From positions 83,460 through 147,459 of the forward strand of contig DJJR01000022.1 of NCBI GenBank assembly GCA_002434245.1: 64,000 nucleotides of DNA. Reading direction: 5' to 3'. A program made the translations under genes and the position numbers. Below the pieces are notes generated by a model, which worked only from the letters and a program-made list of their open reading frames with translations, ran no database searches and was not told the origin of the DNA. This document shows, one piece after another, positions 1 through 64,000 of the stretch. How positions within the stretch are numbered: position 1 is the first letter of the stretch; each line of letters begins with the position of its first letter. This DNA comes from Pelosinus fermentans (GTDB lineage: Bacteria; Bacillota; Negativicutes; DSM-13327).

Positions 1-127
1 GCAAAAGCGCCGCCGAGCGTTAATCGGAAGTCTGATTACATAATCAGATGCAATGAGTCCAATGTAGGGTGGTACCGCGTATCGTCGCCCCTATCAACGC
101 CAATAAAAGCGTTGATAGGGGCTTTTT
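1..127 (+). promoter_or_regulatory. 3' part of a T-box leader with its terminator
   Basis: The conserved T-box sequence AGGGTGGTACCGCG lies at 66-79. It is followed by a strong hairpin whose arms are 87-100 and 109-122, then a T run at 123-127. This is the antiterminator/terminator end of a tRNA-sensing T-box. The specifier stem lies left of the window, so the sensed tRNA cannot be read. The genes downstream (branched-chain amino acid import and transamination) suggest a Leu, Ile or Val tRNA, which is an inference. Confidence 0.9.
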
Positions 128-176
128 GTTCTGGCAAAAAGATTACAAAAAAGAAATAAAAAAGGTGGAGAGTCCT

Positions 177-1334
177 ATGGTAACAAAGAGTATAAAAAAG
201 AAGGGTATAGTAAGTCTTTTCCTAATGGTTTTAGCGGTTATGGTCCTAGGGTGCGGCAGTGAAAAATCTGGGAATAAAGGGGCAGCTTCAGATGGCAGTA
301 CGGCTAAAATTGGAGTGGTTTCCTATCTGACTGGGGCTGGTGCGGCTTACGGCGAGTCAATTCGTCAAGGATTAGAGCTGGCTAGAGATGAGGTCAACGC
401 CCAGGGAAAAGTAAAGCTTGAACTTATTTTTGAAGATTCTAAGGGTGAGAAGAATGAAGCGATTAATGCTGTTAATAAACTGATTCACAAGGACAATGTA
501 TTATCTCTCATTGGCCCTACATTAAGTGGTGAAATGTTTGCTGTTGGACCAATCGTCAATCAAGAAGGAGTACCCATTATGGGCACATCATTAACAGTAG
601 AAGGAATTACGGAGATCGGCGATTATGTCTTCCGTAATTCTTTGCCCGATTCGGCTGCTATACCACAGTCTGTAAAAAAGGCTAAAGAAAAATTCAATTT
701 GAAAAAAGTAGCGATTATGTATTCCGATAATAATGATTTGGCGGTATCAGGATTTAAAATATTTGAAAAGACCTTAAAGGAGATTGGCGTAGAAGTAATT
801 GCAGTGGAAACGTTCGCTGATAAAAATACTGATTTTTCCGCTCAGTTGACCAAAATTGCCACACTGAATCCTGATGCCATTATGGTTGCTGGATTGTATC
901 AGGAGGCTGCGTTGATTCTTAAAAAAGCACGGGAAATTGGAATCACTGTTCCAGTTGTTGGTAATAACGGTTTTAACTCGCCGCAGTTGATTAAATCAGC
1001 TGGTAATGCAGCCGATGGAGCCATTGTAGCGAGTCCCTGGTTTCCGGGGAAAGATGATGCTAAGGTTAAAAGCTTCATAGCTGCTTACAAGGCAAAATAC
1101 AATAAAGAACCTGACCAATTCGCAGCTCAGGCTTATGATGCACTGCAAATTATGGCAATTGCAATCGAAAAAACAGGTTCAGTTACAGATCGACAAAAAC
1201 TTCGTGATGCATTGGCTACGGTCAAGGATTATTCGGGTGTAACTGGTAAGTTTGCTTTTGATGAGAAACGCAATCCAGCGATGGATGTTACGGTTCTCGT
1301 TGTAAAAGACGGTCAGTTCACAGAACTAAAATAA
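177..1334 (+). CDS. livJ: Branched-chain amino acid ABC transporter, substrate-binding lipoprotein
   Basis: Periplasmic-binding lipoprotein of the Leu/Ile/Val (HAAT) importer. The ATG at 177 follows AAAGGTGGAGAG at 161-172. An upstream in-frame start at 69 would lie inside the T-box terminator and is rejected. A lysine-rich N-terminus and hydrophobic stretch end in a lipobox (V-L-G-C, Cys about residue 26), so the protein is probably lipid-anchored. The rest matches the type I periplasmic-binding fold of ANF/LivJ proteins (receptor ligand-binding family), and the length (385 aa) is normal. It is first in the T-box-controlled operon and delivers substrate to LivHMGF. True ligand preference among Leu, Ile, Val or other amino acids cannot be read from sequence. 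Confidence 0.92.
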   Translation: MVTKSIKKKGIVSLFLMVLAVMVLGCGSEKSGNKGAASDGSTAKIGVVSYLTGAGAAYGESIRQGLELARDEVNAQGKVKLELIFEDSKGEKNEAINAVNKLIHKDNVLSLIGPTLSGEMFAVGPIVNQEGVPIMGTSLTVEGITEIGDYVFRNSLPDSAAIPQSVKKAKEKFNLKKVAIMYSDNNDLAVSGFKIFEKTLKEIGVEVIAVETFADKNTDFSAQLTKIATLNPDAIMVAGLYQEAALILKKAREIGITVPVVGNNGFNSPQLIKSAGNAADGAIVASPWFPGKDDAKVKSFIAAYKAKYNKEPDQFAAQAYDALQIMAIAIEKTGSVTDRQKLRDALATVKDYSGVTGKFAFDEKRNPAMDVTVLVVKDGQFTELK

Positions 1335-1340
1335 GGAAAT

Positions 1341-1498
1341 ACTATTCGCGCATGAAAAACGTTAGCGGATTTGCGAGGATTTTTTGTTTCACTGCAAGGC
1401 GGAGGAATGAGGCATAGCGGTGCCTACGCCGATTGACGACAAGGAAGCAGTGGGCAAAAAAGACCGCAAAGGTGCAATGGTTTTCATGTGTGAATAGT
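1341..1498 (+). repeat. 158-bp imperfect palindromic element between livJ and livH
   Basis: The ends are inverted copies: ACTATTCGCGCATGAAAA at 1341-1358 mirrors TTTTCATGTGTGAATAGT at 1481-1498. Similarity between the arms continues inward for about 55 bases (for example GCAGTG and GCAAAAAA-type blocks), so the transcript can fold into one long hairpin. It carries no plausible gene and looks like a MITE- or REP-like insertion inside the operon. The annotated livH reading frame can be extended into it, but that extension is an artefact. Confidence 0.75.
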
Positions 1499-1525
1499 AT
1501 AAGGTTAAGACTGGGGGAATTACAC

Positions 1526-2407
1526 TTGTTTTTGCAGCAGATGATTAATGGCATCACCTTAGGCAGTACCTATGCATTGATTGCGTTAGGCTACACCCTG
1601 ATTTTTGGTGTATTAAATATTGTTAATATGGCCCATGGTGAAATATTCATGTTTGGTGCCTTCATTGGTTTGATTTTGGCTACTACATTCAATATGAGCA
1701 TCTTTAGTGCCTTGTTAGGGGCTATGATAGCAGGAGCAGTGCTGGGGTATCTAATGGAGCGTCTGGCACTGCGGCCGCTGCGTCGTCGTAAGGTTTCAGA
1801 ATTAGCACCGTTGATTAGTACGATTGGGGTATCCATTTTTTTAGAGAGCTTGGCACTTCGACTGTTTGGGCCACAAGCGCAATCCTTTCCATCCATTTAT
1901 GCTGCACAACTATTTGAGGTGGGCGGACTTAAAATTTCAGCGGTGCAGATTATTATCTTGGCCATTTCATTTGGGCTAATGGTTGCGCTGCGCTTCTGGC
2001 TGGCAAAAACCCGCTTGGGAAAATCCATTCGTGCTACGGCTGAAAATATTGAAACGGCTAATCTCTTGGGTGTGGATACACAAAAAGTAATCGTGCTGAC
2101 GGTTATGCTGGCATCGGCCCTGGGAGGGGGAGCTGGGGTACTTGTTGGGCTGGCCTTTAATGCAATCGAACCAACCATGGGAATTACTATGGGATTCAAA
2201 GGGTTAGCAGTACTTATTTTGGGTGGTTTAGGCAATATTACCGGAGCGATGGTCGGCGGATTGCTTTTAGGCATCGCTGAAATATTCAGTGTAGCTTATG
2301 GGGTGTCATCGTATCGGGATGCTGTAGCTTTTGGTTTCATTATTTTACTGTTATTTTTGCGTCCTCAGGGGATTTTTGGCAGCAAAGAGCAGCAAGGAGG
2401 ACGGTAG
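1526..2407 (+). CDS. livH: Branched-chain amino acid ABC transporter permease LivH
   Basis: Inner-membrane permease of the HAAT importer, which pairs with LivM. I choose TTG 1526 because GGGGGA at 1512-1517 is well placed; ATG 1541 is an alternative. The longer frame from 1433 would translate the palindromic repeat upstream. The protein (about 293 aa) is strongly hydrophobic with about eight membrane segments. It carries the family signature around NGITLGSTYALIALGYT near the start and the GLGNITGA region near the C-terminus, which is the EAA-like coupling loop area. It lies 2 bases from livM. Confidence 0.92.
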   Translation: MFLQQMINGITLGSTYALIALGYTLIFGVLNIVNMAHGEIFMFGAFIGLILATTFNMSIFSALLGAMIAGAVLGYLMERLALRPLRRRKVSELAPLISTIGVSIFLESLALRLFGPQAQSFPSIYAAQLFEVGGLKISAVQIIILAISFGLMVALRFWLAKTRLGKSIRATAENIETANLLGVDTQKVIVLTVMLASALGGGAGVLVGLAFNAIEPTMGITMGFKGLAVLILGGLGNITGAMVGGLLLGIAEIFSVAYGVSSYRDAVAFGFIILLLFLRPQGIFGSKEQQGGR

Positions 2408-2409
2408 GC

Positions 2410-3390
2410 ATGGAGTTTTTATTAAATCCGTATTACATGCAACTCATAACCTTTATCATCATAAATGCCATTTTAGGCATTAGTATTTATCTAACGTTGT
2501 CTACAGGACAATTATCCTTGGGCAATGCCGGCTTTATGAGCGTAGGAGCTTATACTTCGGCTCTTCTTACTTTAAAAGCTGGAGTTCCTTTATATGCAGC
2601 GGTTCCTTTAGGCGGCGCCGCGGCTTGTCTATTGGCAGCGATCATCGGTATTCCCACCACTCGATTGCGAGGCATCTATCTGGCAATCGCGACTCTCGGG
2701 TTTGGCGAAGTAGTTAGGGTGATTATTCTCAATCTTAAGATTACCAATGGTGCTTTAGGGCTTTCGTCAATTCCTTCTATGGGTGTAATGCTCAGTAAAG
2801 GGATTGCTGCTTTTGGGTTAGCAGGTGGTATTGGCGGAATTAGTATACGTCAATTAGGCAGTATTGCTGTGATTCTCGTTTTGGCTCTGATTTTATGGTT
2901 CTTGATCTTTTTTGCCTTGCGTCTTAGTACTTCCCGGTTAGGCAGAGCATTTGCTGCAATTAAAGCGGATGAACATGCCGCAGAAGTTTCTGGTATTGAT
3001 ACCCGCTACTATAAATTATTAGCCTTTTTTATGGGGGCTTTTGTAGCTGGTATTGCTGGTGGTCTGGCAGCCCATATCACTTTCTATATTGGACCGAAAG
3101 ACTTTGCGTATCATCGGGCAGTAGAAATATTATTGTTTGCTGTTCTTGGTGGCAGTGATGTGGTATGGGGACCGATTTTTGGAGCAGTACTTCTGACAGT
3201 ATTGCCAGAAGTACTGCGGTTTGCCACTGAGTATCGGGAAATGATCTATGGAGCAATACTAGTCCTGATGATGGCTTTTCGCCCGCAGGGACTCATTAGT
3301 GAAAGTACTCTTGCGTTATGGCGGGCAAAGCTGACTCGTCAGCCTAAGATCGCGGACCAAGATGGGGTAACAAGGAGGACGACGCCATGA
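2410..3390 (+). CDS. livM: Branched-chain amino acid ABC transporter permease LivM
   Basis: Second permease subunit (326 aa) of the importer. The sequence is hydrophobic almost throughout. It has the LivM-type LSTGQLSLGNAGFM motif near residues 30-43 and the GGSDVVWGPIFGA coupling region near the C-terminus. The ATG at 2410 follows GCAAGGAGGACGG. The stop codon overlaps the start of livG by 4 bases, indicating translational coupling. The charged tail after the last membrane segment faces the cytoplasm. Confidence 0.93.
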   Translation: MEFLLNPYYMQLITFIIINAILGISIYLTLSTGQLSLGNAGFMSVGAYTSALLTLKAGVPLYAAVPLGGAAACLLAAIIGIPTTRLRGIYLAIATLGFGEVVRVIILNLKITNGALGLSSIPSMGVMLSKGIAAFGLAGGIGGISIRQLGSIAVILVLALILWFLIFFALRLSTSRLGRAFAAIKADEHAAEVSGIDTRYYKLLAFFMGAFVAGIAGGLAAHITFYIGPKDFAYHRAVEILLFAVLGGSDVVWGPIFGAVLLTVLPEVLRFATEYREMIYGAILVLMMAFRPQGLISESTLALWRAKLTRQPKIADQDGVTRRTTP

Positions 3391-4148
3391 CCTTACTACT
3401 TGAGCAAGTCACGAAACAATTCGGTGGTTTGGCGGCTCTGACGGATGTGGGCTTTACGGTTAATCCAGGAGAAATAGTAGGAGTCATCGGACCGAATGGA
3501 GCTGGTAAAACCACATTGTTTAATCTTATTACGGGTGTGCTGGCACCTAGCTCTGGCAGGATTATGTATCAAAAACAATCATTAGTCGAATTTAAACCAC
3601 ATAAGATTACAGAACTGGGGATTGCCAGAACCTTTCAAAATATTCGTCTGTTTGAGCATCTTACAGCCTTAGAAAATGTCGTAATTGGCGCACATTGCCG
3701 TATGAAAGCCGGATTGTGGCAGGGAATATGGCGTACGGCGACTCAGCGGCAAGAAGAAAAAAATTTCCGTGAAAAAGCAAGAGAATTATTGAATTTAGTA
3801 GGAATTGGTGAAGATGAATTGTCTTTGGCAGGAGCTTTGCCTTATGGCAAGCAGCGGCGTTTGGAGATTGCCAGGGCGTTAGCATCACAACCGAATTTAC
3901 TGCTGCTTGATGAACCTGCTGCTGGAATGAATGAGAGTGAGACTGATGATCTTCAGATATTGATAAAAAAAATTCAAGAATTAGGTAAAGCTGTTATTTT
4001 GATTGAGCATGATATGGGCTTGGTAATGAATAGTTGTGACAGGCTGGTGGTATTGAATTTCGGCAAAAAAATTGCCGAGGGTATTCCGAAGATCATCCAG
4101 GATCATCCAGCAGTAATTGAGGCCTATCTTGGCAGGGAGGAAGACTAA
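3387..4148 (+). CDS. livG: Branched-chain amino acid ABC transporter ATP-binding protein LivG
   Basis: One of two ATPases of the importer (253 aa). Walker A is GPNGAGKTT near residues 35-43. The signature region is atypical (YGKQRRLEIARALA), as is normal for LivG. Walker B is LLLLDEPAAGMN, followed by the LivG-specific GMNESET region, and the H-loop is IEHDM. It ends in the family tail VIEAYLG. ATG 3387 overlaps livM by 4 bases, and livF starts right after. Confidence 0.94.
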   Translation: MTLLLEQVTKQFGGLAALTDVGFTVNPGEIVGVIGPNGAGKTTLFNLITGVLAPSSGRIMYQKQSLVEFKPHKITELGIARTFQNIRLFEHLTALENVVIGAHCRMKAGLWQGIWRTATQRQEEKNFREKARELLNLVGIGEDELSLAGALPYGKQRRLEIARALASQPNLLLLDEPAAGMNESETDDLQILIKKIQELGKAVILIEHDMGLVMNSCDRLVVLNFGKKIAEGIPKIIQDHPAVIEAYLGREED

Positions 4149-4149
4149 T

Positions 4150-4857
4150 ATGCTACAGTTGCAACAGCTTGCCGCAGGATATGGCAATATTAAGGCATTG
4201 AAGAATATTGACCTTACTGTCCCTGCAGGGTCGATTGTTTCTTTAATTGGCGCAAATGGTGCCGGCAAGACGACGGTTATGAAGGTTATTATGGGATTGA
4301 TTAAGCCAGAGTCCGGTCAGATTTTGTTCAAAGGTCAGAAGATTAGCGGGGTAGCAACCCATAAGATCGTGAGTTTAGGACTTTCTCTAGTACCGGAAGG
4401 ACGCAGCATACTGTCGCGAATGACGGTATTGGAAAATTTGGAGATGGGAGCTTGCCAGCGCAAAGATAATGAAGTGCAGGCAGACTTGCACCGGATCTTT
4501 CAACGATTTCCCATACTGGAAGAGCGAAAAGCCCAATTAGGAGGGACTCTTTCGGGTGGTCAGCAGCAAATGCTGGCGATTGGCAGAGCATTGATGTCCA
4601 GACCCGAATTATTGCTTCTTGATGAACCTTCAATGGGGTTAGCACCCCTGATAGTAGCGGATATTTTTAAGGTAATTCAGGAAATTAACCAAGAAGGAAC
4701 TACGGTATTGCTTGTGGAACAAAATGTAAGGCAGGCATTAAAGATTGCTAAGTACGCCTATGTATTAGAAACGGGACGTATTAGTCTCCACGGCCAGGCT
4801 GTGGATATTGCTAAAGATCCACGGGTTATGGAAGCCTATCTAGGTGGCAAAAAATAA
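4150..4857 (+). CDS. livF: Branched-chain amino acid ABC transporter ATP-binding protein LivF
   Basis: Second ATPase of the importer (235 aa). Walker A is GANGAGKTT, the signature is LSGGQQQMLAIGRAL, Walker B is LLLLDEPSMGLAP (the GLAP is typical of LivF), and the switch region is LVEQNV. ATG 4150 is preferred because AGGGAGGAAG ends just before it; an in-frame ATG at 4117 lies within livG and lacks a ribosome site. It ends with the same EAYLGG tail seen in the family. Confidence 0.94.
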   Translation: MLQLQQLAAGYGNIKALKNIDLTVPAGSIVSLIGANGAGKTTVMKVIMGLIKPESGQILFKGQKISGVATHKIVSLGLSLVPEGRSILSRMTVLENLEMGACQRKDNEVQADLHRIFQRFPILEERKAQLGGTLSGGQQQMLAIGRALMSRPELLLLDEPSMGLAPLIVADIFKVIQEINQEGTTVLLVEQNVRQALKIAKYAYVLETGRISLHGQAVDIAKDPRVMEAYLGGKK

Positions 4858-4864
4858 ATGATTA

Positions 4865-5002
4865 GCAGTCTCTAGGGAAATTTCATTTAGGACGGCAAAG
4901 GATGAGCATAGCTAACGCTTCGCAGTTGTACTTAACCTACGCTTATAGTTATGCTCATCCTTTGCCTGTTTGTGGCTATAGATGGTTTTTGAAAGAGACT
5001 GC
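4865..5002 (+). repeat. Operon-internal palindromic repeat, family A, copy 1
   Basis: The outer arms are GCAGTCTCT (4865-4873) and AGAGACTGC (4994-5002). The core arms are GGCAAAGGATGAGCATA (from 4893) and TATGCTCATCCTTTGCC (to 4966). The loop contains CTTAACCTACGCTTATAG, which is identical in all three copies in this window (also near 28868 and 33129). It lies between livF and ilvE and leaves the ilvE ribosome site just outside. Confidence 0.85.
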
Positions 5003-5027
5003 ATTAGAATGAGGAGGAACTGTAGGA

Positions 5028-5942
5028 ATGGAAAATATGTATGTTTTTTATGAGGGAAAGATTGTTTTGGAGAGCGAAGTACATATCAGTGTACGCTGTA
5101 AAGGATTTAACTATGGGCTCGGTTGTTTTGAAGGAATACGGGCTTATTGGGATGAGACCGAAAAACAGCTGTATGTATTTCGGCTGAGAGAGCATTATGA
5201 ACGTCTTCTGCAATCCTGCAAAGTGTTGTATATTAATATTCCTTATACTGTAGATGAGTTATGCCAAGCTACGATTGAATTGCTTAAGAAAAATAATCTT
5301 CAGACGACAACCTATATCAGGCCAGTTGCATTTAAAGGCTCCAATCATGTTGCTCCTACCTTATTAGATGATGATAATCGAATTGTAATCTATTGTCAGC
5401 CTATGGGTAACTTTACTGGCAAAGATGAGCTTCGGGCTGCATTTACTTCTTGGGAACGCTTAGGGGATAATATGCTGCCGCCTCGCACTAAGCCTACAGC
5501 TGCTTATCTTAATTCGGCTCTGGCTTCTTTAGAAGTAGTGAGCAAAGGGTATGATGAGGCTTTGTTTTTAACACGCAATGGTCATGTTTGTGAAGGACCG
5601 GGGGAAAATGTATTTATGGTTCGTAATGGGAAAATAATTACTCCACCTCCATCTGACAATATTCTTGAAGGTATTACCAGAGATACAGTGATGCGTTTGG
5701 CACGCCAAGAGCTAGGCATTGAAGTGATTGAGCGCAGTATTACCAGAACGGAATTATATGCAGCGGATGAAGTTTTCTTCAGCGGTACAGCGATGGAAGT
5801 GGTGGCTGTTGTTGAAGTGGATGACCGAAAAATTGGCAATGGCCATCAAGGCCCTGTGTGCCGTAAACTCAAAGAATTATTTTTTCAGGTTGCTACGTCC
5901 AAAATAAAGACATATTCGGATTTTTGCACACCTGTATATTAA
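5028..5942 (+). CDS. ilvE: Branched-chain amino acid aminotransferase
   Basis: PLP enzyme of fold type IV (304 aa) that interconverts Leu, Ile, Val and their 2-oxo acids with 2-oxoglutarate/glutamate. Visible family features are the N-terminal GLGCFEGIRAYW segment, the region of the PLP lysine at TKPTAAYLNSALA, EALFLTRNGHVCEGPGENVFMV, and the FFSGTAMEVVAVVEVD segment near the C-terminus. GAGGAGGAACT at about 5010 precedes the ATG. The match fits BCAT better than D-amino acid transaminase. Being in the T-box-controlled liv unit links its expression to branched-chain amino acid supply. A hairpin repeat follows the stop and may end the transcript. Confidence 0.9.
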   Translation: MENMYVFYEGKIVLESEVHISVRCKGFNYGLGCFEGIRAYWDETEKQLYVFRLREHYERLLQSCKVLYINIPYTVDELCQATIELLKKNNLQTTTYIRPVAFKGSNHVAPTLLDDDNRIVIYCQPMGNFTGKDELRAAFTSWERLGDNMLPPRTKPTAAYLNSALASLEVVSKGYDEALFLTRNGHVCEGPGENVFMVRNGKIITPPPSDNILEGITRDTVMRLARQELGIEVIERSITRTELYAADEVFFSGTAMEVVAVVEVDDRKIGNGHQGPVCRKLKELFFQVATSKIKTYSDFCTPVY

Positions 5943-5966
5943 ATAGTAAAGTTTTGTAGCTTTTAT

Positions 5967-6021
5967 GAATCACAAAGGCACAATGCCGCATCTGCAGCAT
6001 TGTGCTTTTGTAATTTGATTC
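5967..6021 (+). repeat. Palindromic repeat family B variant after ilvE
   Basis: The arms GAATCACAAAGGCACAATGC and GCATTGTGCTTTTG..GATTC form a hairpin of about 22 pairs with small bulges. The ends (GAATCACAAAGG) resemble the GAACCACAAAGG ends of the copy at 12866. It probably doubles as the ilvE terminator. A lone right arm of the same family (CTTCGTGTCTTCGCGATTCAA) lies at about 6100-6120. Confidence 0.6.
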
Positions 6022-6200
6022 GTTTAATGTATAGAGTTAAGTAAGACGGCAATGAACTGTGAGGCTGCGATATGGAATATTGTGTTTATTTCTTCTAATC
6101 TTCGTGTCTTCGCGATTCAAATATTTTTGTTTTTTAAAGATACATAAAGGTTTTCCCAAAAAAGATCCTTGCTTGGAGGACTTTAGTCCTTAAGTTTTAC

Positions 6201-6229
6201 TTGACTTAATAATAATAAGGCAATACAAT
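6201..6229 (+). promoter_or_regulatory. Sigma-A promoter for the c-di-GMP riboswitch transcript
   Basis: TTGACT at 6201-6206 and TACAAT at 6224-6229 are separated by 17 bases. A start near 6236 would place the riboswitch in the 5' leader of the GGDEF/EAL gene. A second TATAAT at 6236-6241 could be an alternative -10. Confidence 0.6.
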
Positions 6230-6262
6230 TATATGTATAATTTGACAAAAATTTCAAAGTTA

Positions 6263-6345
6263 ATATTGGGCAAACTTACCGAAAGGTAAGGACGCAAAGC
6301 CGTGGGTCTAAGGAATTGTCTATGACTGCCAGGTTGCGAATATAA
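6263..6345 (+). ncRNA. Cyclic di-GMP-I riboswitch (GEMM)
   Basis: The conserved GEMM-I blocks are all present and in order: GGGCAAAC, a stem capped by the GAAA tetraloop (CTTACC-GAAA-GGTAAG), GGACGCAAAGCC, GGGTCTAAGG (part of the tetraloop receptor), then TATGACTGCCAGGTTGC. These are the hallmarks of the class I c-di-GMP aptamer. It lies about 135 bases upstream of a protein with GGDEF and EAL domains, so the enzyme's product or substrate likely controls its own expression. Confidence 0.92.
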
Positions 6346-6368
6346 TTACATTGTAATTAATTAAATTG

Positions 6369-6400
6369 GCACCCGCTTTCTATAGCTGGTGCTTTATTTT
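6369..6400 (+). terminator. Expression-platform terminator after the c-di-GMP aptamer
   Basis: GCACC at 6369-6373 pairs with GGTGC at 6388-6392, followed by TTTATTTT. It sits about 24 bases after the aptamer and before the start codon at 6478, as expected for a transcription-terminating switch. The stem is short, so the switch direction (on or off) is not clear from sequence. Confidence 0.6.
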
Positions 6401-6477
6401 ATGTTCTTTATTCTAGATGCCTTTTGCGGTTAGGTTACGTAAGAATTCTAATTACCGGGAAATAGGAGATGATATAG

Positions 6478-8241
6478 TTGACCCTGCGATCCAAAATAAC
6501 AATGCTAGTGATCGTAACCTTTGGTCTATTTATTTTTTGTGTATATGCTTCCTTATATTATTCATTGGATCAGCAATTTGAGGAAAAACAAATTTTTATT
6601 AAAAATTCAGCTACTGGCAGGTATGAAAATCTTGCTCTTTCGATGCCTTTCTTAGAGGAGCAGCATTTACACCTAGTAGGTCGAAAGAGTATTTATTATG
6701 GAGCTATTTTGATATTGTGCAGTGGTTTGATTTTTAGTTTTCTTTTACCGATTATATTAGAAAAAATATTATTTCGTCGTTTGTATTCATTAATTAAGAG
6801 TATCGTCTATATAACCAAGACCCAGGATCTGTCATCAACTCTATGTGTATCTGGAACGGATGAAATTGCTATTTTAGCAGGAGAAATGAATGAGATGCTG
6901 CTCGCTCTGTCCAACGAAAAAATGCTGAGGCAGCAAGCCTTGCAAGAAGTGCAGGAACTTAATAGGAATTTGGAAGAGCGGGTACAAGAGAAGGCAGTAC
7001 AGCTGCAAAGACAGATGTATACGGATCAGCTTACGACAACTCCCAACCGGCTGCAGCTGAATGAAGATATGAAAGATGCAAGAGAGCCTCATTTAGCAAT
7101 TATCAATGTAGAACAATTTCGCACGATTAATGAGTTTTACGGCTATCAGGCGGGAGATGATTTATTGCTGGAACTGGCAGAACGTTTGATAAAGCTGATA
7201 GAACCATATCACTATAAATTATACCGTTTAGCAGGTGATGAATATGCCATCCTGGCTAATGAGGGAAATGAGAAGAACTTTAGTGATTGGATGCTGAATA
7301 TTCATAATGTAATTGAAAAAGTGCCTTTTAAAATTCATGGTCATAGTTCGTATCTTTTTGTTACTATTGGTATTGCAATTACGAAGGATAAACCGTTAGA
7401 AAAAGCACAAATGGCTTTGGAATACGCCAGGCAATACTGTCTGCCGTTAAAAGTGTATCATGATGATTTGCCTATGAAGGAGACTCATCGCAATAATCTT
7501 CATTGGATACATGAAGTACAAGATGCAATACAGGAAGATCGGGTCATGGTGTATTATCAGCCGATCATGAATACTCTTACTTTTGAAATTAGTAAATACG
7601 AAGTATTGGTTCGTCTGCTTGGCCGAGATGGGCAGGTGATTTCACCTGGAACATTCTTGCCTATTATTAAGAAAACTAAGTTGTATCCGCGTCTGACAGA
7701 AGTAGTTTTAGAAAAATCGTTTACTCACTTCGCAGACAAAGATGTTGATTTTTCCATCAATTTAAGTGCAGCGGATATATTAGACCATGGAGTACAAGAG
7801 TTAATTGGAGAATTATTGGAAGACTCCTGTATTGCGAAAAGAGTCACTTTTGAATTTGTTGAATCAGAAGAATTTAAGAACCCAGAGGATTTATCTTTTT
7901 TTATCAAAAAAATAAAAGCATTTGGTGCCAAAATAGCAATTGACGATTTTGGCAGCGGTTACTCAAATTTTGCTTATATTCTTAATATGGGAGCTCATTA
8001 TATTAAAATTGATGGCTCATTAATTAGTGAAATTGGAACAAATCCTGCAATGGTCGCCATTGTTGAAAGCATCGTGTATTTTGCCAAGCAGCTTGGTATT
8101 CGAACCATTGCTGAATACGTTAGTTCCGAATCTGTTTTTTTAGAAGCCAAAAGAATTGGTTTGGATTATGTACAAGGTTACTATATAGGAAAACCAAGCC
8201 CTATTTTAGTAGACGAAAACAAGTTCTGCTGCATTCATTAG
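6478..8241 (+). CDS. Membrane-bound GGDEF/EAL c-di-GMP signalling protein
   Basis: 587 aa. Two membrane segments (about 7-28 and 72-95) flank a short outside region; a HAMP-like linker and a coiled coil (about 150-178) follow. The GGDEF domain (about 180-330) starts with the TDQLTTTPNR motif, but its signature reads AGDEY rather than GGDEF, so cyclase activity is doubtful. The EAL domain (about 345-580) keeps the key acidic and asparagine sites: E in YEVLVR, N in SINLS, E in FEFVES, DDFGSGYS, K in IKID, E in TIAE and QGY, so phosphodiesterase activity is likely. The start is TTG 6478 after AATAGGAGATGA. Expression is probably set by the upstream c-di-GMP riboswitch. Confidence 0.88.
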   Translation: MTLRSKITMLVIVTFGLFIFCVYASLYYSLDQQFEEKQIFIKNSATGRYENLALSMPFLEEQHLHLVGRKSIYYGAILILCSGLIFSFLLPIILEKILFRRLYSLIKSIVYITKTQDLSSTLCVSGTDEIAILAGEMNEMLLALSNEKMLRQQALQEVQELNRNLEERVQEKAVQLQRQMYTDQLTTTPNRLQLNEDMKDAREPHLAIINVEQFRTINEFYGYQAGDDLLLELAERLIKLIEPYHYKLYRLAGDEYAILANEGNEKNFSDWMLNIHNVIEKVPFKIHGHSSYLFVTIGIAITKDKPLEKAQMALEYARQYCLPLKVYHDDLPMKETHRNNLHWIHEVQDAIQEDRVMVYYQPIMNTLTFEISKYEVLVRLLGRDGQVISPGTFLPIIKKTKLYPRLTEVVLEKSFTHFADKDVDFSINLSAADILDHGVQELIGELLEDSCIAKRVTFEFVESEEFKNPEDLSFFIKKIKAFGAKIAIDDFGSGYSNFAYILNMGAHYIKIDGSLISEIGTNPAMVAIVESIVYFAKQLGIRTIAEYVSSESVFLEAKRIGLDYVQGYYIGKPSPILVDENKFCCIH

Positions 8242-8278
8242 GAGTCAGTTAAGTAATTTGCTAAAAATGATAAAGGAT

Positions 8279-8348
8279 AATGGATTTCTCATATAATCAC
8301 GTTCTCTAATCGGCAGAGGTGATTATATAAGAAATCCATTTTTGTTTT
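8279..8348 (+). terminator. Terminator of the GGDEF/EAL gene
   Basis: Long hairpin with arms AATGGATTTCTCATATAATCAC (8279-8300, written here as a position range) and its near-exact complement ending at 8340, followed by a T run. Confidence 0.8.
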
Positions 8349-8442
8349 TTTACATCCTGTAAATTAGTTTTATTGAATTGTAATATTTATCCTATATGGC
8401 GGCAATAATAAAGACAGAATGCTAAGGATAAACAAGGATGTG

Positions 8443-8556
8443 ATGATAACAATGAATGAAACAGAGGAAAGCTGGAAAGAAAGTCCAATCGTGATTTTTG
8501 CAGGTGTGTTAGTAGTATATACAGTTAGCCACTCCATCATGGTATTATTTAGTTAA
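8443..8556 (+). CDS. Small membrane peptide of unknown function
   Basis: A 37-residue frame starts at ATG 8443, 5 bases after AAGG; ATG 8452 gives 34 residues. The first dozen residues are acidic and polar (NETEESWKESP). The rest is one hydrophobic segment, IVIFAGVLVVYTVSHSIMV, long enough to cross the membrane. It stands alone between the GGDEF/EAL terminator and the DUF3870 gene. I do not recognise a family. The single-pass layout and ribosome site support a real gene, but short chance frames are common. Confidence 0.45.
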   Translation: MITMNETEESWKESPIVIFAGVLVVYTVSHSIMVLFS

Positions 8557-8671
8557 TAAGAGAATTTGATATGGATTGGGTTTTTCGTATTTGCTGCACG
8601 ATTTGTAATGGTATTGACAATTTATTATCTGCAATGTTATCCTTAAAGCATAAGAATTGTAGGTGAATTCT

Positions 8672-9013
8672 ATGTTTGGATCTAATACCATTTGCATTGT
8701 GGGTGATGCCAAGTCACCGCAGAATGACGCAGTAACTCATCAATATGGACGCTTTTCCATTTGTTTCGTAGTAGATAAAGACTCTGGAAAAATAATTACG
8801 TGCAGCAGTACATTTGCAATCAGTTTGACGAATGATTTTATTACCACCATTTTTAGTAACAAGAGTTTAACTACAGATAGTGAGATCATTCGCATAGAAG
8901 TGGAAAATCGCTATTTTGGTGCTTCTCAGAAAGCGATTATTGTAGCATTTAAAGATGCACAAAAGAAATATAACAGTATAAAAAAAGGCATTCATGTACA
9001 AGTGACAGAATAG
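8672..9013 (+). CDS. DUF3870-family protein
   Basis: 113 aa from ATG 8672, with AGGTGA six bases upstream; a GTG at 8663 in the same frame overlaps that site and is less likely. The sequence resembles DUF3870 proteins (N-terminal GDAKSP, central GRFSICFVVD, C-terminal RYFGASQKAIIVAFKDAQKKY). The family has no established function; in many Firmicutes its members sit near amino acid or cofactor metabolism genes. It has no signal peptide or membrane segment, so it is probably cytoplasmic. A strong terminator follows. Confidence 0.75.
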   Translation: MFGSNTICIVGDAKSPQNDAVTHQYGRFSICFVVDKDSGKIITCSSTFAISLTNDFITTIFSNKSLTTDSEIIRIEVENRYFGASQKAIIVAFKDAQKKYNSIKKGIHVQVTE

Positions 9014-9071
9014 TGCCCTTTGAACAAAAAGTATATATGGCTGCTTCATTTATTACTAACGTAAATGAAAT

Positions 9072-9118
9072 CCAGCAAAGCAATCCTTCTATCAGGATTG
9101 CTTTGCTGGATTTTTTTA
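9072..9118 (+). terminator. Terminator after the DUF3870 gene
   Basis: The arms CCAGCAAAGCAATCCT and AGGATTGCTTTGCTGG (16 perfect pairs, loop TCTATC) are followed by ATTTTTTT. The murI ribosome site starts just beyond it. Confidence 0.9.
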
Positions 9119-9138
9119 TTTAATAAGGAGGAAATATC

Positions 9139-9969
9139 ATGGAGAGAAGTTTGCCAATTGGAATATTTGATTCAGGTATTGGTGGTCTTAGTGTTTACAG
9201 TCAAATAAAAAAGGTATTGCCAAAAGAGGATATCATCTACTTTGGCGATACGGTTCGTGCTCCGTACGGCCCTCGAAATCCATGGCAAATACGAGAATTT
9301 GTGAATCAAATGCTGTCTTTTTTTGATCGCTGTAATATAAAAATAGCTGTAAGTGCCTGTAATACCATTACTGTACTGGGATTGGAGGAGTTTCAGAAGA
9401 ATCATGACTTTAAAATAATAGGAATGAGCACAGGAGCACAGCAAGCGATCGCTGCCAGCACCAATAAACGTATCGGTATTATTGGAACAGAGGTGACAAT
9501 TCATAGTGGGATCCACCAGAAAACCTTGTTAGCATTAAGACCGGAGAGTAAGGTGTACGCTCAGCCTTGCCCTAAATTTGCACCTCTCGTTGAACAAGGA
9601 AAATTGACTGGTATAGAAATAGAAGAGGCAATTGCTGAATACCTGACCCCTTTAAAAAAAGAGAAAATAGATACGTTATTATTAGTGTGCACTCATTATC
9701 CGTATATAAGTGGATTAATAAAAGAATTCATGGGAGATCAAGTGAAAGTGATTGATCCAGCAGAAGATACGGCTAATAAAATTAGGAATGTGCTTAGCAA
9801 TGCTGGGATTTTAAATGAAAATGGCAATGCAGGAGTAGGGCGGTTCTATTTCTCAGGTCAGGCGCAGCAGGTACGCAGGATTGCCGGGAACATTATGGAC
9901 ACTTCAAAATGCTTGTTTTTAGAAAGAAATCTGGAAGAAATAGTTTCATGTAAAAAAGATATTAGATAA
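9139..9969 (+). CDS. murI: Glutamate racemase
   Basis: Cofactor-independent racemase making D-glutamate for peptidoglycan (276 aa, usual length). Family motifs are IGIFDSGIGGLSV at the N-terminus with the phosphate/substrate Asp and Ser, YFGDTVRAPYG, the first catalytic cysteine in SACNT (about residue 73), and the second in LVCTHYPY (about residue 184). TAAGGAGG stands before ATG 9139. It is flanked by its own terminators, so it is transcribed alone. An aspartate racemase is less likely given the GIFDSG and CTHYP motifs. Confidence 0.93.
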   Translation: MERSLPIGIFDSGIGGLSVYSQIKKVLPKEDIIYFGDTVRAPYGPRNPWQIREFVNQMLSFFDRCNIKIAVSACNTITVLGLEEFQKNHDFKIIGMSTGAQQAIAASTNKRIGIIGTEVTIHSGIHQKTLLALRPESKVYAQPCPKFAPLVEQGKLTGIEIEEAIAEYLTPLKKEKIDTLLLVCTHYPYISGLIKEFMGDQVKVIDPAEDTANKIRNVLSNAGILNENGNAGVGRFYFSGQAQQVRRIAGNIMDTSKCLFLERNLEEIVSCKKDIR

Positions 9970-10010
9970 TAAAGATAAGAGCCCGTAATTTTCGCGGGTT
10001 TTTATCTTTT
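9970..10010. terminator. Shared terminator between murI and the Fur-family gene
   Basis: AAAGATAA..CCCG and CGGG..TTATCTTT form a nested hairpin between two converging genes, with T runs readable on both strands. Confidence 0.75.
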
Positions 10011-10011
10011 A

Positions 10012-10431
10012 TCATTGAGTATGACAACTTGCACAATAACCATAAAATTCCAGAGAATGGGAAATGATTTTAAAGTGCTTCTTATCAATTAAATCAAAAC
10101 TTTCTTTATTGATAGGGCAGAAGTCTAAACATTCTGTCTTACCGCATTCCAGGCAGACTAAATGATGATGATGTTCTGTAGTAATAAGCTCATATATATT
10201 ACTATCCTTACCGGGGGTATGAATTTCACAAATGATTCCAAGGTTCACTAACAATGTTAAATTGCGATATACCGTATCTAAGCTGACATCAGGATATAAC
10301 TGCTTTACATGGTCTAGAATCTGCTGTGCAGTAGCAAATCTGTCACAGTTCATAAATGCAGTGATTACAGCTCGTCGCTGCGGTGTTATTTTATATCCCT
10401 TCTCGCGCAGGAGCGTAATAAACTTTTCCAT
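10012..10431 (-). CDS. Fur-family metal-dependent repressor
   Basis: 139 aa. The N-terminal winged helix contains GYKITPQRRAVITAF and the recognition-helix region SLDTVYRNLTLL. The dimer/metal half has a run of four histidines followed by LVCLECG, then CLDFCP and the terminal CASCH; the CxxC pairs should hold structural zinc. The extra cysteines and histidine run lean towards a zinc or peroxide sensor (Zur/PerR) rather than iron, but the metal cannot be fixed from sequence. AGGAGA precedes the ATG. A 17-base palindrome 27 bases upstream is a candidate autoregulatory site. Confidence 0.87.
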   Translation of the reverse strand: MEKFITLLREKGYKITPQRRAVITAFMNCDRFATAQQILDHVKQLYPDVSLDTVYRNLTLLVNLGIICEIHTPGKDSNIYELITTEHHHHLVCLECGKTECLDFCPINKESFDLIDKKHFKIISHSLEFYGYCASCHTQ

Positions 10432-10457
10432 TATAGATCTCTCCTAAATAATAATGT

Positions 10458-10474
10458 TACTGTATTCTACAGTA
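10458..10474. promoter_or_regulatory. Perfect 7-3-7 palindrome upstream of the Fur-family gene
   Basis: TACTGTA-TTC-TACAGTA lies 27 bases upstream of the start codon. It does not match the usual 7-1-7 Fur, Zur or PerR boxes, so it may be bound by another protein or be a variant autoregulatory operator. Confidence 0.45.
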
Positions 10475-10685
10475 TTGATGGATAAATTGCAATTCATAGA
10501 AGAAATTTTAAAAATTGCAGGAATATAGGTGAGAAGTAATGAAGTAATGCAGTATTTCATAGACTTTTTAATAATGGTGTTGTTTACACCTTGTATTACC
10601 TTAAGATATTGTGGTTTTTTAAGACTGAAAATTCGAAACAAGGGATTAGTAAGAGGCTTTGCGCAGTGATTGGAGGGAAGAGTTC

Positions 10686-12686
10686 ATGGATATGAATGTT
10701 CTCGGTGAGCCCGTTGGTCATAATATGGGGGTGGCTTGGAATCAATTTATTCGTTCAGGAAAAATCGTAGCAGGAATCGTTTCGCCTTTGGTTGCTAAAT
10801 CATGGGAAAAATGTGCCAATCGAAATATGAACCCTACAGAAGGTCGAGGGCAAATTGAATTGGGGCGTAATGAGCTTAAAGAGCTGCTAGATAAGAACGA
10901 AAGGACGATTCGTATTGCCAATCCTTTTATGAAAAATCTTTATAAAACCTTTTCCAATACGGGATTCATTATCGTATTGGCGGATATTAAAGGATATATA
11001 TTAGAATCTTTTGGTGATAAGGAACGTTTAAAGAATGCACAATATCTTAACTTTGTTCTTGGAGCTAATTGGTCAGAGGCAAGCGTGGGGACAAATGCAA
11101 TTGGACTTGCGTTAGCTACGGGAAAGCCGGCTCAAGTCTCAGGCTGGGAGCATTTTTCACAACCGCATCACTGCTGGACTTGTTCGGCAGCACCCATTTT
11201 TAATAAACAAGGAGAAATGGTCGCCGTTCTAGATATCTCCGGGCCTGTGCATGAGAAAAATTCTCATACTCTGGGCATGGTGGCTGCGGCTTCAGAGGCA
11301 ATTTCCATGCAGCTGAAGATGCAGCAGAAACAAAATGAAATGATTTTAGTGAATAAACATCTGGAAAGTATTTTTAATGCTATGTCAGACGGTGTGATCC
11401 TCATTGATAAATGTGGCATTATTAAAGACGTAAATACGATTACGAAACAAATGCTCAATCGCAATGGCCAAAACATGATCGGCTGCTCGATTGATACTAT
11501 TTTTAAAGAAATATCACCTGTTACAAAAGACATGCTGCACCATAAGAAATCGTATTCTGGTATTAAGCTGGCAGTGCCTGGCTCTAAGGGAACAAATCAT
11601 TGTTTGGCTTCCGGTGAAATTGTTGCTGATGATCAGGGAGGCGTGAGCGGTGGTGTGGTAATATTGCGGCCGATTCAACAAGGCAAGAGTTCCGCAAATT
11701 GCTATAGTGCCCATAATGCGGATTTCACATTTAATGATATTATTGGTACTAGCTCTGCTATGCGGGAAGTGCTGGGAGTGGCAGTATTAGCCGCTGAAAG
11801 CAGTTCGAATATACTCTTGCAAGGGGAGAGCGGCACCGGAAAGGAATTATTTGCTCAGGCGATTCATAACCAAAGCGCCAGACGTAAGGGACCATTTATT
11901 GCTGTGAATTGTGGTGCCATCCCCCGAGAATTGATTGGCAGTGAACTTTTCGGCTATGAAGAAGGGGCTTTTACCGGAGCCAAGCGAGGGGGGCGTCCGG
12001 GAAAGTTTGAGTTGGCGGCAGGTGGAACACTATTCTTGGATGAAATTGGTGACATGCCTCTAGAACAGCAAGTATCCCTACTGCGGGTACTGCAGGAAAA
12101 AAAGATAAATCGCATTGGCGGCGATAAAATAATTGCTACAGATGTTCGAATCATTTGTGCTACAAATAAAAATCTGCTGAAAGAAGTGAGAATGGGGAGC
12201 TTTAGACAAGATCTTTATTATCGTCTCAATGTAATCTCTGTTACCATACCTCCTTTACGTGAACGGGGGGAAGACATCATCTTACTGCTCACTTCCTTTT
12301 TGCAAAATTTGAGTAAAGGCCGAAAAAACGAATTTGATCTGGAGCCGGAAGTACTGCATTGCTTAAAAAAATATAGCTGGCCGGGGAATGTGCGTGAACT
12401 TCATAATGTAGCAGAACGAATCATCCATTTGGTTAAGGGAAAGACCGTATCCTTAGGACATTTACCTGTCGATGTATATCATTGCTGCGAAGAGTTGACA
12501 GAACTGCCAGCCAAAAGAAGTTCTTTTAAGGAACAGCGCAGGCGGGAGAATGAAAAAACAGAACGGGAAGAAATCATTACACTGCTCCATGAGTGTAACG
12601 GAAATATTAGTCATATTGCCAAACGAATGGGCGTAGCTCGTACCACGGTTTATCGAAAGATGCAATTGTATGCAATACAATATTAA
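10686..12686 (+). CDS. acoR: AcoR-type sigma-54-dependent activator
   Basis: Enhancer-binding protein of 666 aa. Order: GAF-type sensor (about 75-205), PAS (about 225-330), AAA+ domain (about 355-585) with Walker A GESGTGKE, the sigma-54 contact loop GAFTGA and Walker B FLDEIGD, then a Fis-type helix-turn-helix at the C-terminus (NGNISHIAKRMGVARTTVYRKM). This layout is that of AcoR, the activator of acetoin catabolism. ATG 10686 follows GGAGGGA; an in-frame start at 10659 has no ribosome site. Its likely target is the -24/-12 promoter at 13017 in front of the acetoin dehydrogenase-like operon. The inducer (acetoin) is inferred from family and neighbours. Confidence 0.88.
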   Translation: MDMNVLGEPVGHNMGVAWNQFIRSGKIVAGIVSPLVAKSWEKCANRNMNPTEGRGQIELGRNELKELLDKNERTIRIANPFMKNLYKTFSNTGFIIVLADIKGYILESFGDKERLKNAQYLNFVLGANWSEASVGTNAIGLALATGKPAQVSGWEHFSQPHHCWTCSAAPIFNKQGEMVAVLDISGPVHEKNSHTLGMVAAASEAISMQLKMQQKQNEMILVNKHLESIFNAMSDGVILIDKCGIIKDVNTITKQMLNRNGQNMIGCSIDTIFKEISPVTKDMLHHKKSYSGIKLAVPGSKGTNHCLASGEIVADDQGGVSGGVVILRPIQQGKSSANCYSAHNADFTFNDIIGTSSAMREVLGVAVLAAESSSNILLQGESGTGKELFAQAIHNQSARRKGPFIAVNCGAIPRELIGSELFGYEEGAFTGAKRGGRPGKFELAAGGTLFLDEIGDMPLEQQVSLLRVLQEKKINRIGGDKIIATDVRIICATNKNLLKEVRMGSFRQDLYYRLNVISVTIPPLRERGEDIILLLTSFLQNLSKGRKNEFDLEPEVLHCLKKYSWPGNVRELHNVAERIIHLVKGKTVSLGHLPVDVYHCCEELTELPAKRSSFKEQRRRENEKTEREEIITLLHECNGNISHIAKRMGVARTTVYRKMQLYAIQY

Positions 12687-12695
12687 AACAAATAA

Positions 12696-12745
12696 GTGTA
12701 GCGAGGTGTAGCGCTGTAATACATCATCACAACGTTCACGCTACA
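12696..12745 (+). promoter_or_regulatory. Helically phased GTGTAGCG repeats, candidate AcoR sites
   Basis: GTGTAGCG occurs at 12696-12703 and 12706-12713, exactly one helical turn apart, and an inverted CGCTACA lies at 12739-12745. They are about 290 bases upstream of the sigma-54 promoter, within enhancer range. They could instead form part of the acoR transcript end. Confidence 0.35.
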
Positions 12746-12757
12746 GTTCATTTATGC

Positions 12758-12788
12758 AAAACCCATCTAAACCAGGTGGGTTTTTTCT
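12758..12788 (+). terminator. acoR terminator
   Basis: AACCCATCT..AGGTGGGTT hairpin followed by a run of six T. Confidence 0.8.
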
Positions 12789-12865
12789 ATATGTCTTAGG
12801 GGGCGTCAGCATCTTTTGTTAAGTCGTATAAAATGTAAGTCCATAGGTGAAAAAACGAGGTTTTA

Positions 12866-12961
12866 TGAACCACAAAGGCGCAATGACGCTGACGCGGCAC
12901 ACAAAGGAGTGCACAAAAATATAAAGAAAACCCTTTGTGTCCTTTGCGCCTTTGTGGTTCA
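12866..12961 (+). repeat. Palindromic repeat family B, copy between acoR and acoA
   Basis: The arms TGAACCACAAAGGCGCAA.. and ..TTTGCGCCTTTGTGGTTCA form a long hairpin; the inner part has ACACAAAGG and CCTTTGTGT. It shares its layout with the copies at 15256, 19951, 23435, 30451 and 54431. Confidence 0.85.
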
Positions 12962-13016
12962 ATCACTTTTTATATCTATTTAAAAGATGTGCAGCATTTT
13001 AGTATCTGCAAAGAGT

Positions 13017-13032
13017 TGGTATGAAAATTGCA
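13017..13032 (+). promoter_or_regulatory. Sigma-54 (-24/-12) promoter of the acetoin dehydrogenase-like operon
   Basis: TGGTATGAAAATTGCA keeps the GG and GC elements at the exact sigma-54 spacing (consensus TGGCACG-N4-TTGCA). It lies about 130 bases upstream of the first E1 gene and downstream of acoR. Transcription would start near 13042. Confidence 0.75.
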
Positions 13033-13161
13033 ACATAATAGTACGTGAAGAATTAATAGCAGCTTATGAGCGAAGTACTTATAGGGAAGGAGAGGATTGG
13101 AGCATTCATGAAAAATATCTGAGTAATAAGAAAAATCAAAATAGTTTAGGAGGGTTATGAT

Positions 13162-14127
13162 ATGAGCGATGTTACGAAAGAACAATTATTGGATTTTTAT
13201 AAAACAATGCTGACGATCCGTAAATTTGAAGATAAGGCAGCCGAATTATTTGCAGCAGGCAGGCTTCCTGGCTTTGTTCATCTGTATAGCGGGGAAGAGG
13301 CTGTGGCTACAGGCGTATGTGCCAGCCTGACAAATAAAGATTATATCACCAGTACTCATCGAGGTCATGGTCATTTAATTGCCAAAGGCGGACAAGTGGA
13401 TAAGATGATGGCAGAACTATTTGCCAAAGTGACAGGCTATTGTAAAGGCAGAGGCGGGTCCATGCATATTGCAGATGTGGATCTGGGTATTTTGGGGGCC
13501 AATGGTATTGTTGGCGCAGGACAGCCCATTGCAGTTGGTGCGGCATTTGCGAATCAGTATCTAAAGAATGATGCAGTTTCCGTATGCTTTTTTGGTGATG
13601 CTGCCTCCAATCGAGGTACCTTTCATGAAGCATTAAATCTGGCATCAGTTTGGAAGCTGCCAGTGATTTTTGTCTGTGAAAATAATCGTTTTGGTATTTC
13701 TATGAATCAAAAAGATCATATGAACATTGTGGATGTTTCTCAGCGGGCCATATCCTATGGTATTCCAGGAATCACAATTGATGGTAATGATGTTGCCGCC
13801 GTTTATGAAACGGCAAAGGATGCAATCAGCCGCGCAAGAAAGGGTGAAGGCCCAAGCTTGATTGAATGCAAAACCTGGAGACATTATGGACATTTCCAAG
13901 GAGATGCCGGTTTATATAAAGATGCTCAAGAACAAGAAGAGTGGCTCAAAAAAGACCCCATACTAAAATTAGAAGACAAATTAAAGGTCCTGAAATTTGC
14001 CAAGGATACGGAACTCAAGGAAATACAAGAGCAGATACAAGGGCAAATTGATGCGGCGGTTGCATTTGCCGAGAATAGTCCCGAGCCAAGTCCAGAAGAT
14101 GTTCTTGCCGATGTCTATGCTCCCTGA
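13162..14127 (+). CDS. acoA: Acetoin dehydrogenase-like E1 component, alpha subunit
   Basis: Thiamine diphosphate-dependent E1 alpha (321 aa). The family ThDP motif is present but slightly unusual, GDAASNRGTFHEALNLA (commonly GDGAxNxG), ending in CENN. The THRGHGH segment and GRGGSMHI loop are typical of acetoin/branched-chain/pyruvate E1 alpha subunits. TTAGGAGGG precedes ATG 13162. It is the first gene of an operon with E1 beta, E2, lipB, lipA, DUF6506 and E3. The acetoin assignment rests on the AcoR gene and sigma-54 promoter upstream; a pyruvate or other 2-oxo acid substrate is possible. Confidence 0.85.
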   Translation: MSDVTKEQLLDFYKTMLTIRKFEDKAAELFAAGRLPGFVHLYSGEEAVATGVCASLTNKDYITSTHRGHGHLIAKGGQVDKMMAELFAKVTGYCKGRGGSMHIADVDLGILGANGIVGAGQPIAVGAAFANQYLKNDAVSVCFFGDAASNRGTFHEALNLASVWKLPVIFVCENNRFGISMNQKDHMNIVDVSQRAISYGIPGITIDGNDVAAVYETAKDAISRARKGEGPSLIECKTWRHYGHFQGDAGLYKDAQEQEEWLKKDPILKLEDKLKVLKFAKDTELKEIQEQIQGQIDAAVAFAENSPEPSPEDVLADVYAP

Positions 14128-14240
14128 TTGCCGCTAGATTGCTGGCCTGCAAGAAAAGGGATATAGAGTATGACTTCCCTAAGGATTGCTGTTTAGAATC
14201 GGTAATTTGATTGATACAGAACAAAGAAAGGATGAAAAAA

Positions 14241-15209
14241 ATGAAAAAAATGACATATGCCGAAGCCATTCGGGATGGTATGAGAGTAGAAATGCAAAGG
14301 GACGCCAACGTATATATTGCAGGTGAAGATGTAGGTAAATTTGGAGGCTGCTTTGGAGTTACCGCAGGATTATTTGATGAATTTCCTGGGCGGGTACTTG
14401 ACACGCCGATTAGTGAAACAGCGATTGTTGGCCATGCTGTTGGTGCCGCAGCAGCTGGACTGCGTCCAGTTGTCGAAATTATGTTCATTGACTTTATGGG
14501 TGTATGTATGGATGAATTGTTTAATCAGGCTGCAAAGATGCGATATATGTTTGGCGGCAAAGCAAAGGTCCCTATGGTGGTACGGACTCCATGCGGCGGC
14601 GGTATGACGGCATCGGCTCAGCATTCCCAATGTATCGAAGCATGGTTCACTCATATACCCGGGATAAAAACAATTATGCCTTCAACCCCAGCCGATGCAA
14701 AAGGCTTAATGGCGGCAGCCATTCGGGATGATAACCCTGTCATGTATATTGAGCATAAGCAGCTGCTGGCCATGAGCGGTGAGGTACCGGAAGGTGAATA
14801 TGTCATTCCTCTGGGCAAAGCAGATATAAAAAGAGCAGGATCGGATGTAACCATTGTTGCCTGGTCATGGATGCTTCATAAAGCATTAGCCGCGGCTGAT
14901 CAATTAGCCAAGGAAGGAATTAGTGCAGAAGTCGTTGATTTGCGTACGCTGGTTCCTTTAGATAAGGAATGTATTTTGCAGTCTGTTGCGAAGACAAACA
15001 GACTCGTGGTGGTAAACGAAGCGGTTCGTACCAGCGGCTTTGCTGGTGAGATCGCAGCTATTGTGGTGGAAGAAGGTTTTGATTTGCTCGATGCTCCCAT
15101 CGTGCGGGTCACTGCACTTGACATCCCCGTTCCCTTTAATGCGAAACTAGAAGCCGTTTACTTACCCAATGAAACCAAAATCATAGCAGCAGTAAAGAGC
15201 TTATTTTAA
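14241..15209 (+). CDS. acoB: Acetoin dehydrogenase-like E1 component, beta subunit
   Basis: E1 beta (322 aa), which forms the ThDP-binding heterotetramer with the alpha subunit. Features are the GEDVGKFGGCFG segment, [51 protein letters not shown] and the C-terminal transketolase_C part with VNEAVRTSGFAGEIAA. ATG 14241 is about 9 bases after AAGG; nearby in-frame ATGs at 14232 and 14250 and a TTG at 14211 are alternatives. The two E1 beta genes in the window (this one and 26575) are clearly paralogous. Confidence 0.87.
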   Translation: MKKMTYAEAIRDGMRVEMQRDANVYIAGEDVGKFGGCFGVTAGLFDEFPGRVLDTPISETAIVGHAVGAAAAGLRPVVEIMFIDFMGVCMDELFNQAAKMRYMFGGKAKVPMVVRTPCGGGMTASAQHSQCIEAWFTHIPGIKTIMPSTPADAKGLMAAAIRDDNPVMYIEHKQLLAMSGEVPEGEYVIPLGKADIKRAGSDVTIVAWSWMLHKALAAADQLAKEGISAEVVDLRTLVPLDKECILQSVAKTNRLVVVNEAVRTSGFAGEIAAIVVEEGFDLLDAPIVRVTALDIPVPFNAKLEAVYLPNETKIIAAVKSLF

Positions 15210-15255
15210 AAATAGAGAAAGGTATTTTAGTGAAAGAACGCGGGGGAAAAATGAT

Positions 15256-15340
15256 TGAACCGCAGAGGCACAGAGCGCGCGGAGGAATATTTTATAATCT
15301 TATCTATTTTTCTCTGTGTTCTCTGCGTCTCTGCGGTTCA
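15256..15340 (+). repeat. Palindromic repeat family B, copy between acoB and acoC
   Basis: TGAACCGCAGAGGCACAGAG pairs with CTCTGTG..CTCTGCGTCTCTGCGGTTCA. It lies inside the operon. The E2 reading frame is open through it, which would give a false 43-residue extension. Confidence 0.88.
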
Positions 15341-15383
15341 AAAGGGACACATAGCGTATAAAGTGATAAAGGAGTGCGAACAT

Positions 15384-16607
15384 ATGGCAGTAGAAATTAC
15401 TATGCCGAAAATGGGTCTGTCCATGGTAACAGGAACCATTGTGAAATGGCTAAAGAATGAAGGAGATGCAGTCACTAAGGGCGATATTATTCTGGAGGTA
15501 ATGACAGATAAACTGACTAATACCATTGATGCTCCAGCAGATGGCGTGCTGCTCAGGATCGTTGCCCAAGAGGAAGAAGAACTTCCCATTGGTGCTTTAC
15601 TGGGTGTGATTGGTATGGAAGGTGAAGTAGTTCAAGGTGCAAAAACTACCAGCAAAGCAGCACCTGCTGCAGAGCCAATGATTTCCGAAACGAAGCAGGC
15701 AGATAGTAGCAGCCATGAAGTTACGGGAAATAGAGTGAAGGCTTCTCCTTTAGCCCGCAAGTTAGCCAAGGAAAATAATGTGGATTTTACGCAGATTACC
15801 GGTACCGGTCCATCAGGGCGAATTGTCCGAGATGACGTTCTTGCATGTATTGCCCAAGGTGGAAATTCCCAGCAGGCAAGCACACAAAAAAGCATTGGCA
15901 GCCCTGCTCCCATTGAAGAGCAGGACAACTTTACTCTGACTCCTTATGCCGGCATGCGAAAAGCCGTCGGTGATAATATGTCTCTTAGCTGGTCCGTTGC
16001 GCCAAAAGTCAATTACCATGTCAGTACGGATCTTTCTGCGTTGCTGGCCTTACGAAAAACCATTAATGAAGAAGCACAAGTCAAGATCACCATTACAGAT
16101 ATGCTGGTGAAAATTGTTGCTGTGGCACTTAGAATGTCGCCGCATATTAATATCGCATTGGTTGACAAAAATATTAGAAATTATAAGGAAGTCCATGTAG
16201 GGGTGGCTGTTGCCATTAGTCAAGGGTTAGTTGTACCGGTAGTGAAACATGCAGATATCAAAACGATCTCTCAAATTAGCCGGGAAATTAAAGACCTATC
16301 CTTGCGGGCAAGAGACAATCAGTTAGGTATGCAGGAAATGCGGGGAGGGACCTTTACGGTTACGAATATCGGCGCATATCAATCCGTTGATTGGTTTACC
16401 CCTATCATCAATCAGCCGGAAGCAGCGATTTTAGGAGTAGGCAGAACGGTAGACACACCTGTAGTAGAAAATGGAGAAATTGTAATTAAACCAATGATTG
16501 GACTTTCCTTATCCTTTGACCACCGTGTCATTGATGGGGCACCTGCCGCTGCATTCTTAGGATTACTTTTAAAATTGATTAAAAAACCATATCAAGCCTT
16601 GATTTAA
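15384..16607 (+). CDS. acoC: Dihydrolipoamide acyltransferase E2 of the acetoin dehydrogenase-like complex
   Basis: E2 core, 407 aa from ATG 15384 after AAAGGAGTGCG. Lipoyl domain (1-78) with the lipoylated lysine in MTDKLT (about K43). A linker follows, then one peripheral subunit-binding domain (about 116-152, KASPLARKLA..GRIVRDDV) and a catalytic domain with the active-site motif DHRVIDGAPAA near the C-terminus. It transfers the acetyl group from E1 to CoA. The longer frame back to 15255 is repeat DNA. Unlike the second E2 in this window it has a single subunit-binding domain. Confidence 0.9.
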   Translation: MAVEITMPKMGLSMVTGTIVKWLKNEGDAVTKGDIILEVMTDKLTNTIDAPADGVLLRIVAQEEEELPIGALLGVIGMEGEVVQGAKTTSKAAPAAEPMISETKQADSSSHEVTGNRVKASPLARKLAKENNVDFTQITGTGPSGRIVRDDVLACIAQGGNSQQASTQKSIGSPAPIEEQDNFTLTPYAGMRKAVGDNMSLSWSVAPKVNYHVSTDLSALLALRKTINEEAQVKITITDMLVKIVAVALRMSPHINIALVDKNIRNYKEVHVGVAVAISQGLVVPVVKHADIKTISQISREIKDLSLRARDNQLGMQEMRGGTFTVTNIGAYQSVDWFTPIINQPEAAILGVGRTVDTPVVENGEIVIKPMIGLSLSFDHRVIDGAPAAAFLGLLLKLIKKPYQALI

Positions 16608-16621
16608 TAGGAGGATGCAGG

Positions 16622-17350
16622 ATGGTACGCAAGGGATACTGTATAGAACTTGAAGTTTGCAGTTATGATGAAATTCTTCATTTACAGGAGGCTCTAAATC
16701 GGGCCAGGCAGCTGGGTGCTATCCCGGATACGCTGCTTCTCCTCGAGCATCAGCCTTGCTTTACCATAGGAAGAAAAAAAGGCAGTTCCAATCATCTGTT
16801 AGTCAGTCAACAGGTATTAGATGAACAGCACATCAAAGTATTTGAATCAAATCGGGGCGGGGACATTACCTATCACGGTCCGGGACAATTGATCTGTTAT
16901 CCTATCATTGGCTTAACAGGAATGCATAAGGATGTTCATGCGTACGCCAATAGAATGGAAGAAGTATTGATCAGAACACTGGCGTGTTTTGAGATTGCAG
17001 CGACGCGCAAAAAAGAATATCCGGGAGTATGGGTAGAGGATCGAAAAATTGGTGCAATTGGCATTGCGATCCGTAAATGGGTCACGATGCATGGCGTTTC
17101 TCTAAATGTCTGCCCCAATCTAACACATTTTTCTTTTATTGTACCTTGCGGCATTACATCCTTGGGAGTCACCTCGATGTCTCGAATATTGGAGAGGGTA
17201 GATCCTAGAGCGGTACGGAGGCAATTGCGAAAACAATTTGAAGAATTATTTGAAATACAAACAGAGCTAGTGAGTGTAGAGCGGATAAAGGAGATGGTTC
17301 ACTATGCTGAGACCGGCATGGTTAGTTGTTCCGGCACCCAATCAGGATGA
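16622..17350 (+). CDS. lipB: Octanoyltransferase LipB
   Basis: Moves the octanoyl group from acyl carrier protein to lipoyl domains (242 aa). The RGGDITYHGPGQ motif (about 78-89) and the catalytic pair K142 (in RKIGAIGI) and C176 (in PCGITSLG) are present. TAGGAGG lies just upstream. The 3' end overlaps lipA by 47 bases, which is long for two separate genes and may reflect partial splitting of a fused ancestor or tight coupling. It sits in the operon whose E2 needs lipoylation. Confidence 0.92.
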   Translation: MVRKGYCIELEVCSYDEILHLQEALNRARQLGAIPDTLLLLEHQPCFTIGRKKGSSNHLLVSQQVLDEQHIKVFESNRGGDITYHGPGQLICYPIIGLTGMHKDVHAYANRMEEVLIRTLACFEIAATRKKEYPGVWVEDRKIGAIGIAIRKWVTMHGVSLNVCPNLTHFSFIVPCGITSLGVTSMSRILERVDPRAVRRQLRKQFEELFEIQTELVSVERIKEMVHYAETGMVSCSGTQSG

Positions 17351-18161
17351 TCTTGCCCAGATGCAATCTATGCTGAATGCAGGCAATTTACATACGGTAT
17401 GTGAAAGTGCAAATTGCCCCAACATCGGAGAATGCTTTTCCCAGAAGACTTGTACATTTATGATTTTGGGAAACATATGCACTCGCAATTGCCGATTTTG
17501 TGCCGTAGAGCATGGGCAGCTGCCCTTGCCTGTGGACAGGGAAGAACCTAAGGCCGTGGCATTGTCTGCCAAGCAGCTGAACCTTGCCTATGTGGTGGTA
17601 ACTTCTGTCACAAGAGATGATTTGCCTGATGGTGGTGCAGGACATTTTGCTAAAACCATACAGGAGATTCGTCAGGTATTGCCGGCAGCGAAAGTCGAAG
17701 TGCTGATTCCTGATCTTTTGGGACAGTTTGCATCACTAAAGCAGATTATTGATGCGGGACCGGAGGTAATTAGTCATAATATCGAAACCGTGCCACGCTT
17801 ATATAAAGATGTGCGGCCACAGGCGATTTATGAACGGTCTCTTCAACTACTCAAACGGGTTAGTAATAGTGGTAAAAATATTGCCAAAGCTGGTATTATG
17901 CTTGGGTTGGGAGAAGGACATGACGAGGTGCTGCAAACCATGGTTGATATAAAAGCAGCGGGCTGCCAAATCTTGACCATTGGACAGTATCTCCGCCCGT
18001 CTGCCCAGCATCACCCTATTATGGAATATATTCATCCCACCGTTTTTAACATGTGGGAAGAGAAGGCATATGAGATTGGCTTTAGCCAAGTTGTTTCCGG
18101 TCCAATGGTGCGGAGTTCCTATCATGCAGGACAATGTTATGCAAAAACATTTCGTAGTTAA
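17304..18161 (+). CDS. lipA: Lipoyl synthase LipA
   Basis: Radical SAM enzyme (285 aa) that inserts two sulfurs into octanoyl-lipoyl domains. The auxiliary cluster cysteines are C33, C38, C44 (CESANCPNIGEC) and the radical SAM triad is C59, C63, C66 (CTRNCRFC). The C-terminal RSSYHAG motif supplies the serine ligand of the auxiliary cluster. ATG 17304 lies inside the end of lipB, 11 bases after AAGGAG. All required residues are intact. Confidence 0.93.
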   Translation: MLRPAWLVVPAPNQDDLAQMQSMLNAGNLHTVCESANCPNIGECFSQKTCTFMILGNICTRNCRFCAVEHGQLPLPVDREEPKAVALSAKQLNLAYVVVTSVTRDDLPDGGAGHFAKTIQEIRQVLPAAKVEVLIPDLLGQFASLKQIIDAGPEVISHNIETVPRLYKDVRPQAIYERSLQLLKRVSNSGKNIAKAGIMLGLGEGHDEVLQTMVDIKAAGCQILTIGQYLRPSAQHHPIMEYIHPTVFNMWEEKAYEIGFSQVVSGPMVRSSYHAGQCYAKTFRS

Positions 18162-18187
18162 TCAAAAAAGAGTAGGAGGTAGATCGT

Positions 18188-18493
18188 ATGGCTCTTCAAG
18201 CTGCCTTTATATTTATAGCCCCAGAGGCTGATCCTATCCACCATCGATCGATTGTGAAAACACCCGAGGTTCACTTAACTGTAGTGGGAGTCAAAGACTA
18301 TACAGAAGCTGAAAAAGTTGCTAAAGAGCTAGTAGATCAGGGAATAACATCTCTTGAATTATGTGGTGGTTTTGGCAGTATTGGAACGGCTGCGGTTACC
18401 AAGGCTGCCCAGAACAAAGCAAATGTGGGAGCGGTTCGTTTTGATATCCATCCCGGTCTTGGCTTTAAAAGCGGTGATGAATTTTTCAGCTAA
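18188..18493 (+). CDS. DUF6506-like small protein
   Basis: 101 aa, soluble, with no signal or membrane segment. The pattern AAFIFIAPEADP, HLTVVGVKDY, GITSLELCGGFG and VRFDIHPGLGFKSGDEF resembles the DUF6506 family as I remember it; no function is established. Repeated ELCGGFG and HPGLGFKSGDE segments look like a binding fold. AGTAGGAGG precedes ATG 18188. It lies between lipA and the E3 gene, so it may act on the lipoyl complex, its substrate or its assembly; this is an inference from position only. The second operon lacks a copy. Confidence 0.7.
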   Translation: MALQAAFIFIAPEADPIHHRSIVKTPEVHLTVVGVKDYTEAEKVAKELVDQGITSLELCGGFGSIGTAAVTKAAQNKANVGAVRFDIHPGLGFKSGDEFFS

Positions 18494-18529
18494 TTCTAAG
18501 TAATAGAAAAAAACAAATGGAGAGAAAAC

Positions 18530-19930
18530 ATGAAAAAAAAAGTAATTATTGTTGGAGGCGGTCCCGGGGGCTATGTGGCAGCCATTCGCGCGGCACAACT
18601 GGGGGCTGAGGTTCATATTGTTGAAAAGGAAAAAATGGGCGGGACATGTTTAAATGTGGGCTGCATTCCCACCAAAGCCCTTCTCCATACTGCCAAGCTA
18701 TACCATACTGTGAAGAAAGAAACAAATAATGGACTGCGCGTCGAGGGGATATCCTTGGATTGGCCAGCCCTTATGGCTCGTAAGGATACGATTGTAAATC
18801 GCCTGGTGCAAGGAGTAAGGGGACTCTTAAAAGCCCATGGAGTGAAGACTCATAGTGGGCGGGCAGTATTGAAAGATTCTCACAAAGTTCAGGTAGTAGG
18901 TGAAAGGACTGTAACTCTTGATGCGGACATTATTGTGCTGGCTTCCGGTTCTGTTCCCAGTAAAATCCCTGTACCCGGTGCAGATAATGCTGGAGTCATT
19001 GACAGTACGGCAGCCTTAAGTTTGCCTAAAGTGCCAAAGTCCTTGGTTATTGTTGGCGGTGGCGTTATTGGTACAGAGTTTGCATCATTATATAGTTCTT
19101 TTGGTACAAAGGTCACCATTGTCGAAATGCTGCCGGAAATATTACCGATGGTAGATCGCCAAATTGCCAAGAGAGTAAAGGAAAAGTTAACTGAGGGCAG
19201 CATCAATTTTATGCTGGAAGCAGGACTAAAAGAAATACTGCCAACCTCTAACGGATTAAGTGCTGTAGTGCAAACTGCTGGTAAAAACCATGAAGTGGTA
19301 GGAGAATATATCTTGATGGCCACAGGACGTAAGGCCAACATTCATAATATGGGGCTTGAAGAAGTAGGAATCCAGACGGAGCGGGGGAGAATTGTTGTAA
19401 ATGAATATTTTGCAACAAATATACCTCATATTTATGCAATCGGTGACTGCAATGCTCAGATGATGCTGGCACATGCAGCATCTGCCCAAGGCGTTGCAGC
19501 CGTTGAATATGCGTTAGGTCATCGTCCTTTCTACAATCCTAAAGTTATTCCTTCTTGCATTTATACCATTCCAGAAGCTGCAGGTGTGGGACTTACGGAA
19601 GATGAAGCAGCGGCTCAGGGGATATCCTATAAAGTTGGTTTATTTCCTTTAATGGCAAATGGGAAGTCTCTCATTGAAGGATGTGAGTCTGGTCTGGTTA
19701 AATTAATTGTCGCTGAAAAAAGCGGAGAAATTCTAGGCGGACATATTTTTGGACCAAGAGCCACTGATTTGATTGGAGAAATTGCTTTGGCAATGAATCT
19801 GGAAGCAACAGTGGATGAAGTCATTGCAACAATCCATGCTCATCCTACCATGAGTGAAGGTATTGCTGAAGCTGCGCTCAGTGTGAACGGCAATGCAATC
19901 CATTGGCCCCCAGGAGCAAAGATACTATAA
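18530..19930 (+). CDS. lpdA: Dihydrolipoamide dehydrogenase (E3), copy 1
   Basis: FAD- and NAD-dependent E3 (466 aa) that reoxidises the lipoyl arm. The N-terminal GGGPGGYVAAIRAAQLGA binds FAD. The redox disulfide is in GGTCLNVGCIPTKALL (about C40 and C45). The second nucleotide motif is VIVGGGVIGTEFASLY, and the C-terminal His-Glu pair is in HAHPTMSEGIAEAA. GGAGAG precedes the ATG. It is the last gene of the operon, followed by a palindromic repeat that may end the transcript. Confidence 0.93.
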   Translation: MKKKVIIVGGGPGGYVAAIRAAQLGAEVHIVEKEKMGGTCLNVGCIPTKALLHTAKLYHTVKKETNNGLRVEGISLDWPALMARKDTIVNRLVQGVRGLLKAHGVKTHSGRAVLKDSHKVQVVGERTVTLDADIIVLASGSVPSKIPVPGADNAGVIDSTAALSLPKVPKSLVIVGGGVIGTEFASLYSSFGTKVTIVEMLPEILPMVDRQIAKRVKEKLTEGSINFMLEAGLKEILPTSNGLSAVVQTAGKNHEVVGEYILMATGRKANIHNMGLEEVGIQTERGRIVVNEYFATNIPHIYAIGDCNAQMMLAHAASAQGVAAVEYALGHRPFYNPKVIPSCIYTIPEAAGVGLTEDEAAAQGISYKVGLFPLMANGKSLIEGCESGLVKLIVAEKSGEILGGHIFGPRATDLIGEIALAMNLEATVDEVIATIHAHPTMSEGIAEAALSVNGNAIHWPPGAKIL

Positions 19931-19950
19931 TAAAAAATATAAAGAATTAA

Positions 19951-20045
19951 TGAACCGCGAAGATCGCGAAGAGCTGCAAAGAACACGAAGGAGTATGGAT
20001 ATCTTACCTTCGTGTTCTTCAGAGTCTTCGTATCTTCGCGGTTCA
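19951..20045 (+). repeat. Palindromic repeat family B, copy between lpdA and the chemotaxis gene
   Basis: TGAACCGCGAAGATCGCGAAG.. pairs with ..TCTTCGTATCTTCGCGGTTCA; inner blocks GAACACGAAGG and CCTTCGTGTTC also pair. It lies between two converging genes and could terminate both. Confidence 0.88.
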
Positions 20046-20081
20046 AAACGTTTTTATTTTTGATTTTGTGAAGTGATTTTC

Positions 20082-21770
20082 TTAGAGTTTGAACGTAGCG
20101 ATTGTTACTTGCAGTTCTTCAGCTAGATGAGCCAGTGCTTCGCTGGAGGAGGCGATTTCTTCCATGGAAGCCGATTGTTCTTCCGTAGCCGCGGAAACGG
20201 TTTGTGTTTGTGCGCTTGTATCCTTGCTGATGGTTTCAATCTCACGGATTGAGACCACCATTTCTTCACTGCCTGCAGCTACGCGCTCAATGGCAGAGGC
20301 AATATCTTTCACTTGGCTGGAAACTTGACTGGCTAAGCTGGAAATTTCCGTAAAAGCCCCGCCTGCAGTATTTACTACATCGGTACCCAGTTTCACCTCA
20401 CGGGTTCCGTCATTCATAGCAGTAACTGCATTGTCTGTTTCATTTTGGATCTCTTGAATCAGTGATGCAATTTGTTTAGTTGCTGCTTGGGATTGTTCCG
20501 CCAGTTTGCGAACTTCCTCTGCTACAACGGCGAAACCTCTGCCTTGTTCTCCTGCCCGTGCTGCCTCAATAGCTGCATTTAAAGCAAGCAGATTTGTTTG
20601 ATTGGCAATATTGGAAATGGTATCAAGGATTTGACCAATTTCCCGGGAACGTTCACCTAGTTTTGTGACAACTCTAGCAGATTCGGTAACGGTTTGATTA
20701 ATCGTATTCATCTGTCGCATGGCCGCTTCGATAGAGTTTCCACCGTTTTGAGCAGCAGCAGCAGCCCGGTCGCTAATTCCAGTGGCAATGCCGGCATTGC
20801 TGGCGATTTCTTGAATCGCTGTTGTTATATTTCCAACGGTTGCTGCTGCAGAATTAATGTTTCGTCCTTGTGCTTCCGTGCCCGTGGCTACTTCCATAAT
20901 GGAGACAGCTACTTGCGTAGATGCCTGAGCTGATTGTTCTGCACTTGCTGTTAATTCTTCTGATGAAGCGGCAAGTTGTTCTGCAGAGACGGATACTTGG
21001 GATATGACAGTTCGCAGGCTCGTACGCATTTTATTAAAAGCATCGGCAAGCTGTCCAATTTCGTCTTCCGATTGATAGGTTATTGTATCGGCGGCTAAGT
21101 TTCCAGCGGCGATTTGGCTGGCGACTTCAGCAACTTTATGTACGGGGCGTGAAATATTACGGGAAATGAAAAATGCAATGATACCCGATACAATAATGAC
21201 AATGATATTGATAACAATTAAAAAGATCTGAGAAGATTTAGCATCTTTCGCGTATTGTTCTTGCTCTTGTATGACATAGGATCTTGTCTGGAGGGTTAAT
21301 TTTTCTGCAGCAGTCATCGTTGCTTTATAAGGATTTCCTGCTTCAGCCATATAATAAGCAACTTCATTCAGTTTACCGGCTTGCTTTGCAGCCATAGACA
21401 ATTCAGCAATTTTTTCATATTCTTCTTTTGCTTTCTTGATTGACGTAATATATTCTAGTCCTGTTCCAGTGTGAAGATTTTTTTCTAACCATTTCAAGCG
21501 ATCATTTGATTTTTCTTTATAGTCATTGTAGACCGGAATATCATTGGGATCGCCAACAAAGTTGAAGCGACGCATAGTCACGGCCTCATTTGCAATATCA
21601 GCGGCTGTACCTTGAACCATTTCCATTTTTTCGATATTTAGTTTGCTGAATGTGTGATAATTTGCAGTTATTTCACCTATTTTCCAAATGGTAAAACCGC
21701 TCATCAGAATAACAAGAGCTAAAACAAGGGAAAAACCTCCGCCTATTTTTTTGCCTACAGTCCATTTCAT
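20082..21770 (-). CDS. Methyl-accepting chemotaxis protein
   Basis: 562 aa receptor. Membrane segment 1 is at about 9-29, then a helical extracellular part of about 155 residues (four-helix-bundle type), membrane segment 2 at about 187-208, HAMP at about 209-262, and a cytoplasmic signalling helix pair. The highly conserved tip reads [22 protein letters not shown]. The C-terminus ([20 protein letters not shown]) carries methylation-type glutamine/glutamate pairs and there is no CheB/CheR pentapeptide. The ligand is unknown. AAAGGAGGATA precedes the start at 21770. Confidence 0.92.
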
Positions 21771-21850
21771 AAAATATCCTCCTTTAATGTAGTGCTAAGT
21801 AATAGCTGTATTTTACTATTTCAAAGAATAGTTCAATTTTCTTGAATCAA

Positions 21851-21907
21851 TAAAAAACAAAAAACTGCTAGGTATCATCATGTCATTTGCAGATGGAACC
21901 TAGCAGT
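21851..21907 (-). terminator. Terminator of the LysR gene
   Basis: On the minus strand, ACTGCTAGGT..ACCTAGCAGT is followed by TTTTTTGTTTTTT, about 165 bases after the LysR stop codon. Confidence 0.7.
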
Positions 21908-22070
21908 CACTTTAGACTTAGCTAATGGATGATTGCTGATAATAGATTCTTACATGATTATATTGTATATTCTATATGGATAAAATATACTTGTCAATAA
22001 TAATTAGTAATTAATAAAAAGTTTTAAAATACTGAAAATAAGATCAATAAGGAGAATGCACATCGTTTGA

Positions 22071-22961
22071 TTATTCAAAATCAAGGAAGTTATGCTCTCG
22101 CAGCCAGGAACGGGTACAGGTAATGAACTTCTTTCCGGCAGGAGATATATTTTTCATGGAAAGGGAGGCTAATCCTAAAATGCGGTAATCCGTTTTTTCT
22201 AATTCAACGATATGAATGTCTTCAGGTATATTAATTAAAATGAGTTCAGGAAGAATACTGATTCCTAATCCCATTTGCACCATTGCAAAAATAGTACGTT
22301 CTTCCATTAATTCATATTTGACCTGCAGTTTCACTTTATTTTCATGTAAAAGCCGCTTAATATTGTCATCACTACCCCATTGAGGCATAATAAAATGTTC
22401 GCCTCTTAGTTGATTAAAAGAGATGAAATTCTGATGCTGCAGAGGGTGGTCAGGTGGCAGAAGAACGACTAGCTTATCCTTTTTTAAGGGCATCACTTCA
22501 AATGGCTTAGACGTGGGCAATGAAACAAACCCAAAATCAATAGTACTATTTGAAATCCAATCACTCATTTCATCATAGCATCCTAAGTAGGTTTTCACTT
22601 CGATAAGAGGATACGCTTCATGAAACCGAGATAAAATTCCAGGAAGCCATTGCATGGAGACACTGGATAATGTTCCTAAGCGAACAGTGCCTGTATTTAA
22701 GCTTTTAATTGAGATGACTTCTTGCTGTAAAAGTTCCTCTTGCTGTAAAATTTTCTGAATAAATATAAGAATACGCTCTCCATTGCTGGTCAGACTTACA
22801 CCGGAACGATTCCTTTTAAGCAAAGAAAATCCCAGTTCAGATTCAAGAGTAGAGATCGCATAGCTTACACCTGATTGTGTCAGATGAAGTTTTTCAGCGG
22901 CTTTGGTCAAGCTGCCCAGTTCAACAATTGTGTTGAAAATCTCATATTTTGAAATAGTCAA
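22071..22961 (-). CDS. LysR-family transcriptional regulator
   Basis: 296 aa. The N-terminal winged helix (SLTKAAEKLHLTQSGVSYAISTLE, about 14-37) and a substrate-binding domain with RLGTLSSVSMQWLPGIL at about 92-108 give the usual LysR layout and length. I take TTG 22961 as the start, because AGGAAG is well spaced and the protein then begins MTISKYEIF as family members do; the GTG at 22970 overlaps the ribosome site. It is encoded alone on its transcript; its target is not evident. Confidence 0.88.
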   Translation of the reverse strand: MTISKYEIFNTIVELGSLTKAAEKLHLTQSGVSYAISTLESELGFSLLKRNRSGVSLTSNGERILIFIQKILQQEELLQQEVISIKSLNTGTVRLGTLSSVSMQWLPGILSRFHEAYPLIEVKTYLGCYDEMSDWISNSTIDFGFVSLPTSKPFEVMPLKKDKLVVLLPPDHPLQHQNFISFNQLRGEHFIMPQWGSDDNIKRLLHENKVKLQVKYELMEERTIFAMVQMGLGISILPELILINIPEDIHIVELEKTDYRILGLASLSMKNISPAGKKFITCTRSWLREHNFLDFE

Positions 22962-23130
22962 TTGAACCACTTCCTATAATTATTCGATACATAGCATTGT
23001 ATTTTAAGCGGATGATATCCACTTAAATATACTATACGTGATACATATCTGCCAGAGAAAATTTATCCGATAGCAATTGGGTTTAACGTTCTTATATTCT
23101 GCAGGTATGAGCTTAGCGTGAGGTAGTCAT

Positions 23131-23172
23131 GAAAAATAGCCTGCACTCTTAGAAAATAAAAGCGCAGGCTAT
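23131..23172 (-). terminator. Minus-strand terminator after the candidate 29-residue peptide
   Basis: ATAGCCTGC and GCAGGCTAT form the stem (23136-23144 and 23164-23172); on the minus strand it is followed by TTTTTC. It lies 24 bases after the stop codon of the small frame at 23196-23285. Confidence 0.6.
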
Positions 23173-23195
23173 TGGAATATCTTTGATTGTACTGG

Positions 23196-23285
23196 TTAGG
23201 GAGTAGGCAGCTTAGGGCAGCATGGACCGCCCTCGGGACCTGGTCTATGAGGAGGACGCAGTGCGTCGTCTACTGTTTTTCGCAT
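23196..23285 (-). CDS. Possible 29-residue proline- and cysteine-rich peptide
   Basis: The frame begins MRKTVDDALRPP and ends GGPCCPKLPTP. It has eight prolines, a CC pair and no hydrophobic core. It is bracketed by terminators at 23131-23172 and 23338-23386, so it would form its own minus-strand transcript. The local G+C is higher than in the flanking spacer. The weak point is the ribosome site: only GGGA two bases before the ATG. I know no family. It may be a peptide gene, a precursor, or a non-coding RNA with a chance frame. Confidence 0.35.
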   Translation of the reverse strand: MRKTVDDALRPPHRPGPEGGPCCPKLPTP

Positions 23286-23337
23286 TTCCCGATATATTGT
23301 ACAAATTCTACTTTAAAACCAATAGATTTTGATTACA

Positions 23338-23386
23338 AAAAAGCACTCATGCAGTATGAATGGCTGCATGAGTGTTCTTTTTTGAG
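23338..23386. terminator. Bidirectional terminator hairpin
   Basis: GCACTCATGCAG and CTGCATGAGTG form a stem flanked by AAAAAA on the left and TTTTTT on the right, so it can terminate in both directions. Confidence 0.65.
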
Positions 23387-23434
23387 GTAAAATACAGAAT
23401 GTATATGATTTAAAAAGAAAAAGCAAAGAATGAT

Positions 23435-23514
23435 TGAACCGCAGAGATGCAGAGGGCACAGAGGAAAACCAATACGGTAAAATCCCTCAGTGCTCTCTGC
23501 GCCTCTGCGGTTCA
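23435..23514 (+). repeat. Palindromic repeat family B, copy before the zinc-ribbon gene
   Basis: TGAACCGCAGAGATGCAGAG pairs with CTCTGCGCCTCTGCGGTTCA; GGGCACAGAG and CTCAGTGCTC pair further in. It lies just past the end of the minus-strand gene at 23534. Confidence 0.88.
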
Positions 23515-23533
23515 AAAAAGTAAGTTATACATA

Positions 23534-23980
23534 TTATCGATGTAAAGTATCCTTCAATGTGCGGTATTCTTTAGCAATACGCACCGGTTTCGTCATAAAG
23601 CGAACAGGAATAGAACAAAGGAATGTTGTCAAGTCTTTATGGATTTCTTGGTTTAAACGGGAGGGTTTTGTTATAATGCGCGATAATAGCAACTCACCAT
23701 AGCTCTGGTAAGACGAACTTTTAGAGGATTTTTCAAACCTGGTATTTTCATTTGCTAAGGCTGTATTACCAATTGGAGCAGGAGAAGAGGTGATGGTGGT
23801 TTTATGGGTCAGATTGCTTGGCAGAGGAGTTGCGGTAATCTGTTTATAAGGACCGATGGTTTTTCCACACTCTTCACAAGAGATTTGTACAATTAGTTTG
23901 TTATTGTATTCAATATCATGAACAGTCTCTTGATTACAGCGCATGCAGACTAAAACCGCTTTAAAAGACTCTTTGCACAT
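23534..23980 (-). CDS. Zinc-ribbon protein of unknown function
   Basis: 148 aa. The N-terminal 45 residues contain CMRC and CEEC, a CxxC-x20-CxxC arrangement expected to bind zinc. The middle (about 50-95) is low-complexity Ser/Thr/Pro/Asn, and the C-terminus is basic (KPSRLNQEI, KPVRIAKEY). There is no membrane segment. GGAGGGTCCC lies before the ATG. I do not recognise a named family. A perfect palindrome about 120 bases upstream may control it. A role in nucleic-acid binding or regulation is possible but not shown. Confidence 0.7.
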   Translation of the reverse strand: MCKESFKAVLVCMRCNQETVHDIEYNNKLIVQISCEECGKTIGPYKQITATPLPSNLTHKTTITSSPAPIGNTALANENTRFEKSSKSSSYQSYGELLLSRIITKPSRLNQEIHKDLTTFLCSIPVRFMTKPVRIAKEYRTLKDTLHR

Positions 23981-24080
23981 AGTGGGACCCTCCTTATTTT
24001 CTGGGGAATTTTACTATTGAATATGCAACGAAAGATCTTTATATAAAATATGGTTTCTAAGGTAGCAAGCATATGGATTT

Positions 24081-24120
24081 AGTAAACAATAGTTCGATAT
24101 CGTAAACAATTGTTTACGAT
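24081..24120. promoter_or_regulatory. Perfect 22-bp palindrome with an extra half-site
   Basis: ATCGTAAACAA at 24099-24109 is followed directly by its complement TTGTTTACGAT at 24110-24120. A further GTAAACAAT half-site at 24082-24090 lies 20 bases (two helical turns) from the one at 24102. There is no T run on either side, so an operator is more likely than a terminator. It lies in the upstream region of the zinc-ribbon gene and after the SorC gene. Confidence 0.55.
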
Positions 24121-24152
24121 TGAGTAATAAAAAAGGAATATACAAAGATATT

Positions 24153-25100
24153 CTACGTTATTTTTAGTATTTCCTGTGCAGTTTCTTCATCAGTGATCAG
24201 CACATTGATAAAACCACCGTGAAGAGCTCCTAAAATAGCCTTCACTTTATATTGACCGCCGCTGCCTACACCAATGCGGATCGGAATGGACTGCAGCGTA
24301 TTTAGTGGAGCAGCAATGAGGCGATCTTCCAGGAAAGAATGAATAAGCTTACCATTTTTATCAAAAAACTGACCTAAGATGTTGCCTACGGCGCCCAATT
24401 CATGGAGTTGTTCCATCTCTGCATTGGTAATGCCATTGCTGACGATTAAAGAGGAGTCAAGGCTGACTTCTCCTAAGCCAAAGAGGCTTTTGGTACAACT
24501 TTGGGCTTTCACCAAAACACTGCTGACACCAGGGTCGCTGAGCAGCGCTTTCTTGATTTTAGCAGAGCTGACAATCGCTGGTGTATTCAGCCATATCCCT
24601 GAAGCGCGCAGCTGCGTTGCAATCAGCTTGACAATTTCTTCCGGGTTTATTTTTTCACTGCTGTTTAGTCCGCCCATTAGTTGAATCACTGTTAGGTCTA
24701 AGTCTTTTTTCAGTTGTAGAGCCTTACCTACTTCATAAATCGAAGATCCCCAGGCTATGCCTAAAATATCCTGATCCTGTAGTGTTCGCTGCAGGTAATC
24801 AGCACAAGCTTTTCCAACACCTTTTAGATTTTCACTTAATGTGTTTCCAGATGGAATCACAATAACCTCTTCTAGCCCAAAACGAGCTTTTAAAGCATAT
24901 TCCGTATCAAAGCAGGTACGAAAATGGTCTGCTATTTTTATTTCTACAATTCCAAGTTCTTTGGCTTTTGCTAAATGACGTGTGATGGTAGGCCGTGAGC
25001 AGCCTAATTTACTGGCAATATTGTCTTGGGTTAGGCCTTGGACATAGTATAGCCATGCAATTCTGGCTATCAATGTGGTTTCGTTATCGTAAATAGACAT
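24153..25100 (-). CDS. SorC-family sugar-binding transcriptional regulator
   Basis: 315 aa. The N-terminal helix-turn-helix is YYVQGLTQDNIASKLGCSRPTITRHLAKAKE (about 18-48). The remainder is the phosphosugar-binding domain of the NagB/DeoR-like fold (GIAWGSSIYEV, LMGGLNSS, FGLGEVS, GVGSGGQYKVKAILGAL). GAGGTGA precedes the ATG at 25100. It is divergent from the second dehydrogenase operon and most likely controls it; the 18-bp inverted repeat at 25462 is a candidate site. The effector is unknown. Confidence 0.87.
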   Translation of the reverse strand: MSIYDNETTLIARIAWLYYVQGLTQDNIASKLGCSRPTITRHLAKAKELGIVEIKIADHFRTCFDTEYALKARFGLEEVIVIPSGNTLSENLKGVGKACADYLQRTLQDQDILGIAWGSSIYEVGKALQLKKDLDLTVIQLMGGLNSSEKINPEEIVKLIATQLRASGIWLNTPAIVSSAKIKKALLSDPGVSSVLVKAQSCTKSLFGLGEVSLDSSLIVSNGITNAEMEQLHELGAVGNILGQFFDKNGKLIHSFLEDRLIAAPLNTLQSIPIRIGVGSGGQYKVKAILGALHGGFINVLITDEETAQEILKIT

Positions 25101-25461
25101 TATTCACCTCAAAAAATTGACAAAAAGTGAAATCACTTTTTTCATATAAATGGTACAAGGAAATCGTTACGTTGAGACTATTCGAATAACCAACCGCCTT
25201 ATAGTGTCTAAATTATACTATGTTCCATTTCTACTGTAAAGTAGGCTGGAAGGGATTCTAGTGTAGTAAAGAAGTAAGGCAGCAAATAAAGCTATTTTTA
25301 TTATTGACAGAATGAAAAAATTGAATTACTATAAAATTAAGAAAAATTACAAAAGTTAAAACCATGAACAGATGTTTGGAAGTTTTCATTGCTGCAATTT
25401 TTAGGTCAGCAATCGGTGGTGAATAATTCTTTATAAGTTATATTCATCTATTTTTTTAGTC

Positions 25462-25505
25462 ATTCATGAACATTCGTTCTTTTATATGAACGAATGTTCA
25501 TGAAT
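25462..25505. promoter_or_regulatory. Perfect 18-bp inverted repeat in the SorC/E1 intergenic region
   Basis: Arms ATTCATGAACATTCGTTC (25462-25479) and GAACGAATGTTCATGAAT (25488-25505) are separated by 8 bases. Each arm itself contains GAAC-N4-GTTC. It lies about 90 bases upstream of the E1 alpha start. There is no T run after it, so a protein-binding site is more likely than a terminator. Confidence 0.6.
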
Positions 25506-25595
25506 CGTAATCATTTAGAATCGTAGTAAAGGAGTGGTTGTTATAGAAGGATTCTTTCAATCATCGTAATGACTAAGTATATAGGAGGAATTGAA

Positions 25596-26555
25596 ATGAA
25601 ATTGAGTAAAGAAACGTTAATAAGCTGGTATAAGAAAATGCTGCATACTCGGTTTTTTGAAGCCCAGGTTGATGCATTTTTTGCAAAAGGTATGATTCAT
25701 GGTACGACTCATCTGTCAATTGGTCAAGAAGCTTTCGCTATTGGTTCTACTGCTGCGCTCTATGCAGATGATTTAATTACCAGTACCCATCGGGGACATG
25801 GGGAATGCATCGGTAAAGATGCAGACTTAAATCGTATGATGGCTGAATTGATGGGAAAATCCAACGGTTATTGCAAAGGAAAGGGCGGCTCTATGCATAT
25901 TGCCGATTTAGAAAAAGGTAATTTAGGTGCCAATGGCGTAGTTGGCGGCGGCTTTGCCATTGCTGTAGGCGCTGCACTTACACAGCAGATGAAAAAAACT
26001 GGAAAAGTAGTTTTGTGCTTCTTTGGTGATGGAGCCAGCAATGAAGGTTCTTTTCATGAGGCCTTGAATTTAGCGTCGATTTGGAAGCTGCCTGTGGTAT
26101 TTATGTGTACTAACAATCATTATGGTATGTCTATGTCGGTTGCAAGAAGTACAGCAGTCGCCAATATAGCGGATCGTGCTGCTTCTTATGAGATGCCTGG
26201 TATTACTGTGGACGGCAATGATCCTATAAAAGTATACGAAGCAACCTTGGCAGCAGTGGAACGTGCCAGAAGTGGTGAAGGTCCTTCTATTGTGGAAGGA
26301 ATTACGTATCGATGGCTGGGGCATTCCAAGAGTGATGCCAATCGGTATCGGACAAAAGAAGAAATTGAAGCCTGGAAAGATCGATGCCCCATTAAAGCCT
26401 TTGAAAAATATCTGATTAAAAACAATGTAATCTCCCAGCAAGAATCAGATGAAATTACGGCTGGTGCGAAAGACGATATCGCCCGTGCGGTAGAATTTGC
26501 CCAGCAGGGCTCTTACCCTGGTATTGAAACCTTAGAGGAAGATGTGTACGCATAA
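25596..26555 (+). CDS. 2-oxo acid/acetoin dehydrogenase E1 alpha, second operon
   Basis: 319 aa. It has the full ThDP signature GDGASNEGSFHEALNLA ending CTNN, the STHRGHGE segment and GKGGSMHIAD. ATG 25596 follows ATAGGAGGAATTG; an in-frame ATG at 25569 has no ribosome site. It is paralogous to the gene at 13162 and starts the second complex operon, under a different kind of control (SorC divergent gene, no -24/-12 site seen). The substrate could be acetoin, pyruvate or another 2-oxo acid; sequence alone does not decide. Confidence 0.86.
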   Translation: MKLSKETLISWYKKMLHTRFFEAQVDAFFAKGMIHGTTHLSIGQEAFAIGSTAALYADDLITSTHRGHGECIGKDADLNRMMAELMGKSNGYCKGKGGSMHIADLEKGNLGANGVVGGGFAIAVGAALTQQMKKTGKVVLCFFGDGASNEGSFHEALNLASIWKLPVVFMCTNNHYGMSMSVARSTAVANIADRAASYEMPGITVDGNDPIKVYEATLAAVERARSGEGPSIVEGITYRWLGHSKSDANRYRTKEEIEAWKDRCPIKAFEKYLIKNNVISQQESDEITAGAKDDIARAVEFAQQGSYPGIETLEEDVYA

Positions 26556-26574
26556 TGTTGTAAAGGAGTAGTGA

Positions 26575-27555
26575 ATGACGATGGCATTGATAACCTATAA
26601 AGAGGCTGTAAGGCAAGCCATGCAAGAAGAAATGCGCCGGGATGAAAATGTATTTTTACTAGGTGAAGATGTAGGGGTATATGGCGGCGCTTTTGGCGTA
26701 TCCTTGGGTATGCTTGAGGAATTCGGCGAAGAAAGAGTACGGGACACGCCCATTTCTGAAGGCGTTATTGCAGGTGCTGCGGCAGGTGCTGCTGTGACAG
26801 GTCTGCGTCCCATCGCGGAAATTATGTTTAGTGATTTTATTACCATTGCTATGGATTCCTTAGTCAATCAGGCTGCTAAAATGCGCTATATGTTTGGCGG
26901 TAAAGCAAAGGTTCCTATGGTGCTTAGAATGCCGGGAGGTTCGGGAACAGGTGCCGCAGCTCAGCATTCGCAGAGCTTAGAGGCTTGGCTTGTTCATGTA
27001 CCGGGTTTAAAGGTAGTTATGCCTTCCACTCCTTATGATGTGAAAGGTTTATTAAAAACGGCGATTCGGGATGACAATCCTGTTGTATTTATTGAGACAA
27101 AAACCGTTTATAACAAAAAAGGAGAAGTACCAGAAGAAGACTATGTCATTCCCTTTGGAGCAGCAGATGTAAAACGAATTGGCAGGGATGTTACTGTACT
27201 TGCTACAGGCGTCATGGTTCACCGATCGCTGGAAGCTGCAGAAATCTTAGCGAAAGAGGGCATCGATGTAGAAGTAATCGATCCTCGTACCTTGGTGCCA
27301 TTTGATAAAGAAACATTGGTAAAATCCGTGATTAAAACCGGTAAGCTGATCATTGTGCATGAAGCCTGCAAGAGAGGCGGTTTCGGCGGTGAAGTGGCAG
27401 CAGAAGTGATGGAAAGTGAAGCCTTTGACTATTTGGATGCACCGATAAAACGCGTTGCAGGAAAAAACATTCCGATCCCTTATTGTATGGAACTGGAGAA
27501 GAGTGCTGTGCCTCAGGTAGATGACATCGTAAACGCTGTTAGGGAAATTGTATAA
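26575..27555 (+). CDS. 2-oxo acid/acetoin dehydrogenase E1 beta, second operon
   Basis: 326 aa. It carries [51 protein letters not shown] and the C-terminal [18 protein letters not shown] segment. ATG 26575 is about 8 bases after AAAGGAG; ATG 26581 is a possible alternative. It partners the E1 alpha 20 bases upstream. The [15 protein letters not shown] loop differs from the first paralogue (TPCGGGMTASAQHSQ). Confidence 0.87.
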
Positions 27556-27571
27556 GCAGGAGGAATATAGG

Positions 27572-28858
27572 ATGGCAACAGAACTGTTAATGCCGAAGCT
27601 CGGGATGACCATGGAAGAGGGTACTATTGTTACCTGGTTTAAAAAAGTCGGAGATTCGGTTGCGGAAGGCGAAATATTGCTGGAGATATTGACTGATAAA
27701 GTCAATATGGAAGTCGAGGCTCCTGCTGCAGGGCAAGTGCTGGCCATAATCGCGGCAGAGGGTGATATTGTTGAGGTTAATAAACCCATTGCTTATATTG
27801 GCCAGCCGGGAGAAAAGGTAGAGAGCCATGCTGCCCAGATTCTAAAGACTGAAGAACAGCATACAGCCCAAGTGGCAGCAACAGCTGCTCCTGTGCAAAG
27901 TGCAGAAGGAATTGGCGGTAAAGTCAAAGCCAGCCCAGCAGCAAAGCGGATAGCCCGTGAAGAAGAGATTGATCTACATGCCGTTTCCCCAAGCGGTCCT
28001 GGCGGGAGAATTATTGCAGTAGACGTTACGAATTATAAAGCCAGTCCCCTGGCGCAAAAAATTGCCCAGGATAAAGGTGTGGATCTGGCGGAAGTTGCAG
28101 GTACTGGCATTGGCGGCAAGATCGTGAAAGCAGATGTTGAGAGTGCTGTGGCAAAACTAGGGTCAAAAACCAAAGGAGCTCGTAAGCCGTTAGCAGGAAT
28201 GCGTAAAGTCATCGCCGATCATATGGCAGATGCATGGGCAGCGCCTCACGTTACTCATAATATGGAAGTGGATATGTCAGGTATGGTAGAACTGCGCAAA
28301 AAGCTTATACCTGGTATTGAAAAACGCACCGGTGTAAAGCCTTCTTATAATGATCTTATTATTAAAGTCGTCGCCAAAGCATTACGGGAATACCAGCAAG
28401 TGATTAATGCCAGGCTGCATTCGGATGGTTTGGAAATTTGTGATGAAGTGAATGTAGGTATGGCAGTGGCCTTGCCAAATGGTTTAGTGGTGCCAGTCAT
28501 AAAAAATGCAGACACTCTCAGTATTGAGGAAATTACAAAGCGGGCAAAAGAATTGGCGATGCAGGCAAAAGAGGGAAAATTACTGCCGGACGAAATGTCA
28601 GGGGGGACTTTTACCGTAACCAACCTAGGCATGTATGGCATCGACACATTTACGCCTATTGTCAATGCTCCGGAAGTTTGTATTCTTGGAGTTGGACAAT
28701 TGCAGGATAAAGTAGTTGCCAAGGATGGAGAAATGATCATTCAGCCGCGTATGTCCCTATCTCTTTCCTTTGATCATCGGGCAGTAGATGGAGCCCAAGC
28801 GGCAGAATTTTTAAGAAGAATAAAAGAACTACTAGAAGATTACTTACAGCTTATCTAA
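27572..28858 (+). CDS. Dihydrolipoamide acyltransferase E2 with two tandem E3-binding domains
   Basis: 428 aa from ATG 27572 after AGGAGGAATA. Lipoyl domain 1-78 (lysine in LTDKVN, K43). Then two consecutive peripheral subunit-binding domains, about 117-153 (KASPAAKRIA..GGRIIAVDV) and 156-192 (KASPLAQKIA..GGKIVKADV), before the catalytic domain ending with DHRAVDGAQAAEF. E2 proteins usually have one such domain. The second one most resembles the single domain of the paralogue at 15384, and the first looks like an internal duplication. Both should bind E3 or E1. Confidence 0.9.
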   Translation: MATELLMPKLGMTMEEGTIVTWFKKVGDSVAEGEILLEILTDKVNMEVEAPAAGQVLAIIAAEGDIVEVNKPIAYIGQPGEKVESHAAQILKTEEQHTAQVAATAAPVQSAEGIGGKVKASPAAKRIAREEEIDLHAVSPSGPGGRIIAVDVTNYKASPLAQKIAQDKGVDLAEVAGTGIGGKIVKADVESAVAKLGSKTKGARKPLAGMRKVIADHMADAWAAPHVTHNMEVDMSGMVELRKKLIPGIEKRTGVKPSYNDLIIKVVAKALREYQQVINARLHSDGLEICDEVNVGMAVALPNGLVVPVIKNADTLSIEEITKRAKELAMQAKEGKLLPDEMSGGTFTVTNLGMYGIDTFTPIVNAPEVCILGVGQLQDKVVAKDGEMIIQPRMSLSLSFDHRAVDGAQAAEFLRRIKELLEDYLQLI

Positions 28859-28867
28859 AATAGGTAA

Positions 28868-29020
28868 GAGTCTTGAGTTTCTCGGAACGTCTCTTTTAGG
28901 ACGGCAAAGGATGAGCATAACTAACGCTTCAACCTGTTACTTAACCTACGCTTATAGTTATGCTCATCCTTTGCCTGTTTACCGCTGGCTGTTTCTCGAG
29001 AAGTACACAGGGTCTCTTTT
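28868..29020 (+). repeat. Operon-internal palindromic repeat, family A, copy 2
   Basis: The core arms are GGCAAAGGATGAGCATAACT (from 28903) and GTTATGCTCATCCTTTGCC (to 28975). The loop sequence CTTAACCTACGCTTATAG is the same as in copy 1. It lies between the E2 and E3 genes of the second operon; the E3 ribosome site AAGGAGG begins right after. Confidence 0.85.
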
Positions 29021-29034
29021 AAGGAGGAAAACCG

Positions 29035-30420
29035 ATGAACTATCAGGTTGTAGTATTAGGGGGAGGACCAGGCGGTTATGTAGCCGCCATTAAAGCTGCT
29101 CAATGCGGACTAAAAGTGGCATTGGTGGAAAAAGATTCTCTGGGGGGAACATGTCTGAATCGGGGCTGCATTCCGACCAAGGCTTTGCTTAGGAGTGCAG
29201 AAGTCTATGAAACCATCAATAAGGCAAAAGAATTTGGTATTGAAGCTTCCCCTGTCAGCGTGGATGCAAAGAAAATTTTTGCCCACAAGGATGGTATTGT
29301 AAAACAGTTGGTTAATGGCGTAAAGGGTTTAATTCAGGCGAATAAAATCGATTTATATAGTGGAAGCGGTAAGGTGCTTACCCCTCACCAAGTGGAAGTT
29401 AATGAAAAATCAGGAACTACAACGATTACAACCGAGAAACTAATCTTGGCTACGGGATCAAAACCTTTTGTTCCAGCGATTCCTGGGTTTGATCTTCCGG
29501 GGGTCATAACCAGTGATGAGGCCTTAGATTTAGGAGCCATTCCAAAGTCCATGGTGATTATTGGCGGCGGCGTTATTGGCCTGGAATTTGCTTATTTAAT
29601 GCAGACTTTTGGCTGCAAGGTAACCATCATTGAGATGATGCCTGTTCTTTTACCGATGGCAGACAAAGAAGCAGTAGAAGTGCTGGTAAGCTCTTTGGAA
29701 AAATTGGGAGTGACCTTCTTTACCAATGCCAAAGTGAGCAAGATCGCAAAGGCAGAAGCTGCTTTAGCCGTTGAGTATCAGATTGATACTATAACGTATA
29801 GGGTAGAAGGGGAAAAAGTGCTGGTTTCAACTGGGCGGGCAGCCAGCGTCGCAGGAATTGAAAGCCTGCATTTGCACGGGAAAAAGGGTATTTCGGTGAA
29901 TGCGCAAATGGAAACCAGTATTTCAGGCGTTTTTGCGATCGGAGATGTAGTAGGCGGTATTCAACTGGCACATGTGGCTTCCGCTCAAGGGATTGTTGCA
30001 GCGCAAAACGCAGCGGGAATCAATTCTTCCTACCATGATGATGCCATTCCTTCTTGCATTTATACGAATCCGGAAGTTGCTTGGGTTGGTATGAATGAAC
30101 AGGCAGCCAAAGAAAAATACGGCAGTATAAAAGTGGGGAAATTTCCATTTCAAGCCAGTGGCAAGGCCATGGCTTACGGAGAAACAAAGGGCTTTGTAAA
30201 AATAATTTGTGAGGAACAATATGGTGAAATCTTGGGAGTGCATATTGTTGGACCTCATGCAACGGATCTGATTTCGGAAGGCGTATTGGCAAAATCCATG
30301 GAAGCCACCCTGGAAGAACTGGCCCATGTGATTCATCCTCACCCTACCCTGTCAGAAGCCATCATGGAGGCCGCCCACGTGGCAATGGGGCAAGGTATAC
30401 ACTTCATAGCAAAGCTATAA
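29035..30420 (+). CDS. lpdA: Dihydrolipoamide dehydrogenase (E3), copy 2
   Basis: 461 aa. FAD motif GGGPGGYVAAIKAAQCG, redox disulfide in GGTCLNRGCIPTKALL, second Rossmann motif MVIIGGGVIGLEFAYLM, and C-terminal HPHPTLSEAIMEAA with the catalytic His-Glu pair. AAGGAGGAAAACCG precedes the ATG. It serves the second dehydrogenase complex; the paralogue at 18530 serves the first. Confidence 0.93.
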   Translation: MNYQVVVLGGGPGGYVAAIKAAQCGLKVALVEKDSLGGTCLNRGCIPTKALLRSAEVYETINKAKEFGIEASPVSVDAKKIFAHKDGIVKQLVNGVKGLIQANKIDLYSGSGKVLTPHQVEVNEKSGTTTITTEKLILATGSKPFVPAIPGFDLPGVITSDEALDLGAIPKSMVIIGGGVIGLEFAYLMQTFGCKVTIIEMMPVLLPMADKEAVEVLVSSLEKLGVTFFTNAKVSKIAKAEAALAVEYQIDTITYRVEGEKVLVSTGRAASVAGIESLHLHGKKGISVNAQMETSISGVFAIGDVVGGIQLAHVASAQGIVAAQNAAGINSSYHDDAIPSCIYTNPEVAWVGMNEQAAKEKYGSIKVGKFPFQASGKAMAYGETKGFVKIICEEQYGEILGVHIVGPHATDLISEGVLAKSMEATLEELAHVIHPHPTLSEAIMEAAHVAMGQGIHFIAKL

Positions 30421-30450
30421 AAATGCATCATGTTTGTAAAAAAAAACGAT

Positions 30451-30543
30451 AAAACACGAAGGTTGCGAAGATGTACCAAGACCACGAAGGGACATTACGT
30501 TTATTTTCGATTCGATCGATTCTTCGCATCTTCGCGGTTCAAA
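30451..30543 (+). repeat. Palindromic repeat family B, decayed copy before the LipB-LipA fusion
   Basis: The right arm CTTCGCATCTTCGCGGTTCA is intact. The left arm is partly eroded (AACACGAAGGTTGCGAAGATG). The CACGAAGG blocks are typical of the family. Confidence 0.7.
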
Positions 30544-30598
30544 ATTATTTTTTTTGTAACATGTTAGAAATTGCTGTATTGGTCTAGGAGGTGGAGTT

Positions 30599-32128
30599 GT
30601 GATTGTATTAAATTGGGGACTTACTCCCTATCAGCATGGCTGGGAATTTCAACACTCTTTCGTCAAAGCGCGGCGTCAGGGGCAGATCAGTGAAGATGCA
30701 TTGGTATTGCTGGAGCATCCCCCCGTAATCACTCTAGGGCGCAAAGGGGTAAGGGCCAATATTCTCGCAAGTGATGCTGTACTTGCAGCCAAAGGCTGCG
30801 AAGTCTGCCAGGTGGATCGGGGCGGGGATGTTACTTTTCATGGTCCGGGTCAGTTAGTAGGCTATCCTCTGCTGGATCTGCGTCATTATGGTCAGGATGT
30901 TCATGCTTATGTGGAGAAACTGGAAGAAGTCGTAATTCGCACCTTGAGAGATTATGGAATTGAAGCGGTTAGAGATGAGGAATATACAGGTGTGTGGGTA
31001 GGCTGGGAAAAGATCTGCGCCATTGGCATTGGTATGAAAAGCTGGCTGAGCTATCATGGTTTTGCTCTTAATATTGACGTTGACTTATCCTATTTCCAAT
31101 TGATTACACCTTGCGGGATTACAGGGCGAGGCGTAACCAGCATGGCGAAGATATTGGGAAAAACACCCCAAATGCAGACAGTACGAGAAACAGTAACCAC
31201 CCACTTTATGACTGTATTTGGAATTAAGCATTGGGAGCTGGCAGAAGGACGCTGGTTAGGAGAAACCATCAAACCATCTTGGCTCAAGGGGCATGTGTCA
31301 GGAAACAGCAGTGTCCAGGAGATGTATGGAATGTTGGATGAATTCGCTTTAACCACGGTTTGTTCCGGGGCTCATTGCCCTAATATTGGTGAGTGTTATG
31401 CGTCGAGGACAGCTACATTTATGATCTTAGGGAGTCAATGTACAAGGCGCTGCCGGTTTTGCGCTGTTCCTAAAGGTGTTGTGCAGCCTGTAGATCAGGA
31501 TGAACCCCAGCGTGTCGCTCAAATGGTGAAGAAGTTAGGACTTAACTATGTAGTGATTACCTCCGTTACACGTGATGATCTTGCTGATGGGGGAGCTGCC
31601 CATTTTTCACATACCATACAAAGAATCCGTGAGCTTTCTCCAGAAACCTTAATTGAAGTTTTGATTCCGGATTTACAAGGTGAAGAAAGTGCCTTGGACA
31701 TCATTATTGCTGCTCAGCCGGAAGTAATCAATCACAATGTGGAGACCATCCCCGCCCTATACTCTCGTGTGCGTCCTCAGGCCAATTATCAGCGGTCTTT
31801 AGACGTGCTGCAATACGTGAAGAAAAATGCTCCTCAAATCGTAACCAAGTCAGGAATCATGGTTGGTCTGGGAGAATCACCAGCTCAGGTTGCAGCTACG
31901 CTGGCTGACTTACGCAGTGTAGGTTGTGATAGCTTGACAGTAGGACAATATCTGGCTCCTTCCTCAGAGCATATTCCCGTTGCAGAATATATAGTGTCGG
32001 AACAGTTTCAATCTTACCAGCAATTAGCAAAACAGCTTGGCTTTTCTCATGCTGCCTGTGGCCCGTTGGTACGTTCTTCCTACCATGCCGCAGAAGGGTT
32101 TTTTCCGAAAATAAGTCTTTCCTCTTAA
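30599..32128 (+). CDS. LipB-LipA fusion: octanoyltransferase joined to lipoyl synthase
   Basis: A single 509-residue protein. Residues 1-215 are LipB: RGGDVTFHGPGQ (74-85), catalytic K138 (EKICAIGI) and C172 (PCGITGRG). Residues about 235-509 are LipA: auxiliary cluster C255, C260, C266; radical SAM C281, C285, C288 (CTRRCRFC); C-terminal RSSYHA with the ligand serine. No in-frame stop or sequence break is seen across the join (about 215-240), and all catalytic residues of both halves are kept. GTG 30599 follows TAGGAGGTGG. It ends the second complex operon and would octanoylate and thiolate lipoyl domains in one polypeptide. The first operon has the same two functions as overlapping separate genes. 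Confidence 0.92.
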   Translation: MIVLNWGLTPYQHGWEFQHSFVKARRQGQISEDALVLLEHPPVITLGRKGVRANILASDAVLAAKGCEVCQVDRGGDVTFHGPGQLVGYPLLDLRHYGQDVHAYVEKLEEVVIRTLRDYGIEAVRDEEYTGVWVGWEKICAIGIGMKSWLSYHGFALNIDVDLSYFQLITPCGITGRGVTSMAKILGKTPQMQTVRETVTTHFMTVFGIKHWELAEGRWLGETIKPSWLKGHVSGNSSVQEMYGMLDEFALTTVCSGAHCPNIGECYASRTATFMILGSQCTRRCRFCAVPKGVVQPVDQDEPQRVAQMVKKLGLNYVVITSVTRDDLADGGAAHFSHTIQRIRELSPETLIEVLIPDLQGEESALDIIIAAQPEVINHNVETIPALYSRVRPQANYQRSLDVLQYVKKNAPQIVTKSGIMVGLGESPAQVAATLADLRSVGCDSLTVGQYLAPSSEHIPVAEYIVSEQFQSYQQLAKQLGFSHAACGPLVRSSYHAAEGFFPKISLSS

Positions 32129-32198
32129 TACGATTGGGCGGGTCTTTTATTAAAGAAACAGTTTCAAAACTCATATTGAATGTTGCTGTCAAATCCTA

Positions 32199-32240
32199 TT
32201 GCCGGAAAAACACTGTGAAGTTGTTAATCCGGCATTTTTG
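32199..32240 (+). terminator. Terminator after the LipB-LipA fusion operon
   Basis: GCCGGA at 32201-32206 pairs with TCCGGC at 32228-32233, followed by ATTTTT. Confidence 0.65.
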
Positions 32241-32338
32241 TATATCACACAATAGAAGTTATACGTTTCAAAACAGTTACGCCTTGCTTGTATTTTCTAA
32301 TATATAACTAAAAAAGCCAGTTAATGAGAATGGCGGCA

Positions 32339-32360
32339 GATCATGTTATTTAACATGATC
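32339..32360. promoter_or_regulatory. Inverted repeat upstream of the sigma-54 promoter, candidate activator site
   Basis: GATCATGTTA and TAACATGATC are perfect inverted copies separated by TT. The centre is about 130 bases before the -12 element of the promoter at 32474, a typical enhancer distance for a LevR-type activator. Confidence 0.5.
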
Positions 32361-32473
32361 GATCGGTATAAATTGTAAGGAATAATCTGAAAATGTAAGT
32401 AGATGAAACCCCACAGCAGAAAAAATCAGACTATTCATAGTGTGTAGATATGATTTGAATGGCATATTTTGTT

Positions 32474-32489
32474 TGGCACGTTATTTGCA
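32474..32489 (+). promoter_or_regulatory. Consensus sigma-54 (-24/-12) promoter of the first gat-type PTS operon
   Basis: TGGCACGTTATTTGCA matches the sigma-54 consensus TGGCACG-N4-TTGCA at every fixed position. It is about 90 bases upstream of the EIIA start and near genes for two sigma-54 activators. Confidence 0.9.
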
Positions 32490-32579
32490 ATAGATAGTAT
32501 CAGAATCGCTTACGGGCAATACGGTTCTATCGTAATGAAGCATGTACAAGAAAACAAGATTGAGTCAAAGGAGGATTTA

Positions 32580-33053
32580 ATGATAGTGGATTTTACGCTG
32601 CTGCTAAAGGAAGAGCTAATGATGGTGCCTCTTGTGGCAAGCAACCGGGAGGATGCATTTGAAAAGCTGGCACTTGGTTTGGAACAACACGGTTTTGTAA
32701 AGGATACCTATTTAGAGGCAGTAAAAAAAAGGGAGAGAGCTTTCCCCACGGGATTGTGCACGGGAGAAATTAATGTGGCTATTCCCCATACGGATGTAGA
32801 GCATGTCGTTCAAGGTGCTATGGCAGTAGGAGTGCTGGAAAAGCCAGTTCTTTTTGCCAATATGGAGAATCCTAAAGTGGAGATTGAGGTTTCGATTATA
32901 TTTATGCTGGCATTAAAGGATGCTCATGAGCAGCCTGTATTCCTGCAAAAATTGGCAGGCTTGTTCCAGGATAAGGAGCTTCTGCATAACTTGGCATCTA
33001 AAACAAGTACCAGTGCTGCGTATCAGTTATTGCTTTCTGCCCTTGCTTGTTAA
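32580..33053 (+). CDS. gatA: PTS EIIA, galactitol/fructose type
   Basis: 157 aa EIIA of the PTS type-2 (mannitol/fructose/galactitol) fold; the phosphorylated histidine is H70 in VAIPHTD. RERAFPTGL upstream of it is a family hallmark. ATG 32580 follows AAAGGAGGATT; a longer frame from 32469 runs over the sigma-54 promoter and is rejected. It accepts phosphate from HPr and passes it to the EIIB at 33289. The substrate is probably a polyol or related sugar, not known. Confidence 0.88.
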   Translation: MIVDFTLLLKEELMMVPLVASNREDAFEKLALGLEQHGFVKDTYLEAVKKRERAFPTGLCTGEINVAIPHTDVEHVVQGAMAVGVLEKPVLFANMENPKVEIEVSIIFMLALKDAHEQPVFLQKLAGLFQDKELLHNLASKTSTSAAYQLLLSALAC

Positions 33054-33128
33054 GGAAAAAAGAGAGGAGGGATGGAGCCGATAGCAAACAGAGATTGTGA
33101 CTGGAAATAAGGTAAGAGCATTATACAA

Positions 33129-33264
33129 GCAGTCTATCGGGAAATCTTATTTAGGGACGGCAAAGGGTGAGTATAACTACCACTTCGCCGTTGTACTTAA
33201 CCTACGCTTATAGTTATGCTCATCCTTTACCTGTTTACGGCTATAGTTGTTTTCGAGAGTATAC
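33129..33264 (+). repeat. Operon-internal palindromic repeat, family A, copy 3
   Basis: The core arms GGCAAAGGGTGAGTATAACT (from 33159) and AGTTATGCTCATCCTTTACC are slightly diverged. The loop CTTAACCTACGCTTATAG is identical to the other copies. The flanks (TCTATCGGGAAATC and GTTTTCGAGAGTA) resemble copy 1. It lies between the EIIA and EIIB genes. Confidence 0.8.
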
Positions 33265-33288
33265 TACAAATTTGAGGAGGAAAAGGAT

Positions 33289-33582
33289 ATGGCTGGAGAA
33301 AAAAGAATTTTGGTTGCTTGTGGAACCGGGGTATGTACCTCTACGATGGCAGTTAATAAATTAAAGGATGCACTGGAAAAAAGAGGCAAATTGAAGCTAG
33401 TAAAGATTAATCAATGTAAAATTGCGGAAATCGCGTCTATGGCATCGGACAATGACTTAGTGGTGGCGACGACGCAGGTATCAGCAAAAATTAATATTCC
33501 TGTAGTAACAGGGACGGCTTTCTTAACTGGAATTGGGGTGGATAAAGTAGTAGAGGAAATTATTGATCATCTCAAAATTTAA
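33289..33582 (+). CDS. gatB: PTS EIIB, galactitol type
   Basis: 97 aa EIIB with the phosphocysteine C11 in the CGTGVCTSTM loop. The start at ATG 33289 is set by GAGGAGGAAAAGG; the longer frame from 33247 lies in the repeat. The sequence fits the GatB family (PTS_IIB). It passes phosphate from EIIA to the sugar during transport by EIIC. Confidence 0.88.
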   Translation: MAGEKRILVACGTGVCTSTMAVNKLKDALEKRGKLKLVKINQCKIAEIASMASDNDLVVATTQVSAKINIPVVTGTAFLTGIGVDKVVEEIIDHLKI

Positions 33583-33599
33583 TTGAGGGGGAATCATGT

Positions 33600-34949
33600 G
33601 TGGAAATTATAAGTTATATTGTCAGCCTAGGTGCCAGTGTTATGATGCCAATTATTATTACCATATTAGGGTTATGCTTAGGTGCTAAATTAAGCAAGGC
33701 GATCCGTTCAGGTTTAATGGTTGGTGTAGGGTTCATTGGTTTAAACTTAGTTATCGGTTTATTAACCAGTACGCTAGGCCCGGCTTCACACGCTATGGTA
33801 GAAAAGCTTGGCCTGCAATTAACCGTGATTGATGTGGGATGGCCTGCTGCCGCCGCCATTGCTTTTGCATCAACTGTGGGGGCGATCATCATCCCCATTG
33901 GATTGGTAGTCAATATTATACTTTTGATTACGAAGCAGACGAGAACGGTGGATGTAGATATTTGGGATTATTGGCACTTTGCTTTTACTGGTGCCTTGGT
34001 TACAGCGGCTACCGATAGCATATTATGGGGTGGTTTTGCTGCTATTGTGAATATGATCATTGTATTTTATCTGGCAGATTGGACAGCCCCTGGAGTCGAA
34101 GAATACAACAAACTGCCCGGCGTTTCCCTGCCCCATGGTTTTTCGGCAGCCTATGTTCCGATTGCCATTGTAATTAACAAAATCATTGATATGATTCCTG
34201 GCATCCGAGACGTTAAAGCCGATCCGGAAACATTGCAAGAAAAGTTTGGCATATTTGGTGAACCTCTCATTATTGGCAGTATATTAGGTTTGCTTATTGG
34301 TGCGCTTGCAGGATATGATGTGAAAACCATTTTAACGGTAGGTATTACAATGGGAGGATGCTTGGTGCTGATTCCTAAAATGGCTTCTATGCTTATGGAG
34401 GGGCTTTTGCCTATATCTGATTCAGCACAGGAATTTATTCAGAAGCGGTTTAAGAATGCCGGGAAAATCTATATTGGCTTAGACTCGGCTGTGGCTATCG
34501 GACATCCTGCCTGCATGGCAGCTGCCTTAGTGCTTGTGCCGATTACCATCATCTTGGCCGCTGTTCTTCCCGGAAATCGAGTGCTTCCCTTTGCGGATTT
34601 AGCAGTACTTCCCTTCATGCTGGCTATGGTGGTTCCGGTAACCAAAGGTAATGTGTTTAGAACCTTTATTGTGGGGCTGGTCATGGTGACGATCGGATTA
34701 CTAATTGCTACGGATATGGCGCCATTGCATACACAGCTTGCCATAAATGCGAATTTTAAAATGCCGAGTGGCGCTACGCAGATTGCTTCTATTTGTGATG
34801 GAGCCAATCCCCTCACCTGGATTATTTTGCAGCTGACTGGTTTAAAGGCTGTTGGTGTGGCTGTTTTGGTAGCGGTCGTTGGAGCTATGGCCGTTATCAA
34901 TAGTAAAATTACGAAGCGCAGAGATGCCCAAGAGGATATACAAGCTTAA
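33600..34949 (+). CDS. gatC: PTS EIIC, galactitol type
   Basis: 449 aa membrane permease of the EIIC-Gat family. It is hydrophobic with about ten segments and a conserved charged loop after DIWDYWHFAFTG. GLDSAVAIGHPACMAA near the middle is a family-typical segment. The GTG at 33600 follows TTGAGGGGGA. It lies 18 bases after gatB. With gatA and gatB it forms a complete system; the polyol is not identifiable from sequence. Confidence 0.88.
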   Translation: MEIISYIVSLGASVMMPIIITILGLCLGAKLSKAIRSGLMVGVGFIGLNLVIGLLTSTLGPASHAMVEKLGLQLTVIDVGWPAAAAIAFASTVGAIIIPIGLVVNIILLITKQTRTVDVDIWDYWHFAFTGALVTAATDSILWGGFAAIVNMIIVFYLADWTAPGVEEYNKLPGVSLPHGFSAAYVPIAIVINKIIDMIPGIRDVKADPETLQEKFGIFGEPLIIGSILGLLIGALAGYDVKTILTVGITMGGCLVLIPKMASMLMEGLLPISDSAQEFIQKRFKNAGKIYIGLDSAVAIGHPACMAAALVLVPITIILAAVLPGNRVLPFADLAVLPFMLAMVVPVTKGNVFRTFIVGLVMVTIGLLIATDMAPLHTQLAINANFKMPSGATQIASICDGANPLTWIILQLTGLKAVGVAVLVAVVGAMAVINSKITKRRDAQEDIQA

Positions 34950-34956
34950 TATTGCT

Positions 34957-34999
34957 ATATTGCTTGCCGGTATTCTTTTCATATACCGGCAAGCAATAT
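34957..34999 (+). other. Intercistronic hairpin between gatC and the aldolase gene
   Basis: ATTGCTTGCCGGTAT pairs with ATACCGGCAAGCAAT around TCTTTTCAT. There is no T run, so it may protect or process mRNA rather than terminate it. Confidence 0.6.
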
Positions 35000-35029
35000 A
35001 TTGAAGACATATGAGGAGGAGGAAGTATA

Positions 35030-35677
35030 ATGCTGGAGGATCTTAAAAAAGAGGTTTTGGAGGCAGCTTTGCAATTAGTTCGCTATGGCTTAGTAACACT
35101 TACAGGAGGTAATGTAAGTGGCAGAGATAAAGAAAGCGGATATATAGCAATTACTCCAAGTGGTATGGATTATGAGAAACTACATCCAGAGGATATTGTG
35201 ATTGTAGACAGCAAAGGAAATATGGTGGAGGGAAAATGGAAGGCTTCTGTGGATTTGAAAGACCATTTATATATATACAGGAATAAACCCAATCTATATG
35301 GGATTATACATACTCATTCGCCTTACGCCTGCAGTTTTGCCCTGCTGCAGCAAGAAATTCCCTGCTGCAGCACTACCCTGGCAAACGAAGTCGGTGGCAG
35401 TGTTCCTATTTCAAAGTACAGCCCCGTTGGCGAGGGAGGAATTGGGTCTGCTGTGATAGAAGCAATCGGCGATAAAAATGCCTGCTTATTAGCGAATCAT
35501 GGAGTGATAGCTGTGGGGAGTTCGGTTAGACATGCATTAGTGGCCGCAGTAATGCTGGAAGATGGAGCAAAAGTCTATCATTTAGCTAAATGCAAAGGAG
35601 ATCCCATACCTTTGCAGCCATCTGAAATCGAAAAAGCAAGAAATGTATTTTTATATGAATATGGACAAAATCACTAG
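35030..35677 (+). CDS. Class II aldolase (fuculose/ribulose phosphate aldolase family)
   Basis: 215 aa, the size of the FucA/AraD class II aldolase/epimerase family. Zinc-binding histidines are in THTHSPYA (about 94-96) and NHGVIAVG (about 156). The N-terminal TLTGGNVSGRD is the phosphate-site region. It may cleave the keto-sugar phosphate formed from the imported polyol, giving glycolaldehyde or an aldehyde plus dihydroxyacetone phosphate; the exact substrate is uncertain. AGGAGGAGGAAG precedes ATG 35030. It is the last gene before a large regulator. Confidence 0.83.
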   Translation: MLEDLKKEVLEAALQLVRYGLVTLTGGNVSGRDKESGYIAITPSGMDYEKLHPEDIVIVDSKGNMVEGKWKASVDLKDHLYIYRNKPNLYGIIHTHSPYACSFALLQQEIPCCSTTLANEVGGSVPISKYSPVGEGGIGSAVIEAIGDKNACLLANHGVIAVGSSVRHALVAAVMLEDGAKVYHLAKCKGDPIPLQPSEIEKARNVFLYEYGQNH

Positions 35678-35769
35678 GCATATCTGACTTCTGCATGCTA
35701 CATTTAGATGGTAGCATTTAGAAAGGGAGGATCTTCCGCTTTCAAATATAATGCTGCAAAGGGGAGATT

Positions 35770-38700
35770 ATGATGGGGATGAAGAAAGAACGATTACAAG
35801 TATTGATTGATACTGAGGATAGAAAAAATCCTTATACGGATGAAGCATTAGCGAAGAAATTGTCTATTTCCCGCGGTGAAACTACCCTTTTGCGGCAAAA
35901 GTTGAAGATCCCTGACTCCAGAGAGCGGAGAAAACCCATTTTATGTGAAACCATTCGGCAAATCCTAGAAAGCAATCCGGGCATATCCAAACGAGGGGTA
36001 ACGGGACAATTACAGCAAATGGGTTTTTCTGTATCCCGTTTTACAATAGAACAGTTGTTAAGCAATGCATTGTATATGGAAGAAATAAAAAGTGCTGTCT
36101 CTTCTCCCAATATAGGTACAATTGCTGACAATGGAGGTAAAGAATTCATCAGTACTGCATTTGATAACTTGATTGGGCAGAAGGGAAGTCTATTTCCCAT
36201 CATCGAGCAGGCAAAAGCAGCTATTTTGTATCCTCCCAAGGGACTTCATACGTTACTGCTAGGTGCAACCGGGGTTGGGAAAAGCGATCTCGCAGAAGCG
36301 ATGTATCGTTTTGCTGTGGACTCAGGAAGGCTGAGTATAAAAGCTCCCTTTGTAGTTTTTAATTGTGCGGATTATGCCGATAATCCGCAATTATTGCTCT
36401 CCCAGTTGTGTGGTCATACGAAAGGTGCCTTTACTGGTGCTGAGCGCTCTAAGGAAGGACTCATTGAAAAAGCTGATGGTGGGATTTTATTCTTAGACGA
36501 AGTACACCGACTGCCGCCGGAAGGACAGGAAATTTTATTTTATCTTATTGATAAAGGAAAGTTTCGACGAATGGGGGAAACAGAAAGCTTGCGCCAAGTA
36601 GCGGTTATGCTAATTATGGCTACGACAGAGGTGCAGTCAGCTGCCTTACTGGCTACATTTCGTCGTCGGGTTCCTATGGTTATAGAGCTGCCCAGCCTTC
36701 AAGAGAGACCCTTACAGGAAAGACTGGCATTAATTCACTATTTTTTAAAACATGAAGCACAACGTACCGGGAATGCCTTAAATATTGATGCTGATGCGCT
36801 AAAGTCACTTTTACTCTATGATTGCTCCAGCAACATTGGACAGTTATCCGCAGATATACAGGTAGCTTGTGCCAGAGGATTTTTAAATCTCATTACCAGT
36901 GGCAGCAAAACACTCTATATTACTGTCTCCAATCTGCCTGCACATGCACGACGCGGACTGCTTAAACTTCAGCATCAGCGCGATAAAATTGAGAAACTTC
37001 GAATTAACAGTTGTGAAATTTTGCCGGGAAAAGAAAATATGGTATATGTAGATGAGCTGTACTCAGTGCCACGGGAAATCTACTCTTATATTGAGGAGCA
37101 ATATGGAGAGCTTTCTATGCAAGGTGTTTCTCAAGAAGAAATCAACCGGATCATTGGATCAGAGTTGGAAGCGAAACTATGGAAGTGGATTAAAAGGGCC
37201 AATGATTCGCCGGAACCCATTGTAAAGGCTGATTTATATAAAGTGGTTGATAAGGCGATTGTCGATATCGTCGAGGCTATGATCGAGAAAGCTGCCGATA
37301 TTTTAATTCGGCCAGGTGAACAGATCGTTGTAGGATTATCCATTCATCTAACAGAAACACTGAAACGAATCAAGCAAAATAAACGCATTATCAATCCCCA
37401 TTTAGAAAAAACAAAATATGAATATGCCCGTGAATTTGCCATAGCCCGGGAAATGGCAGAATGTTTTCTAGGACAAACCGGAGTGAGACTGCCAGAAGAG
37501 GAAATTGGTTTCATCACATTATATTTGACAATGTATTGCCGGCAAGATGCAGATGGGCGGGTAGGAATTCTAGTTTTATCTCACGGCCATGTCGCAGTAG
37601 GAATGGCGGAAGTCGCTAACAGACTGTTAGGAGTTAACCATGCTAAAGCAGTTGAAATGTCCTTGGATGAAAGTTCAGAGACAGCGTTAGAACGCACCAT
37701 TGAGATTGTTATGCAAATCAATGAGGGCAAGGGTGTACTCTTACTTGTTGATATGGGATCACTGGCCAATTTTGGCAGTCAGATCACTGCTATAACCGGT
37801 ATCCCCATTCGGTCGGTAGGACCGGTATATACGATGATGGTTATTGAAGCGGTTAGGCGGGCGCTACTTCCAGATACAGAGCTGGATGAATTGGCGGAAA
37901 TGTTAGGGCAGCCTTATTTGAGTGCCGAAAACCTAAGTACAGAATTGTTGGAAAATGATGTAGCCTTCAATAAGAGTAAATCGGCTATTTTAACGATCTG
38001 CATTACTGGAAAGGGAGCAGCTATGCAATTGCAGAAGGAAGTAGAACGGCAAATTGGCGGGCAGCAAGGCCAAATAGAAATAATCTGCATGGGATTAGCA
38101 GATCGGCAAACCTTTGCAAATGAAGTTCGGAAAATTATGAAAACTCATTCGATTAAAGCTGTAGTTGGAACGTTAGATCCCGGTTTGCCTGGAGTTCCTT
38201 TCATCTCAGTTGATCAAATCGTAAAAGGAAAAATAGCATCCCTCCTGCAGTGTGCGCCAAGTCGAAGAACAACAGTAGCAGAAGTTATCCAAGAGGAGTT
38301 AATATTTTATCCGAATCCGGAATGGAGCAAACCGCAAGTAATTGACTTACTCACACAAAGCCTGCTTTCTAGAGATTTGGTTAAGCCTGAATTTGCAACG
38401 GATGTGGTTAAGAGAGAATTAATCGGAGTACCGATTTTAAGTCTGAGAGTAGCTATTCCTCATGGGGAAGACCCACGATATGTAAATCAAACATCAGTTG
38501 CATTGGCGATCTTTCCTGAAGCCATACCCTGGGGTGAGAATTACCGGGTAAATGTTGTCTGTTTATTTGCCGCGGCTACCGATGGCAGAGAACTTGTTCA
38601 AGAGCTGGGAGGCAAATTGACAAACGATGAAATTGTTGATTGCTTGATTGAAGCTCGCACGCCAGCTGAAGCAAAACGAATCCTGGTACAGGAGGAGTAG
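35770..38700 (+). CDS. LevR-type sigma-54 activator with PTS regulatory domains, copy 1
   Basis: 976 aa. N-terminal helix-turn-helix (about 1-100). AAA+ sigma-54 domain (about 130-390) with Walker A GATGVGKS and GAFTGA. A PRD (about 500-595) with conserved His in LSIHLTETLKRI. An EIIA-Man-like domain (about 597-710; His in LSHGHVAVGMAE). A GatB-like EIIB domain (Cys in CITGKGAA, about 740). A C-terminal EIIA-type-2 domain (about 845-976) with His in AIPHGED. Each PTS-type site could be phosphorylated by HPr or EIIB, so activity is tied to sugar uptake. It probably activates the 32474 promoter. AAAGGGGAGATT precedes ATG 35770. Confidence 0.87.
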   Translation: MMGMKKERLQVLIDTEDRKNPYTDEALAKKLSISRGETTLLRQKLKIPDSRERRKPILCETIRQILESNPGISKRGVTGQLQQMGFSVSRFTIEQLLSNALYMEEIKSAVSSPNIGTIADNGGKEFISTAFDNLIGQKGSLFPIIEQAKAAILYPPKGLHTLLLGATGVGKSDLAEAMYRFAVDSGRLSIKAPFVVFNCADYADNPQLLLSQLCGHTKGAFTGAERSKEGLIEKADGGILFLDEVHRLPPEGQEILFYLIDKGKFRRMGETESLRQVAVMLIMATTEVQSAALLATFRRRVPMVIELPSLQERPLQERLALIHYFLKHEAQRTGNALNIDADALKSLLLYDCSSNIGQLSADIQVACARGFLNLITSGSKTLYITVSNLPAHARRGLLKLQHQRDKIEKLRINSCEILPGKENMVYVDELYSVPREIYSYIEEQYGELSMQGVSQEEINRIIGSELEAKLWKWIKRANDSPEPIVKADLYKVVDKAIVDIVEAMIEKAADILIRPGEQIVVGLSIHLTETLKRIKQNKRIINPHLEKTKYEYAREFAIAREMAECFLGQTGVRLPEEEIGFITLYLTMYCRQDADGRVGILVLSHGHVAVGMAEVANRLLGVNHAKAVEMSLDESSETALERTIEIVMQINEGKGVLLLVDMGSLANFGSQITAITGIPIRSVGPVYTMMVIEAVRRALLPDTELDELAEMLGQPYLSAENLSTELLENDVAFNKSKSAILTICITGKGAAMQLQKEVERQIGGQQGQIEIICMGLADRQTFANEVRKIMKTHSIKAVVGTLDPGLPGVPFISVDQIVKGKIASLLQCAPSRRTTVAEVIQEELIFYPNPEWSKPQVIDLLTQSLLSRDLVKPEFATDVVKRELIGVPILSLRVAIPHGEDPRYVNQTSVALAIFPEAIPWGENYRVNVVCLFAAATDGRELVQELGGKLTNDEIVDCLIEARTPAEAKRILVQEE

Positions 38701-38798
38701 TCATACGGAAACTTGAAACCACGCCATGAATTCCATTGTATATTTAAAACGTTTATGTATGCGATAACTTTCTTTCTAAAAAAGTTTATGATTATATT

Positions 38799-38830
38799 CT
38801 TTGTAATCTTCATATCTTCGCGTTTCAAAA
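38799..38830 (+). repeat. Half copy of palindromic repeat family B
   Basis: CTTCATATCTTCGCGTTTCAA matches only the right arm of the family; no left partner is seen nearby, so it is a remnant. Confidence 0.5.
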
Positions 38831-38878
38831 AGCTTTGTTTTTAGACAAGCGGAATTTTAGAAAAGTTAATTTTGGTAA

Positions 38879-38917
38879 TAAAAAGGTACTTTACACTTTA
38901 CGTAAAGTACCTTTTTG
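38879..38917. terminator. Bidirectional terminator between LevR copy 1 and gpsA
   Basis: AAAAAGGTACTTTA pairs with TAAAGTACCTTTTT around a 9-base loop, between converging genes. Confidence 0.85.
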
Positions 38918-38967
38918 CTTACAGTCAATCCGTCTATAAAAAGTAGGAGAAATTCTATTGTTATGCC

Positions 38968-40029
38968 TTATTTATAAGCGCCGGTGCATTGCTGCAGGAG
39001 CGTTGTGATTGTTTCATAGCCCGGTGCATCTTCATAGAGAATCTTATACAAGCCGGTCAGCAGTGGCAGGTTGCTCACCGCTAGTTTCCCTTCCCTTTCC
39101 AGCTGTTTTGCCAGCAAATAGCCAAAACGAATGGCCGGATAGCCTTCGACAGTGATTCCTTCTTCTTTCATCTTTGTGACAGCCTGACTGGCGGTCAGTC
39201 CCTCGCCAATCACTTCGCCCAGTGTTCGGTTGCGTCCGGCTTCTCCGGTTACCTCCAGGTCACCTACCCCGGGAAGTCCATATACGGAGAGCAGAGTACC
39301 CCCTAAAGCCTGAGATAGAATGCCCATCTCTGCTATGGCAAAAGTGAACAAGGCAGATTTCGTGTTGTTATGCAAAAAGCCTTTGCGTTTTTTAAAGCCT
39401 TCCGCCATGCCTAATCCAACGGCATAGGCGTTTTTCATAGCGGCACAAATTTCGGTGCCGGTTACATCGGTATTGACTTCAACGCGATAGACATCGGTCA
39501 TCAATGTTTTTTGAAGCTGTTTAGCAGAGGCTAAGCTTGCACTGGAATATGTAACCGAAGTAGGTGATTCCCAGACGACTTCTACAGCCTTGCAAGGACC
39601 GGCGATAAAGACAAAAGAAAGGGTATCGGTAAGGTGTTTTGGCAGCCGTTCCTTTAGAATTTCCGGCAGCAGGACAACATTGCCGTCCCTATCGTATTCA
39701 AAGCCTTTCGATACACTGCCGATTATCATGCCGGGATGCAAATAAGGCACAACCTGTTCAAATATCATTCCCAAAGCGTCCGAGGTAATCGCCATAATGA
39801 CAATGTCAGTATCCTGCATAGCTGCAGCTAGAGATTCTTCTTTGAAAGGTCTAATTGCTGAGGGCAACGAACATTTATGCTTGGGATGAGGTGCTCCGGC
39901 CAACAAGGCATTGATAATCTCATGATCCAGCTCGGTTCCCCACAGACGAACTTCATGATTGTTTTTTATAAGAGGTACAGTCAGGGCACTGCCCATAGCA
40001 CCTGCACCTATAATTGTTATTTTCGACAT
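38968..40029 (-). CDS. NAD(P)-dependent glycerol-3-phosphate dehydrogenase (GpsA-like)
   Basis: 353 aa. N-terminal Rossmann motif GAGAMGSALTVPLIKNNH with ITIIGAG before it. Helices typical of GpsA include VSKGF (about 115), EICAAMKNAYAVGLGMAEG with the catalytic lysine, and GLPGVGDLEVTGEAGRNR. It is encoded opposite its neighbours inside a polyol PTS region, so it may act on a different polyol or 2-keto phosphate than glycerol-3-phosphate; the paralogue for lipid synthesis is likely elsewhere. ATG 40029 follows AAGGAG; GTG 40038 is the alternative. Confidence 0.82.
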   Translation of the reverse strand: MSKITIIGAGAMGSALTVPLIKNNHEVRLWGTELDHEIINALLAGAPHPKHKCSLPSAIRPFKEESLAAAMQDTDIVIMAITSDALGMIFEQVVPYLHPGMIIGSVSKGFEYDRDGNVVLLPEILKERLPKHLTDTLSFVFIAGPCKAVEVVWESPTSVTYSSASLASAKQLQKTLMTDVYRVEVNTDVTGTEICAAMKNAYAVGLGMAEGFKKRKGFLHNNTKSALFTFAIAEMGILSQALGGTLLSVYGLPGVGDLEVTGEAGRNRTLGEVIGEGLTASQAVTKMKEEGITVEGYPAIRFGYLLAKQLEREGKLAVSNLPLLTGLYKILYEDAPGYETITTLLQQCTGAYK

Positions 40030-40301
40030 AGCTGTCACGCTCCTTAACTTTTTACTAGGTGGAGTAAAAAGCGACAGCTTGACAGGATGCGATCCATCGG
40101 GTTTATTATAGCAGATCTTTTGAAAAAATCAATTGTCTAAACGCTGTCATTGGCAGTAGAGCCTGGTACAATGTGTGCATGATTGAACCCAAGCATTTGG
40201 GAAATTGGCTGGATTTGTTCTGCTGGAAAATATTTTCGATCGATAGAAGTGGAGAAGAATCAAGTCTTGGCAAGGACCAGAGCACAAAATGTGGCAATCA
40301 T

Positions 40302-40317
40302 TGGTACATAACTTGCA
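40302..40317 (+). promoter_or_regulatory. Sigma-54 (-24/-12) promoter before LevR copy 2
   Basis: TGGTACATAACTTGCA has the GG and GC pairs at correct sigma-54 spacing and is 27 bases upstream of ATG 40345. The regulator and the PTS genes behind it would be switched on by a LevR-type activator, possibly itself. Confidence 0.7.
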
Positions 40318-40344
40318 TCTTATAGGCGAAGGTGGGGTAAATAA

Positions 40345-43305
40345 ATGCGACAGTTATTAAAAATTATTAATCAGGAAAACAAAAAGAATCCTCTGACAGA
40401 TGAAGAAATTGCTGCCCAATTAGGGATGGGAAGGAGTGATGTAGTCAAGCTCAGGCGATCACTGGGCATCGGAAATTCAAGACAGAGAATGAGAGAACTA
40501 CTGGAAAAAGAGATTCATACTTTAGTAAACAAGTATCCTAATTTATCAGAAAGGGCATTGACCCAAAAGTTAAATGAAAACGGTTTTGGTGTCTCCAGGC
40601 ATATGGTTAGTGACTTATATCAGCAGATGAAAATGCAAGGTGCCTTTTCCGCAGCAAAACCGGAATCGCTTAACAGTAGTGAGGTCAATGATCCGCCAGT
40701 GAAACAAACGCAAACCGCCTTTGACGCTTTAATCGGAGCGCAAGGCAGTTTGCGGACGCAAGTAGAGCTGGCTAAGGCAGCTGTTTTTTACCCGCATAAA
40801 GGGCTGCATACCTTAATTGCTGGGGCAACTGGTGTTGGAAAAAGTGAATTGGCTTATTGTATGCACCGTTTTGCTTTGGAGTCTGGTACGAAACCAAGTG
40901 ATACTCCTTTTGTGGTTTTTAACTGCGCCGATTATGCTGAGACGCCCCAGTTATTACTGGCGCAATTGTTTGGTTATGTGAAAGGTGCCTTCACCGGTGC
41001 GGAAGTGGATAAAGAAGGATTAGTGGAAAAAGCCAATCAAGGGATTTTATTTTTAGATGAAATTCACAGGCTGCCGCCGGAAGGGCAAGAAATTCTTTAT
41101 TATCTGATTGATAAAGGAAAGTTCCGGCGGCTGGGGGAAAGTGATACCTTTCGTAATGTAAGTTTGATGCTGATTGCGGCAACGACAGAAAATATTGAGT
41201 CATTTCTGCTGCTGCCTTTTCGCCGACGCATTCCCATGGTGATTGAGCTGCCAACCATTGCCCAGCGTCCTTTGGAAGAACGGTTTCAAATCATTGTAAG
41301 TTTTATTCGGGAGGAAGTCAGCCGCATCAAATTGACAATGAGGGTTTCGTATAATGCGGTGGTTGCCTTACTGATGTATGAATGTCATGGCAATATTGGC
41401 CAATTGCGGTCAGATATACAGGTTGCCTGTGCCCGGGCTTTTCTGAAGAATATGGCACAAAAAGAAAAAATATTAAAGATCGAAATTAATGATTTAACCC
41501 ATCAAGTTGTTAAAGGCTTGCTGCTTTTAAATGAGCAGCGCCCTGTCATTGAAAAAATTCTGCAGGGAGATCTGGAGATCTCCCCAACTGACCAACAAAG
41601 GACACCATTAGTGGAACCTACATATTTATTGCCGAATGAAGTATATCAGGAAATTGAAGACAATTATATTAAAATGGAAAATCAGGGAATCGACCTTGCG
41701 ATTATCAATCGTGTCATCAGTGATGAACTTGAGACTAAGGTACGGCAGCTGATTAAGCAGGCGCAAGGCAATAAGCAAAACCTGATTCGGCAGGATTTAG
41801 AAAAAATTGTGGGCGAAAAAATCGTCAATGCTGTTGATCGAATGATAAAGCTGGCTAAAACCCGGCTGCCGGATATTGATGATAGTTTGCTGTATTGTTT
41901 GGCTACCCATTTAGCGGCATCTTATGAACGTATCCGGATGAATAACAAGCTGATTGTCAATCCTCAATTTCAGAAGTTGCAGACCGAATATCCGGCAGAG
42001 TACGAACTGGCAGGGAGAATGGCACAAATAGCCTCTTATTATCTTGGAACAGACTTGCCGGAAGATGAGATTGCTTTTATTGCTATGTACTTAAAATCGT
42101 ATGCTAAAAAAGATCATCTGAATGAAGTCCATGTGGGAGTTGTGGTACTCACTCACGGACGGGTGGCCGAAGGAATGGTACAGGTCGCCAATCGATTGCT
42201 CGGCGTTGATTATGCTAAAGCCTTGGAAATGCCATTAGAGGAGAGTTCCCAAGATGCACTGCAGCGGGCTATGCATATCGTACGGCAGGCGGACAACGGC
42301 AAAGGGGTTCTAATGTTAGTGGATATGGGATCTTTGGTCGGTTTCGGCAAGCTGATTACCGATAGCACCGGTATCGTAACGCGCATGGTAACTAGGGTCA
42401 ATACACCGATGGTGATTGAAGCGGTACGTAAGGCATTGGCTCCGGATGCGGATATTGAGGAAATTGCTAATGCGCTGCACTGGGACAATTCGAACTATGA
42501 AACGGATGTATGCCATATAAACACGGTTCATCATTTGACGGATGCAATTGTAACCATTTGCCTTACGGGTCAGGGAGCGGCAGAGTGGATGGCAAAAATA
42601 ATTGCCGAATACATGCCGCAATGTCTGAAACAGATAGAGATCATTACCATGGGGGCTTTAGTGGAAGAAGACCTGCAGACTCGTTTAAGGCAAATCGGGC
42701 AGAATTATAATCTTCTTGCTGTGATAGGAACCTTGGGGACAGTGATACCCGGCATTCCATTTGTTACCACAAAAGAGATGGTGAAAGGGAACGGTTTGGA
42801 AAAATTAAAGAGAATTATACAATTGCGCGGCAGCTTACATAAAGCAGGATTGATTCCTTCTGGGGCTGGAGGGTACTCTCAAAATGGATTAATCCGACCG
42901 GAACTTGTATTGCTGAACTGCTCCCATAAAAGCAAAAATGAAGTCTTGAATACATTGGCTCAAACATTAGTTAGTCAGGGGCATGTACGGGAACAGTACA
43001 TCGTATCCATTTATGAGCGTGAGGCATTGGCTCAAACCTTATTTCAGGATGTGGCATTGCCCCACGGCAGTCCGGAATATATCCTGAAACCGGCTATTGC
43101 CGTGATGACGCTTCAAGAGCCGATAGAGTGGGTTGATGGGTATCGGGTAGAGATTGTATTTATGCTGGCTCTCAACAATTATCAAAAAAATGAATTTAAA
43201 AAATTATATTCTTTGTTAAATGACCGCGAGCAGCTGATGAAAATGAAGCAATCGAAAAATATAGAACAATTTATGAGGGTGATTACAGATGGGCAAATGT
43301 TTTGA
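40345..43305 (+). CDS. LevR-type sigma-54 activator with PTS regulatory domains, copy 2
   Basis: 986 aa and a close relative of the activator at 35770 with the same order: helix-turn-helix, AAA+ (Walker A GATGVGKS, GAFTGAE), a PRD with ATHLAASYERIR, an EIIA-Man-like domain (LTHGRVAEGMV), an EIIB-like domain (CLTGQGAAEWM) and a C-terminal EIIA-2 domain (ALPHGSPEY). Its last codons overlap the following EIIA gene by 17 bases, so regulator and PTS are one transcription unit, unlike copy 1 whose PTS operon lies upstream. The promoter at 40302 is of the sigma-54 type. AAGGTGGGGT precedes the ATG. Confidence 0.87.
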   Translation: MRQLLKIINQENKKNPLTDEEIAAQLGMGRSDVVKLRRSLGIGNSRQRMRELLEKEIHTLVNKYPNLSERALTQKLNENGFGVSRHMVSDLYQQMKMQGAFSAAKPESLNSSEVNDPPVKQTQTAFDALIGAQGSLRTQVELAKAAVFYPHKGLHTLIAGATGVGKSELAYCMHRFALESGTKPSDTPFVVFNCADYAETPQLLLAQLFGYVKGAFTGAEVDKEGLVEKANQGILFLDEIHRLPPEGQEILYYLIDKGKFRRLGESDTFRNVSLMLIAATTENIESFLLLPFRRRIPMVIELPTIAQRPLEERFQIIVSFIREEVSRIKLTMRVSYNAVVALLMYECHGNIGQLRSDIQVACARAFLKNMAQKEKILKIEINDLTHQVVKGLLLLNEQRPVIEKILQGDLEISPTDQQRTPLVEPTYLLPNEVYQEIEDNYIKMENQGIDLAIINRVISDELETKVRQLIKQAQGNKQNLIRQDLEKIVGEKIVNAVDRMIKLAKTRLPDIDDSLLYCLATHLAASYERIRMNNKLIVNPQFQKLQTEYPAEYELAGRMAQIASYYLGTDLPEDEIAFIAMYLKSYAKKDHLNEVHVGVVVLTHGRVAEGMVQVANRLLGVDYAKALEMPLEESSQDALQRAMHIVRQADNGKGVLMLVDMGSLVGFGKLITDSTGIVTRMVTRVNTPMVIEAVRKALAPDADIEEIANALHWDNSNYETDVCHINTVHHLTDAIVTICLTGQGAAEWMAKIIAEYMPQCLKQIEIITMGALVEEDLQTRLRQIGQNYNLLAVIGTLGTVIPGIPFVTTKEMVKGNGLEKLKRIIQLRGSLHKAGLIPSGAGGYSQNGLIRPELVLLNCSHKSKNEVLNTLAQTLVSQGHVREQYIVSIYEREALAQTLFQDVALPHGSPEYILKPAIAVMTLQEPIEWVDGYRVEIVFMLALNNYQKNEFKKLYSLLNDREQLMKMKQSKNIEQFMRVITDGQMF

Positions 43306-43756
43306 ATTTGACGAGAAAGTGATAGCCGTTGGCTTAGTAGTCAGAGACAGAGAGGATGCATTGCGGCAGATAGCGCAAATGCTGCACAAGGCGGGATATG
43401 TCCAGGATACCTACACGGAGGCTATTATCCGGCGTGAGCGCGCTTTTCCTACTGGTTTGCCAACAGAAGAAAATGGAGTGGCAATTCCACATACTGACAT
43501 ATGCCATGTCATAGCTCCGATGATAGCCGTCGGGATTCTTAAAACACCTGTCGATTTTCAAAACATGGGTGACATTGAGGATGCGATACCTATAAAAATT
43601 ATATTTATGTTGGCGATGAATAATTGTGACAATCAGGTGAGATTACTGTCTGAATTGATGCAGATCATTCAGGATCAGTACTTGCTGAAGAAACTGTGCG
43701 TAGCACAATCGATAGCAGATATTGGTCGCCTGCTGAAGGATAAAATTCACTTTTAG
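43289..43756 (+). CDS. gatA: PTS EIIA, galactitol type, copy 2
   Basis: 155 aa. Phosphohistidine H68 in VAIPHTD and the RERAFPTGL family segment. It shares obvious similarity with the EIIA at 32580. It overlaps the end of the LevR copy 2 gene by 17 bases, implying translational coupling. Confidence 0.87.
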   Translation: MGKCFEFDEKVIAVGLVVRDREDALRQIAQMLHKAGYVQDTYTEAIIRRERAFPTGLPTEENGVAIPHTDICHVIAPMIAVGILKTPVDFQNMGDIEDAIPIKIIFMLAMNNCDNQVRLLSELMQIIQDQYLLKKLCVAQSIADIGRLLKDKIHF

Positions 43757-43789
43757 ATTGTTTGAAAATGGGTGGAGGAGGTGAAAAGG

Positions 43790-44092
43790 ATGAAAACATT
43801 TCGCATACTTACCATCTGTGGTACAGGGATCGCTACTTCAACCGTTGCTGCAGAAAAATGCAAGCAATATTTGACGAAACGGGGTTTGAAAGTAGAAGTG
43901 GTTGAATGCAAAGCAGTAGAAGCGTCTGGGAAAATACCGGTATATTCTCCCCATGTGGTAGTTGCAACGACTCCGGTTAACGATAGCGCATTGCATGGCA
44001 CCAAGAAATTTAGCGGATTACCGTTTTTGACGGGCGTAGGTATGGATAAGTTAGCTGATGAGATTGCTGCTTATTTGCAGAGTTTAGAGTAG
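43790..44092 (+). CDS. gatB: PTS EIIB, galactitol type, copy 2
   Basis: 100 aa. Phosphocysteine C10 in ICGTGIATSTV. ATG 43790 follows GGAGGAGGTGAAAAGG. A stem-loop (arms 44080-44092 and 44100-44112) covers its stop codon and may tune expression of the permease gene behind it. Confidence 0.87.
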   Translation: MKTFRILTICGTGIATSTVAAEKCKQYLTKRGLKVEVVECKAVEASGKIPVYSPHVVVATTPVNDSALHGTKKFSGLPFLTGVGMDKLADEIAAYLQSLE

Positions 44093-44112
44093 TATCTCAC
44101 TACTCTAAACTC
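44080..44112 (+). other. Hairpin over the gatB copy 2 stop codon
   Basis: GAGTTTAGAGTAG and CTACTCTAAACTC form a perfect 13-bp stem with a 7-base loop. It has no following T run, so it is probably an mRNA processing or attenuation element. Confidence 0.65.
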
Positions 44113-44177
44113 TTAGGATACGATTTTTGCAGAACCTTATAGATTATAAAACAAAAAAATATGGGGAGGAAAGTTTT

Positions 44178-45428
44178 GTGCAAATAATAAATTTTATTCT
44201 TGATCTGGGACCTACCGTCATGATGCCGATCATTATCATGCTCTTAGGATTGCTCTTTCGGCAGGGATTTCCTAGGGCTTTTCGTTCCGGTTTAACGATC
44301 GGAATGGGGTTTGCCGGAATATTCCTGGTTATAAGTATGCTGACCAGCAATTTATCGCCAGCAACCCAGGCTATGGTTACAAACTGGGGGCTGCATCTTG
44401 ATGTAATGGATGTCGGCTGGCCGATCGCGGCGGCGATCAGCTTTGGCACACCCATTGTCCCAGCCGTTTTTATTATGGGCCTGTTCATTAACGTTTTGAT
44501 GTTGTCTATGAACTGGACTAAAACGATGGATATTGATTTATGGAATTACTGGCATTTTATCTTTTCTGGTGCGTTGATTATGTATCTGACCAACAGTGCT
44601 GTTTTGGGTATTATTGCATCCGGCATTACCATTGTTATTATCCTTAAACTGGCTGATTGGACGCAGCCGTATGTGGCAAAAGTCTTTGATATGCCCGGTA
44701 TATCCTTGCCACATACGGAGTCCATATCCTGGGCTCCTCTCGGGATTTTGTTAAATAAAGTAATTGATAGAATTCCCGGTATCAATAAGATTGATATTAA
44801 TCCGGAAAAAATTCAAGAACGGTTTGGCGTTTTTGGAGAGCCTATGTTAATTGGTTTGGTTCTAGGTGCATTTATTGGCATCTTGGCCGGATATACTGTC
44901 GAAGGTGTTATCAAGTTAAGTGTGAATATGGCAGCTGTACTTTTCCTGATGCCGCGAATGGTTCGTATTTTAATGGAAGGTCTGTTGCCTCTGTCGGAAA
45001 GCGGGCGTGAATATCTCAGTAATCGGTTTCCCGGCAAAGAAGTGTTTATCGGCTTGGATGCTGCTGTTGTTATTGGCCACCCTTCGGTAATGGCTGTTTG
45101 CATTTTGATGATTCCGATTACCCTGCTTTTGGCTGCTGTTCTTCCAGGTAACAGAATCTTACCATTTACCGACTTGGCTGGGTTACCCTTCTGCTTGCTT
45201 TGGGCTGTAGCCCCTTCGAAAGGAAATGTATTTAGGGGTCTTATTATTAGTACAATTTTTATGGTTGGTATATTATACATAGCAACCGATTTGGCACTAG
45301 TAACGACCTTAATGGCAAAACAGGTAAACTTCCCATTCCCTGAAGGTACTGCTGCTATTTCTTCTCTTGATGGGGGCGCCCACTTAATACCTTATATCAT
45401 ATTTAAAATCGTTGAAATTTTCCATTAA
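44178..45428 (+). CDS. gatC: PTS EIIC, galactitol type, copy 2
   Basis: 416 aa, about ten hydrophobic segments, EIIC-Gat family. DLWNYWHFIFSG and GLDAAVVIGHPSVMAV match the corresponding places in the EIIC at 33600. The GTG at 44178 follows GGGGAGGA; the frame from 44127 runs further upstream without a site. It completes a second gat-type system. The ends of the two EIICs differ, so substrates may differ. Confidence 0.87.
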   Translation: MQIINFILDLGPTVMMPIIIMLLGLLFRQGFPRAFRSGLTIGMGFAGIFLVISMLTSNLSPATQAMVTNWGLHLDVMDVGWPIAAAISFGTPIVPAVFIMGLFINVLMLSMNWTKTMDIDLWNYWHFIFSGALIMYLTNSAVLGIIASGITIVIILKLADWTQPYVAKVFDMPGISLPHTESISWAPLGILLNKVIDRIPGINKIDINPEKIQERFGVFGEPMLIGLVLGAFIGILAGYTVEGVIKLSVNMAAVLFLMPRMVRILMEGLLPLSESGREYLSNRFPGKEVFIGLDAAVVIGHPSVMAVCILMIPITLLLAAVLPGNRILPFTDLAGLPFCLLWAVAPSKGNVFRGLIISTIFMVGILYIATDLALVTTLMAKQVNFPFPEGTAAISSLDGGAHLIPYIIFKIVEIFH

Positions 45429-45544
45429 TTTGTCTATATATCGTAAGGCTATACTCGCCGGTGTTACAGTCTCATCGTTTTGGTTGGATGTTGCAAAGAA
45501 TCTTGATAATCTTTTTGGGCAGCATTGAATGAAGGAGGTAACTT

Positions 45545-45733
45545 ATGGTTTATGAAATGATGAGATCCATGGCTGGACCTTATATCTGCAGCGTGGTAGA
45601 TTCATATATCGCCCATCAGGATGTCCTTAATAGTGTCGTTGTTGCCGGAGGACTGACCTGGCGGGTGTATAAGCAGAAATACTGGAAGTATATCAGACCA
45701 AAAGAGAAGCAAAAAGAGAATTTCTTCAGTTGA
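45545..45733 (+). CDS. Hypothetical 62-residue protein
   Basis: A strong ribosome site (GAAGGAGGTAAC) precedes ATG 45545, which supports a real gene. The sequence is amphipathic with a central AGGLTWRVYK and a basic end (RPKEKQKEN). There is no clear membrane segment or signal. I do not recognise it. It follows the second gat PTS and precedes the polyol operon, but a clear transcriptional link is lacking. Confidence 0.5.
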   Translation: MVYEMMRSMAGPYICSVVDSYIAHQDVLNSVVVAGGLTWRVYKQKYWKYIRPKEKQKENFFS

Positions 45734-45891
45734 AATTAATCCCTAAAGACTTGCTATTCTGTAAATGAAAATATTGTAGACCAATTAAATTTTTATAATT
45801 TGATTGGTTTTCTTCTTTATAATGGAGATATTGTTGTTATTTTGACAAAAAAAATAATTAAAAATAAAAAATAAAAAGAAATAAAAAATAA

Positions 45892-45920
45892 TTGACTATT
45901 CTAAAAAATGAAAGTATACT
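45892..45920 (+). promoter_or_regulatory. Sigma-A promoter of the SAF-oxidoreductase/glucitol PTS module
   Basis: TTGACT (45892-45897) and TATACT (45915-45920) are separated by 17 bases, about 80 bases before the oxidoreductase start. The upstream DNA is rich in AAAATAAAAA tracts. Confidence 0.75.
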
Positions 45921-46002
45921 AAACGTAAACATAGGTAAATGTGCTGAACAAATGTAAAAGTGAGAAAAATCTTGTGAATAAATAAATTAGGAGGATGAGT
46001 GA

Positions 46003-47295
46003 ATGCTGGGATTAAATTACAAATTAGAAGAACTAGAAAAGAACGGTAAGAATATATTGACAGGTATTATTGGAGCAGGTCAGATGGGAAAAGGTATGAT
46101 CAGCCAGATGACCCTGATGAAAGGTATGACGCCGGCAGTCGTTGTGGATATTAATATAGAGAATGCAAAAAAAGCATTTTTGCATGCAGGAATTGATGAA
46201 GGAAATATTAAATATGCTAAGACTGCTGCCGAAGCAGATGCATTTATTAAAGATGGTAAGTCTGTTATTGCGAATCATAGTGATACTGCCACCAAATCGG
46301 AATTGATTCAAGTTGTTATTGATGCAACAGGAGTCACAGAAGTAGGAGCAAAAATTGCTTTAGATACGATACTTGGCAAGAAGCATATTGTAATGCTGAA
46401 TGCAGAAGCAGATGTTGTGATTGGACCCATCCTAAAGAAGTTCGCTGATGCGGCGGGTGTTATTTATACAGGGGCTGCCGGAGATGAGCCAGGGGCAGTG
46501 AAAGAATTATATGACTTTGCCGTAGCATCAGGTTTTGAGGTTAGAGTGATCGGAAAAGGCAAAAATAACGTGCTGGATTTTGATTGCAACCCAGATACTG
46601 TTTTGGAAGAAGCTACTAGAAGAGGTGTTAGCCCTCACATGCTGGCATCATTTAAAGAAGGAACGAAAACAATGGTTGAGCTGGCATGTATGTCTAATGC
46701 CACGGGTTACATTTGTGATGTAAGAGGGGGGCATGGTATCAGTGGTGAGGTAAAAGATCTGCCGCAATTGCTTAGCTTAAAAGAAGAAAATGGAGTATTA
46801 AATCAGTATGGCGTTGTAGATTTCGTGAATGGCATTGCTCCCGGAGTATTTGTAATTGTGACAAGTAAACTGCCTGAAGTAAGAGCAGAAATGGAATATG
46901 TAAGTATGGGGAAAGGACCTAACTATATATTGTATCGTCCCTATCATTTGTGCAGCTTAGAAACTCCTTTGTCAGCAGCCAAAGCTGTATTGGATCATCA
47001 AGCCACGATTGCACCAATGGGAGGTTTAGTATCAGAAGTGATAACCGTTGCTAAAAAGGATTTAAAGGCAGGCGATCACTTAGATGGTATTGGTGGATAT
47101 ACGGTCTATGGAACGATTGAAAGATATGAAATAGCAAAAGAAATGAACGCTCTGCCTGTCGGTCTAGTTAACAAAGATACAATCTTAAAACAAGATGTTA
47201 AGAAAGGCGATCTTATTACCTATGATATGGTGCAGCTGCGCGAGGATTCTTTCATTCTCCAAATGAGAAGGCTTCAAGATAAATTATTTGCGTAA
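46003..47295 (+). CDS. Rossmann/SAF-domain NAD(P)-dependent oxidoreductase
   Basis: 430 aa. N-terminal nucleotide motif GIIGAGQMGKGMISQM (about 21-36) of the homoserine dehydrogenase-like Rossmann fold; EADVVIGPILKK and GAAGDEPGAVKELYDFA continue it. The C-terminus (PVGLVNKDTILKQDVKKGDLITYDMV) is an SAF domain as in related dehydrogenases. It is not a true homoserine dehydrogenase by context: it lies at the head of a SorC/GutM/glucitol-PTS module. I infer action on a sugar-alcohol or acid phosphate, unproven. GGAGGATGAG precedes the ATG. This gene is the least explained of the module. Confidence 0.75.
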   Translation: MLGLNYKLEELEKNGKNILTGIIGAGQMGKGMISQMTLMKGMTPAVVVDINIENAKKAFLHAGIDEGNIKYAKTAAEADAFIKDGKSVIANHSDTATKSELIQVVIDATGVTEVGAKIALDTILGKKHIVMLNAEADVVIGPILKKFADAAGVIYTGAAGDEPGAVKELYDFAVASGFEVRVIGKGKNNVLDFDCNPDTVLEEATRRGVSPHMLASFKEGTKTMVELACMSNATGYICDVRGGHGISGEVKDLPQLLSLKEENGVLNQYGVVDFVNGIAPGVFVIVTSKLPEVRAEMEYVSMGKGPNYILYRPYHLCSLETPLSAAKAVLDHQATIAPMGGLVSEVITVAKKDLKAGDHLDGIGGYTVYGTIERYEIAKEMNALPVGLVNKDTILKQDVKKGDLITYDMVQLREDSFILQMRRLQDKLFA

Positions 47296-47487
47296 TAAAT
47301 TCATCTATTGTTGATTTATTTTAAAGATATGATAAGGCTCTCCTAACAAAAATATTCGTTAGTATCAATTATCATTTAGCATACCCCAGAATTGAAGAAG
47401 TTTTTATTGTCAATTTGTGGCTAATACTATATTATTTTTGTGAACTGGATAAACAGTATACTAACAACATAATTGGGGGGAGCAAAT

Positions 47488-48450
47488 ATGCAAAAGATAG
47501 TAGATGATAGTCGTTTAATTGTAAAATGTTGCAAATTGTATTATGAAGAGTATTATACGCAAAATGAAATTAGTAAGATCTTAGGAGTTTCAAGGCCTAC
47601 TATTTCAAGATTATTAAAAGAGGGACGAGATTTAGGTATTGTAAAGATTGAGATCATTAATCCTTTTGAACGTGATTTTGAGGAACTGGAGAGGCGAACT
47701 GAAAAGCAGTTTCAGATTAGAGAAGTGCTCATCATTGAAGATGAGGCTGATGAAGTAATGCAAAAAAGACAGTTGGCGAAAGCGGCTGCCAAATATTTGC
47801 GAAGGATTGTAAAAGATGGCGATACCCTTGGAATTTCAATGGGAACCACTCTTAAGGCAATTGCAGAACATATCAATAATAACGAAAAACGCAAAGTAAC
47901 CTTCATTCCTTTGATTGGAGGGTTAGGGCAGTCTGAAATCGATATTCATCCCAATGATATTGTTATGGGATTTGCACAAGCTTTTGGTGGAAATTTTAAA
48001 TTGCTGCATGCACCTGCTGTAGTGAGTAACGAAAATATGAAAAAAGAAATGCTGAAAGAGCAGAGCATTAAAGAGGTTATTGATCATTCTAAATTATGTA
48101 ATATCGGCATTGTAGGAATTGGTTCGCCCACAGACATGGGTTCAACCATGATGACTTCAGGATATTTTAATGAAGATGATACGAAAGAATTCGCCGAGTT
48201 AGGTGTAGTAGGAGATATCTGCCTGCAATTTTATGATATAAATGGCAATGCGGAGCAATTTGACTTTAATAAGAGAGTAGTAGGAATTCATTTAGCGGAT
48301 TTGAAAGAAATTGATACAGTGATTGGTGTAGCTTGTGGCGAGAAAAAAGTGAAGGCGATTATTGGTGCTTTGAATAGCAAAGTCATCGATATTTTAATCA
48401 CAAACTATAGCAATGCAGTAGCGATTAATAATTATAAAAATGCTAAATAA
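47488..48450 (+). CDS. SorC-family transcriptional regulator, copy 2
   Basis: 320 aa. Helix-turn-helix YYEEYYTQNEISKILGVSRPTISRLLKEGRD (about 18-48), then the phosphosugar-binding domain (ISMGTTLKAIAEHI, LIGGLGQSEI, VGIGSPTDMG, GVACGEKKVKAIIGAL). ATG 47488 follows GGGGGGAGC. It lies between the SAF oxidoreductase and gutM, so it probably controls this polyol module. The phosphosugar effector is unknown. Confidence 0.85.
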   Translation: MQKIVDDSRLIVKCCKLYYEEYYTQNEISKILGVSRPTISRLLKEGRDLGIVKIEIINPFERDFEELERRTEKQFQIREVLIIEDEADEVMQKRQLAKAAAKYLRRIVKDGDTLGISMGTTLKAIAEHINNNEKRKVTFIPLIGGLGQSEIDIHPNDIVMGFAQAFGGNFKLLHAPAVVSNENMKKEMLKEQSIKEVIDHSKLCNIGIVGIGSPTDMGSTMMTSGYFNEDDTKEFAELGVVGDICLQFYDINGNAEQFDFNKRVVGIHLADLKEIDTVIGVACGEKKVKAIIGALNSKVIDILITNYSNAVAINNYKNAK

Positions 48451-48658
48451 AAGAGTTAAAGAGGTCCATGCGTCGGTCTAGTTTCTTCAAGGGAGAGTAT
48501 TCATCATTTTTCAAGTGGACTAAAGAAGGATTTAGAAGTAGTAAAGAAATAGATTGATGATGAAATTTTATTTTCCCTTGAATTATTATTAGAAAAATTC
48601 GAATCATCCGACAAATTATCAAAATGAATAGCGTTTATTGAGTAAGAGGAGGAAAAGC

Positions 48659-49033
48659 ATGGAGAAATTACTACTGATTGCTTTCTTGTTTTATGTCCTG
48701 CAAATGATTTTAACCTATTTTCAAGTAAAAGATTTTCGAAGTAATGTTGATGAGCTAAGAAAGAAAGGATTTATTGGCATCGGATCAAAAAAAAGGAAGC
48801 TGTCTGCGGGTACGATTGTTATTCTTGTCAGCAATGAATTCGGAGACATTATAGAAGGCCGAATGATGAAAGGGTTTAGTATCTTAGCCAGATTCAAGAA
48901 TCTTAAAGATCTTAATGGATTTAATGTCGGGGAGTTAAAAGAAAGAATGCAAAGAGAAAGCAGTAAAGATACAGCAACGCTGGATGCACTAAAGCAGATT
49001 GAAAATCAATTAGTAAAGCTTGAGGCTATGTAA
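48659..49033 (+). CDS. gutM: GutM-type glucitol operon activator
   Basis: 124 aa. An N-terminal hydrophobic segment (LLLIAFLFYVLQMILTYFQV) is followed by a soluble domain with KGFIGIGSKKRKLSAGTIVILVSNE and GRMMKGFSILARFK, as in GutM/SrlM proteins. AGGAGGAAAAGC precedes ATG 48659; a frame from 48638 lacks a site. GutM normally sits with glucitol PTS genes, as here. Confidence 0.85.
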   Translation: MEKLLLIAFLFYVLQMILTYFQVKDFRSNVDELRKKGFIGIGSKKRKLSAGTIVILVSNEFGDIIEGRMMKGFSILARFKNLKDLNGFNVGELKERMQRESSKDTATLDALKQIENQLVKLEAM

Positions 49034-49133
49034 TTGATTTGCCTATATGAAGCCATATAAAGGAAGGGGGCGTTAGATTAATCGTTTAGATGGGGAAAAT
49101 TGTACGAGGAAAAGTAAAGGGAGGTAAAATTTC

Positions 49134-49670
49134 ATGCTGGTATTAGCACACTTAGCTCAAAGTTTCATTGCACTATTTCAAAAAGGTGGAGAAGTTTTTG
49201 TAGGCTTAGTTACGGGGATTCTTCCGACACTGATTGTTCTGATTACAGCGGTAAATTCATTGATTGGTTTAATTGGTGAAGAACGAGTCAATAAGATTGC
49301 CAAGGCTGCCACGAAAAATATTATTTTACGTTACACGATATTTCCCATTATGGCTGTATTTTTTCTAACGAATCCAATTTGCTACAGTTTTGGCAGATTT
49401 TTGCCAGAAAAGTATAAACCTGCTTTCATGGATGCATCCATATCTTTTGTACATCCGATTACTGGTTTGTTCCCCCACGCCAATGCTGCTGAATTATTTG
49501 TATGGGTAGGTATTTCCAGCGGTATCACAGCCTTAGGTCTTCCTTTAGGTGAGTTGGCAGTTCGCTATTTTATTACCGGTGTGATTGTAATCTTAATTAG
49601 AGGTATTTTAACGGAAAGAATGACCATTTATATGATGAATCGCAAAAATAATCAAACCCTAGGGGCGTAA
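49134..49670 (+). CDS. srlA: PTS glucitol/sorbitol EIIC (SrlA-like)
   Basis: 178 aa membrane protein of the EIIC-Gut family. VGLVTGILPTLIVLITAVNSLIGLIG and LTNPICYSFGRFLPEKYKPAF are typical. About four membrane segments. AAAGGGAGG lies before the ATG. It works with the BC protein encoded next; together they import a hexitol or related polyol with phosphorylation. Confidence 0.87.
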   Translation: MLVLAHLAQSFIALFQKGGEVFVGLVTGILPTLIVLITAVNSLIGLIGEERVNKIAKAATKNIILRYTIFPIMAVFFLTNPICYSFGRFLPEKYKPAFMDASISFVHPITGLFPHANAAELFVWVGISSGITALGLPLGELAVRYFITGVIVILIRGILTERMTIYMMNRKNNQTLGA

Positions 49671-49715
49671 GCGAATGAGAAGTTGACAAGTAATAATATA
49701 GGAGGCGGGATTGTT

Positions 49716-50687
49716 ATGAGTAATGCTGTTCGAATTGAGAAAGGTCCAGGTGGCTTTGGTGGTCCTTTGATTATAAGAACCACAGAAATAAGAAACAAAG
49801 TAGTATGTATTACCGGTGGTGATATACATCCTGTTGCAGTTAAGCTTGCAGAGATGCTGGGCGCAGAGCTGGTAAACGGTTTTAAAACAGGGGTTCCTGA
49901 TGATCAAATTGCTGTAGCTGTTGTCGATTGCGGTGGTACTGCGCGCTGCGGTGTGTACCCGAAGAAAAGAATTTTCACTGTGAATGTATTGCCTGTAGGA
50001 AAGTCCGGACCCCTGGCTCAGTTTATTACTGAAGACATTTATGTATCTGGTGTCAAGGAATCATGCCTAACTTTATTTGAAGGAGAATACATTCCTCCCG
50101 ATCCTTCAATTGCACAGGCAGTCGCGCAGCAAAAAACTCAGGCAGCTCCGGCAGAAAAAGGCAATATCCTCGCTCGATTTGGTAAAGCTGTTGGCGGTGT
50201 AGTAGGTATTTTCTTTCAATCCGGTCGTCATACCATTAATACAGTTATGACCAGTATTCTGCCCTTTATGGCTTTTGTAAGTATGATTATTGGTATCATT
50301 TTGCAGTCTGGTCTGGGAAATATTGTTGCAAATGTAGTTTCGCCTTACGCTGGAAGCCTTCCTGGATTATTGATTATATCCGTAATATGTTCCCTGCCAG
50401 TGCTGTCGCCAATGTTAGGACCAGGTGCAGTTATTGCTCAGGTAGTGGGTGTTTTGATTGGTGTTGAAATTGGTGCAGGTCATATTCCTCCGCAGTTTGC
50501 TCTGCCAGCCTTATTTGCGATCAATCCCCAGGTTGGCTGCGACTTCTTGCCAGTGGGCTTGAGCTTGGGGGAGGCAGAACCAGAAACCATTGAACTTGGC
50601 GTGCCTGTTATTCTCATGTCAAGATTGGTGACAGGTCCTTTATCAGTAGTGATTGCTTATTTCATGGGCGTAGGATTATTTAGCTAA
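49716..50687 (+). CDS. srlE: PTS glucitol/sorbitol EIIBC (SrlE-like)
   Basis: 323 aa. The N-terminal EIIB part has the phosphocysteine in [16 protein letters not shown] (about 70-84). The C-terminal EIIC part has about five membrane segments and the [27 protein letters not shown] segment. ATG 49716 follows AATAGGAGGCGGG. It receives phosphate from the EIIA at 50759. Confidence 0.87.
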
Positions 50688-50758
50688 ACGCCAGAGAAAT
50701 ATAGCTTCTCTTATGGTTGTTTCCCGAGGACACACAGTATGAAATGAGAGGGAAGTGA

Positions 50759-51124
50759 ATGATGAAATATGAAGTTGTAGTGACGAGCATAGGAGATATG
50801 GCTACCGAATTAATGGAATCTACTGGAGATCTTATTATTTTCGATACATGTCCTTTAGATGGTTTAGAAGAAATTTCGATTATGCATACAACGGGAGAAA
50901 TTAAAAGACCAATTCAAGTTGGCGATAGAGTAACTTTTGGAAAAGCACAGTATACGATTACGGCTATCGGGGATGAGGCACTTAAAACGCTAGAGGAATT
51001 GGGACACTGCACATTTAAATTCACTGGCAGCGATACAGTCGAACTGCCAGGGCAGATTGAATTAAGGGGCGAAGGTCATCCAGAGATCTCTCTGAATGAT
51101 ATTATTCGAATCGAAGGCAATTAA
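50759..51124 (+). CDS. srlB: PTS glucitol/sorbitol EIIA (SrlB-like)
   Basis: 121 aa. Short EIIA-Gut fold with the phosphohistidine in ISIMHTTGEI (about 43); YTITAIGDEALKTLEELGH and GSDTVELPGQI are family-typical. ATG 50759 is followed by a second ATG, 50762. It completes GutM/C/BC/A. A terminator follows (51136-51178). Confidence 0.88.
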   Translation: MMKYEVVVTSIGDMATELMESTGDLIIFDTCPLDGLEEISIMHTTGEIKRPIQVGDRVTFGKAQYTITAIGDEALKTLEELGHCTFKFTGSDTVELPGQIELRGEGHPEISLNDIIRIEGN

Positions 51125-51132
51125 AAAAGTAA

Positions 51133-51178
51133 GAAAATTGCTATTTGTCTCCTTAAAGAACAAATAGCAATTTTTTTA
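51133..51178 (+). terminator. Terminator after the glucitol PTS genes
   Basis: AATTGCTATTTG pairs with CAAATAGCAATT around TCTCCTTAAAGAA, followed by TTTTTT. Confidence 0.85.
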
Positions 51179-51292
51179 ATACGATGTGCTAGTCCGTAGC
51201 AAGATTCGTAAAATACGGTTTTTAACCTTGAACAAATAGAAATTAAAAAACAAAAAATAAGTTTTCTTTATAAAAATATGAAATAGGATGTG

Positions 51293-52663
51293 ATGGCAAT
51301 GAAATTGACATTGGATACGATCGGTAGATTAGAAAGTAATGATTTTTTAAACGCTAAATTGGAATGCCAATGTGGAAAACCACATAGTATCAATATTGAT
51401 AAAGTGATTATCGGAAAGGACGCTCTGAATCAAGTGCCTGATGTAGTAAGAACATTAGGTGCGAAAAAGGTGCTGCTTGTTGCAGATACAAATACTTATG
51501 AAGTAGCTGGCAAGACGGTAGCTTCATTATTGTCAGAAAATCATTTGTCTTATAAATTTTATGTATATAAAGTGACTCGAGATTTAGTTCCAGATGAAGA
51601 GGCTGTTGGAAAATTGCTGCTGCAAGTCGAAAAAAATACAGATCTTATTGTTACGGTGGGAGCGGGAACTTTGAATGATATTGTAAAATTCATCAGCCGC
51701 AGAACCAATATCCCGTCTATTGTGGTAGCGACTGCACCTTCTATGGATGGATATGCTTCTGACAGCTCCGCGTTAATTATTGATAATCTAAAAACGAGCG
51801 TGGAATCTTCCTATCCTAAAGTTATTATTGGTGACACTGAGATTTTAAAGAAAGCACCCATGCGGATGATCTTAGCAGGTCTTGGGGATATGATCGGAAA
51901 ATATTCTGCACTAAGTGATTGGCAGGTAAGCCGTATCGTAAATAAAGAGTATTATTGCGATGTCACTGCTAAAATTTCAAGGGATGCGATTCAAAAATGT
52001 GTTGATAATATTGATGGTGTTAAGAATCGAGAGGATATTGCAATTGAAAATGTTATGGATGGTTTAGTTCGTACAGGAATTGCGATGAGTTTTGTAGGGA
52101 ATTCTCGTCCGGCATCGGGGGCGGAACATCATATTTCTCACTTTTGGGAAATGAAGTTCTTATTTGAAGGTAAAGAAGCTTTGCTGCATGGTACTAAGGT
52201 CGGCTTAACTAGTATTATTGTAGCCAGATTGTATGAAATGTTAATAGAAAAGCAAGTCGATTTTGAAGAAGCTGTCGCTAAAGCTCGTATCTTTGATGAA
52301 AAAGCGTGGAGAAAATCGATAAGTGAACTTTATGGAAAGGCTGCACCTGGCATTTTGTCTTTGAGCGAAAAGGATGGCAGAAATTCCATAGAAGCTAGAA
52401 TTTCTAGAATTGAAGTAATTAAGGAAAATTTCCCGCAGATTATTGAAATTGCCAAGGCGGCAGAAAGAGCAAACCGAGTTGAAAGCTTAATGAAGAATGC
52501 TGGAGCACCCATTAAGCCGGAGGAAGTTGGTGTTGATCAAAGAACGGTGCTGGATAGCGTTTTGGTAGCAAAAGAAGTACGTCCCCGTTATACAATTCTT
52601 AACTTATTATCGGACTTGGGACTATTAGAAGAGTTCACCAACGATATTAAAAAATATATCTAA
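51293..52663 (+). CDS. sn-Glycerol-1-phosphate dehydrogenase family (AraM/EgsA)
   Basis: 456 aa, iron/zinc-dependent dehydrogenase of the AraM/EgsA family. Nucleotide region VTVGAGTLNDIVKF, then SMDGYASDSSA, the metal ligands in LGDMIGKYSALSDW and SGAEHHISHFWE, and LLHGTKVG. AGGA lies before ATG 51293; ATG 51299 is possible. Reduction of dihydroxyacetone phosphate to glycerol-1-phosphate is the known family reaction. In B. subtilis araM is next to araL, a HAD phosphatase; here it is next to a HAD phosphatase too (52682). In this polyol context the true substrate may differ. Confidence 0.85.
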   Translation: MAMKLTLDTIGRLESNDFLNAKLECQCGKPHSINIDKVIIGKDALNQVPDVVRTLGAKKVLLVADTNTYEVAGKTVASLLSENHLSYKFYVYKVTRDLVPDEEAVGKLLLQVEKNTDLIVTVGAGTLNDIVKFISRRTNIPSIVVATAPSMDGYASDSSALIIDNLKTSVESSYPKVIIGDTEILKKAPMRMILAGLGDMIGKYSALSDWQVSRIVNKEYYCDVTAKISRDAIQKCVDNIDGVKNREDIAIENVMDGLVRTGIAMSFVGNSRPASGAEHHISHFWEMKFLFEGKEALLHGTKVGLTSIIVARLYEMLIEKQVDFEEAVAKARIFDEKAWRKSISELYGKAAPGILSLSEKDGRNSIEARISRIEVIKENFPQIIEIAKAAERANRVESLMKNAGAPIKPEEVGVDQRTVLDSVLVAKEVRPRYTILNLLSDLGLLEEFTNDIKKYI

Positions 52664-52681
52664 ATAGGAAGGAGTCATGTT

Positions 52682-53509
52682 ATGGAGCCAGTAATAAATA
52701 CGACACAGCAGCAAGAGATATTAAGAAAAATCAAATGTTTTGTTATGGATTTAGATGGCACTGTATATTTAGGGAAACGAATTTTAGATGGCGCTATAGA
52801 CTTTTTGCATACGCTTGAAAAGAATAAAATTAAATTTAAATTTTTTACGAACAACTCTTCCAAGAATACCAAAGTATATGTGGACCGTATTCGTAATATG
52901 GGATACCACGTAGAAGAAGATATGATGCTTATTTCCAATCATGTTATTATCAATTATCTGAAAAAACATGCGGCTGATCAAACTGTCTTTGTGCTGGGCA
53001 ATGAATATCTGCAAAATGATTTTAAGGAAGCTGGGATCGTATTAGTAGATGAGAATCCGGATATTGTGGTGGTCGGCTTTGATACTTCTCTGGCGTATGA
53101 TAATCTAACGAAAGCATGTACCTTTATTCGGAATGGAGCGAGGTTCTTAGCTGTTAATCCTGATTTTAATTGTCCGATAGAGGGCGGATATATTCCAGAC
53201 TGCGGAGCAATATGCGCATTGATTACGGCGTCTACTGGTGTCAAACCTGAGTATTTTGGTAAGCCTACAGCTCATACGCTGCAGTATATATTAGAGAATA
53301 CTGGCTGCAAAGAAGAGGAGATTGCAATTGTTGGAGATCGACTATATACAGATATTGCTCTTGGAAAAGGAAATAATGTGACAACGATTCTAGTGCTGTC
53401 TGGCGAAAGTCAATTAGTGGACATTCCAGGGAGTGAGGTAAAGCCTACTCTTGTATTCCCTTCATTAAAGCAAGTGAAGGAAGCATTAGAAGAAACTGCT
53501 AACGTATAA
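52682..53509 (+). CDS. HAD-IIA phosphatase (AraL/NagD-like)
   Basis: 275 aa. Nucleophile motif DLDGTVYLG (about 22-30), KFFTNNSS (motif II), GKPTAHTLQYIL (lysine motif III) and GDRLYTDIALGKG (motif IV). The order and size fit the HAD-IIA subfamily with an extra cap, as in AraL and NagD. GGAAGGAGT precedes ATG 52682. It follows the AraM-type gene by 18 bases, echoing the araL-araM pair of Bacillus. It would hydrolyse sugar or polyol phosphates. Confidence 0.87.
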   Translation: MEPVINTTQQQEILRKIKCFVMDLDGTVYLGKRILDGAIDFLHTLEKNKIKFKFFTNNSSKNTKVYVDRIRNMGYHVEEDMMLISNHVIINYLKKHAADQTVFVLGNEYLQNDFKEAGIVLVDENPDIVVVGFDTSLAYDNLTKACTFIRNGARFLAVNPDFNCPIEGGYIPDCGAICALITASTGVKPEYFGKPTAHTLQYILENTGCKEEEIAIVGDRLYTDIALGKGNNVTTILVLSGESQLVDIPGSEVKPTLVFPSLKQVKEALEETANV

Positions 53510-53540
53510 AATACGAACATACGTTTCTTTACGGAGAACG

Positions 53541-53618
53541 TTGAAATGCAGAGCGCGCAAAGAACACAAAAATAAGTTGAGAATAAATCATTTGTGTCCT
53601 TTGCGCCTTTGCTATTGT
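53541..53618 (+). repeat. Palindromic repeat family B, degenerate copy
   Basis: GCAAAGAACACAAA (53557-53570) pairs with TTTGTGTCCTTTGC (53591-53604). The GAACC ends are lost. Confidence 0.6.
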
Positions 53619-53720
53619 TTTTTTATGAATGTTTATGTTAATAATTCATAATGTTTAATGTATCAGGAAATTTGTCTTTATTGAAAACCATGGCAGAATT
53701 CAGGGGAAAGGTGATTATCA

Positions 53721-54401
53721 ATGAGCAGATATAAAGGGATTATCTTTGATTTGGATGGCACTTTACTGGATACTCTGAGTGATATTGCCAATAGTGTGAA
53801 TGAAGTTCTTGCCGGCTATGGATATCCGGCGCATTCAAAAGAAGAGTATCGAATCAAAATTGGAAAGGGTTTTCGCAACCTGATTGAACAAAGTATGCCG
53901 GAGGATACAGAAACGGCAATCATTGAGGAAGGATTGGGGAAATTTATCAAAGCTTATCATGAAAACTATAAGAAGGAAACAAAACCATATGGCGGAATTG
54001 TTTCTTTGCTGAAAGCGCTCAATAATAAGGGGATACCAATAGCCGTAAATTCAAACAAGCGTAATGATTATACCAATAATCTACTGCGGTATCTGTTTCC
54101 TGGTATTGTTTTCAGCGCTATATATGGCGAGCGTCCCGGTTTTGCTAAAAAACCCGATCCGCAAGCTGCCTTAGAAATTGCCAAGCAAATGCAGCTTGAT
54201 CCCGAAGAGGTATTATATGTCGGTGATTCTAAAACAGATATGATTACGGCGCAAAATGCCGGTATGGATAGTATCGGCGTGTTGTGGGGGTTTCGCGATG
54301 AGGCAGAGTTAAGAAATCATCATGCCACTTATGTCGTAAAACGACCGCAAGGTATTTATAATATTGCATTTTGGGGATCGGCCGCGAATCCTATGGATTA
54401 G
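53721..54401 (+). CDS. HAD-family phosphatase, phosphoglycolate phosphatase-like
   Basis: 226 aa. Nucleophile DLDGTLLDT, VNSNKRNDYTNN (motif II), KKPDPQAALEIAKQM (motif III lysine) and VGDSKTDMITAQNAG (motif IV). The size fits Gph/PGP-type HAD enzymes. It could clear a toxic phosphorylated by-product such as phosphoglycolate or a polyol phosphate. GGGGAAAGGTG precedes ATG 53721. Confidence 0.85.
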   Translation: MSRYKGIIFDLDGTLLDTLSDIANSVNEVLAGYGYPAHSKEEYRIKIGKGFRNLIEQSMPEDTETAIIEEGLGKFIKAYHENYKKETKPYGGIVSLLKALNNKGIPIAVNSNKRNDYTNNLLRYLFPGIVFSAIYGERPGFAKKPDPQAALEIAKQMQLDPEEVLYVGDSKTDMITAQNAGMDSIGVLWGFRDEAELRNHHATYVVKRPQGIYNIAFWGSAANPMD

Positions 54402-54430
54402 GAAATTCCTCATGGCACAAAGTAAACCTT

Positions 54431-54525
54431 TGAACCGCGAAGACACTAAGATTACGAAGAACACGAAGACTAAATTTATAATGTCCCTTCGCGTCCTTTG
54501 CATTCTTCGTGACCTTCGCGGTTCG
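54431..54525 (+). repeat. Palindromic repeat family B, copy after the HAD gene
   Basis: TGAACCGCGAAGACACTAAG pairs with ..CTTCGTGACCTTCGCGGTTC; GAACACGAAG blocks within. It lies between converging genes. Confidence 0.87.
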
Positions 54526-54580
54526 ATTTTTTTCTTGATAATGGCAATGATGTCAATTGGACATTTTGGTGTTGAGCCAT

Positions 54581-55255
54581 TTAAAAATCACTCATAATTT
54601 TTTGACCATAAGTTTTTTGCCAGTCTTCTGTGAATGTATTAACACTCCAATCTGACAGCGGGTGAGAGAATAATTTGCTAAATACATCTTCATTGACCGT
54701 TACTGCCTGGGATCCAGCTAAGCAAATTTTTTGAATTTGCTCTGTATTTTTAAAGCTTGCTGCCAGAACTTGAGTCTGGAAATGATACGTTTGAAAGATG
54801 GTAACAATATCGGCTACTACGTTTACTCCATTGCCAGAAATGTTATCAATTCGATTTACATAAGGAGCAACATAACTGGCACCTGCTTTAGCCGCCATTA
54901 ATGCTTGTTGGGGGGTGAATACTGCTGTAGCGGTGACTTTAATGTTTCGTTCTGTAAGGTATTTTATTGCTTTGTAGCCTTCGGGAATAACAGGAATTTT
55001 TACATAAATATTTCCTTGAAAGGTATTATGCAAGAACTCTGCCTCTTCGATAATTTTTTCGGCATCTTGATTGATCACTTGTGCATGCAATGCTTTTTCT
55101 TCACTTAAAATAGAACGGATTTCTTGTAAAACATCTACATAGTCTATCTTTTGTTTTGCTAAAATACTGGGGTTAGTTGTAACGCCGTCAATGACATAGG
55201 TGTCATTGGCTCTTCTTATAAAATCAATATCGGCAGTATCCAGTAAGATCTTCAT
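54581..55255 (-). CDS. fsa: Fructose-6-phosphate aldolase (FSA type)
   Basis: 224 aa. Schiff-base lysine K86 in YVKIPV. Q59 (HAQV) and Y132 (APYVNRID) are the residues that mark fructose-6-phosphate aldolases, where transaldolases have Glu and Phe at these positions. So I call it FSA: cleavage of fructose-6-phosphate-like substrates to dihydroxyacetone and glyceraldehyde-3-phosphate, or related aldol chemistry on other sugars. TTCAGGAGGTA precedes the ATG at 55255. It is encoded in a short operon with the RpiB-like gene. Confidence 0.87.
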   Translation of the reverse strand: MKILLDTADIDFIRRANDTYVIDGVTTNPSILAKQKIDYVDVLQEIRSILSEEKALHAQVINQDAEKIIEEAEFLHNTFQGNIYVKIPVIPEGYKAIKYLTERNIKVTATAVFTPQQALMAAKAGASYVAPYVNRIDNISGNGVNVVADIVTIFQTYHFQTQVLAASFKNTEQIQKICLAGSQAVTVNEDVFSKLFSHPLSDWSVNTFTEDWQKTYGQKIMSDF

Positions 55256-55290
55256 TAGCTATACCTCCTGAAATATAATATAAAATACTA

Positions 55291-55314
55291 ACGAGGAGCT
55301 TTTAATGCTCCTCG
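55291..55314 (-). other. Hairpin between the RpiB-like and fsa genes
   Basis: CGAGGAGC and GCTCCTCG pair around a short loop (TTTTAAT) in the spacer between two co-directional minus-strand genes; it has no long T run. Confidence 0.5.
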
Positions 55315-55343
55315 CTAGAACTGTTTATAACACTATAAAGATA

Positions 55344-55796
55344 CTAGCTTCTATATTTCTTGTCAATATCAGCGACCAAATTAATCTTGGGTGTTGAAGA
55401 GCCAGGCGTGAATTCAGAAGCAAGCCAGGTTTTGGTGATCACTTTAGCTAATTCAGGGCCGATAACTCTGGCGCCCATTGTAATGATTTGAGCGTTGTTG
55501 CTTTTGATAGCTCTTTCAGCAGAGAAAGTGTCATGGCATAAGGCTGCATAAATGCCTGAGACTTTATTTGCAGTAATGCACATACCGATACCGGTTCCAC
55601 ATAGCAGCATGCCTCTAGCAGATTCACCTTTTTTAACGCTTTCAGCAACTGTTTCAGCAATATTAGGATAAAAGGTTGAATCATCGGCAGAAGGAATTCC
55701 GAAATCGATTACTTCATGTCCTAGCTCTTCCATGTATTTTTTAAGGATATTTTTTAATTCAAAAGCGGCGTTGTCACAACCAATTGCAATTTTCAT
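55344..55796 (-). CDS. RpiB/LacAB-family sugar phosphate isomerase with altered histidines
   Basis: 150 aa. Catalytic cysteine C66 in LLCGTGIGM is kept. But the two histidines usual in RpiB are not: the DHAGF motif reads CDNAAF (Asn 9), and the second (RQHN) reads KSNN (Ser 99). RpiB-fold enzymes with changed pockets include LacA/LacB and tetrose-phosphate isomerases of erythritol catabolism. So a pentose phosphate substrate is not assured. It shares an operon with fsa and lies near polyol genes. The ATG at 55796 follows GGGGTGA. Confidence 0.82.
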   Translation of the reverse strand: MKIAIGCDNAAFELKNILKKYMEELGHEVIDFGIPSADDSTFYPNIAETVAESVKKGESARGMLLCGTGIGMCITANKVSGIYAALCHDTFSAERAIKSNNAQIITMGARVIGPELAKVITKTWLASEFTPGSSTPKINLVADIDKKYRS

Positions 55797-56174
55797 TTGT
55801 TTTTCACCCCATAAAGTATTTCTTATTATTCTGTTATTTTAAGAAAGCTGCCTCCTTTCATTAAAATTCTTGACTTTATTATGAAAGTGATCTAAATCAT
55901 TAGTGTATATATAATCACTTTGTTTTTTTGGAAGAGGTATTCAGTTCTTTTTGAAAAGAGGAAGTATTTAGCGTTTTACTCTAATAGATTATGAAATTTT
56001 CTTTTTATTACTATTTCTTATTATTTATTTTCTTTTGAGTTTATTATATGAAAAAAAGAAACAATCGTCAATAGATATTCATTATGTTTTATATTAAAAA
56101 ATAAGATAATTTTTATTAAAAATAATAAAAATGAGCAAAAAATAGAAAAAAAGAAACAAAAAGAAAATTAAAAG

Positions 56175-56183
56175 TGGTATAAT
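56175..56183 (+). promoter_or_regulatory. Extended -10 promoter before the alcohol dehydrogenase
   Basis: TGGTATAAT is an extended -10 (TGnTATAAT); no good -35 is seen. The spacer from 55797 is AT-rich and has several AAAGAAA-like blocks (about 56052-56061 and 56144-56166), which may be DeoR operators. Confidence 0.55.
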
Positions 56184-56263
56184 TGAAGTGTATATAGAAT
56201 CATTGAGATGAGAAAATGCAATAAGCTGAAAGTCGTGAAAACGAAAATGAAAAAGGATGGGAG

Positions 56264-57313
56264 ATGTCTAGTATGATGAAAGCAGCAGTATTTTATGGTC
56301 CGCAAAATGTAAAATTTGAGAATCGAGAAATACCTAATATCGACAAAGGCGATATTCTTATCCGAGTAAAATATTGTGCAATTTGTGGTACAGATGTAAG
56401 GATTTATAATTTTGGCCAGGCAAATGTAACTCCTCCAAGGATTACAGGTCACGAGCTGACGGGGATCATAGAAAATATCGGGAGTGAAGCGGAAGATTAT
56501 CAAGTTGGGGATAAGGTGCTAGTAGTTCCTCAAATGACTTGCGGAAAATGTCATTACTGTTTGCAAGGCAAAAGCAATCTTTGTGAAGAAGTATTGTTGT
56601 TTGGCTATTCTCTTGATGGTGGCTTTGCTGAATATATAAAAATACCTGCTCAAGCTGTGAATCGAGGCAATGTGATAAAGCTGGATGATACTGCTGATCT
56701 GGTGGATGCTACTCTTACAGAACCTTTATCTTGTGTTATTAATGGTCAAGAACATTTGCAGATTGGCATTGGTGATGAAGTTTTGGTCATTGGGGCGGGA
56801 GCAATTGGTGCTATGCATGTAGCCTTGGCCAAAGCAAAGGGGGCAGCAAAAATTATTCTTGCAGATGTAGCACAAGATCGGCTGGAACTTGCGGGAAAAT
56901 GTGGAGCTGATTATCTTATTAATTCAAAAAGTGTAGATCTTATGCAAGAAGTAATGTCTCTTACCAATGACAAGGGGGTCGATGTGGCAATTACTGCTTG
57001 CTCAGTGCCTATTGCGCAATCACAAGGGTTGCAGCTTCTTAAAAAAGGTGGAAGACTTAGTTTATTTGCAGGTTTGCCTAAAGATCATGCTATAAATCCT
57101 TTAGATATGAATCTTGTCCATTATAGAGAAATATCTGTTTATGGAGCCTATGCTTCAACCATACCTCAGCATATGACAGCCTATCAGTTATTGGCTAAGA
57201 AAATTGTGGATGGGAAGAAAATTATTACGAATGTCTTGCCAATGGAACAGCTGGTTAAGGGATTCGGTATGGTGAAAAAAGGTGAAGGGTTAAAGATTGT
57301 CGTAAAATTATAA
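56264..57313 (+). CDS. Zinc-dependent medium-chain dehydrogenase, sugar-alcohol type
   Basis: 349 aa. Catalytic zinc ligands C41 (CAICGTD), H63 and E64 (TGHEL). Structural zinc cysteines in CGKCHYCLQGKSNLC. Rossmann motif VIGAGAIGAMHVALAKAKG. The size and motifs fit the sorbitol/arabitol/threonine dehydrogenase group. The neighbouring PTS, isomerase and transketolase genes suggest oxidation of a polyol phosphate such as a pentitol phosphate, as an inference. AAGGATGGGAG precedes ATG 56264; ATGs at 56273 and 56276 are alternatives. Confidence 0.85.
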   Translation: MSSMMKAAVFYGPQNVKFENREIPNIDKGDILIRVKYCAICGTDVRIYNFGQANVTPPRITGHELTGIIENIGSEAEDYQVGDKVLVVPQMTCGKCHYCLQGKSNLCEEVLLFGYSLDGGFAEYIKIPAQAVNRGNVIKLDDTADLVDATLTEPLSCVINGQEHLQIGIGDEVLVIGAGAIGAMHVALAKAKGAAKIILADVAQDRLELAGKCGADYLINSKSVDLMQEVMSLTNDKGVDVAITACSVPIAQSQGLQLLKKGGRLSLFAGLPKDHAINPLDMNLVHYREISVYGAYASTIPQHMTAYQLLAKKIVDGKKIITNVLPMEQLVKGFGMVKKGEGLKIVVKL

Positions 57314-57357
57314 AAAAAATCACTGTTTGCTCGATGAAGAACAAACAGTGATTTTCT
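57313..57357. terminator. Bidirectional terminator between the dehydrogenase and the DeoR gene
   Basis: AAATCACTGTTTG pairs with CAAACAGTGATTT around TCGATGAAGAA (approximately); A and T runs flank it on both sides. Confidence 0.85.
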
Positions 57358-57372
57358 TATTCATTGACCTTA

Positions 57373-58137
57373 CTAGCCAATAAGAACATTGATATTCATA
57401 TTTCGTAATTGTGCAATTATTTCTGCTGGTGCACTGTCGTCGGTGATAAGGGTATCCATTTGATCAGTGGCAGCAAAAGAAGCCAGAGAAGAAGTGTCAA
57501 ATTTACTGGAATCCATGAGAGTGACCAATTTGGCTGAAGACTCAACCATCCGTTTTTTCAGATCCACCTCATATACATTGAAATCCATCAGCCCGTCTTT
57601 TATCGTAAAGCCGCTGGCGGAAGTGAACATGATATCAATTTTAAGCTGATTTAAAATATTGGTTCCTAATGTTCCCTCAAGGGCCGTTGAGCCAACCCGG
57701 ATGACTCCGCCAAGCAGAATCACTGTTATTAAAGGATTATCTCTCAATTCGAGAGCTGTATAGATGCCATTTGTAATTACTGTTAAACGTACTGGCATAG
57801 TTTTTAATAGTTTAGCAAATTCACGTATGGTAGAGCTTCCATCTAAAAGAATGCATTGACCATTAGTGACCAATTCAGCTGCTTTTTTGGCAATGGCGGA
57901 TTTTTGATTCTGATTCTTTTGCTCTCGTACCGAAAAAAAGTTTTCTGGATCAACTTGTTCGGAGATAATAGCACCACCGTGAAACCTCTTAATAAGACCT
58001 TCTTCTTCCATCGTTTTCAGGTCATTGCGCAGAGTAACCTCTGTAACACCTGAAAATGATGACAATTCTTTCACTGTAGCTTTTCCATGGCTGCTGAGAA
58101 ATTCGAGAATTTTTTTTCTTCTTTCAATTAAAAACAT
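57373..58137 (-). CDS. DeoR-family transcriptional repressor
   Basis: 254 aa. N-terminal helix-turn-helix (ERRKKILEFLSSHGKATVKELSSFSGVTEVTLRNDLKTMEEEG region, about 4-47) then KRFHGGAI, and a phosphosugar sensor domain with ILLDGSSTIREFAKLL and VILLGGVIRVGSTALEG. MFLIERRK start at 58137 follows AAGGAG; a longer frame to 58164 is less likely. It faces away from the transaldolase gene and toward the dehydrogenase terminator, so it probably represses both flanking promoters in response to a sugar phosphate. Confidence 0.88.
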   Translation of the reverse strand: MFLIERRKKILEFLSSHGKATVKELSSFSGVTEVTLRNDLKTMEEEGLIKRFHGGAIISEQVDPENFFSVREQKNQNQKSAIAKKAAELVTNGQCILLDGSSTIREFAKLLKTMPVRLTVITNGIYTALELRDNPLITVILLGGVIRVGSTALEGTLGTNILNQLKIDIMFTSASGFTIKDGLMDFNVYEVDLKKRMVESSAKLVTLMDSSKFDTSSLASFAATDQMDTLITDDSAPAEIIAQLRNMNINVLIG

Positions 58138-58379
58138 AGTTTCTCCTTGTTGATCGTTTATCATGTTCTTACTTTATAAGAAAAGTATATAAAATATAGT
58201 CTGGCAAATGATTGCGGTTAAGTAAATTCCCTAAAAGTTGTATATTTACAATTACAGTTATCATAGCAAAAACTAAGAAAACAATCAATACTAGATTCAT
58301 TAAAAGAAAAAATAATAAATAATAAAAAGAAAAAGTAAGAAAAAAGATATTAAAAATAACATAAAAGATAATAAAATGA

Positions 58380-58407
58380 TTGACAAAGTAAAGTCTAGTG
58401 ATAAAAT
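58380..58407 (+). promoter_or_regulatory. Sigma-A promoter of the transaldolase/transketolase operon
   Basis: TTGACA (58380-58385) and TAAAAT (58402-58407) with a 16-base spacer. Upstream DNA (about 58302-58350) has AAAAGAAAAA-type repeats; downstream is an inverted repeat at 58422-58460. Confidence 0.7.
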
Positions 58408-58421
58408 ATAAGTAAGAGCTT

Positions 58422-58460
58422 GCATTGTTAAATATTGTGGCTCATGATATTTAGCAATGC
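58422..58460. promoter_or_regulatory. Inverted repeat at the start of the transaldolase transcript
   Basis: GCATTGTTAAATAT and ATATTTAGCAATGC pair at 13 of 14 positions (plus one G-U pair) around an 11-base loop. It begins about 8 bases after the expected transcription start, so it may be an operator or a 5' stem-loop. Confidence 0.5.
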
Positions 58461-58529
58461 TGTACAATATCATTTATAATGTGTATCTTAACTCAGATTG
58501 GAAAAAAATATGTAAAAGGGGAGATTTTG

Positions 58530-59177
58530 ATGAAAATATTTATTGATACTGCAAACGTTAGTGACATTGCTAAAGCAAATGATCTGGGAGTTATTCGCGG
58601 AGTTACTACCAACCCTTCCTTGATAGCAAAAGAAGGACGTAATTTTCAAGAGGTCGTGCAAGAGATATGCGCGATCGTTGACGGTCCTATTAGCGCTGAG
58701 GTTATTAGTCTGGAAGCAGACAAAATGGTGGAAGAAGCATTGCCTTTAGCCGCATTAAATCCTAATATTGTTATTAAAATTCCTATGACAATTGAAGGAC
58801 TGAAAGCTGTTAAAGTATTGGCAGCAAAAGGTATTAAAACAAATGTTACTTTGATCTTCTCTTCCAATCAAGCCTTGTTAGCTGCATCGGCAGGTGCCAG
58901 CTACGTAAGTCCTTTTATCGGACGCTTAGAAGATATTAATGAAGATGGTTTAAAAGTGGTTGAAGAAATTGCTGCTATTTTTAAAATGTATGGTTTTAAG
59001 ACGGAAATTATTGCTGCGAGCATTCGTACCGTGCGCCATGCTACACAAGCAGCCTTAGCAGGTGCTCATATTGGTACTATGCCTTATAGTGTAATTGAAC
59101 AGATGGCTAAGCATCCTTTAACCGATGCCGGCATCAGCAAATTCTTAGCGGATTGGGAAAAAGTTAAAAATAAATAG
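58530..59177 (+). CDS. tal: Transaldolase
   Basis: 215 aa. Schiff-base lysine K83 in VIKIPMT. E57 (SAEV) and F129 (SPFIGRLED) are the residues that distinguish transaldolase from fructose-6-phosphate aldolase (Q and Y in the paralogue at 54581). It transfers the dihydroxyacetone unit between sugar phosphates. AAAAGGGGAGATT precedes ATG 58530; the frame from 58479 has no site. It opens the non-oxidative pentose phosphate operon. Confidence 0.88.
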
Positions 59178-59194
59178 TAAAAAGATGAAGGTGA

Positions 59195-59216
59195 AATACG
59201 GCCTTAATTGGCCGTA
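59195..59216 (+). other. Hairpin between tal and the transketolase gene
   Basis: ATACGGCC pairs with GGCCGTAT around TTAATT. Only a weak T run follows, so it is an attenuator or processing site rather than a full terminator. Confidence 0.5.
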
Positions 59217-59253
59217 TCTTATCTAATGACAATGGGGAGGTATCGCAAATAGA

Positions 59254-60084
59254 GTGAATATTGAATTAATTAATAGTTTAACAGAGAAAACACTGAATAT
59301 ACGTAAGAATATTATTCGTATGATTACACAGGCACAATCAGGTCATCCGGGCGGTTCCCTGTCAGCAGTAGAAATTCTGACCTATCTATATTTTAAAGAA
59401 ATGAATATTGATCTTTCAAATAGCAAAAACCCTAAGCGGGATCGATTTGTGTTAAGTAAAGGGCATGCGGCACCCGTATTATATGCTGCGTTAGCTGAAA
59501 GAGGGTTCTTTTCTGCGGATGAATTATTAACGCTGCGTAAAATAAATAGCCGCTTGCAGGGACATCCTGATATGAAAGGCATTCCTGGCGTGGATATGTC
59601 TACAGGATCTTTGGGACAAGGATTGAGTGCTGCGGCTGGAATGGCTTTAGCTGGCAAAATCGATGGCGGCGATTATCGCGTCTTTGCATTGTTGGGCGAC
59701 GGTGAACTAGAAGAAGGACAAATATGGGAAGCAGCAATGTTTGCAGCTCATTATAAGTTGAATAATCTTACCATTTTTATTGATTTCAATGGTCTTCAAA
59801 TTGACGGTTCGATTTCCGAAGTGTTATCACCTCTGCCTATTCCAGAAAAATGGCGTGCTTTTGGCTGGAATGTTCTTGAGATCGATGGTCATGATCTCAA
59901 AGAAATCCATTGTGCTGTTCAAAGCGCCAAAGGAGTTCTTGATAAGCCGACTGCAATTATTGCTACTACCATTAAGGGAAAATGTATCAGAAAGATGGAG
60001 AATGCAGCAGAATGGCATGGGAAAGCTCCATCCATTAGCGAATGTGAAGAATTTTTATTTGAGCTGTCAAGGGGAGGGCTATAG
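59254..60084 (+). CDS. Transketolase, N-terminal subunit
   Basis: 276 aa. ThDP motif GDGELEEGQIWEAAMFAAHYKL ending in D-F-N; SGHPGGSLSAVEIL and KGHAAPVLYAAL near the N-terminus. It holds the pyrophosphate half of a two-gene transketolase, as in many Firmicutes and archaea. GTG 59254 follows GGGGAGG. The C-terminal partner starts 2 bases after the stop. Confidence 0.9.
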   Translation: MNIELINSLTEKTLNIRKNIIRMITQAQSGHPGGSLSAVEILTYLYFKEMNIDLSNSKNPKRDRFVLSKGHAAPVLYAALAERGFFSADELLTLRKINSRLQGHPDMKGIPGVDMSTGSLGQGLSAAAGMALAGKIDGGDYRVFALLGDGELEEGQIWEAAMFAAHYKLNNLTIFIDFNGLQIDGSISEVLSPLPIPEKWRAFGWNVLEIDGHDLKEIHCAVQSAKGVLDKPTAIIATTIKGKCIRKMENAAEWHGKAPSISECEEFLFELSRGGL

Positions 60085-60086
60085 AA

Positions 60087-61022
60087 ATGGCAAAAGCTAC
60101 ACGAGAGGCCTACGGTGAGGCATTAGAAAAAATGGGTGGCCTTTGCTCTAATATTGTAGTGTTGGATGCGGATTTATCCAAATCAACGAAAACCTGCGTA
60201 TTTGCTAAAAGTTATCCTGAACGATTTTTTAACGTTGGTATTGCAGAACAAAATTTAGCGGGAGTTGCTGCAGGTTTGGCAGCAACGGGAAAAATTCCTT
60301 TCATCTCTACATTTGCTATGTTTGCCAGTGGACGTGCTTATGAACAAATACGAAATTCGATTTGCTACCCGAAACTAAATGTGAAAATTGCCGCCACTCA
60401 TGCTGGTTTGACTGTGGGGGAGGATGGGGCTTCTCATCAGTCGATTGAAGATATCTCTTTAATGCGCAGTATTCCTAATATGACGGTGTTAGTACCGGCT
60501 GATGGGAATGAAACCTGCCAAGCAATACAATTCGCTGCTGAGTATGATGGACCTGTGTATATTCGTTTAGGACGTATGGCAGTACCTGATTTATTTACAG
60601 AAGAATATAGGTTTAAGCATGGCAAAGCTGTTTGCTTAGTGGAGGGAACGGATGCAACCATTGCTGCAACAGGAATAATGGTTCATATTGCTAAAGAGGC
60701 TGCTGAAAAATTGCAAACAGAAGGTTTCAGTATTAGAGTGCTGAATATTCATACCATAAAACCAATTGATAAAGACGCAATTGTAAAAGCAGCAGAACAA
60801 ACAGGCGCTATTGTTACTTGTGAAGAACACAGCATTATTGGAGGTCTCTCCAGTGCAGTAGCAGAAGTGCTGGTGGAGAATTTTCCTGTACCGATGGAAC
60901 GTGTTGGAGTACGTGATACCTTCGGTGAATCAGGCATTCCAAAAGAGCTTTTAAAAAAATACGGACTTACTGCGGATGATGTGGTGTTGGCTGTTAAGAA
61001 AGTTATTGCCAGAAAAGCATAG
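60087..61022 (+). CDS. Transketolase, C-terminal subunit
   Basis: 311 aa. Pyrimidine-binding half with VLDADLSKST, FNVGIAEQNLAGVAAGLA (catalytic Glu), GLTVGEDGASHQSIEDI and the transketolase C-terminal domain. It completes the enzyme with the previous gene; together they connect pentose phosphates to glycolysis. GGGGAGGGC precedes ATG 60087. Confidence 0.9.
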   Translation: MAKATREAYGEALEKMGGLCSNIVVLDADLSKSTKTCVFAKSYPERFFNVGIAEQNLAGVAAGLAATGKIPFISTFAMFASGRAYEQIRNSICYPKLNVKIAATHAGLTVGEDGASHQSIEDISLMRSIPNMTVLVPADGNETCQAIQFAAEYDGPVYIRLGRMAVPDLFTEEYRFKHGKAVCLVEGTDATIAATGIMVHIAKEAAEKLQTEGFSIRVLNIHTIKPIDKDAIVKAAEQTGAIVTCEEHSIIGGLSSAVAEVLVENFPVPMERVGVRDTFGESGIPKELLKKYGLTADDVVLAVKKVIARKA

Positions 61023-61055
61023 ATTACGATCCTATGAAAAGAAAGGGGAATTGTA

Positions 61056-61319
61056 ATGGAACTCAATTTGCAAATTAAAAATAAGGCGGGGCTGCACGCA
61101 AGACCAGCAGCTATTTTTGCTCAAAAATGTTCTGCCTTTACATCCAGCATTACGATCATAAAAGAGAATAAGCAGGCTAATGGGAAAAGCCTAATTAATC
61201 TTATGGGGTTAAGTGTAAAACAAGGAGATACAATCACATTGAAAATTGATGGACCCGATGCTGCTGAAGCAGGTGCTGCTTTGAAGAAAATCGTGGATGA
61301 TAAGTTTGGCGAAGAGTAA
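61056..61319 (+). CDS. PTS phosphocarrier protein HPr
   Basis: 87 aa. Phosphohistidine H15 in KAGLHARPA. NGKSLINLMGL carries the regulatory serine (position 45-46) used in carbon catabolite repression. GGGGAATTG lies before ATG 61056. It lies in the transketolase operon, so it may be a dedicated HPr for the polyol systems in addition to the housekeeping one elsewhere. An Enzyme I N-domain fragment follows. Confidence 0.93.
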   Translation: MELNLQIKNKAGLHARPAAIFAQKCSAFTSSITIIKENKQANGKSLINLMGLSVKQGDTITLKIDGPDAAEAGAALKKIVDDKFGEE

Positions 61320-61707
61320 TAACAGAGCAAAAGGAGAAAAACCTGCAGCTTCTTCAGGAAGTATTATGAGTCAAAAAGCAAAAGAAAAAAACCGTTTTTT
61401 AGCGGCACAGCAAGCAGCAGAAGCAGAGATTATCAGTTTGCAGCAATTAAATGAAAAAGATAAAGAAGGGCAGGCTGAAGTTTTAGCTGCTCATAGGGAA
61501 TTAATGAATTCCCGTTCATTTAGTGATTCTGTTATGACTTTCATCAATAAGAATCATGCCAGTGCAGAAACAGCGGTGGAATATACTGTGAACGAAATTG
61601 TTTCTATGCTGGTCCTCCTCGAGAATGATTATATGCAGCAGCGAGCAGTAAATAACAAGGAAATAGGCAATCGTTTATTGCGCCACTTGCGGATGACAAA
61701 GACCTAA
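61297..61707 (+). CDS. Free-standing Enzyme I N-terminal HPr-binding domain
   Basis: 136 aa if started at ATG 61297 (overlapping HPr), or 113 aa from ATG 61366 after CAGGAAG. The sequence matches the helical HPr-binding part of PTS Enzyme I (PEP-utilisers N): QQAAEAEIISLQQL, AHRELMNSRSF, SAETAVEYTVNEIV, NDYMQQRAVNNKEIGNRLLRHL. In-frame PAASSGSI before the helix resembles the first strand of Enzyme I (AASPGIA). The active-site histidine domain, PEP-binding TIM barrel and everything after the LLRHL helix are absent, and a terminator follows within 60 bases. So it can contact HPr but not phosphorylate it. A decoy/regulatory domain or a remnant of a larger gene are both possible. Confidence 0.75.
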   Translation: MISLAKSNNRAKGEKPAASSGSIMSQKAKEKNRFLAAQQAAEAEIISLQQLNEKDKEGQAEVLAAHRELMNSRSFSDSVMTFINKNHASAETAVEYTVNEIVSMLVLLENDYMQQRAVNNKEIGNRLLRHLRMTKT

Positions 61708-61763
61708 ATTGCCTCGCGCGATTCCATTCGTATTTTAGTAGCGGTAGTTTTCTTTTAATAAAA

Positions 61764-61803
61764 ATAGCTAGAAACCTTATTGAAAAGGTTTCTAGCTATT
61801 TTG
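61764..61803. terminator. Bidirectional terminator between the Enzyme I fragment and the YDTRY protein
   Basis: AGCTAGAAACCTT pairs with AAGGTTTCTAGCT around ATTGAA; A and T runs on both sides. Confidence 0.85.
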
Positions 61804-61852
61804 GTTTGTATGACATTTATGATAGTAAAGGAAAAAGTGTCAGTGTCCAATC

Positions 61853-62767
61853 TTAACGATACGTTGCTGCGTAGTTGGCATTGCCTGTCCCACGTACTCC
61901 AGTAATATTCCAATCGCCGCCTTGGCTTCTCACAAGATCCATTTTAAAACGTTGATTGGTATCTTGTTTTACCACTTGAACTGTGGCTCGATTACCTGAT
62001 TGGGAAAGAAGGGAAAAAGAATCACGGCTTGCGTCAAATCCGTATCTGGCTGCAAAATCTTTAGCAACGGTTATAGGGCTGGTTTGGTAATAACCGGAAT
62101 CATAATAGCCATGATAGCGATTGCTGTCACTGCCGTAATAGATCCGACCATCTTTGTATACTGCTCGGTTATCGCTAGAACTGGGCCAGCTGCGATTGTG
62201 TTGATGCCAGCCATTTCTATTATTATACCGAGTATCATATTTACCGTCTCTGTTGTGATATCTAGTATCATATTTACTGCCATTATTGCCATCATAGCGA
62301 GTATCATAACTAGCACTGGCGTAAGTGCCTCTAGTATTAGTATTTTTACTGCTATCATACCGGGTATCATAACTGGAACCATTGTTATATTTGGTATTAT
62401 ATCTCGAGCTGTCATTATATCGGGTATCATAGCTGGCACCGGTATTATGTCTGGGAGCGTAAGTGGCATTGTTGTCTGCTCTAGTAACATTTTTGTTATT
62501 ACTGCCATTATACCGAGTATCATAGCTGGAGCCGTTGTTCTGCCTCGTGTTATAGTGGGAGCTATCATTATATCTGGTATCATAGCTGGCACTTGCTTTG
62601 GTTTCTTCTATTTTTATAGGATGAATATTAGGATTTTCAGCAGCAAAAGTGGTAGCAGGAAGTGCAGTACCTGCAGCACCTGTCATGATAGCAGCACCTG
62701 CTAAAGCGGCAGCATATTTTTTATATTTTCCGCGGAGCATTTTTCGTTTAGATAATTTTCTTTCCAT
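61853..62767 (-). CDS. Secreted YDTRY-repeat protein of unknown function
   Basis: 304 aa. A basic N-terminus and hydrophobic stretch (AALAGAAIMTGAAGTALPATTFA, about 17-40, here given as a region) make a signal peptide. Residues about 55-185 hold seven exact YDTRY copies and three looser ones (YNTRQ, YNTKY, YAPRH), each followed by N- or D-rich spacers. Tyr, Asn, Asp, Ser and Arg dominate. The last 75 residues (AKDFAARYGFD..GGDWNITGVRG) form a compact, normal-composition domain. The pattern suggests a surface or cell-wall protein. I know no family. CTCCT-complement GGAGGAGG lies before the ATG at 62767. Confidence 0.7.
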   Translation of the reverse strand: MERKLSKRKMLRGKYKKYAAALAGAAIMTGAAGTALPATTFAAENPNIHPIKIEETKASASYDTRYNDSSHYNTRQNNGSSYDTRYNGSNNKNVTRADNNATYAPRHNTGASYDTRYNDSSRYNTKYNNGSSYDTRYDSSKNTNTRGTYASASYDTRYDGNNGSKYDTRYHNRDGKYDTRYNNRNGWHQHNRSWPSSSDNRAVYKDGRIYYGSDSNRYHGYYDSGYYQTSPITVAKDFAARYGFDASRDSFSLLSQSGNRATVQVVKQDTNQRFKMDLVRSQGGDWNITGVRGTGNANYAATYR

Positions 62768-62910
62768 ACATATCCTCCTCCTTTGATTTTATTTTTAGTC
62801 TTCCAAAAAGTCATTGTCAAAATTCATGGAAAATTAAACAAGAAAAAAGTGTTCAATGATGGTACATGTATAACAGAATAAATGAAGTAATAAAAATGGC
62901 TCAAATTAGG

Positions 62911-62956
62911 ATAATAAAAAGCCTTCCAGCGTTATAGCTGAAAGGCTTTTTATTAT
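62911..62956. terminator. Bidirectional terminator between the YDTRY gene and the cation transporter gene
   Basis: ATAATAAAAAGCCTT pairs with AAGGCTTTTTATTAT around CCAGCGTTATAGCTGA. Confidence 0.85.
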
Positions 62957-62967
62957 CTTGTCTGCCC

Positions 62968-63906
62968 TTAGGTTCGTGTATGGACGGGGAGAGCTGCTTG
63001 CAGGCATGTTTCATGATTGAAGTCTGCTATTTCAATTTGGATCGTAGTGTGGTGAATTTGAAACTGGTCGCGAATGCTGTTGATTGCCTCCTGCAGGATC
63101 GTCTGGGCATTCTTGTTCTCTTCAATTAGCAGATGGCAGCTTAGTGAGTCGAGGCCGGAGGTGATTGTCCAGATGTGCAGATCGTGAACATCACGAACGC
63201 CATTGATACGCTGCAGGGACTCTTTTACTTCCAGCCAATTGATTGTAGGAGGCGTTCCTTCGAGCAGGATGTTCATCGATTCATTGATCACACCCCACGC
63301 GCTTCGCAGAATTAACAGTGCAACAATGACGCTGATGATGGGATCAGCCGTATACCAGGAGAAAAAATACATCAATAATCCTGCGATTATGGCCCCGACA
63401 GAACCAAGGGCATCGCCGAGAACATGAAGATATGCACTGCGGAGATTAATGCTCTTGTCCATATTTCCCTTTTTCGTCAATACGAGGGCACTTAATAAGT
63501 TGGCGAGCAGGCCGATCACAGCAATGGCGATCATGTAGATACTATTGACTGACGGCGGTGCGAAAAAGCGTCCGTAGGCTTCCCAAACAATCAAGCCGGC
63601 AATAATAAATAAAGTCACTCCATTGAAAAAAGCAGCCAGTATTTCAAAACGGTAAAATCCATAGGTTTTTTGGGGTGACGGCGGTTTAAGTGCCAAAACA
63701 GTTGCAAACAGGCTTAATCCCAGCGAGGTGGTGTCACTGAGCATGTGTCCGGCATCAGAAAGCAAAGCAAGACTGTTTGTAAACAATCCTCCCAGGAATT
63801 CAAGAAGCATGATACCCGCGGTGATGATCAGTGATATTGTGAGTGCGGTGCGGTTATTTTTTACATGAAGAGGTCCTTCATGACTATGACCATGATGATG
63901 TCCCAT
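62968..63906 (-). CDS. Cation diffusion facilitator transporter (zinc-type)
   Basis: 312 aa. About six membrane segments. The metal site in helix 2 is DAGHMLSD and in helix 5 is HVLGDALG, both HxxxD, which is the pattern of zinc/cadmium CDF proteins. A His-rich N-terminus (GHHHGHSHEG) may bind metal. The C-terminal cytoplasmic domain has VHDLHIWTI. It probably exports zinc by proton exchange. AAGGAGGCATC precedes the ATG; an extended -10 lies upstream at about 63980-63988. Confidence 0.9.
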   Translation of the reverse strand: MGHHHGHSHEGPLHVKNNRTALTISLIITAGIMLLEFLGGLFTNSLALLSDAGHMLSDTTSLGLSLFATVLALKPPSPQKTYGFYRFEILAAFFNGVTLFIIAGLIVWEAYGRFFAPPSVNSIYMIAIAVIGLLANLLSALVLTKKGNMDKSINLRSAYLHVLGDALGSVGAIIAGLLMYFFSWYTADPIISVIVALLILRSAWGVINESMNILLEGTPPTINWLEVKESLQRINGVRDVHDLHIWTITSGLDSLSCHLLIEENKNAQTILQEAINSIRDQFQIHHTTIQIEIADFNHETCLQAALPVHTRT

Positions 63907-63979
63907 ATGATGCCTCCTTGTACGTTATTGACTGCTCTATTTCCTGATTTTCCTCGACGATAAGGAATCTTCTGTTTAC

Positions 63980-63988
63980 ATTATATCA
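63980..63988 (-). promoter_or_regulatory. Extended -10 of the cation transporter promoter
   Basis: On the minus strand TGATATAAT (TGnTATAAT) lies about 75 bases before the start codon. The -35 would fall at or past the end of the window. Confidence 0.55.
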
Positions 63989-64000
63989 CAAAGAATAACC

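What the first reader, a model, noticed from the sequence alone, without database searches (positions are those of the whole stretch)
30599..32128. A single-chain LipB-LipA fusion in a lipoyl-complex operon
One frame encodes octanoyltransferase (K138, C172) followed by lipoyl synthase (three auxiliary-cluster and three radical SAM cysteines, RSSYH). All catalytic residues of both halves are present. LipB hands octanoyl-lipoyl domains to LipA, so fusing them could channel the substrate. The first operon in the same window has the two genes unfused but overlapping by 47 bases (17304-17350), so both a fused and an adjoining form are present side by side.
Basis: partly seen in the sequence, partly recalled or inferred. 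Interest (0 to 1): 0.72.

Follow-up and report, generated by a model that had tools for sequence, protein, structure and literature searches.

The report
LipB-LipA fusion enzyme for lipoic acid
One bacterial gene encodes, as a single protein, the two enzymes that attach and finish the lipoic acid cofactor; the fusion is genuine, but the same fusion occurs in many other bacteria and databases already label some of them as fusion proteins.

Summary
Window 30599-32128 encodes one 509-residue chain: a complete LipB octanoyltransferase (K138, C172) followed by a complete LipA lipoyl synthase (C255/C260/C266, C281/C285/C288, RSSY). It is no sequencing error: four same-genus genomes carry the same uninterrupted frame, ribosome site and GTG start. 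Operon 1 has unfused lipB and lipA overlapping by 47 bases, as stated.

The novelty claim fails. All 120 listed homologues are LipB-LipA fusions, from several phyla, and UniRef names four of them 'Multifunctional fusion protein'. A tree rejects one fused clade (p-AU 0.002), so the state changed repeatedly. Nine searches of an open-access library found no paper describing it. In an even phylum sample it is rare: 2 of 299 genomes.

More informative is the context. In the 10 genomes held from this GTDB family, LipA occurs only beside a dehydrogenase E2: 11 LipA for 11 E2, none in the five genomes without E2. The 8 same-genus genomes also carry a separate GcvH-LipS2-ligase set. Best reading: each dehydrogenase operon brings its own lipoylation enzymes, here as one chain. 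Activity, dedication and channelling are inferred.

The parts
30599..32128 (+). LipB-LipA fusion gene, 509 aa, GTG start
   Evidence: same frame and length in 4 of 4 same-genus loci examined
30586..30594 (+). ribosome-binding site AGGAGGTGG of the fusion
   Evidence: present in 4 of 4 same-genus loci
30599..31237 (+). LipB half, residues 1-213; K138 at 31010-31012, C172 at 31112-31114
   Evidence: TIGR00214 22-208, LplA-B_cat 11-203; PDB LipB chains 2qhs, 2qht, 1w66 match residues 3-211, 3-210 and 5-201
31238..31270 (+). linker, about residues 214-224 (limits approximate)
   Evidence: pLDDT under 50 at 221-226 and 230-232 in the model; length varies here in the alignment
31271..32101 (+). LipA half, residues 225-501; auxiliary-cluster Cys 255/260/266 (31361-31396), radical-SAM Cys 281/285/288 (31439-31462), RSSYH 492-496 (32072-32086)
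   Evidence: TIGR00510 225-501; residues; PDB LipA chains 4u0o, 5exi, 8tsk
25569..26555 (+). operon 2, E1 alpha of a 2-oxoacid/acetoin-type dehydrogenase
   Evidence: TIGR03182 366.4 bits, below its PDH cut-off of 393.85
26575..27555 (+). operon 2, E1 beta
   Evidence: NF006667 (PDH E1 beta subfamily) 419.1 bits, cut-off 321
27572..28858 (+). operon 2, E2, the presumed target; lipoyl-type DKV motif near its N-terminus
   Evidence: below the cut-offs of the PDH, OGDH and acetoin E2 models, so the substrate is not assigned; start taken where the profile match begins
29035..30420 (+). operon 2, E3 dihydrolipoyl dehydrogenase
   Evidence: TIGR01350 567.9 bits, cut-off 408.8
16622..17350 (+). operon 1, unfused LipB
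   Evidence: TIGR00214 160.9 bits, cut-off 83.55
17304..18161 (+). operon 1, unfused LipA, overlapping LipB by 47 nt in another frame
   Evidence: TIGR00510 353.9 bits, cut-off 310.25; own AAGGAG and ATG
13162..16607 (+). operon 1, E1 alpha (13162-14127), E1 beta (14211-15209), E2 (about 15384-16607)
   Evidence: E2 start taken where the profile match begins
18530..19930 (+). operon 1, E3 dihydrolipoyl dehydrogenase
   Evidence: TIGR01350 547.6 bits, cut-off 408.8

Best explanation
The gene makes a bifunctional lipoylation enzyme for the dehydrogenase complex encoded just upstream. The LipB half takes octanoate from octanoyl-ACP through C172 (with K138) and puts it on the lipoyl-domain lysine of E2; the LipA half, tied to it by a short flexible linker, inserts the two sulfurs. 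The fusion is one of several separate unions of two genes that are often neighbours, and probably serves equal dosage and local hand-over of octanoyl-E2. Shown here: the intact fused gene, its conservation in five genomes, the recurrence of the architecture, and the one-to-one pairing of E2 with LipA in the GTDB family. Inferred: both activities, E2 as the main target, co-transcription, and any channelling.
For: Both halves pass curated cut-offs and keep the known catalytic residues. The frame is uninterrupted and 509 aa long in 4 of 4 same-genus loci examined. 120 of 120 listed homologues have LipB then LipA in one chain. Tree of 97 rows (57 fused, 40 adjacent): 11 changes of state, at least 6 forced by starred branches of a quick tree; all fused as one clade rejected, p-AU 0.00196. 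In the 10 genomes held from this GTDB family, 11 E2 and 11 LipA places pair one to one, each pair within about 2.5 kb, and the 5 genomes without E2 have no LipA. AlphaFold2: mean pLDDT 85.4 with a low-confidence linker.
Against: No activity is shown. The model's pTM is 0.55, so the relative placing of the two halves is not known and gives no support to channelling. A 178-nt spacer holding an interspersed repeat lies between E3 and the fusion, so co-transcription is assumed; the terminator scan found none in that spacer. The one-to-one pairing rests on 10 related genomes; the five E2-positive ones share two operons by descent, and three of the E2-negative ones (G001, G002, G007) are only 83-89% complete. 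The link between fusion and an E2 neighbour elsewhere (8 of 10 fused against 8 of 27 adjacent rows, Fisher p 0.0095) is not independent evidence: only 3 independent pairs, no signal. In an even sample of the phylum the fusion is rare, 2 of 299 genomes, so it is no general need.
Confidence: 0.8

Rival explanations
1. Neutral merger: the fusion formed because lipB and lipA often overlap or abut in one operon, and it has no kinetic benefit or target preference; it works on any lipoyl domain in the cell. (Compatible with the core of the best explanation; it denies dedication and hand-over.)
For: Adjacent or overlapping lipB-lipA is common in the loci I read (55 of 139 LipA entries scored, which include repeats of the same place), so the step to fusion is small; in L017, L019, L024, L042 and L047 the two frames are in register with a single stop between them. 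Fused and unfused sets coexist in 5 of 8 same-genus genomes.
Against: The Pelosinus-Propionispora-P0016 clade has kept the fusion in all 5 rows of the tree, and each E2 operon keeps its own set instead of sharing one. Neither point excludes neutrality.
Confidence: 0.45
2. Sequencing or assembly artefact: a lost stop or frameshift joins two neighbouring genes.
For: None found.
Against: Same uninterrupted frame and length in four other genomes of the genus, and one-chain homologues P0002-P0019 at 59-96% identity.
Confidence: 0.01
3. The fused set arose inside this lineage from a duplicate of operon 1 by closing the lipB-lipA overlap.
For: The window's fused clade plus operon 1 as one clade is not rejected (p-AU 0.547); the constrained tree was even 2.1 log units better than the quick free tree.
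Against: Only 44.9% (LipB) and 52.0% (LipA) identity, hardly closer than either is to the third set (45.7-48.5% and 50.0-50.7%); gene order differs (E2-lipB-lipA-E3 against E2-E3-lipBA); the quick free tree does not join them, but that tree is not the best one found.
Confidence: 0.25

Closest known systems
LipB-LipA fusions in sequence databases; UniRef names P0003 (Pelosinus), P0011 (Propionispora), P0094 (Desulforhabdus) and P0108 (Desulfarculus) 'Multifunctional fusion protein'
   Same: Domain order LipB then LipA, 470-565 aa in the 120 listed, same residues in the 24 aligned
   Different: Nothing in architecture; this one stands on a contig with two further, unfused sets. Many relatives are simply called lipoyl synthase by their sources
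NCBIfam NF053790 LplA_LipA_fuse, bifunctional lipoate-protein ligase/lipoyl synthase
   Same: An acyl-attaching domain fused in front of LipA
   Different: Ligase (LplA) instead of octanoyltransferase (LipB); the window protein reaches 392.9 of the required 800 bits, matching the LipA part only
Pelobacter carbinolicus acetoin dehydrogenase cluster with lipB and acoS (PMC3543383, passages seen)
   Same: Octanoyltransferase and lipoyl synthase genes carried in the cluster of the dehydrogenase that needs them
   Different: Separate genes (Pcar_0350, Pcar_0346), not a fusion; the paper calls it that organism's only lipoate source
LipS1/LipS2-sLpl(AB) lipoate assembly, sometimes linked to canonical genes in Sporomusa (PMC10332631, passages seen)
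   Same: A second lipoate assembly set is present in this genome, and the off-window third operon lies beside a LipS2-like gene
   Different: The window's fusion is of the LipB/LipA type; the passages seen do not mention a LipB-LipA fusion

Membership tests
LipB octanoyltransferase | Curated LipB model above cut-off | tested here: met
   TIGR00214 170.8 bits against 83.55; NF010925 171.6 against 155. Three other LipB models (NF010922, NF010921, NF010923) score below their own cut-offs
LipB octanoyltransferase | Catalytic Lys and Cys (roles recalled, not from a call) | tested here: met
   K138 and C172, invariant in 24 fusions
LipA lipoyl synthase | Curated LipA model above cut-off | tested here: met
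   TIGR00510 355.3 bits against 310.25
LipA lipoyl synthase | CX4CX5C auxiliary-cluster motif, CX3CX2C radical-SAM motif, C-terminal RSSY serine (roles recalled) | tested here: met
   C255/C260/C266, C281/C285/C288, R492-S493-S494-Y495
LipB-LipA fusion protein | Both domains in one open frame, LipB first | tested here: met
   4 of 4 same-genus loci examined
LipB-LipA fusion protein | Both enzyme activities in one purified chain | not testable with these tools
   needs an assay or complementation
LplA_LipA_fuse (NF053790) | Whole-length model above 800 bits, LplA ligase in front | tested here: not met
   392.9 bits, profile positions 323-605 of 606 only

The most novel reading that the evidence does not exclude
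Private lipoylation: in this genus each dehydrogenase operon carries a lipoylation enzyme that serves its own E2, kept apart from a separate GcvH-LipS2-ligase route, and the fused form passes octanoyl-E2 directly from LipB to LipA without release.
Probability: 0.15. Interest if true: 0.55.

Novelty: new member of a known kind. Interest (0 to 1): 0.3.

Why it matters
The fusion ties together the last two steps of lipoate assembly, and its repeated appearance makes it a natural tool for asking whether octanoyl-E2 is handed from LipB to LipA or diffuses. A genome with three lipB/lipA sets, fused and unfused, plus a separate LipS2 set, offers a test of whether lipoylation enzymes are shared or dedicated to one target. 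As a discovery the fusion itself is modest: databases already recognise it.

Tried and rejected
Artefact at the join: spoken against by four same-genus genomes. Membership in the LplA-LipA fusion family: not met. Long open frames as a sign of fusion: of the 8 non-own LipA places with a frame of 450 aa or more in the phylum sample, one is a LipB-LipA fusion (G187/L144), one an LplA-DUF116-LipA fusion (G134/L143), and six show no LipB domain in front of LipA by phmmer; I take their length as chance and did not scan them with Pfam. The fusion as a preferred form beside E2 in other phyla: suggestive by count, not supported when relatedness is taken into account (loci under 7 kb were left out, and the E2 of L037 lies downstream and that of L070 on the other strand). 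A programmed frameshift joining operon 1 lipB and lipA: not pursued, because LipA has its own start and ribosome site. The RNA fold of the 178-nt spacer is no better than shuffles (z 0.18). A plasmid search gave nothing of 60% identity or more. The order-level searches returned the same 10 genomes as the family-level one, so they add no new genomes. Two of four planned clade tests (fused clade plus operon 3; operon 1 plus operon 3) did not finish and were not repeated. The model was not compared with structure libraries.

Limits: one search scored only the 7998 candidates sharing most words and lists the 120 best by whole-length score, which favours fusions; it shows breadth, not frequency. 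The tree is a quick one with SH-aLRT support only.

Rows left out of the tree: of 121 fused proteins (query included), 62 passed a redundancy filter with some forced in; I used the first 45 plus P0094 and P0108 (47). Of 72 loci with both domains I used 50; the 22 dropped are repeats of the same place, near-copies from the genus, copies of a place held under another id (L116, L123) and two cut by contig ends (L021, L078). L042 and L047 were not used because their LipB match was under the score limit.

Full report
What is there. Window 30599-32128 (+) is one open frame of 509 codons starting with GTG, with AGGAGGTGG four bases before the start. Its first part passes the curated LipB model and its second the curated LipA model; Pfam agrees. 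The lysine and cysteine of LipB (K138, C172), the six cysteines and the RSS of LipA are in place and do not vary among 24 fusions aligned. The roles of these residues are recalled textbook knowledge. Solved relatives of each half exist: LipA 4u0o, 5exi, 8tsk and LipB 2qhs, 2qht, 1w66; none of the 9 distinct solved sequences listed spans both halves.

Is it real. Four same-genus loci (L089, L091, L092, L093, from four different genomes) have the same 509-codon frame without a stop, the same GTG and the same AGGAGGTGG, while the bases further upstream have diverged. Differences from the window fall mostly on third codon positions (for example L092: 14, 11, 47 in the LipB part and 12, 9, 53 in the LipA part). 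The stretch round the join alone has too few changes (5 to 7 bases per pair) to say much. An assembly error at the join is very unlikely.

How common it is. A search of 5.8 billion proteins lists the 120 best homologues; all 120 have LipB then LipA in one chain. Names given by sources include Pelosinus, Propionispora, Desulfosporosinus, Desulforhabdus, Desulfarculus, a candidate division NPL-UPA2 bacterium and a Verrucomicrobiota bacterium; UniRef labels four (P0003, P0011, P0094, P0108) 'Multifunctional fusion protein', and others are just called lipoyl synthase. Of 80 loci kept from a scan of one genome per species, 10 hold both domains in one frame (one cut by its contig end), under record titles Pelosinus, Bacillota, Desulfocapsa, Desulfobulbaceae, Deltaproteobacteria (2), Chloroflexi/Chloroflexota/Anaerolineae (3) and Brevinema. 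These lists favour fusions by their scoring. In an even sample of 299 genomes of the phylum, 102 have LipA and only 2 were found with the LipB-LipA fusion, the window's own and G187.

Number of origins. A quick tree of 97 rows (57 fused, 40 adjacent pairs) from LipB and LipA together needs 11 changes of state, at least 6 on starred branches. Forcing all fused rows into one clade is rejected (p-AU 0.00196). The changes could be gains or losses. The window's fusion sits in an all-fused set of 5 rows with L008 (a Pelosinus record), P0003 (Pelosinus), P0011 (Propionispora) and P0016. Whether operon 1 of the window is sister to that set is not settled: holding them together is not rejected and gave a slightly better tree than the free search (p-AU 0.547). 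That the window comes from Pelosinus is inferred from these nearest named relatives.

The surroundings. The fusion follows E1 alpha, E1 beta, E2 and E3 of a dehydrogenase. E1 beta and E3 pass their cut-offs; E1 alpha and E2 score below the cut-offs of the models that would name pyruvate or 2-oxoglutarate as substrate, so the substrate (pyruvate, acetoin or another) is not assigned. Operon 1 (13162-19930) has the same four components with unfused lipB and lipA between E2 and E3, overlapping by 47 nt. A third set lies on the same contig 17-30 kb before the window: E1, E2, lipB and lipA overlapping by 26 nt, then two ligase-like genes, two GcvH-like genes, a GlcD-like and an iron-sulfur protein and a LipS2-like gene that is below its model's cut-off (216 of 270 bits). 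A linkage of canonical lipoate genes with lipS1/S2 in Sporomusa has been reported (PMC10332631, passages seen).

Pairing with E2. In the 10 genomes held from the window's GTDB family, LipA occurs at 11 places and E2 at 11 places; the same 5 genomes have both (3 and 3 in the window's genome, 2 and 2 in four others) and the same 5 have neither. By position each LipA lies within about 2.5 kb of one E2. All 8 same-genus genomes, with or without LipA, also have a GcvH, a LipS2 above its cut-off and a ligase/octanoyltransferase-type gene within about 6 kb of one another. So in this genus LipB/LipA appears to belong to the dehydrogenase operons and not to general lipoate supply. This rests on related genomes that inherited the same operons, and three of the E2-negative genomes are only 83-89% complete: a clear pattern in a small sample.

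Fusion and E2 elsewhere. Among loci of at least 7 kb (and the window's own operon 1), 8 of 10 fused and 8 of 27 adjacent rows have an E2 homologue within reach (Fisher p 0.0095), but only 3 independent pairs exist on the tree and they show nothing.

Model. AlphaFold2 on 24 sequences gives mean pLDDT 85.4, pTM 0.55, and low confidence at 221-226 and 230-232. This fits two folded enzymes on a flexible tether; it does not show how they face each other and gives no evidence on channelling.

Literature. Nine searches of the open-access library found no description of a LipB-LipA fusion. Most subscription papers are outside that library. PMC10332631 (passages), PMC3917532 (passages) and PMC3543383 (passages) deal with lipoate pathways without mentioning it in the passages seen; PMC4921024, a survey of metabolic gene fusions, has no occurrence of lipo-, LipA or LipB in its main text (word search only).

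Verdict. A real, intact LipB-LipA fusion, one member of a recurrent architecture known to databases. The working account (bifunctional enzyme, probably serving the E2 of its operon) is likely; dedication and hand-over are open.

Noticed in passing
L088:5163-18408 (same contig, 17-30 kb before the window): A third E1/E2/lipB/lipA set followed by two ligase-like, two GcvH-like, GlcD-like, iron-sulfur, reductase-like and LipS2-like genes: a mixed canonical and LipS-type lipoate cluster with two lipoate-carrier-like proteins beside an FAD/Fe-S oxidase pair (the iron-sulfur and reductase labels are my reading of the sequence).
   Followed up: partly
L143:2980-5556 (G134; also L036): An 859-residue frame with lipoate ligase catalytic and C-terminal domains, DUF116 and the LipA radical-SAM domain in one chain: another kind of lipoate fusion.
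   Followed up: partly
L017, L019, L024, L042, L047: LipB and LipA frames are in register with exactly one stop codon between them (TGA in L017, L019, L042; TAA in L024, L047; the LipB match is weak, 43 bits, in L042 and L047). In L019 an ATG follows the stop at once, so ordinary coupled genes are likely.
   Followed up: partly
window 12933-12964, 15247-15343, 19935-20061, 23426-23517, 30513-30555: An interspersed palindromic repeat (TTGAACCGCAGAG... / ...CTCTGCGGTTCAA and variants), one copy in the spacer before the fusion; another copy lies inside the listed N-terminal extension of the operon 1 E2 frame, which starts before the profile match.
   Followed up: no
window 28894-28986 and 33150-33242: A 93-nt repeat, 86% identical, in two spacers on either side of the fusion gene.
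   Followed up: no
window 32469-38700: Downstream: a PTS set of the EIIC-GAT type (EIIA, EIIB, EIIC), a class II aldolase and a sigma-54/PRD regulator; a sugar-binding-domain regulator stands upstream of operon 2 at 24153-25100. A sugar link of operon 2 is possible.
   Followed up: no
G000:C76:99342-105026: GcvH, LipS2 (over cut-off) and a ligase/octanoyltransferase-type gene within 6 kb; the same trio lies close together in all 8 same-genus genomes.
   Followed up: partly
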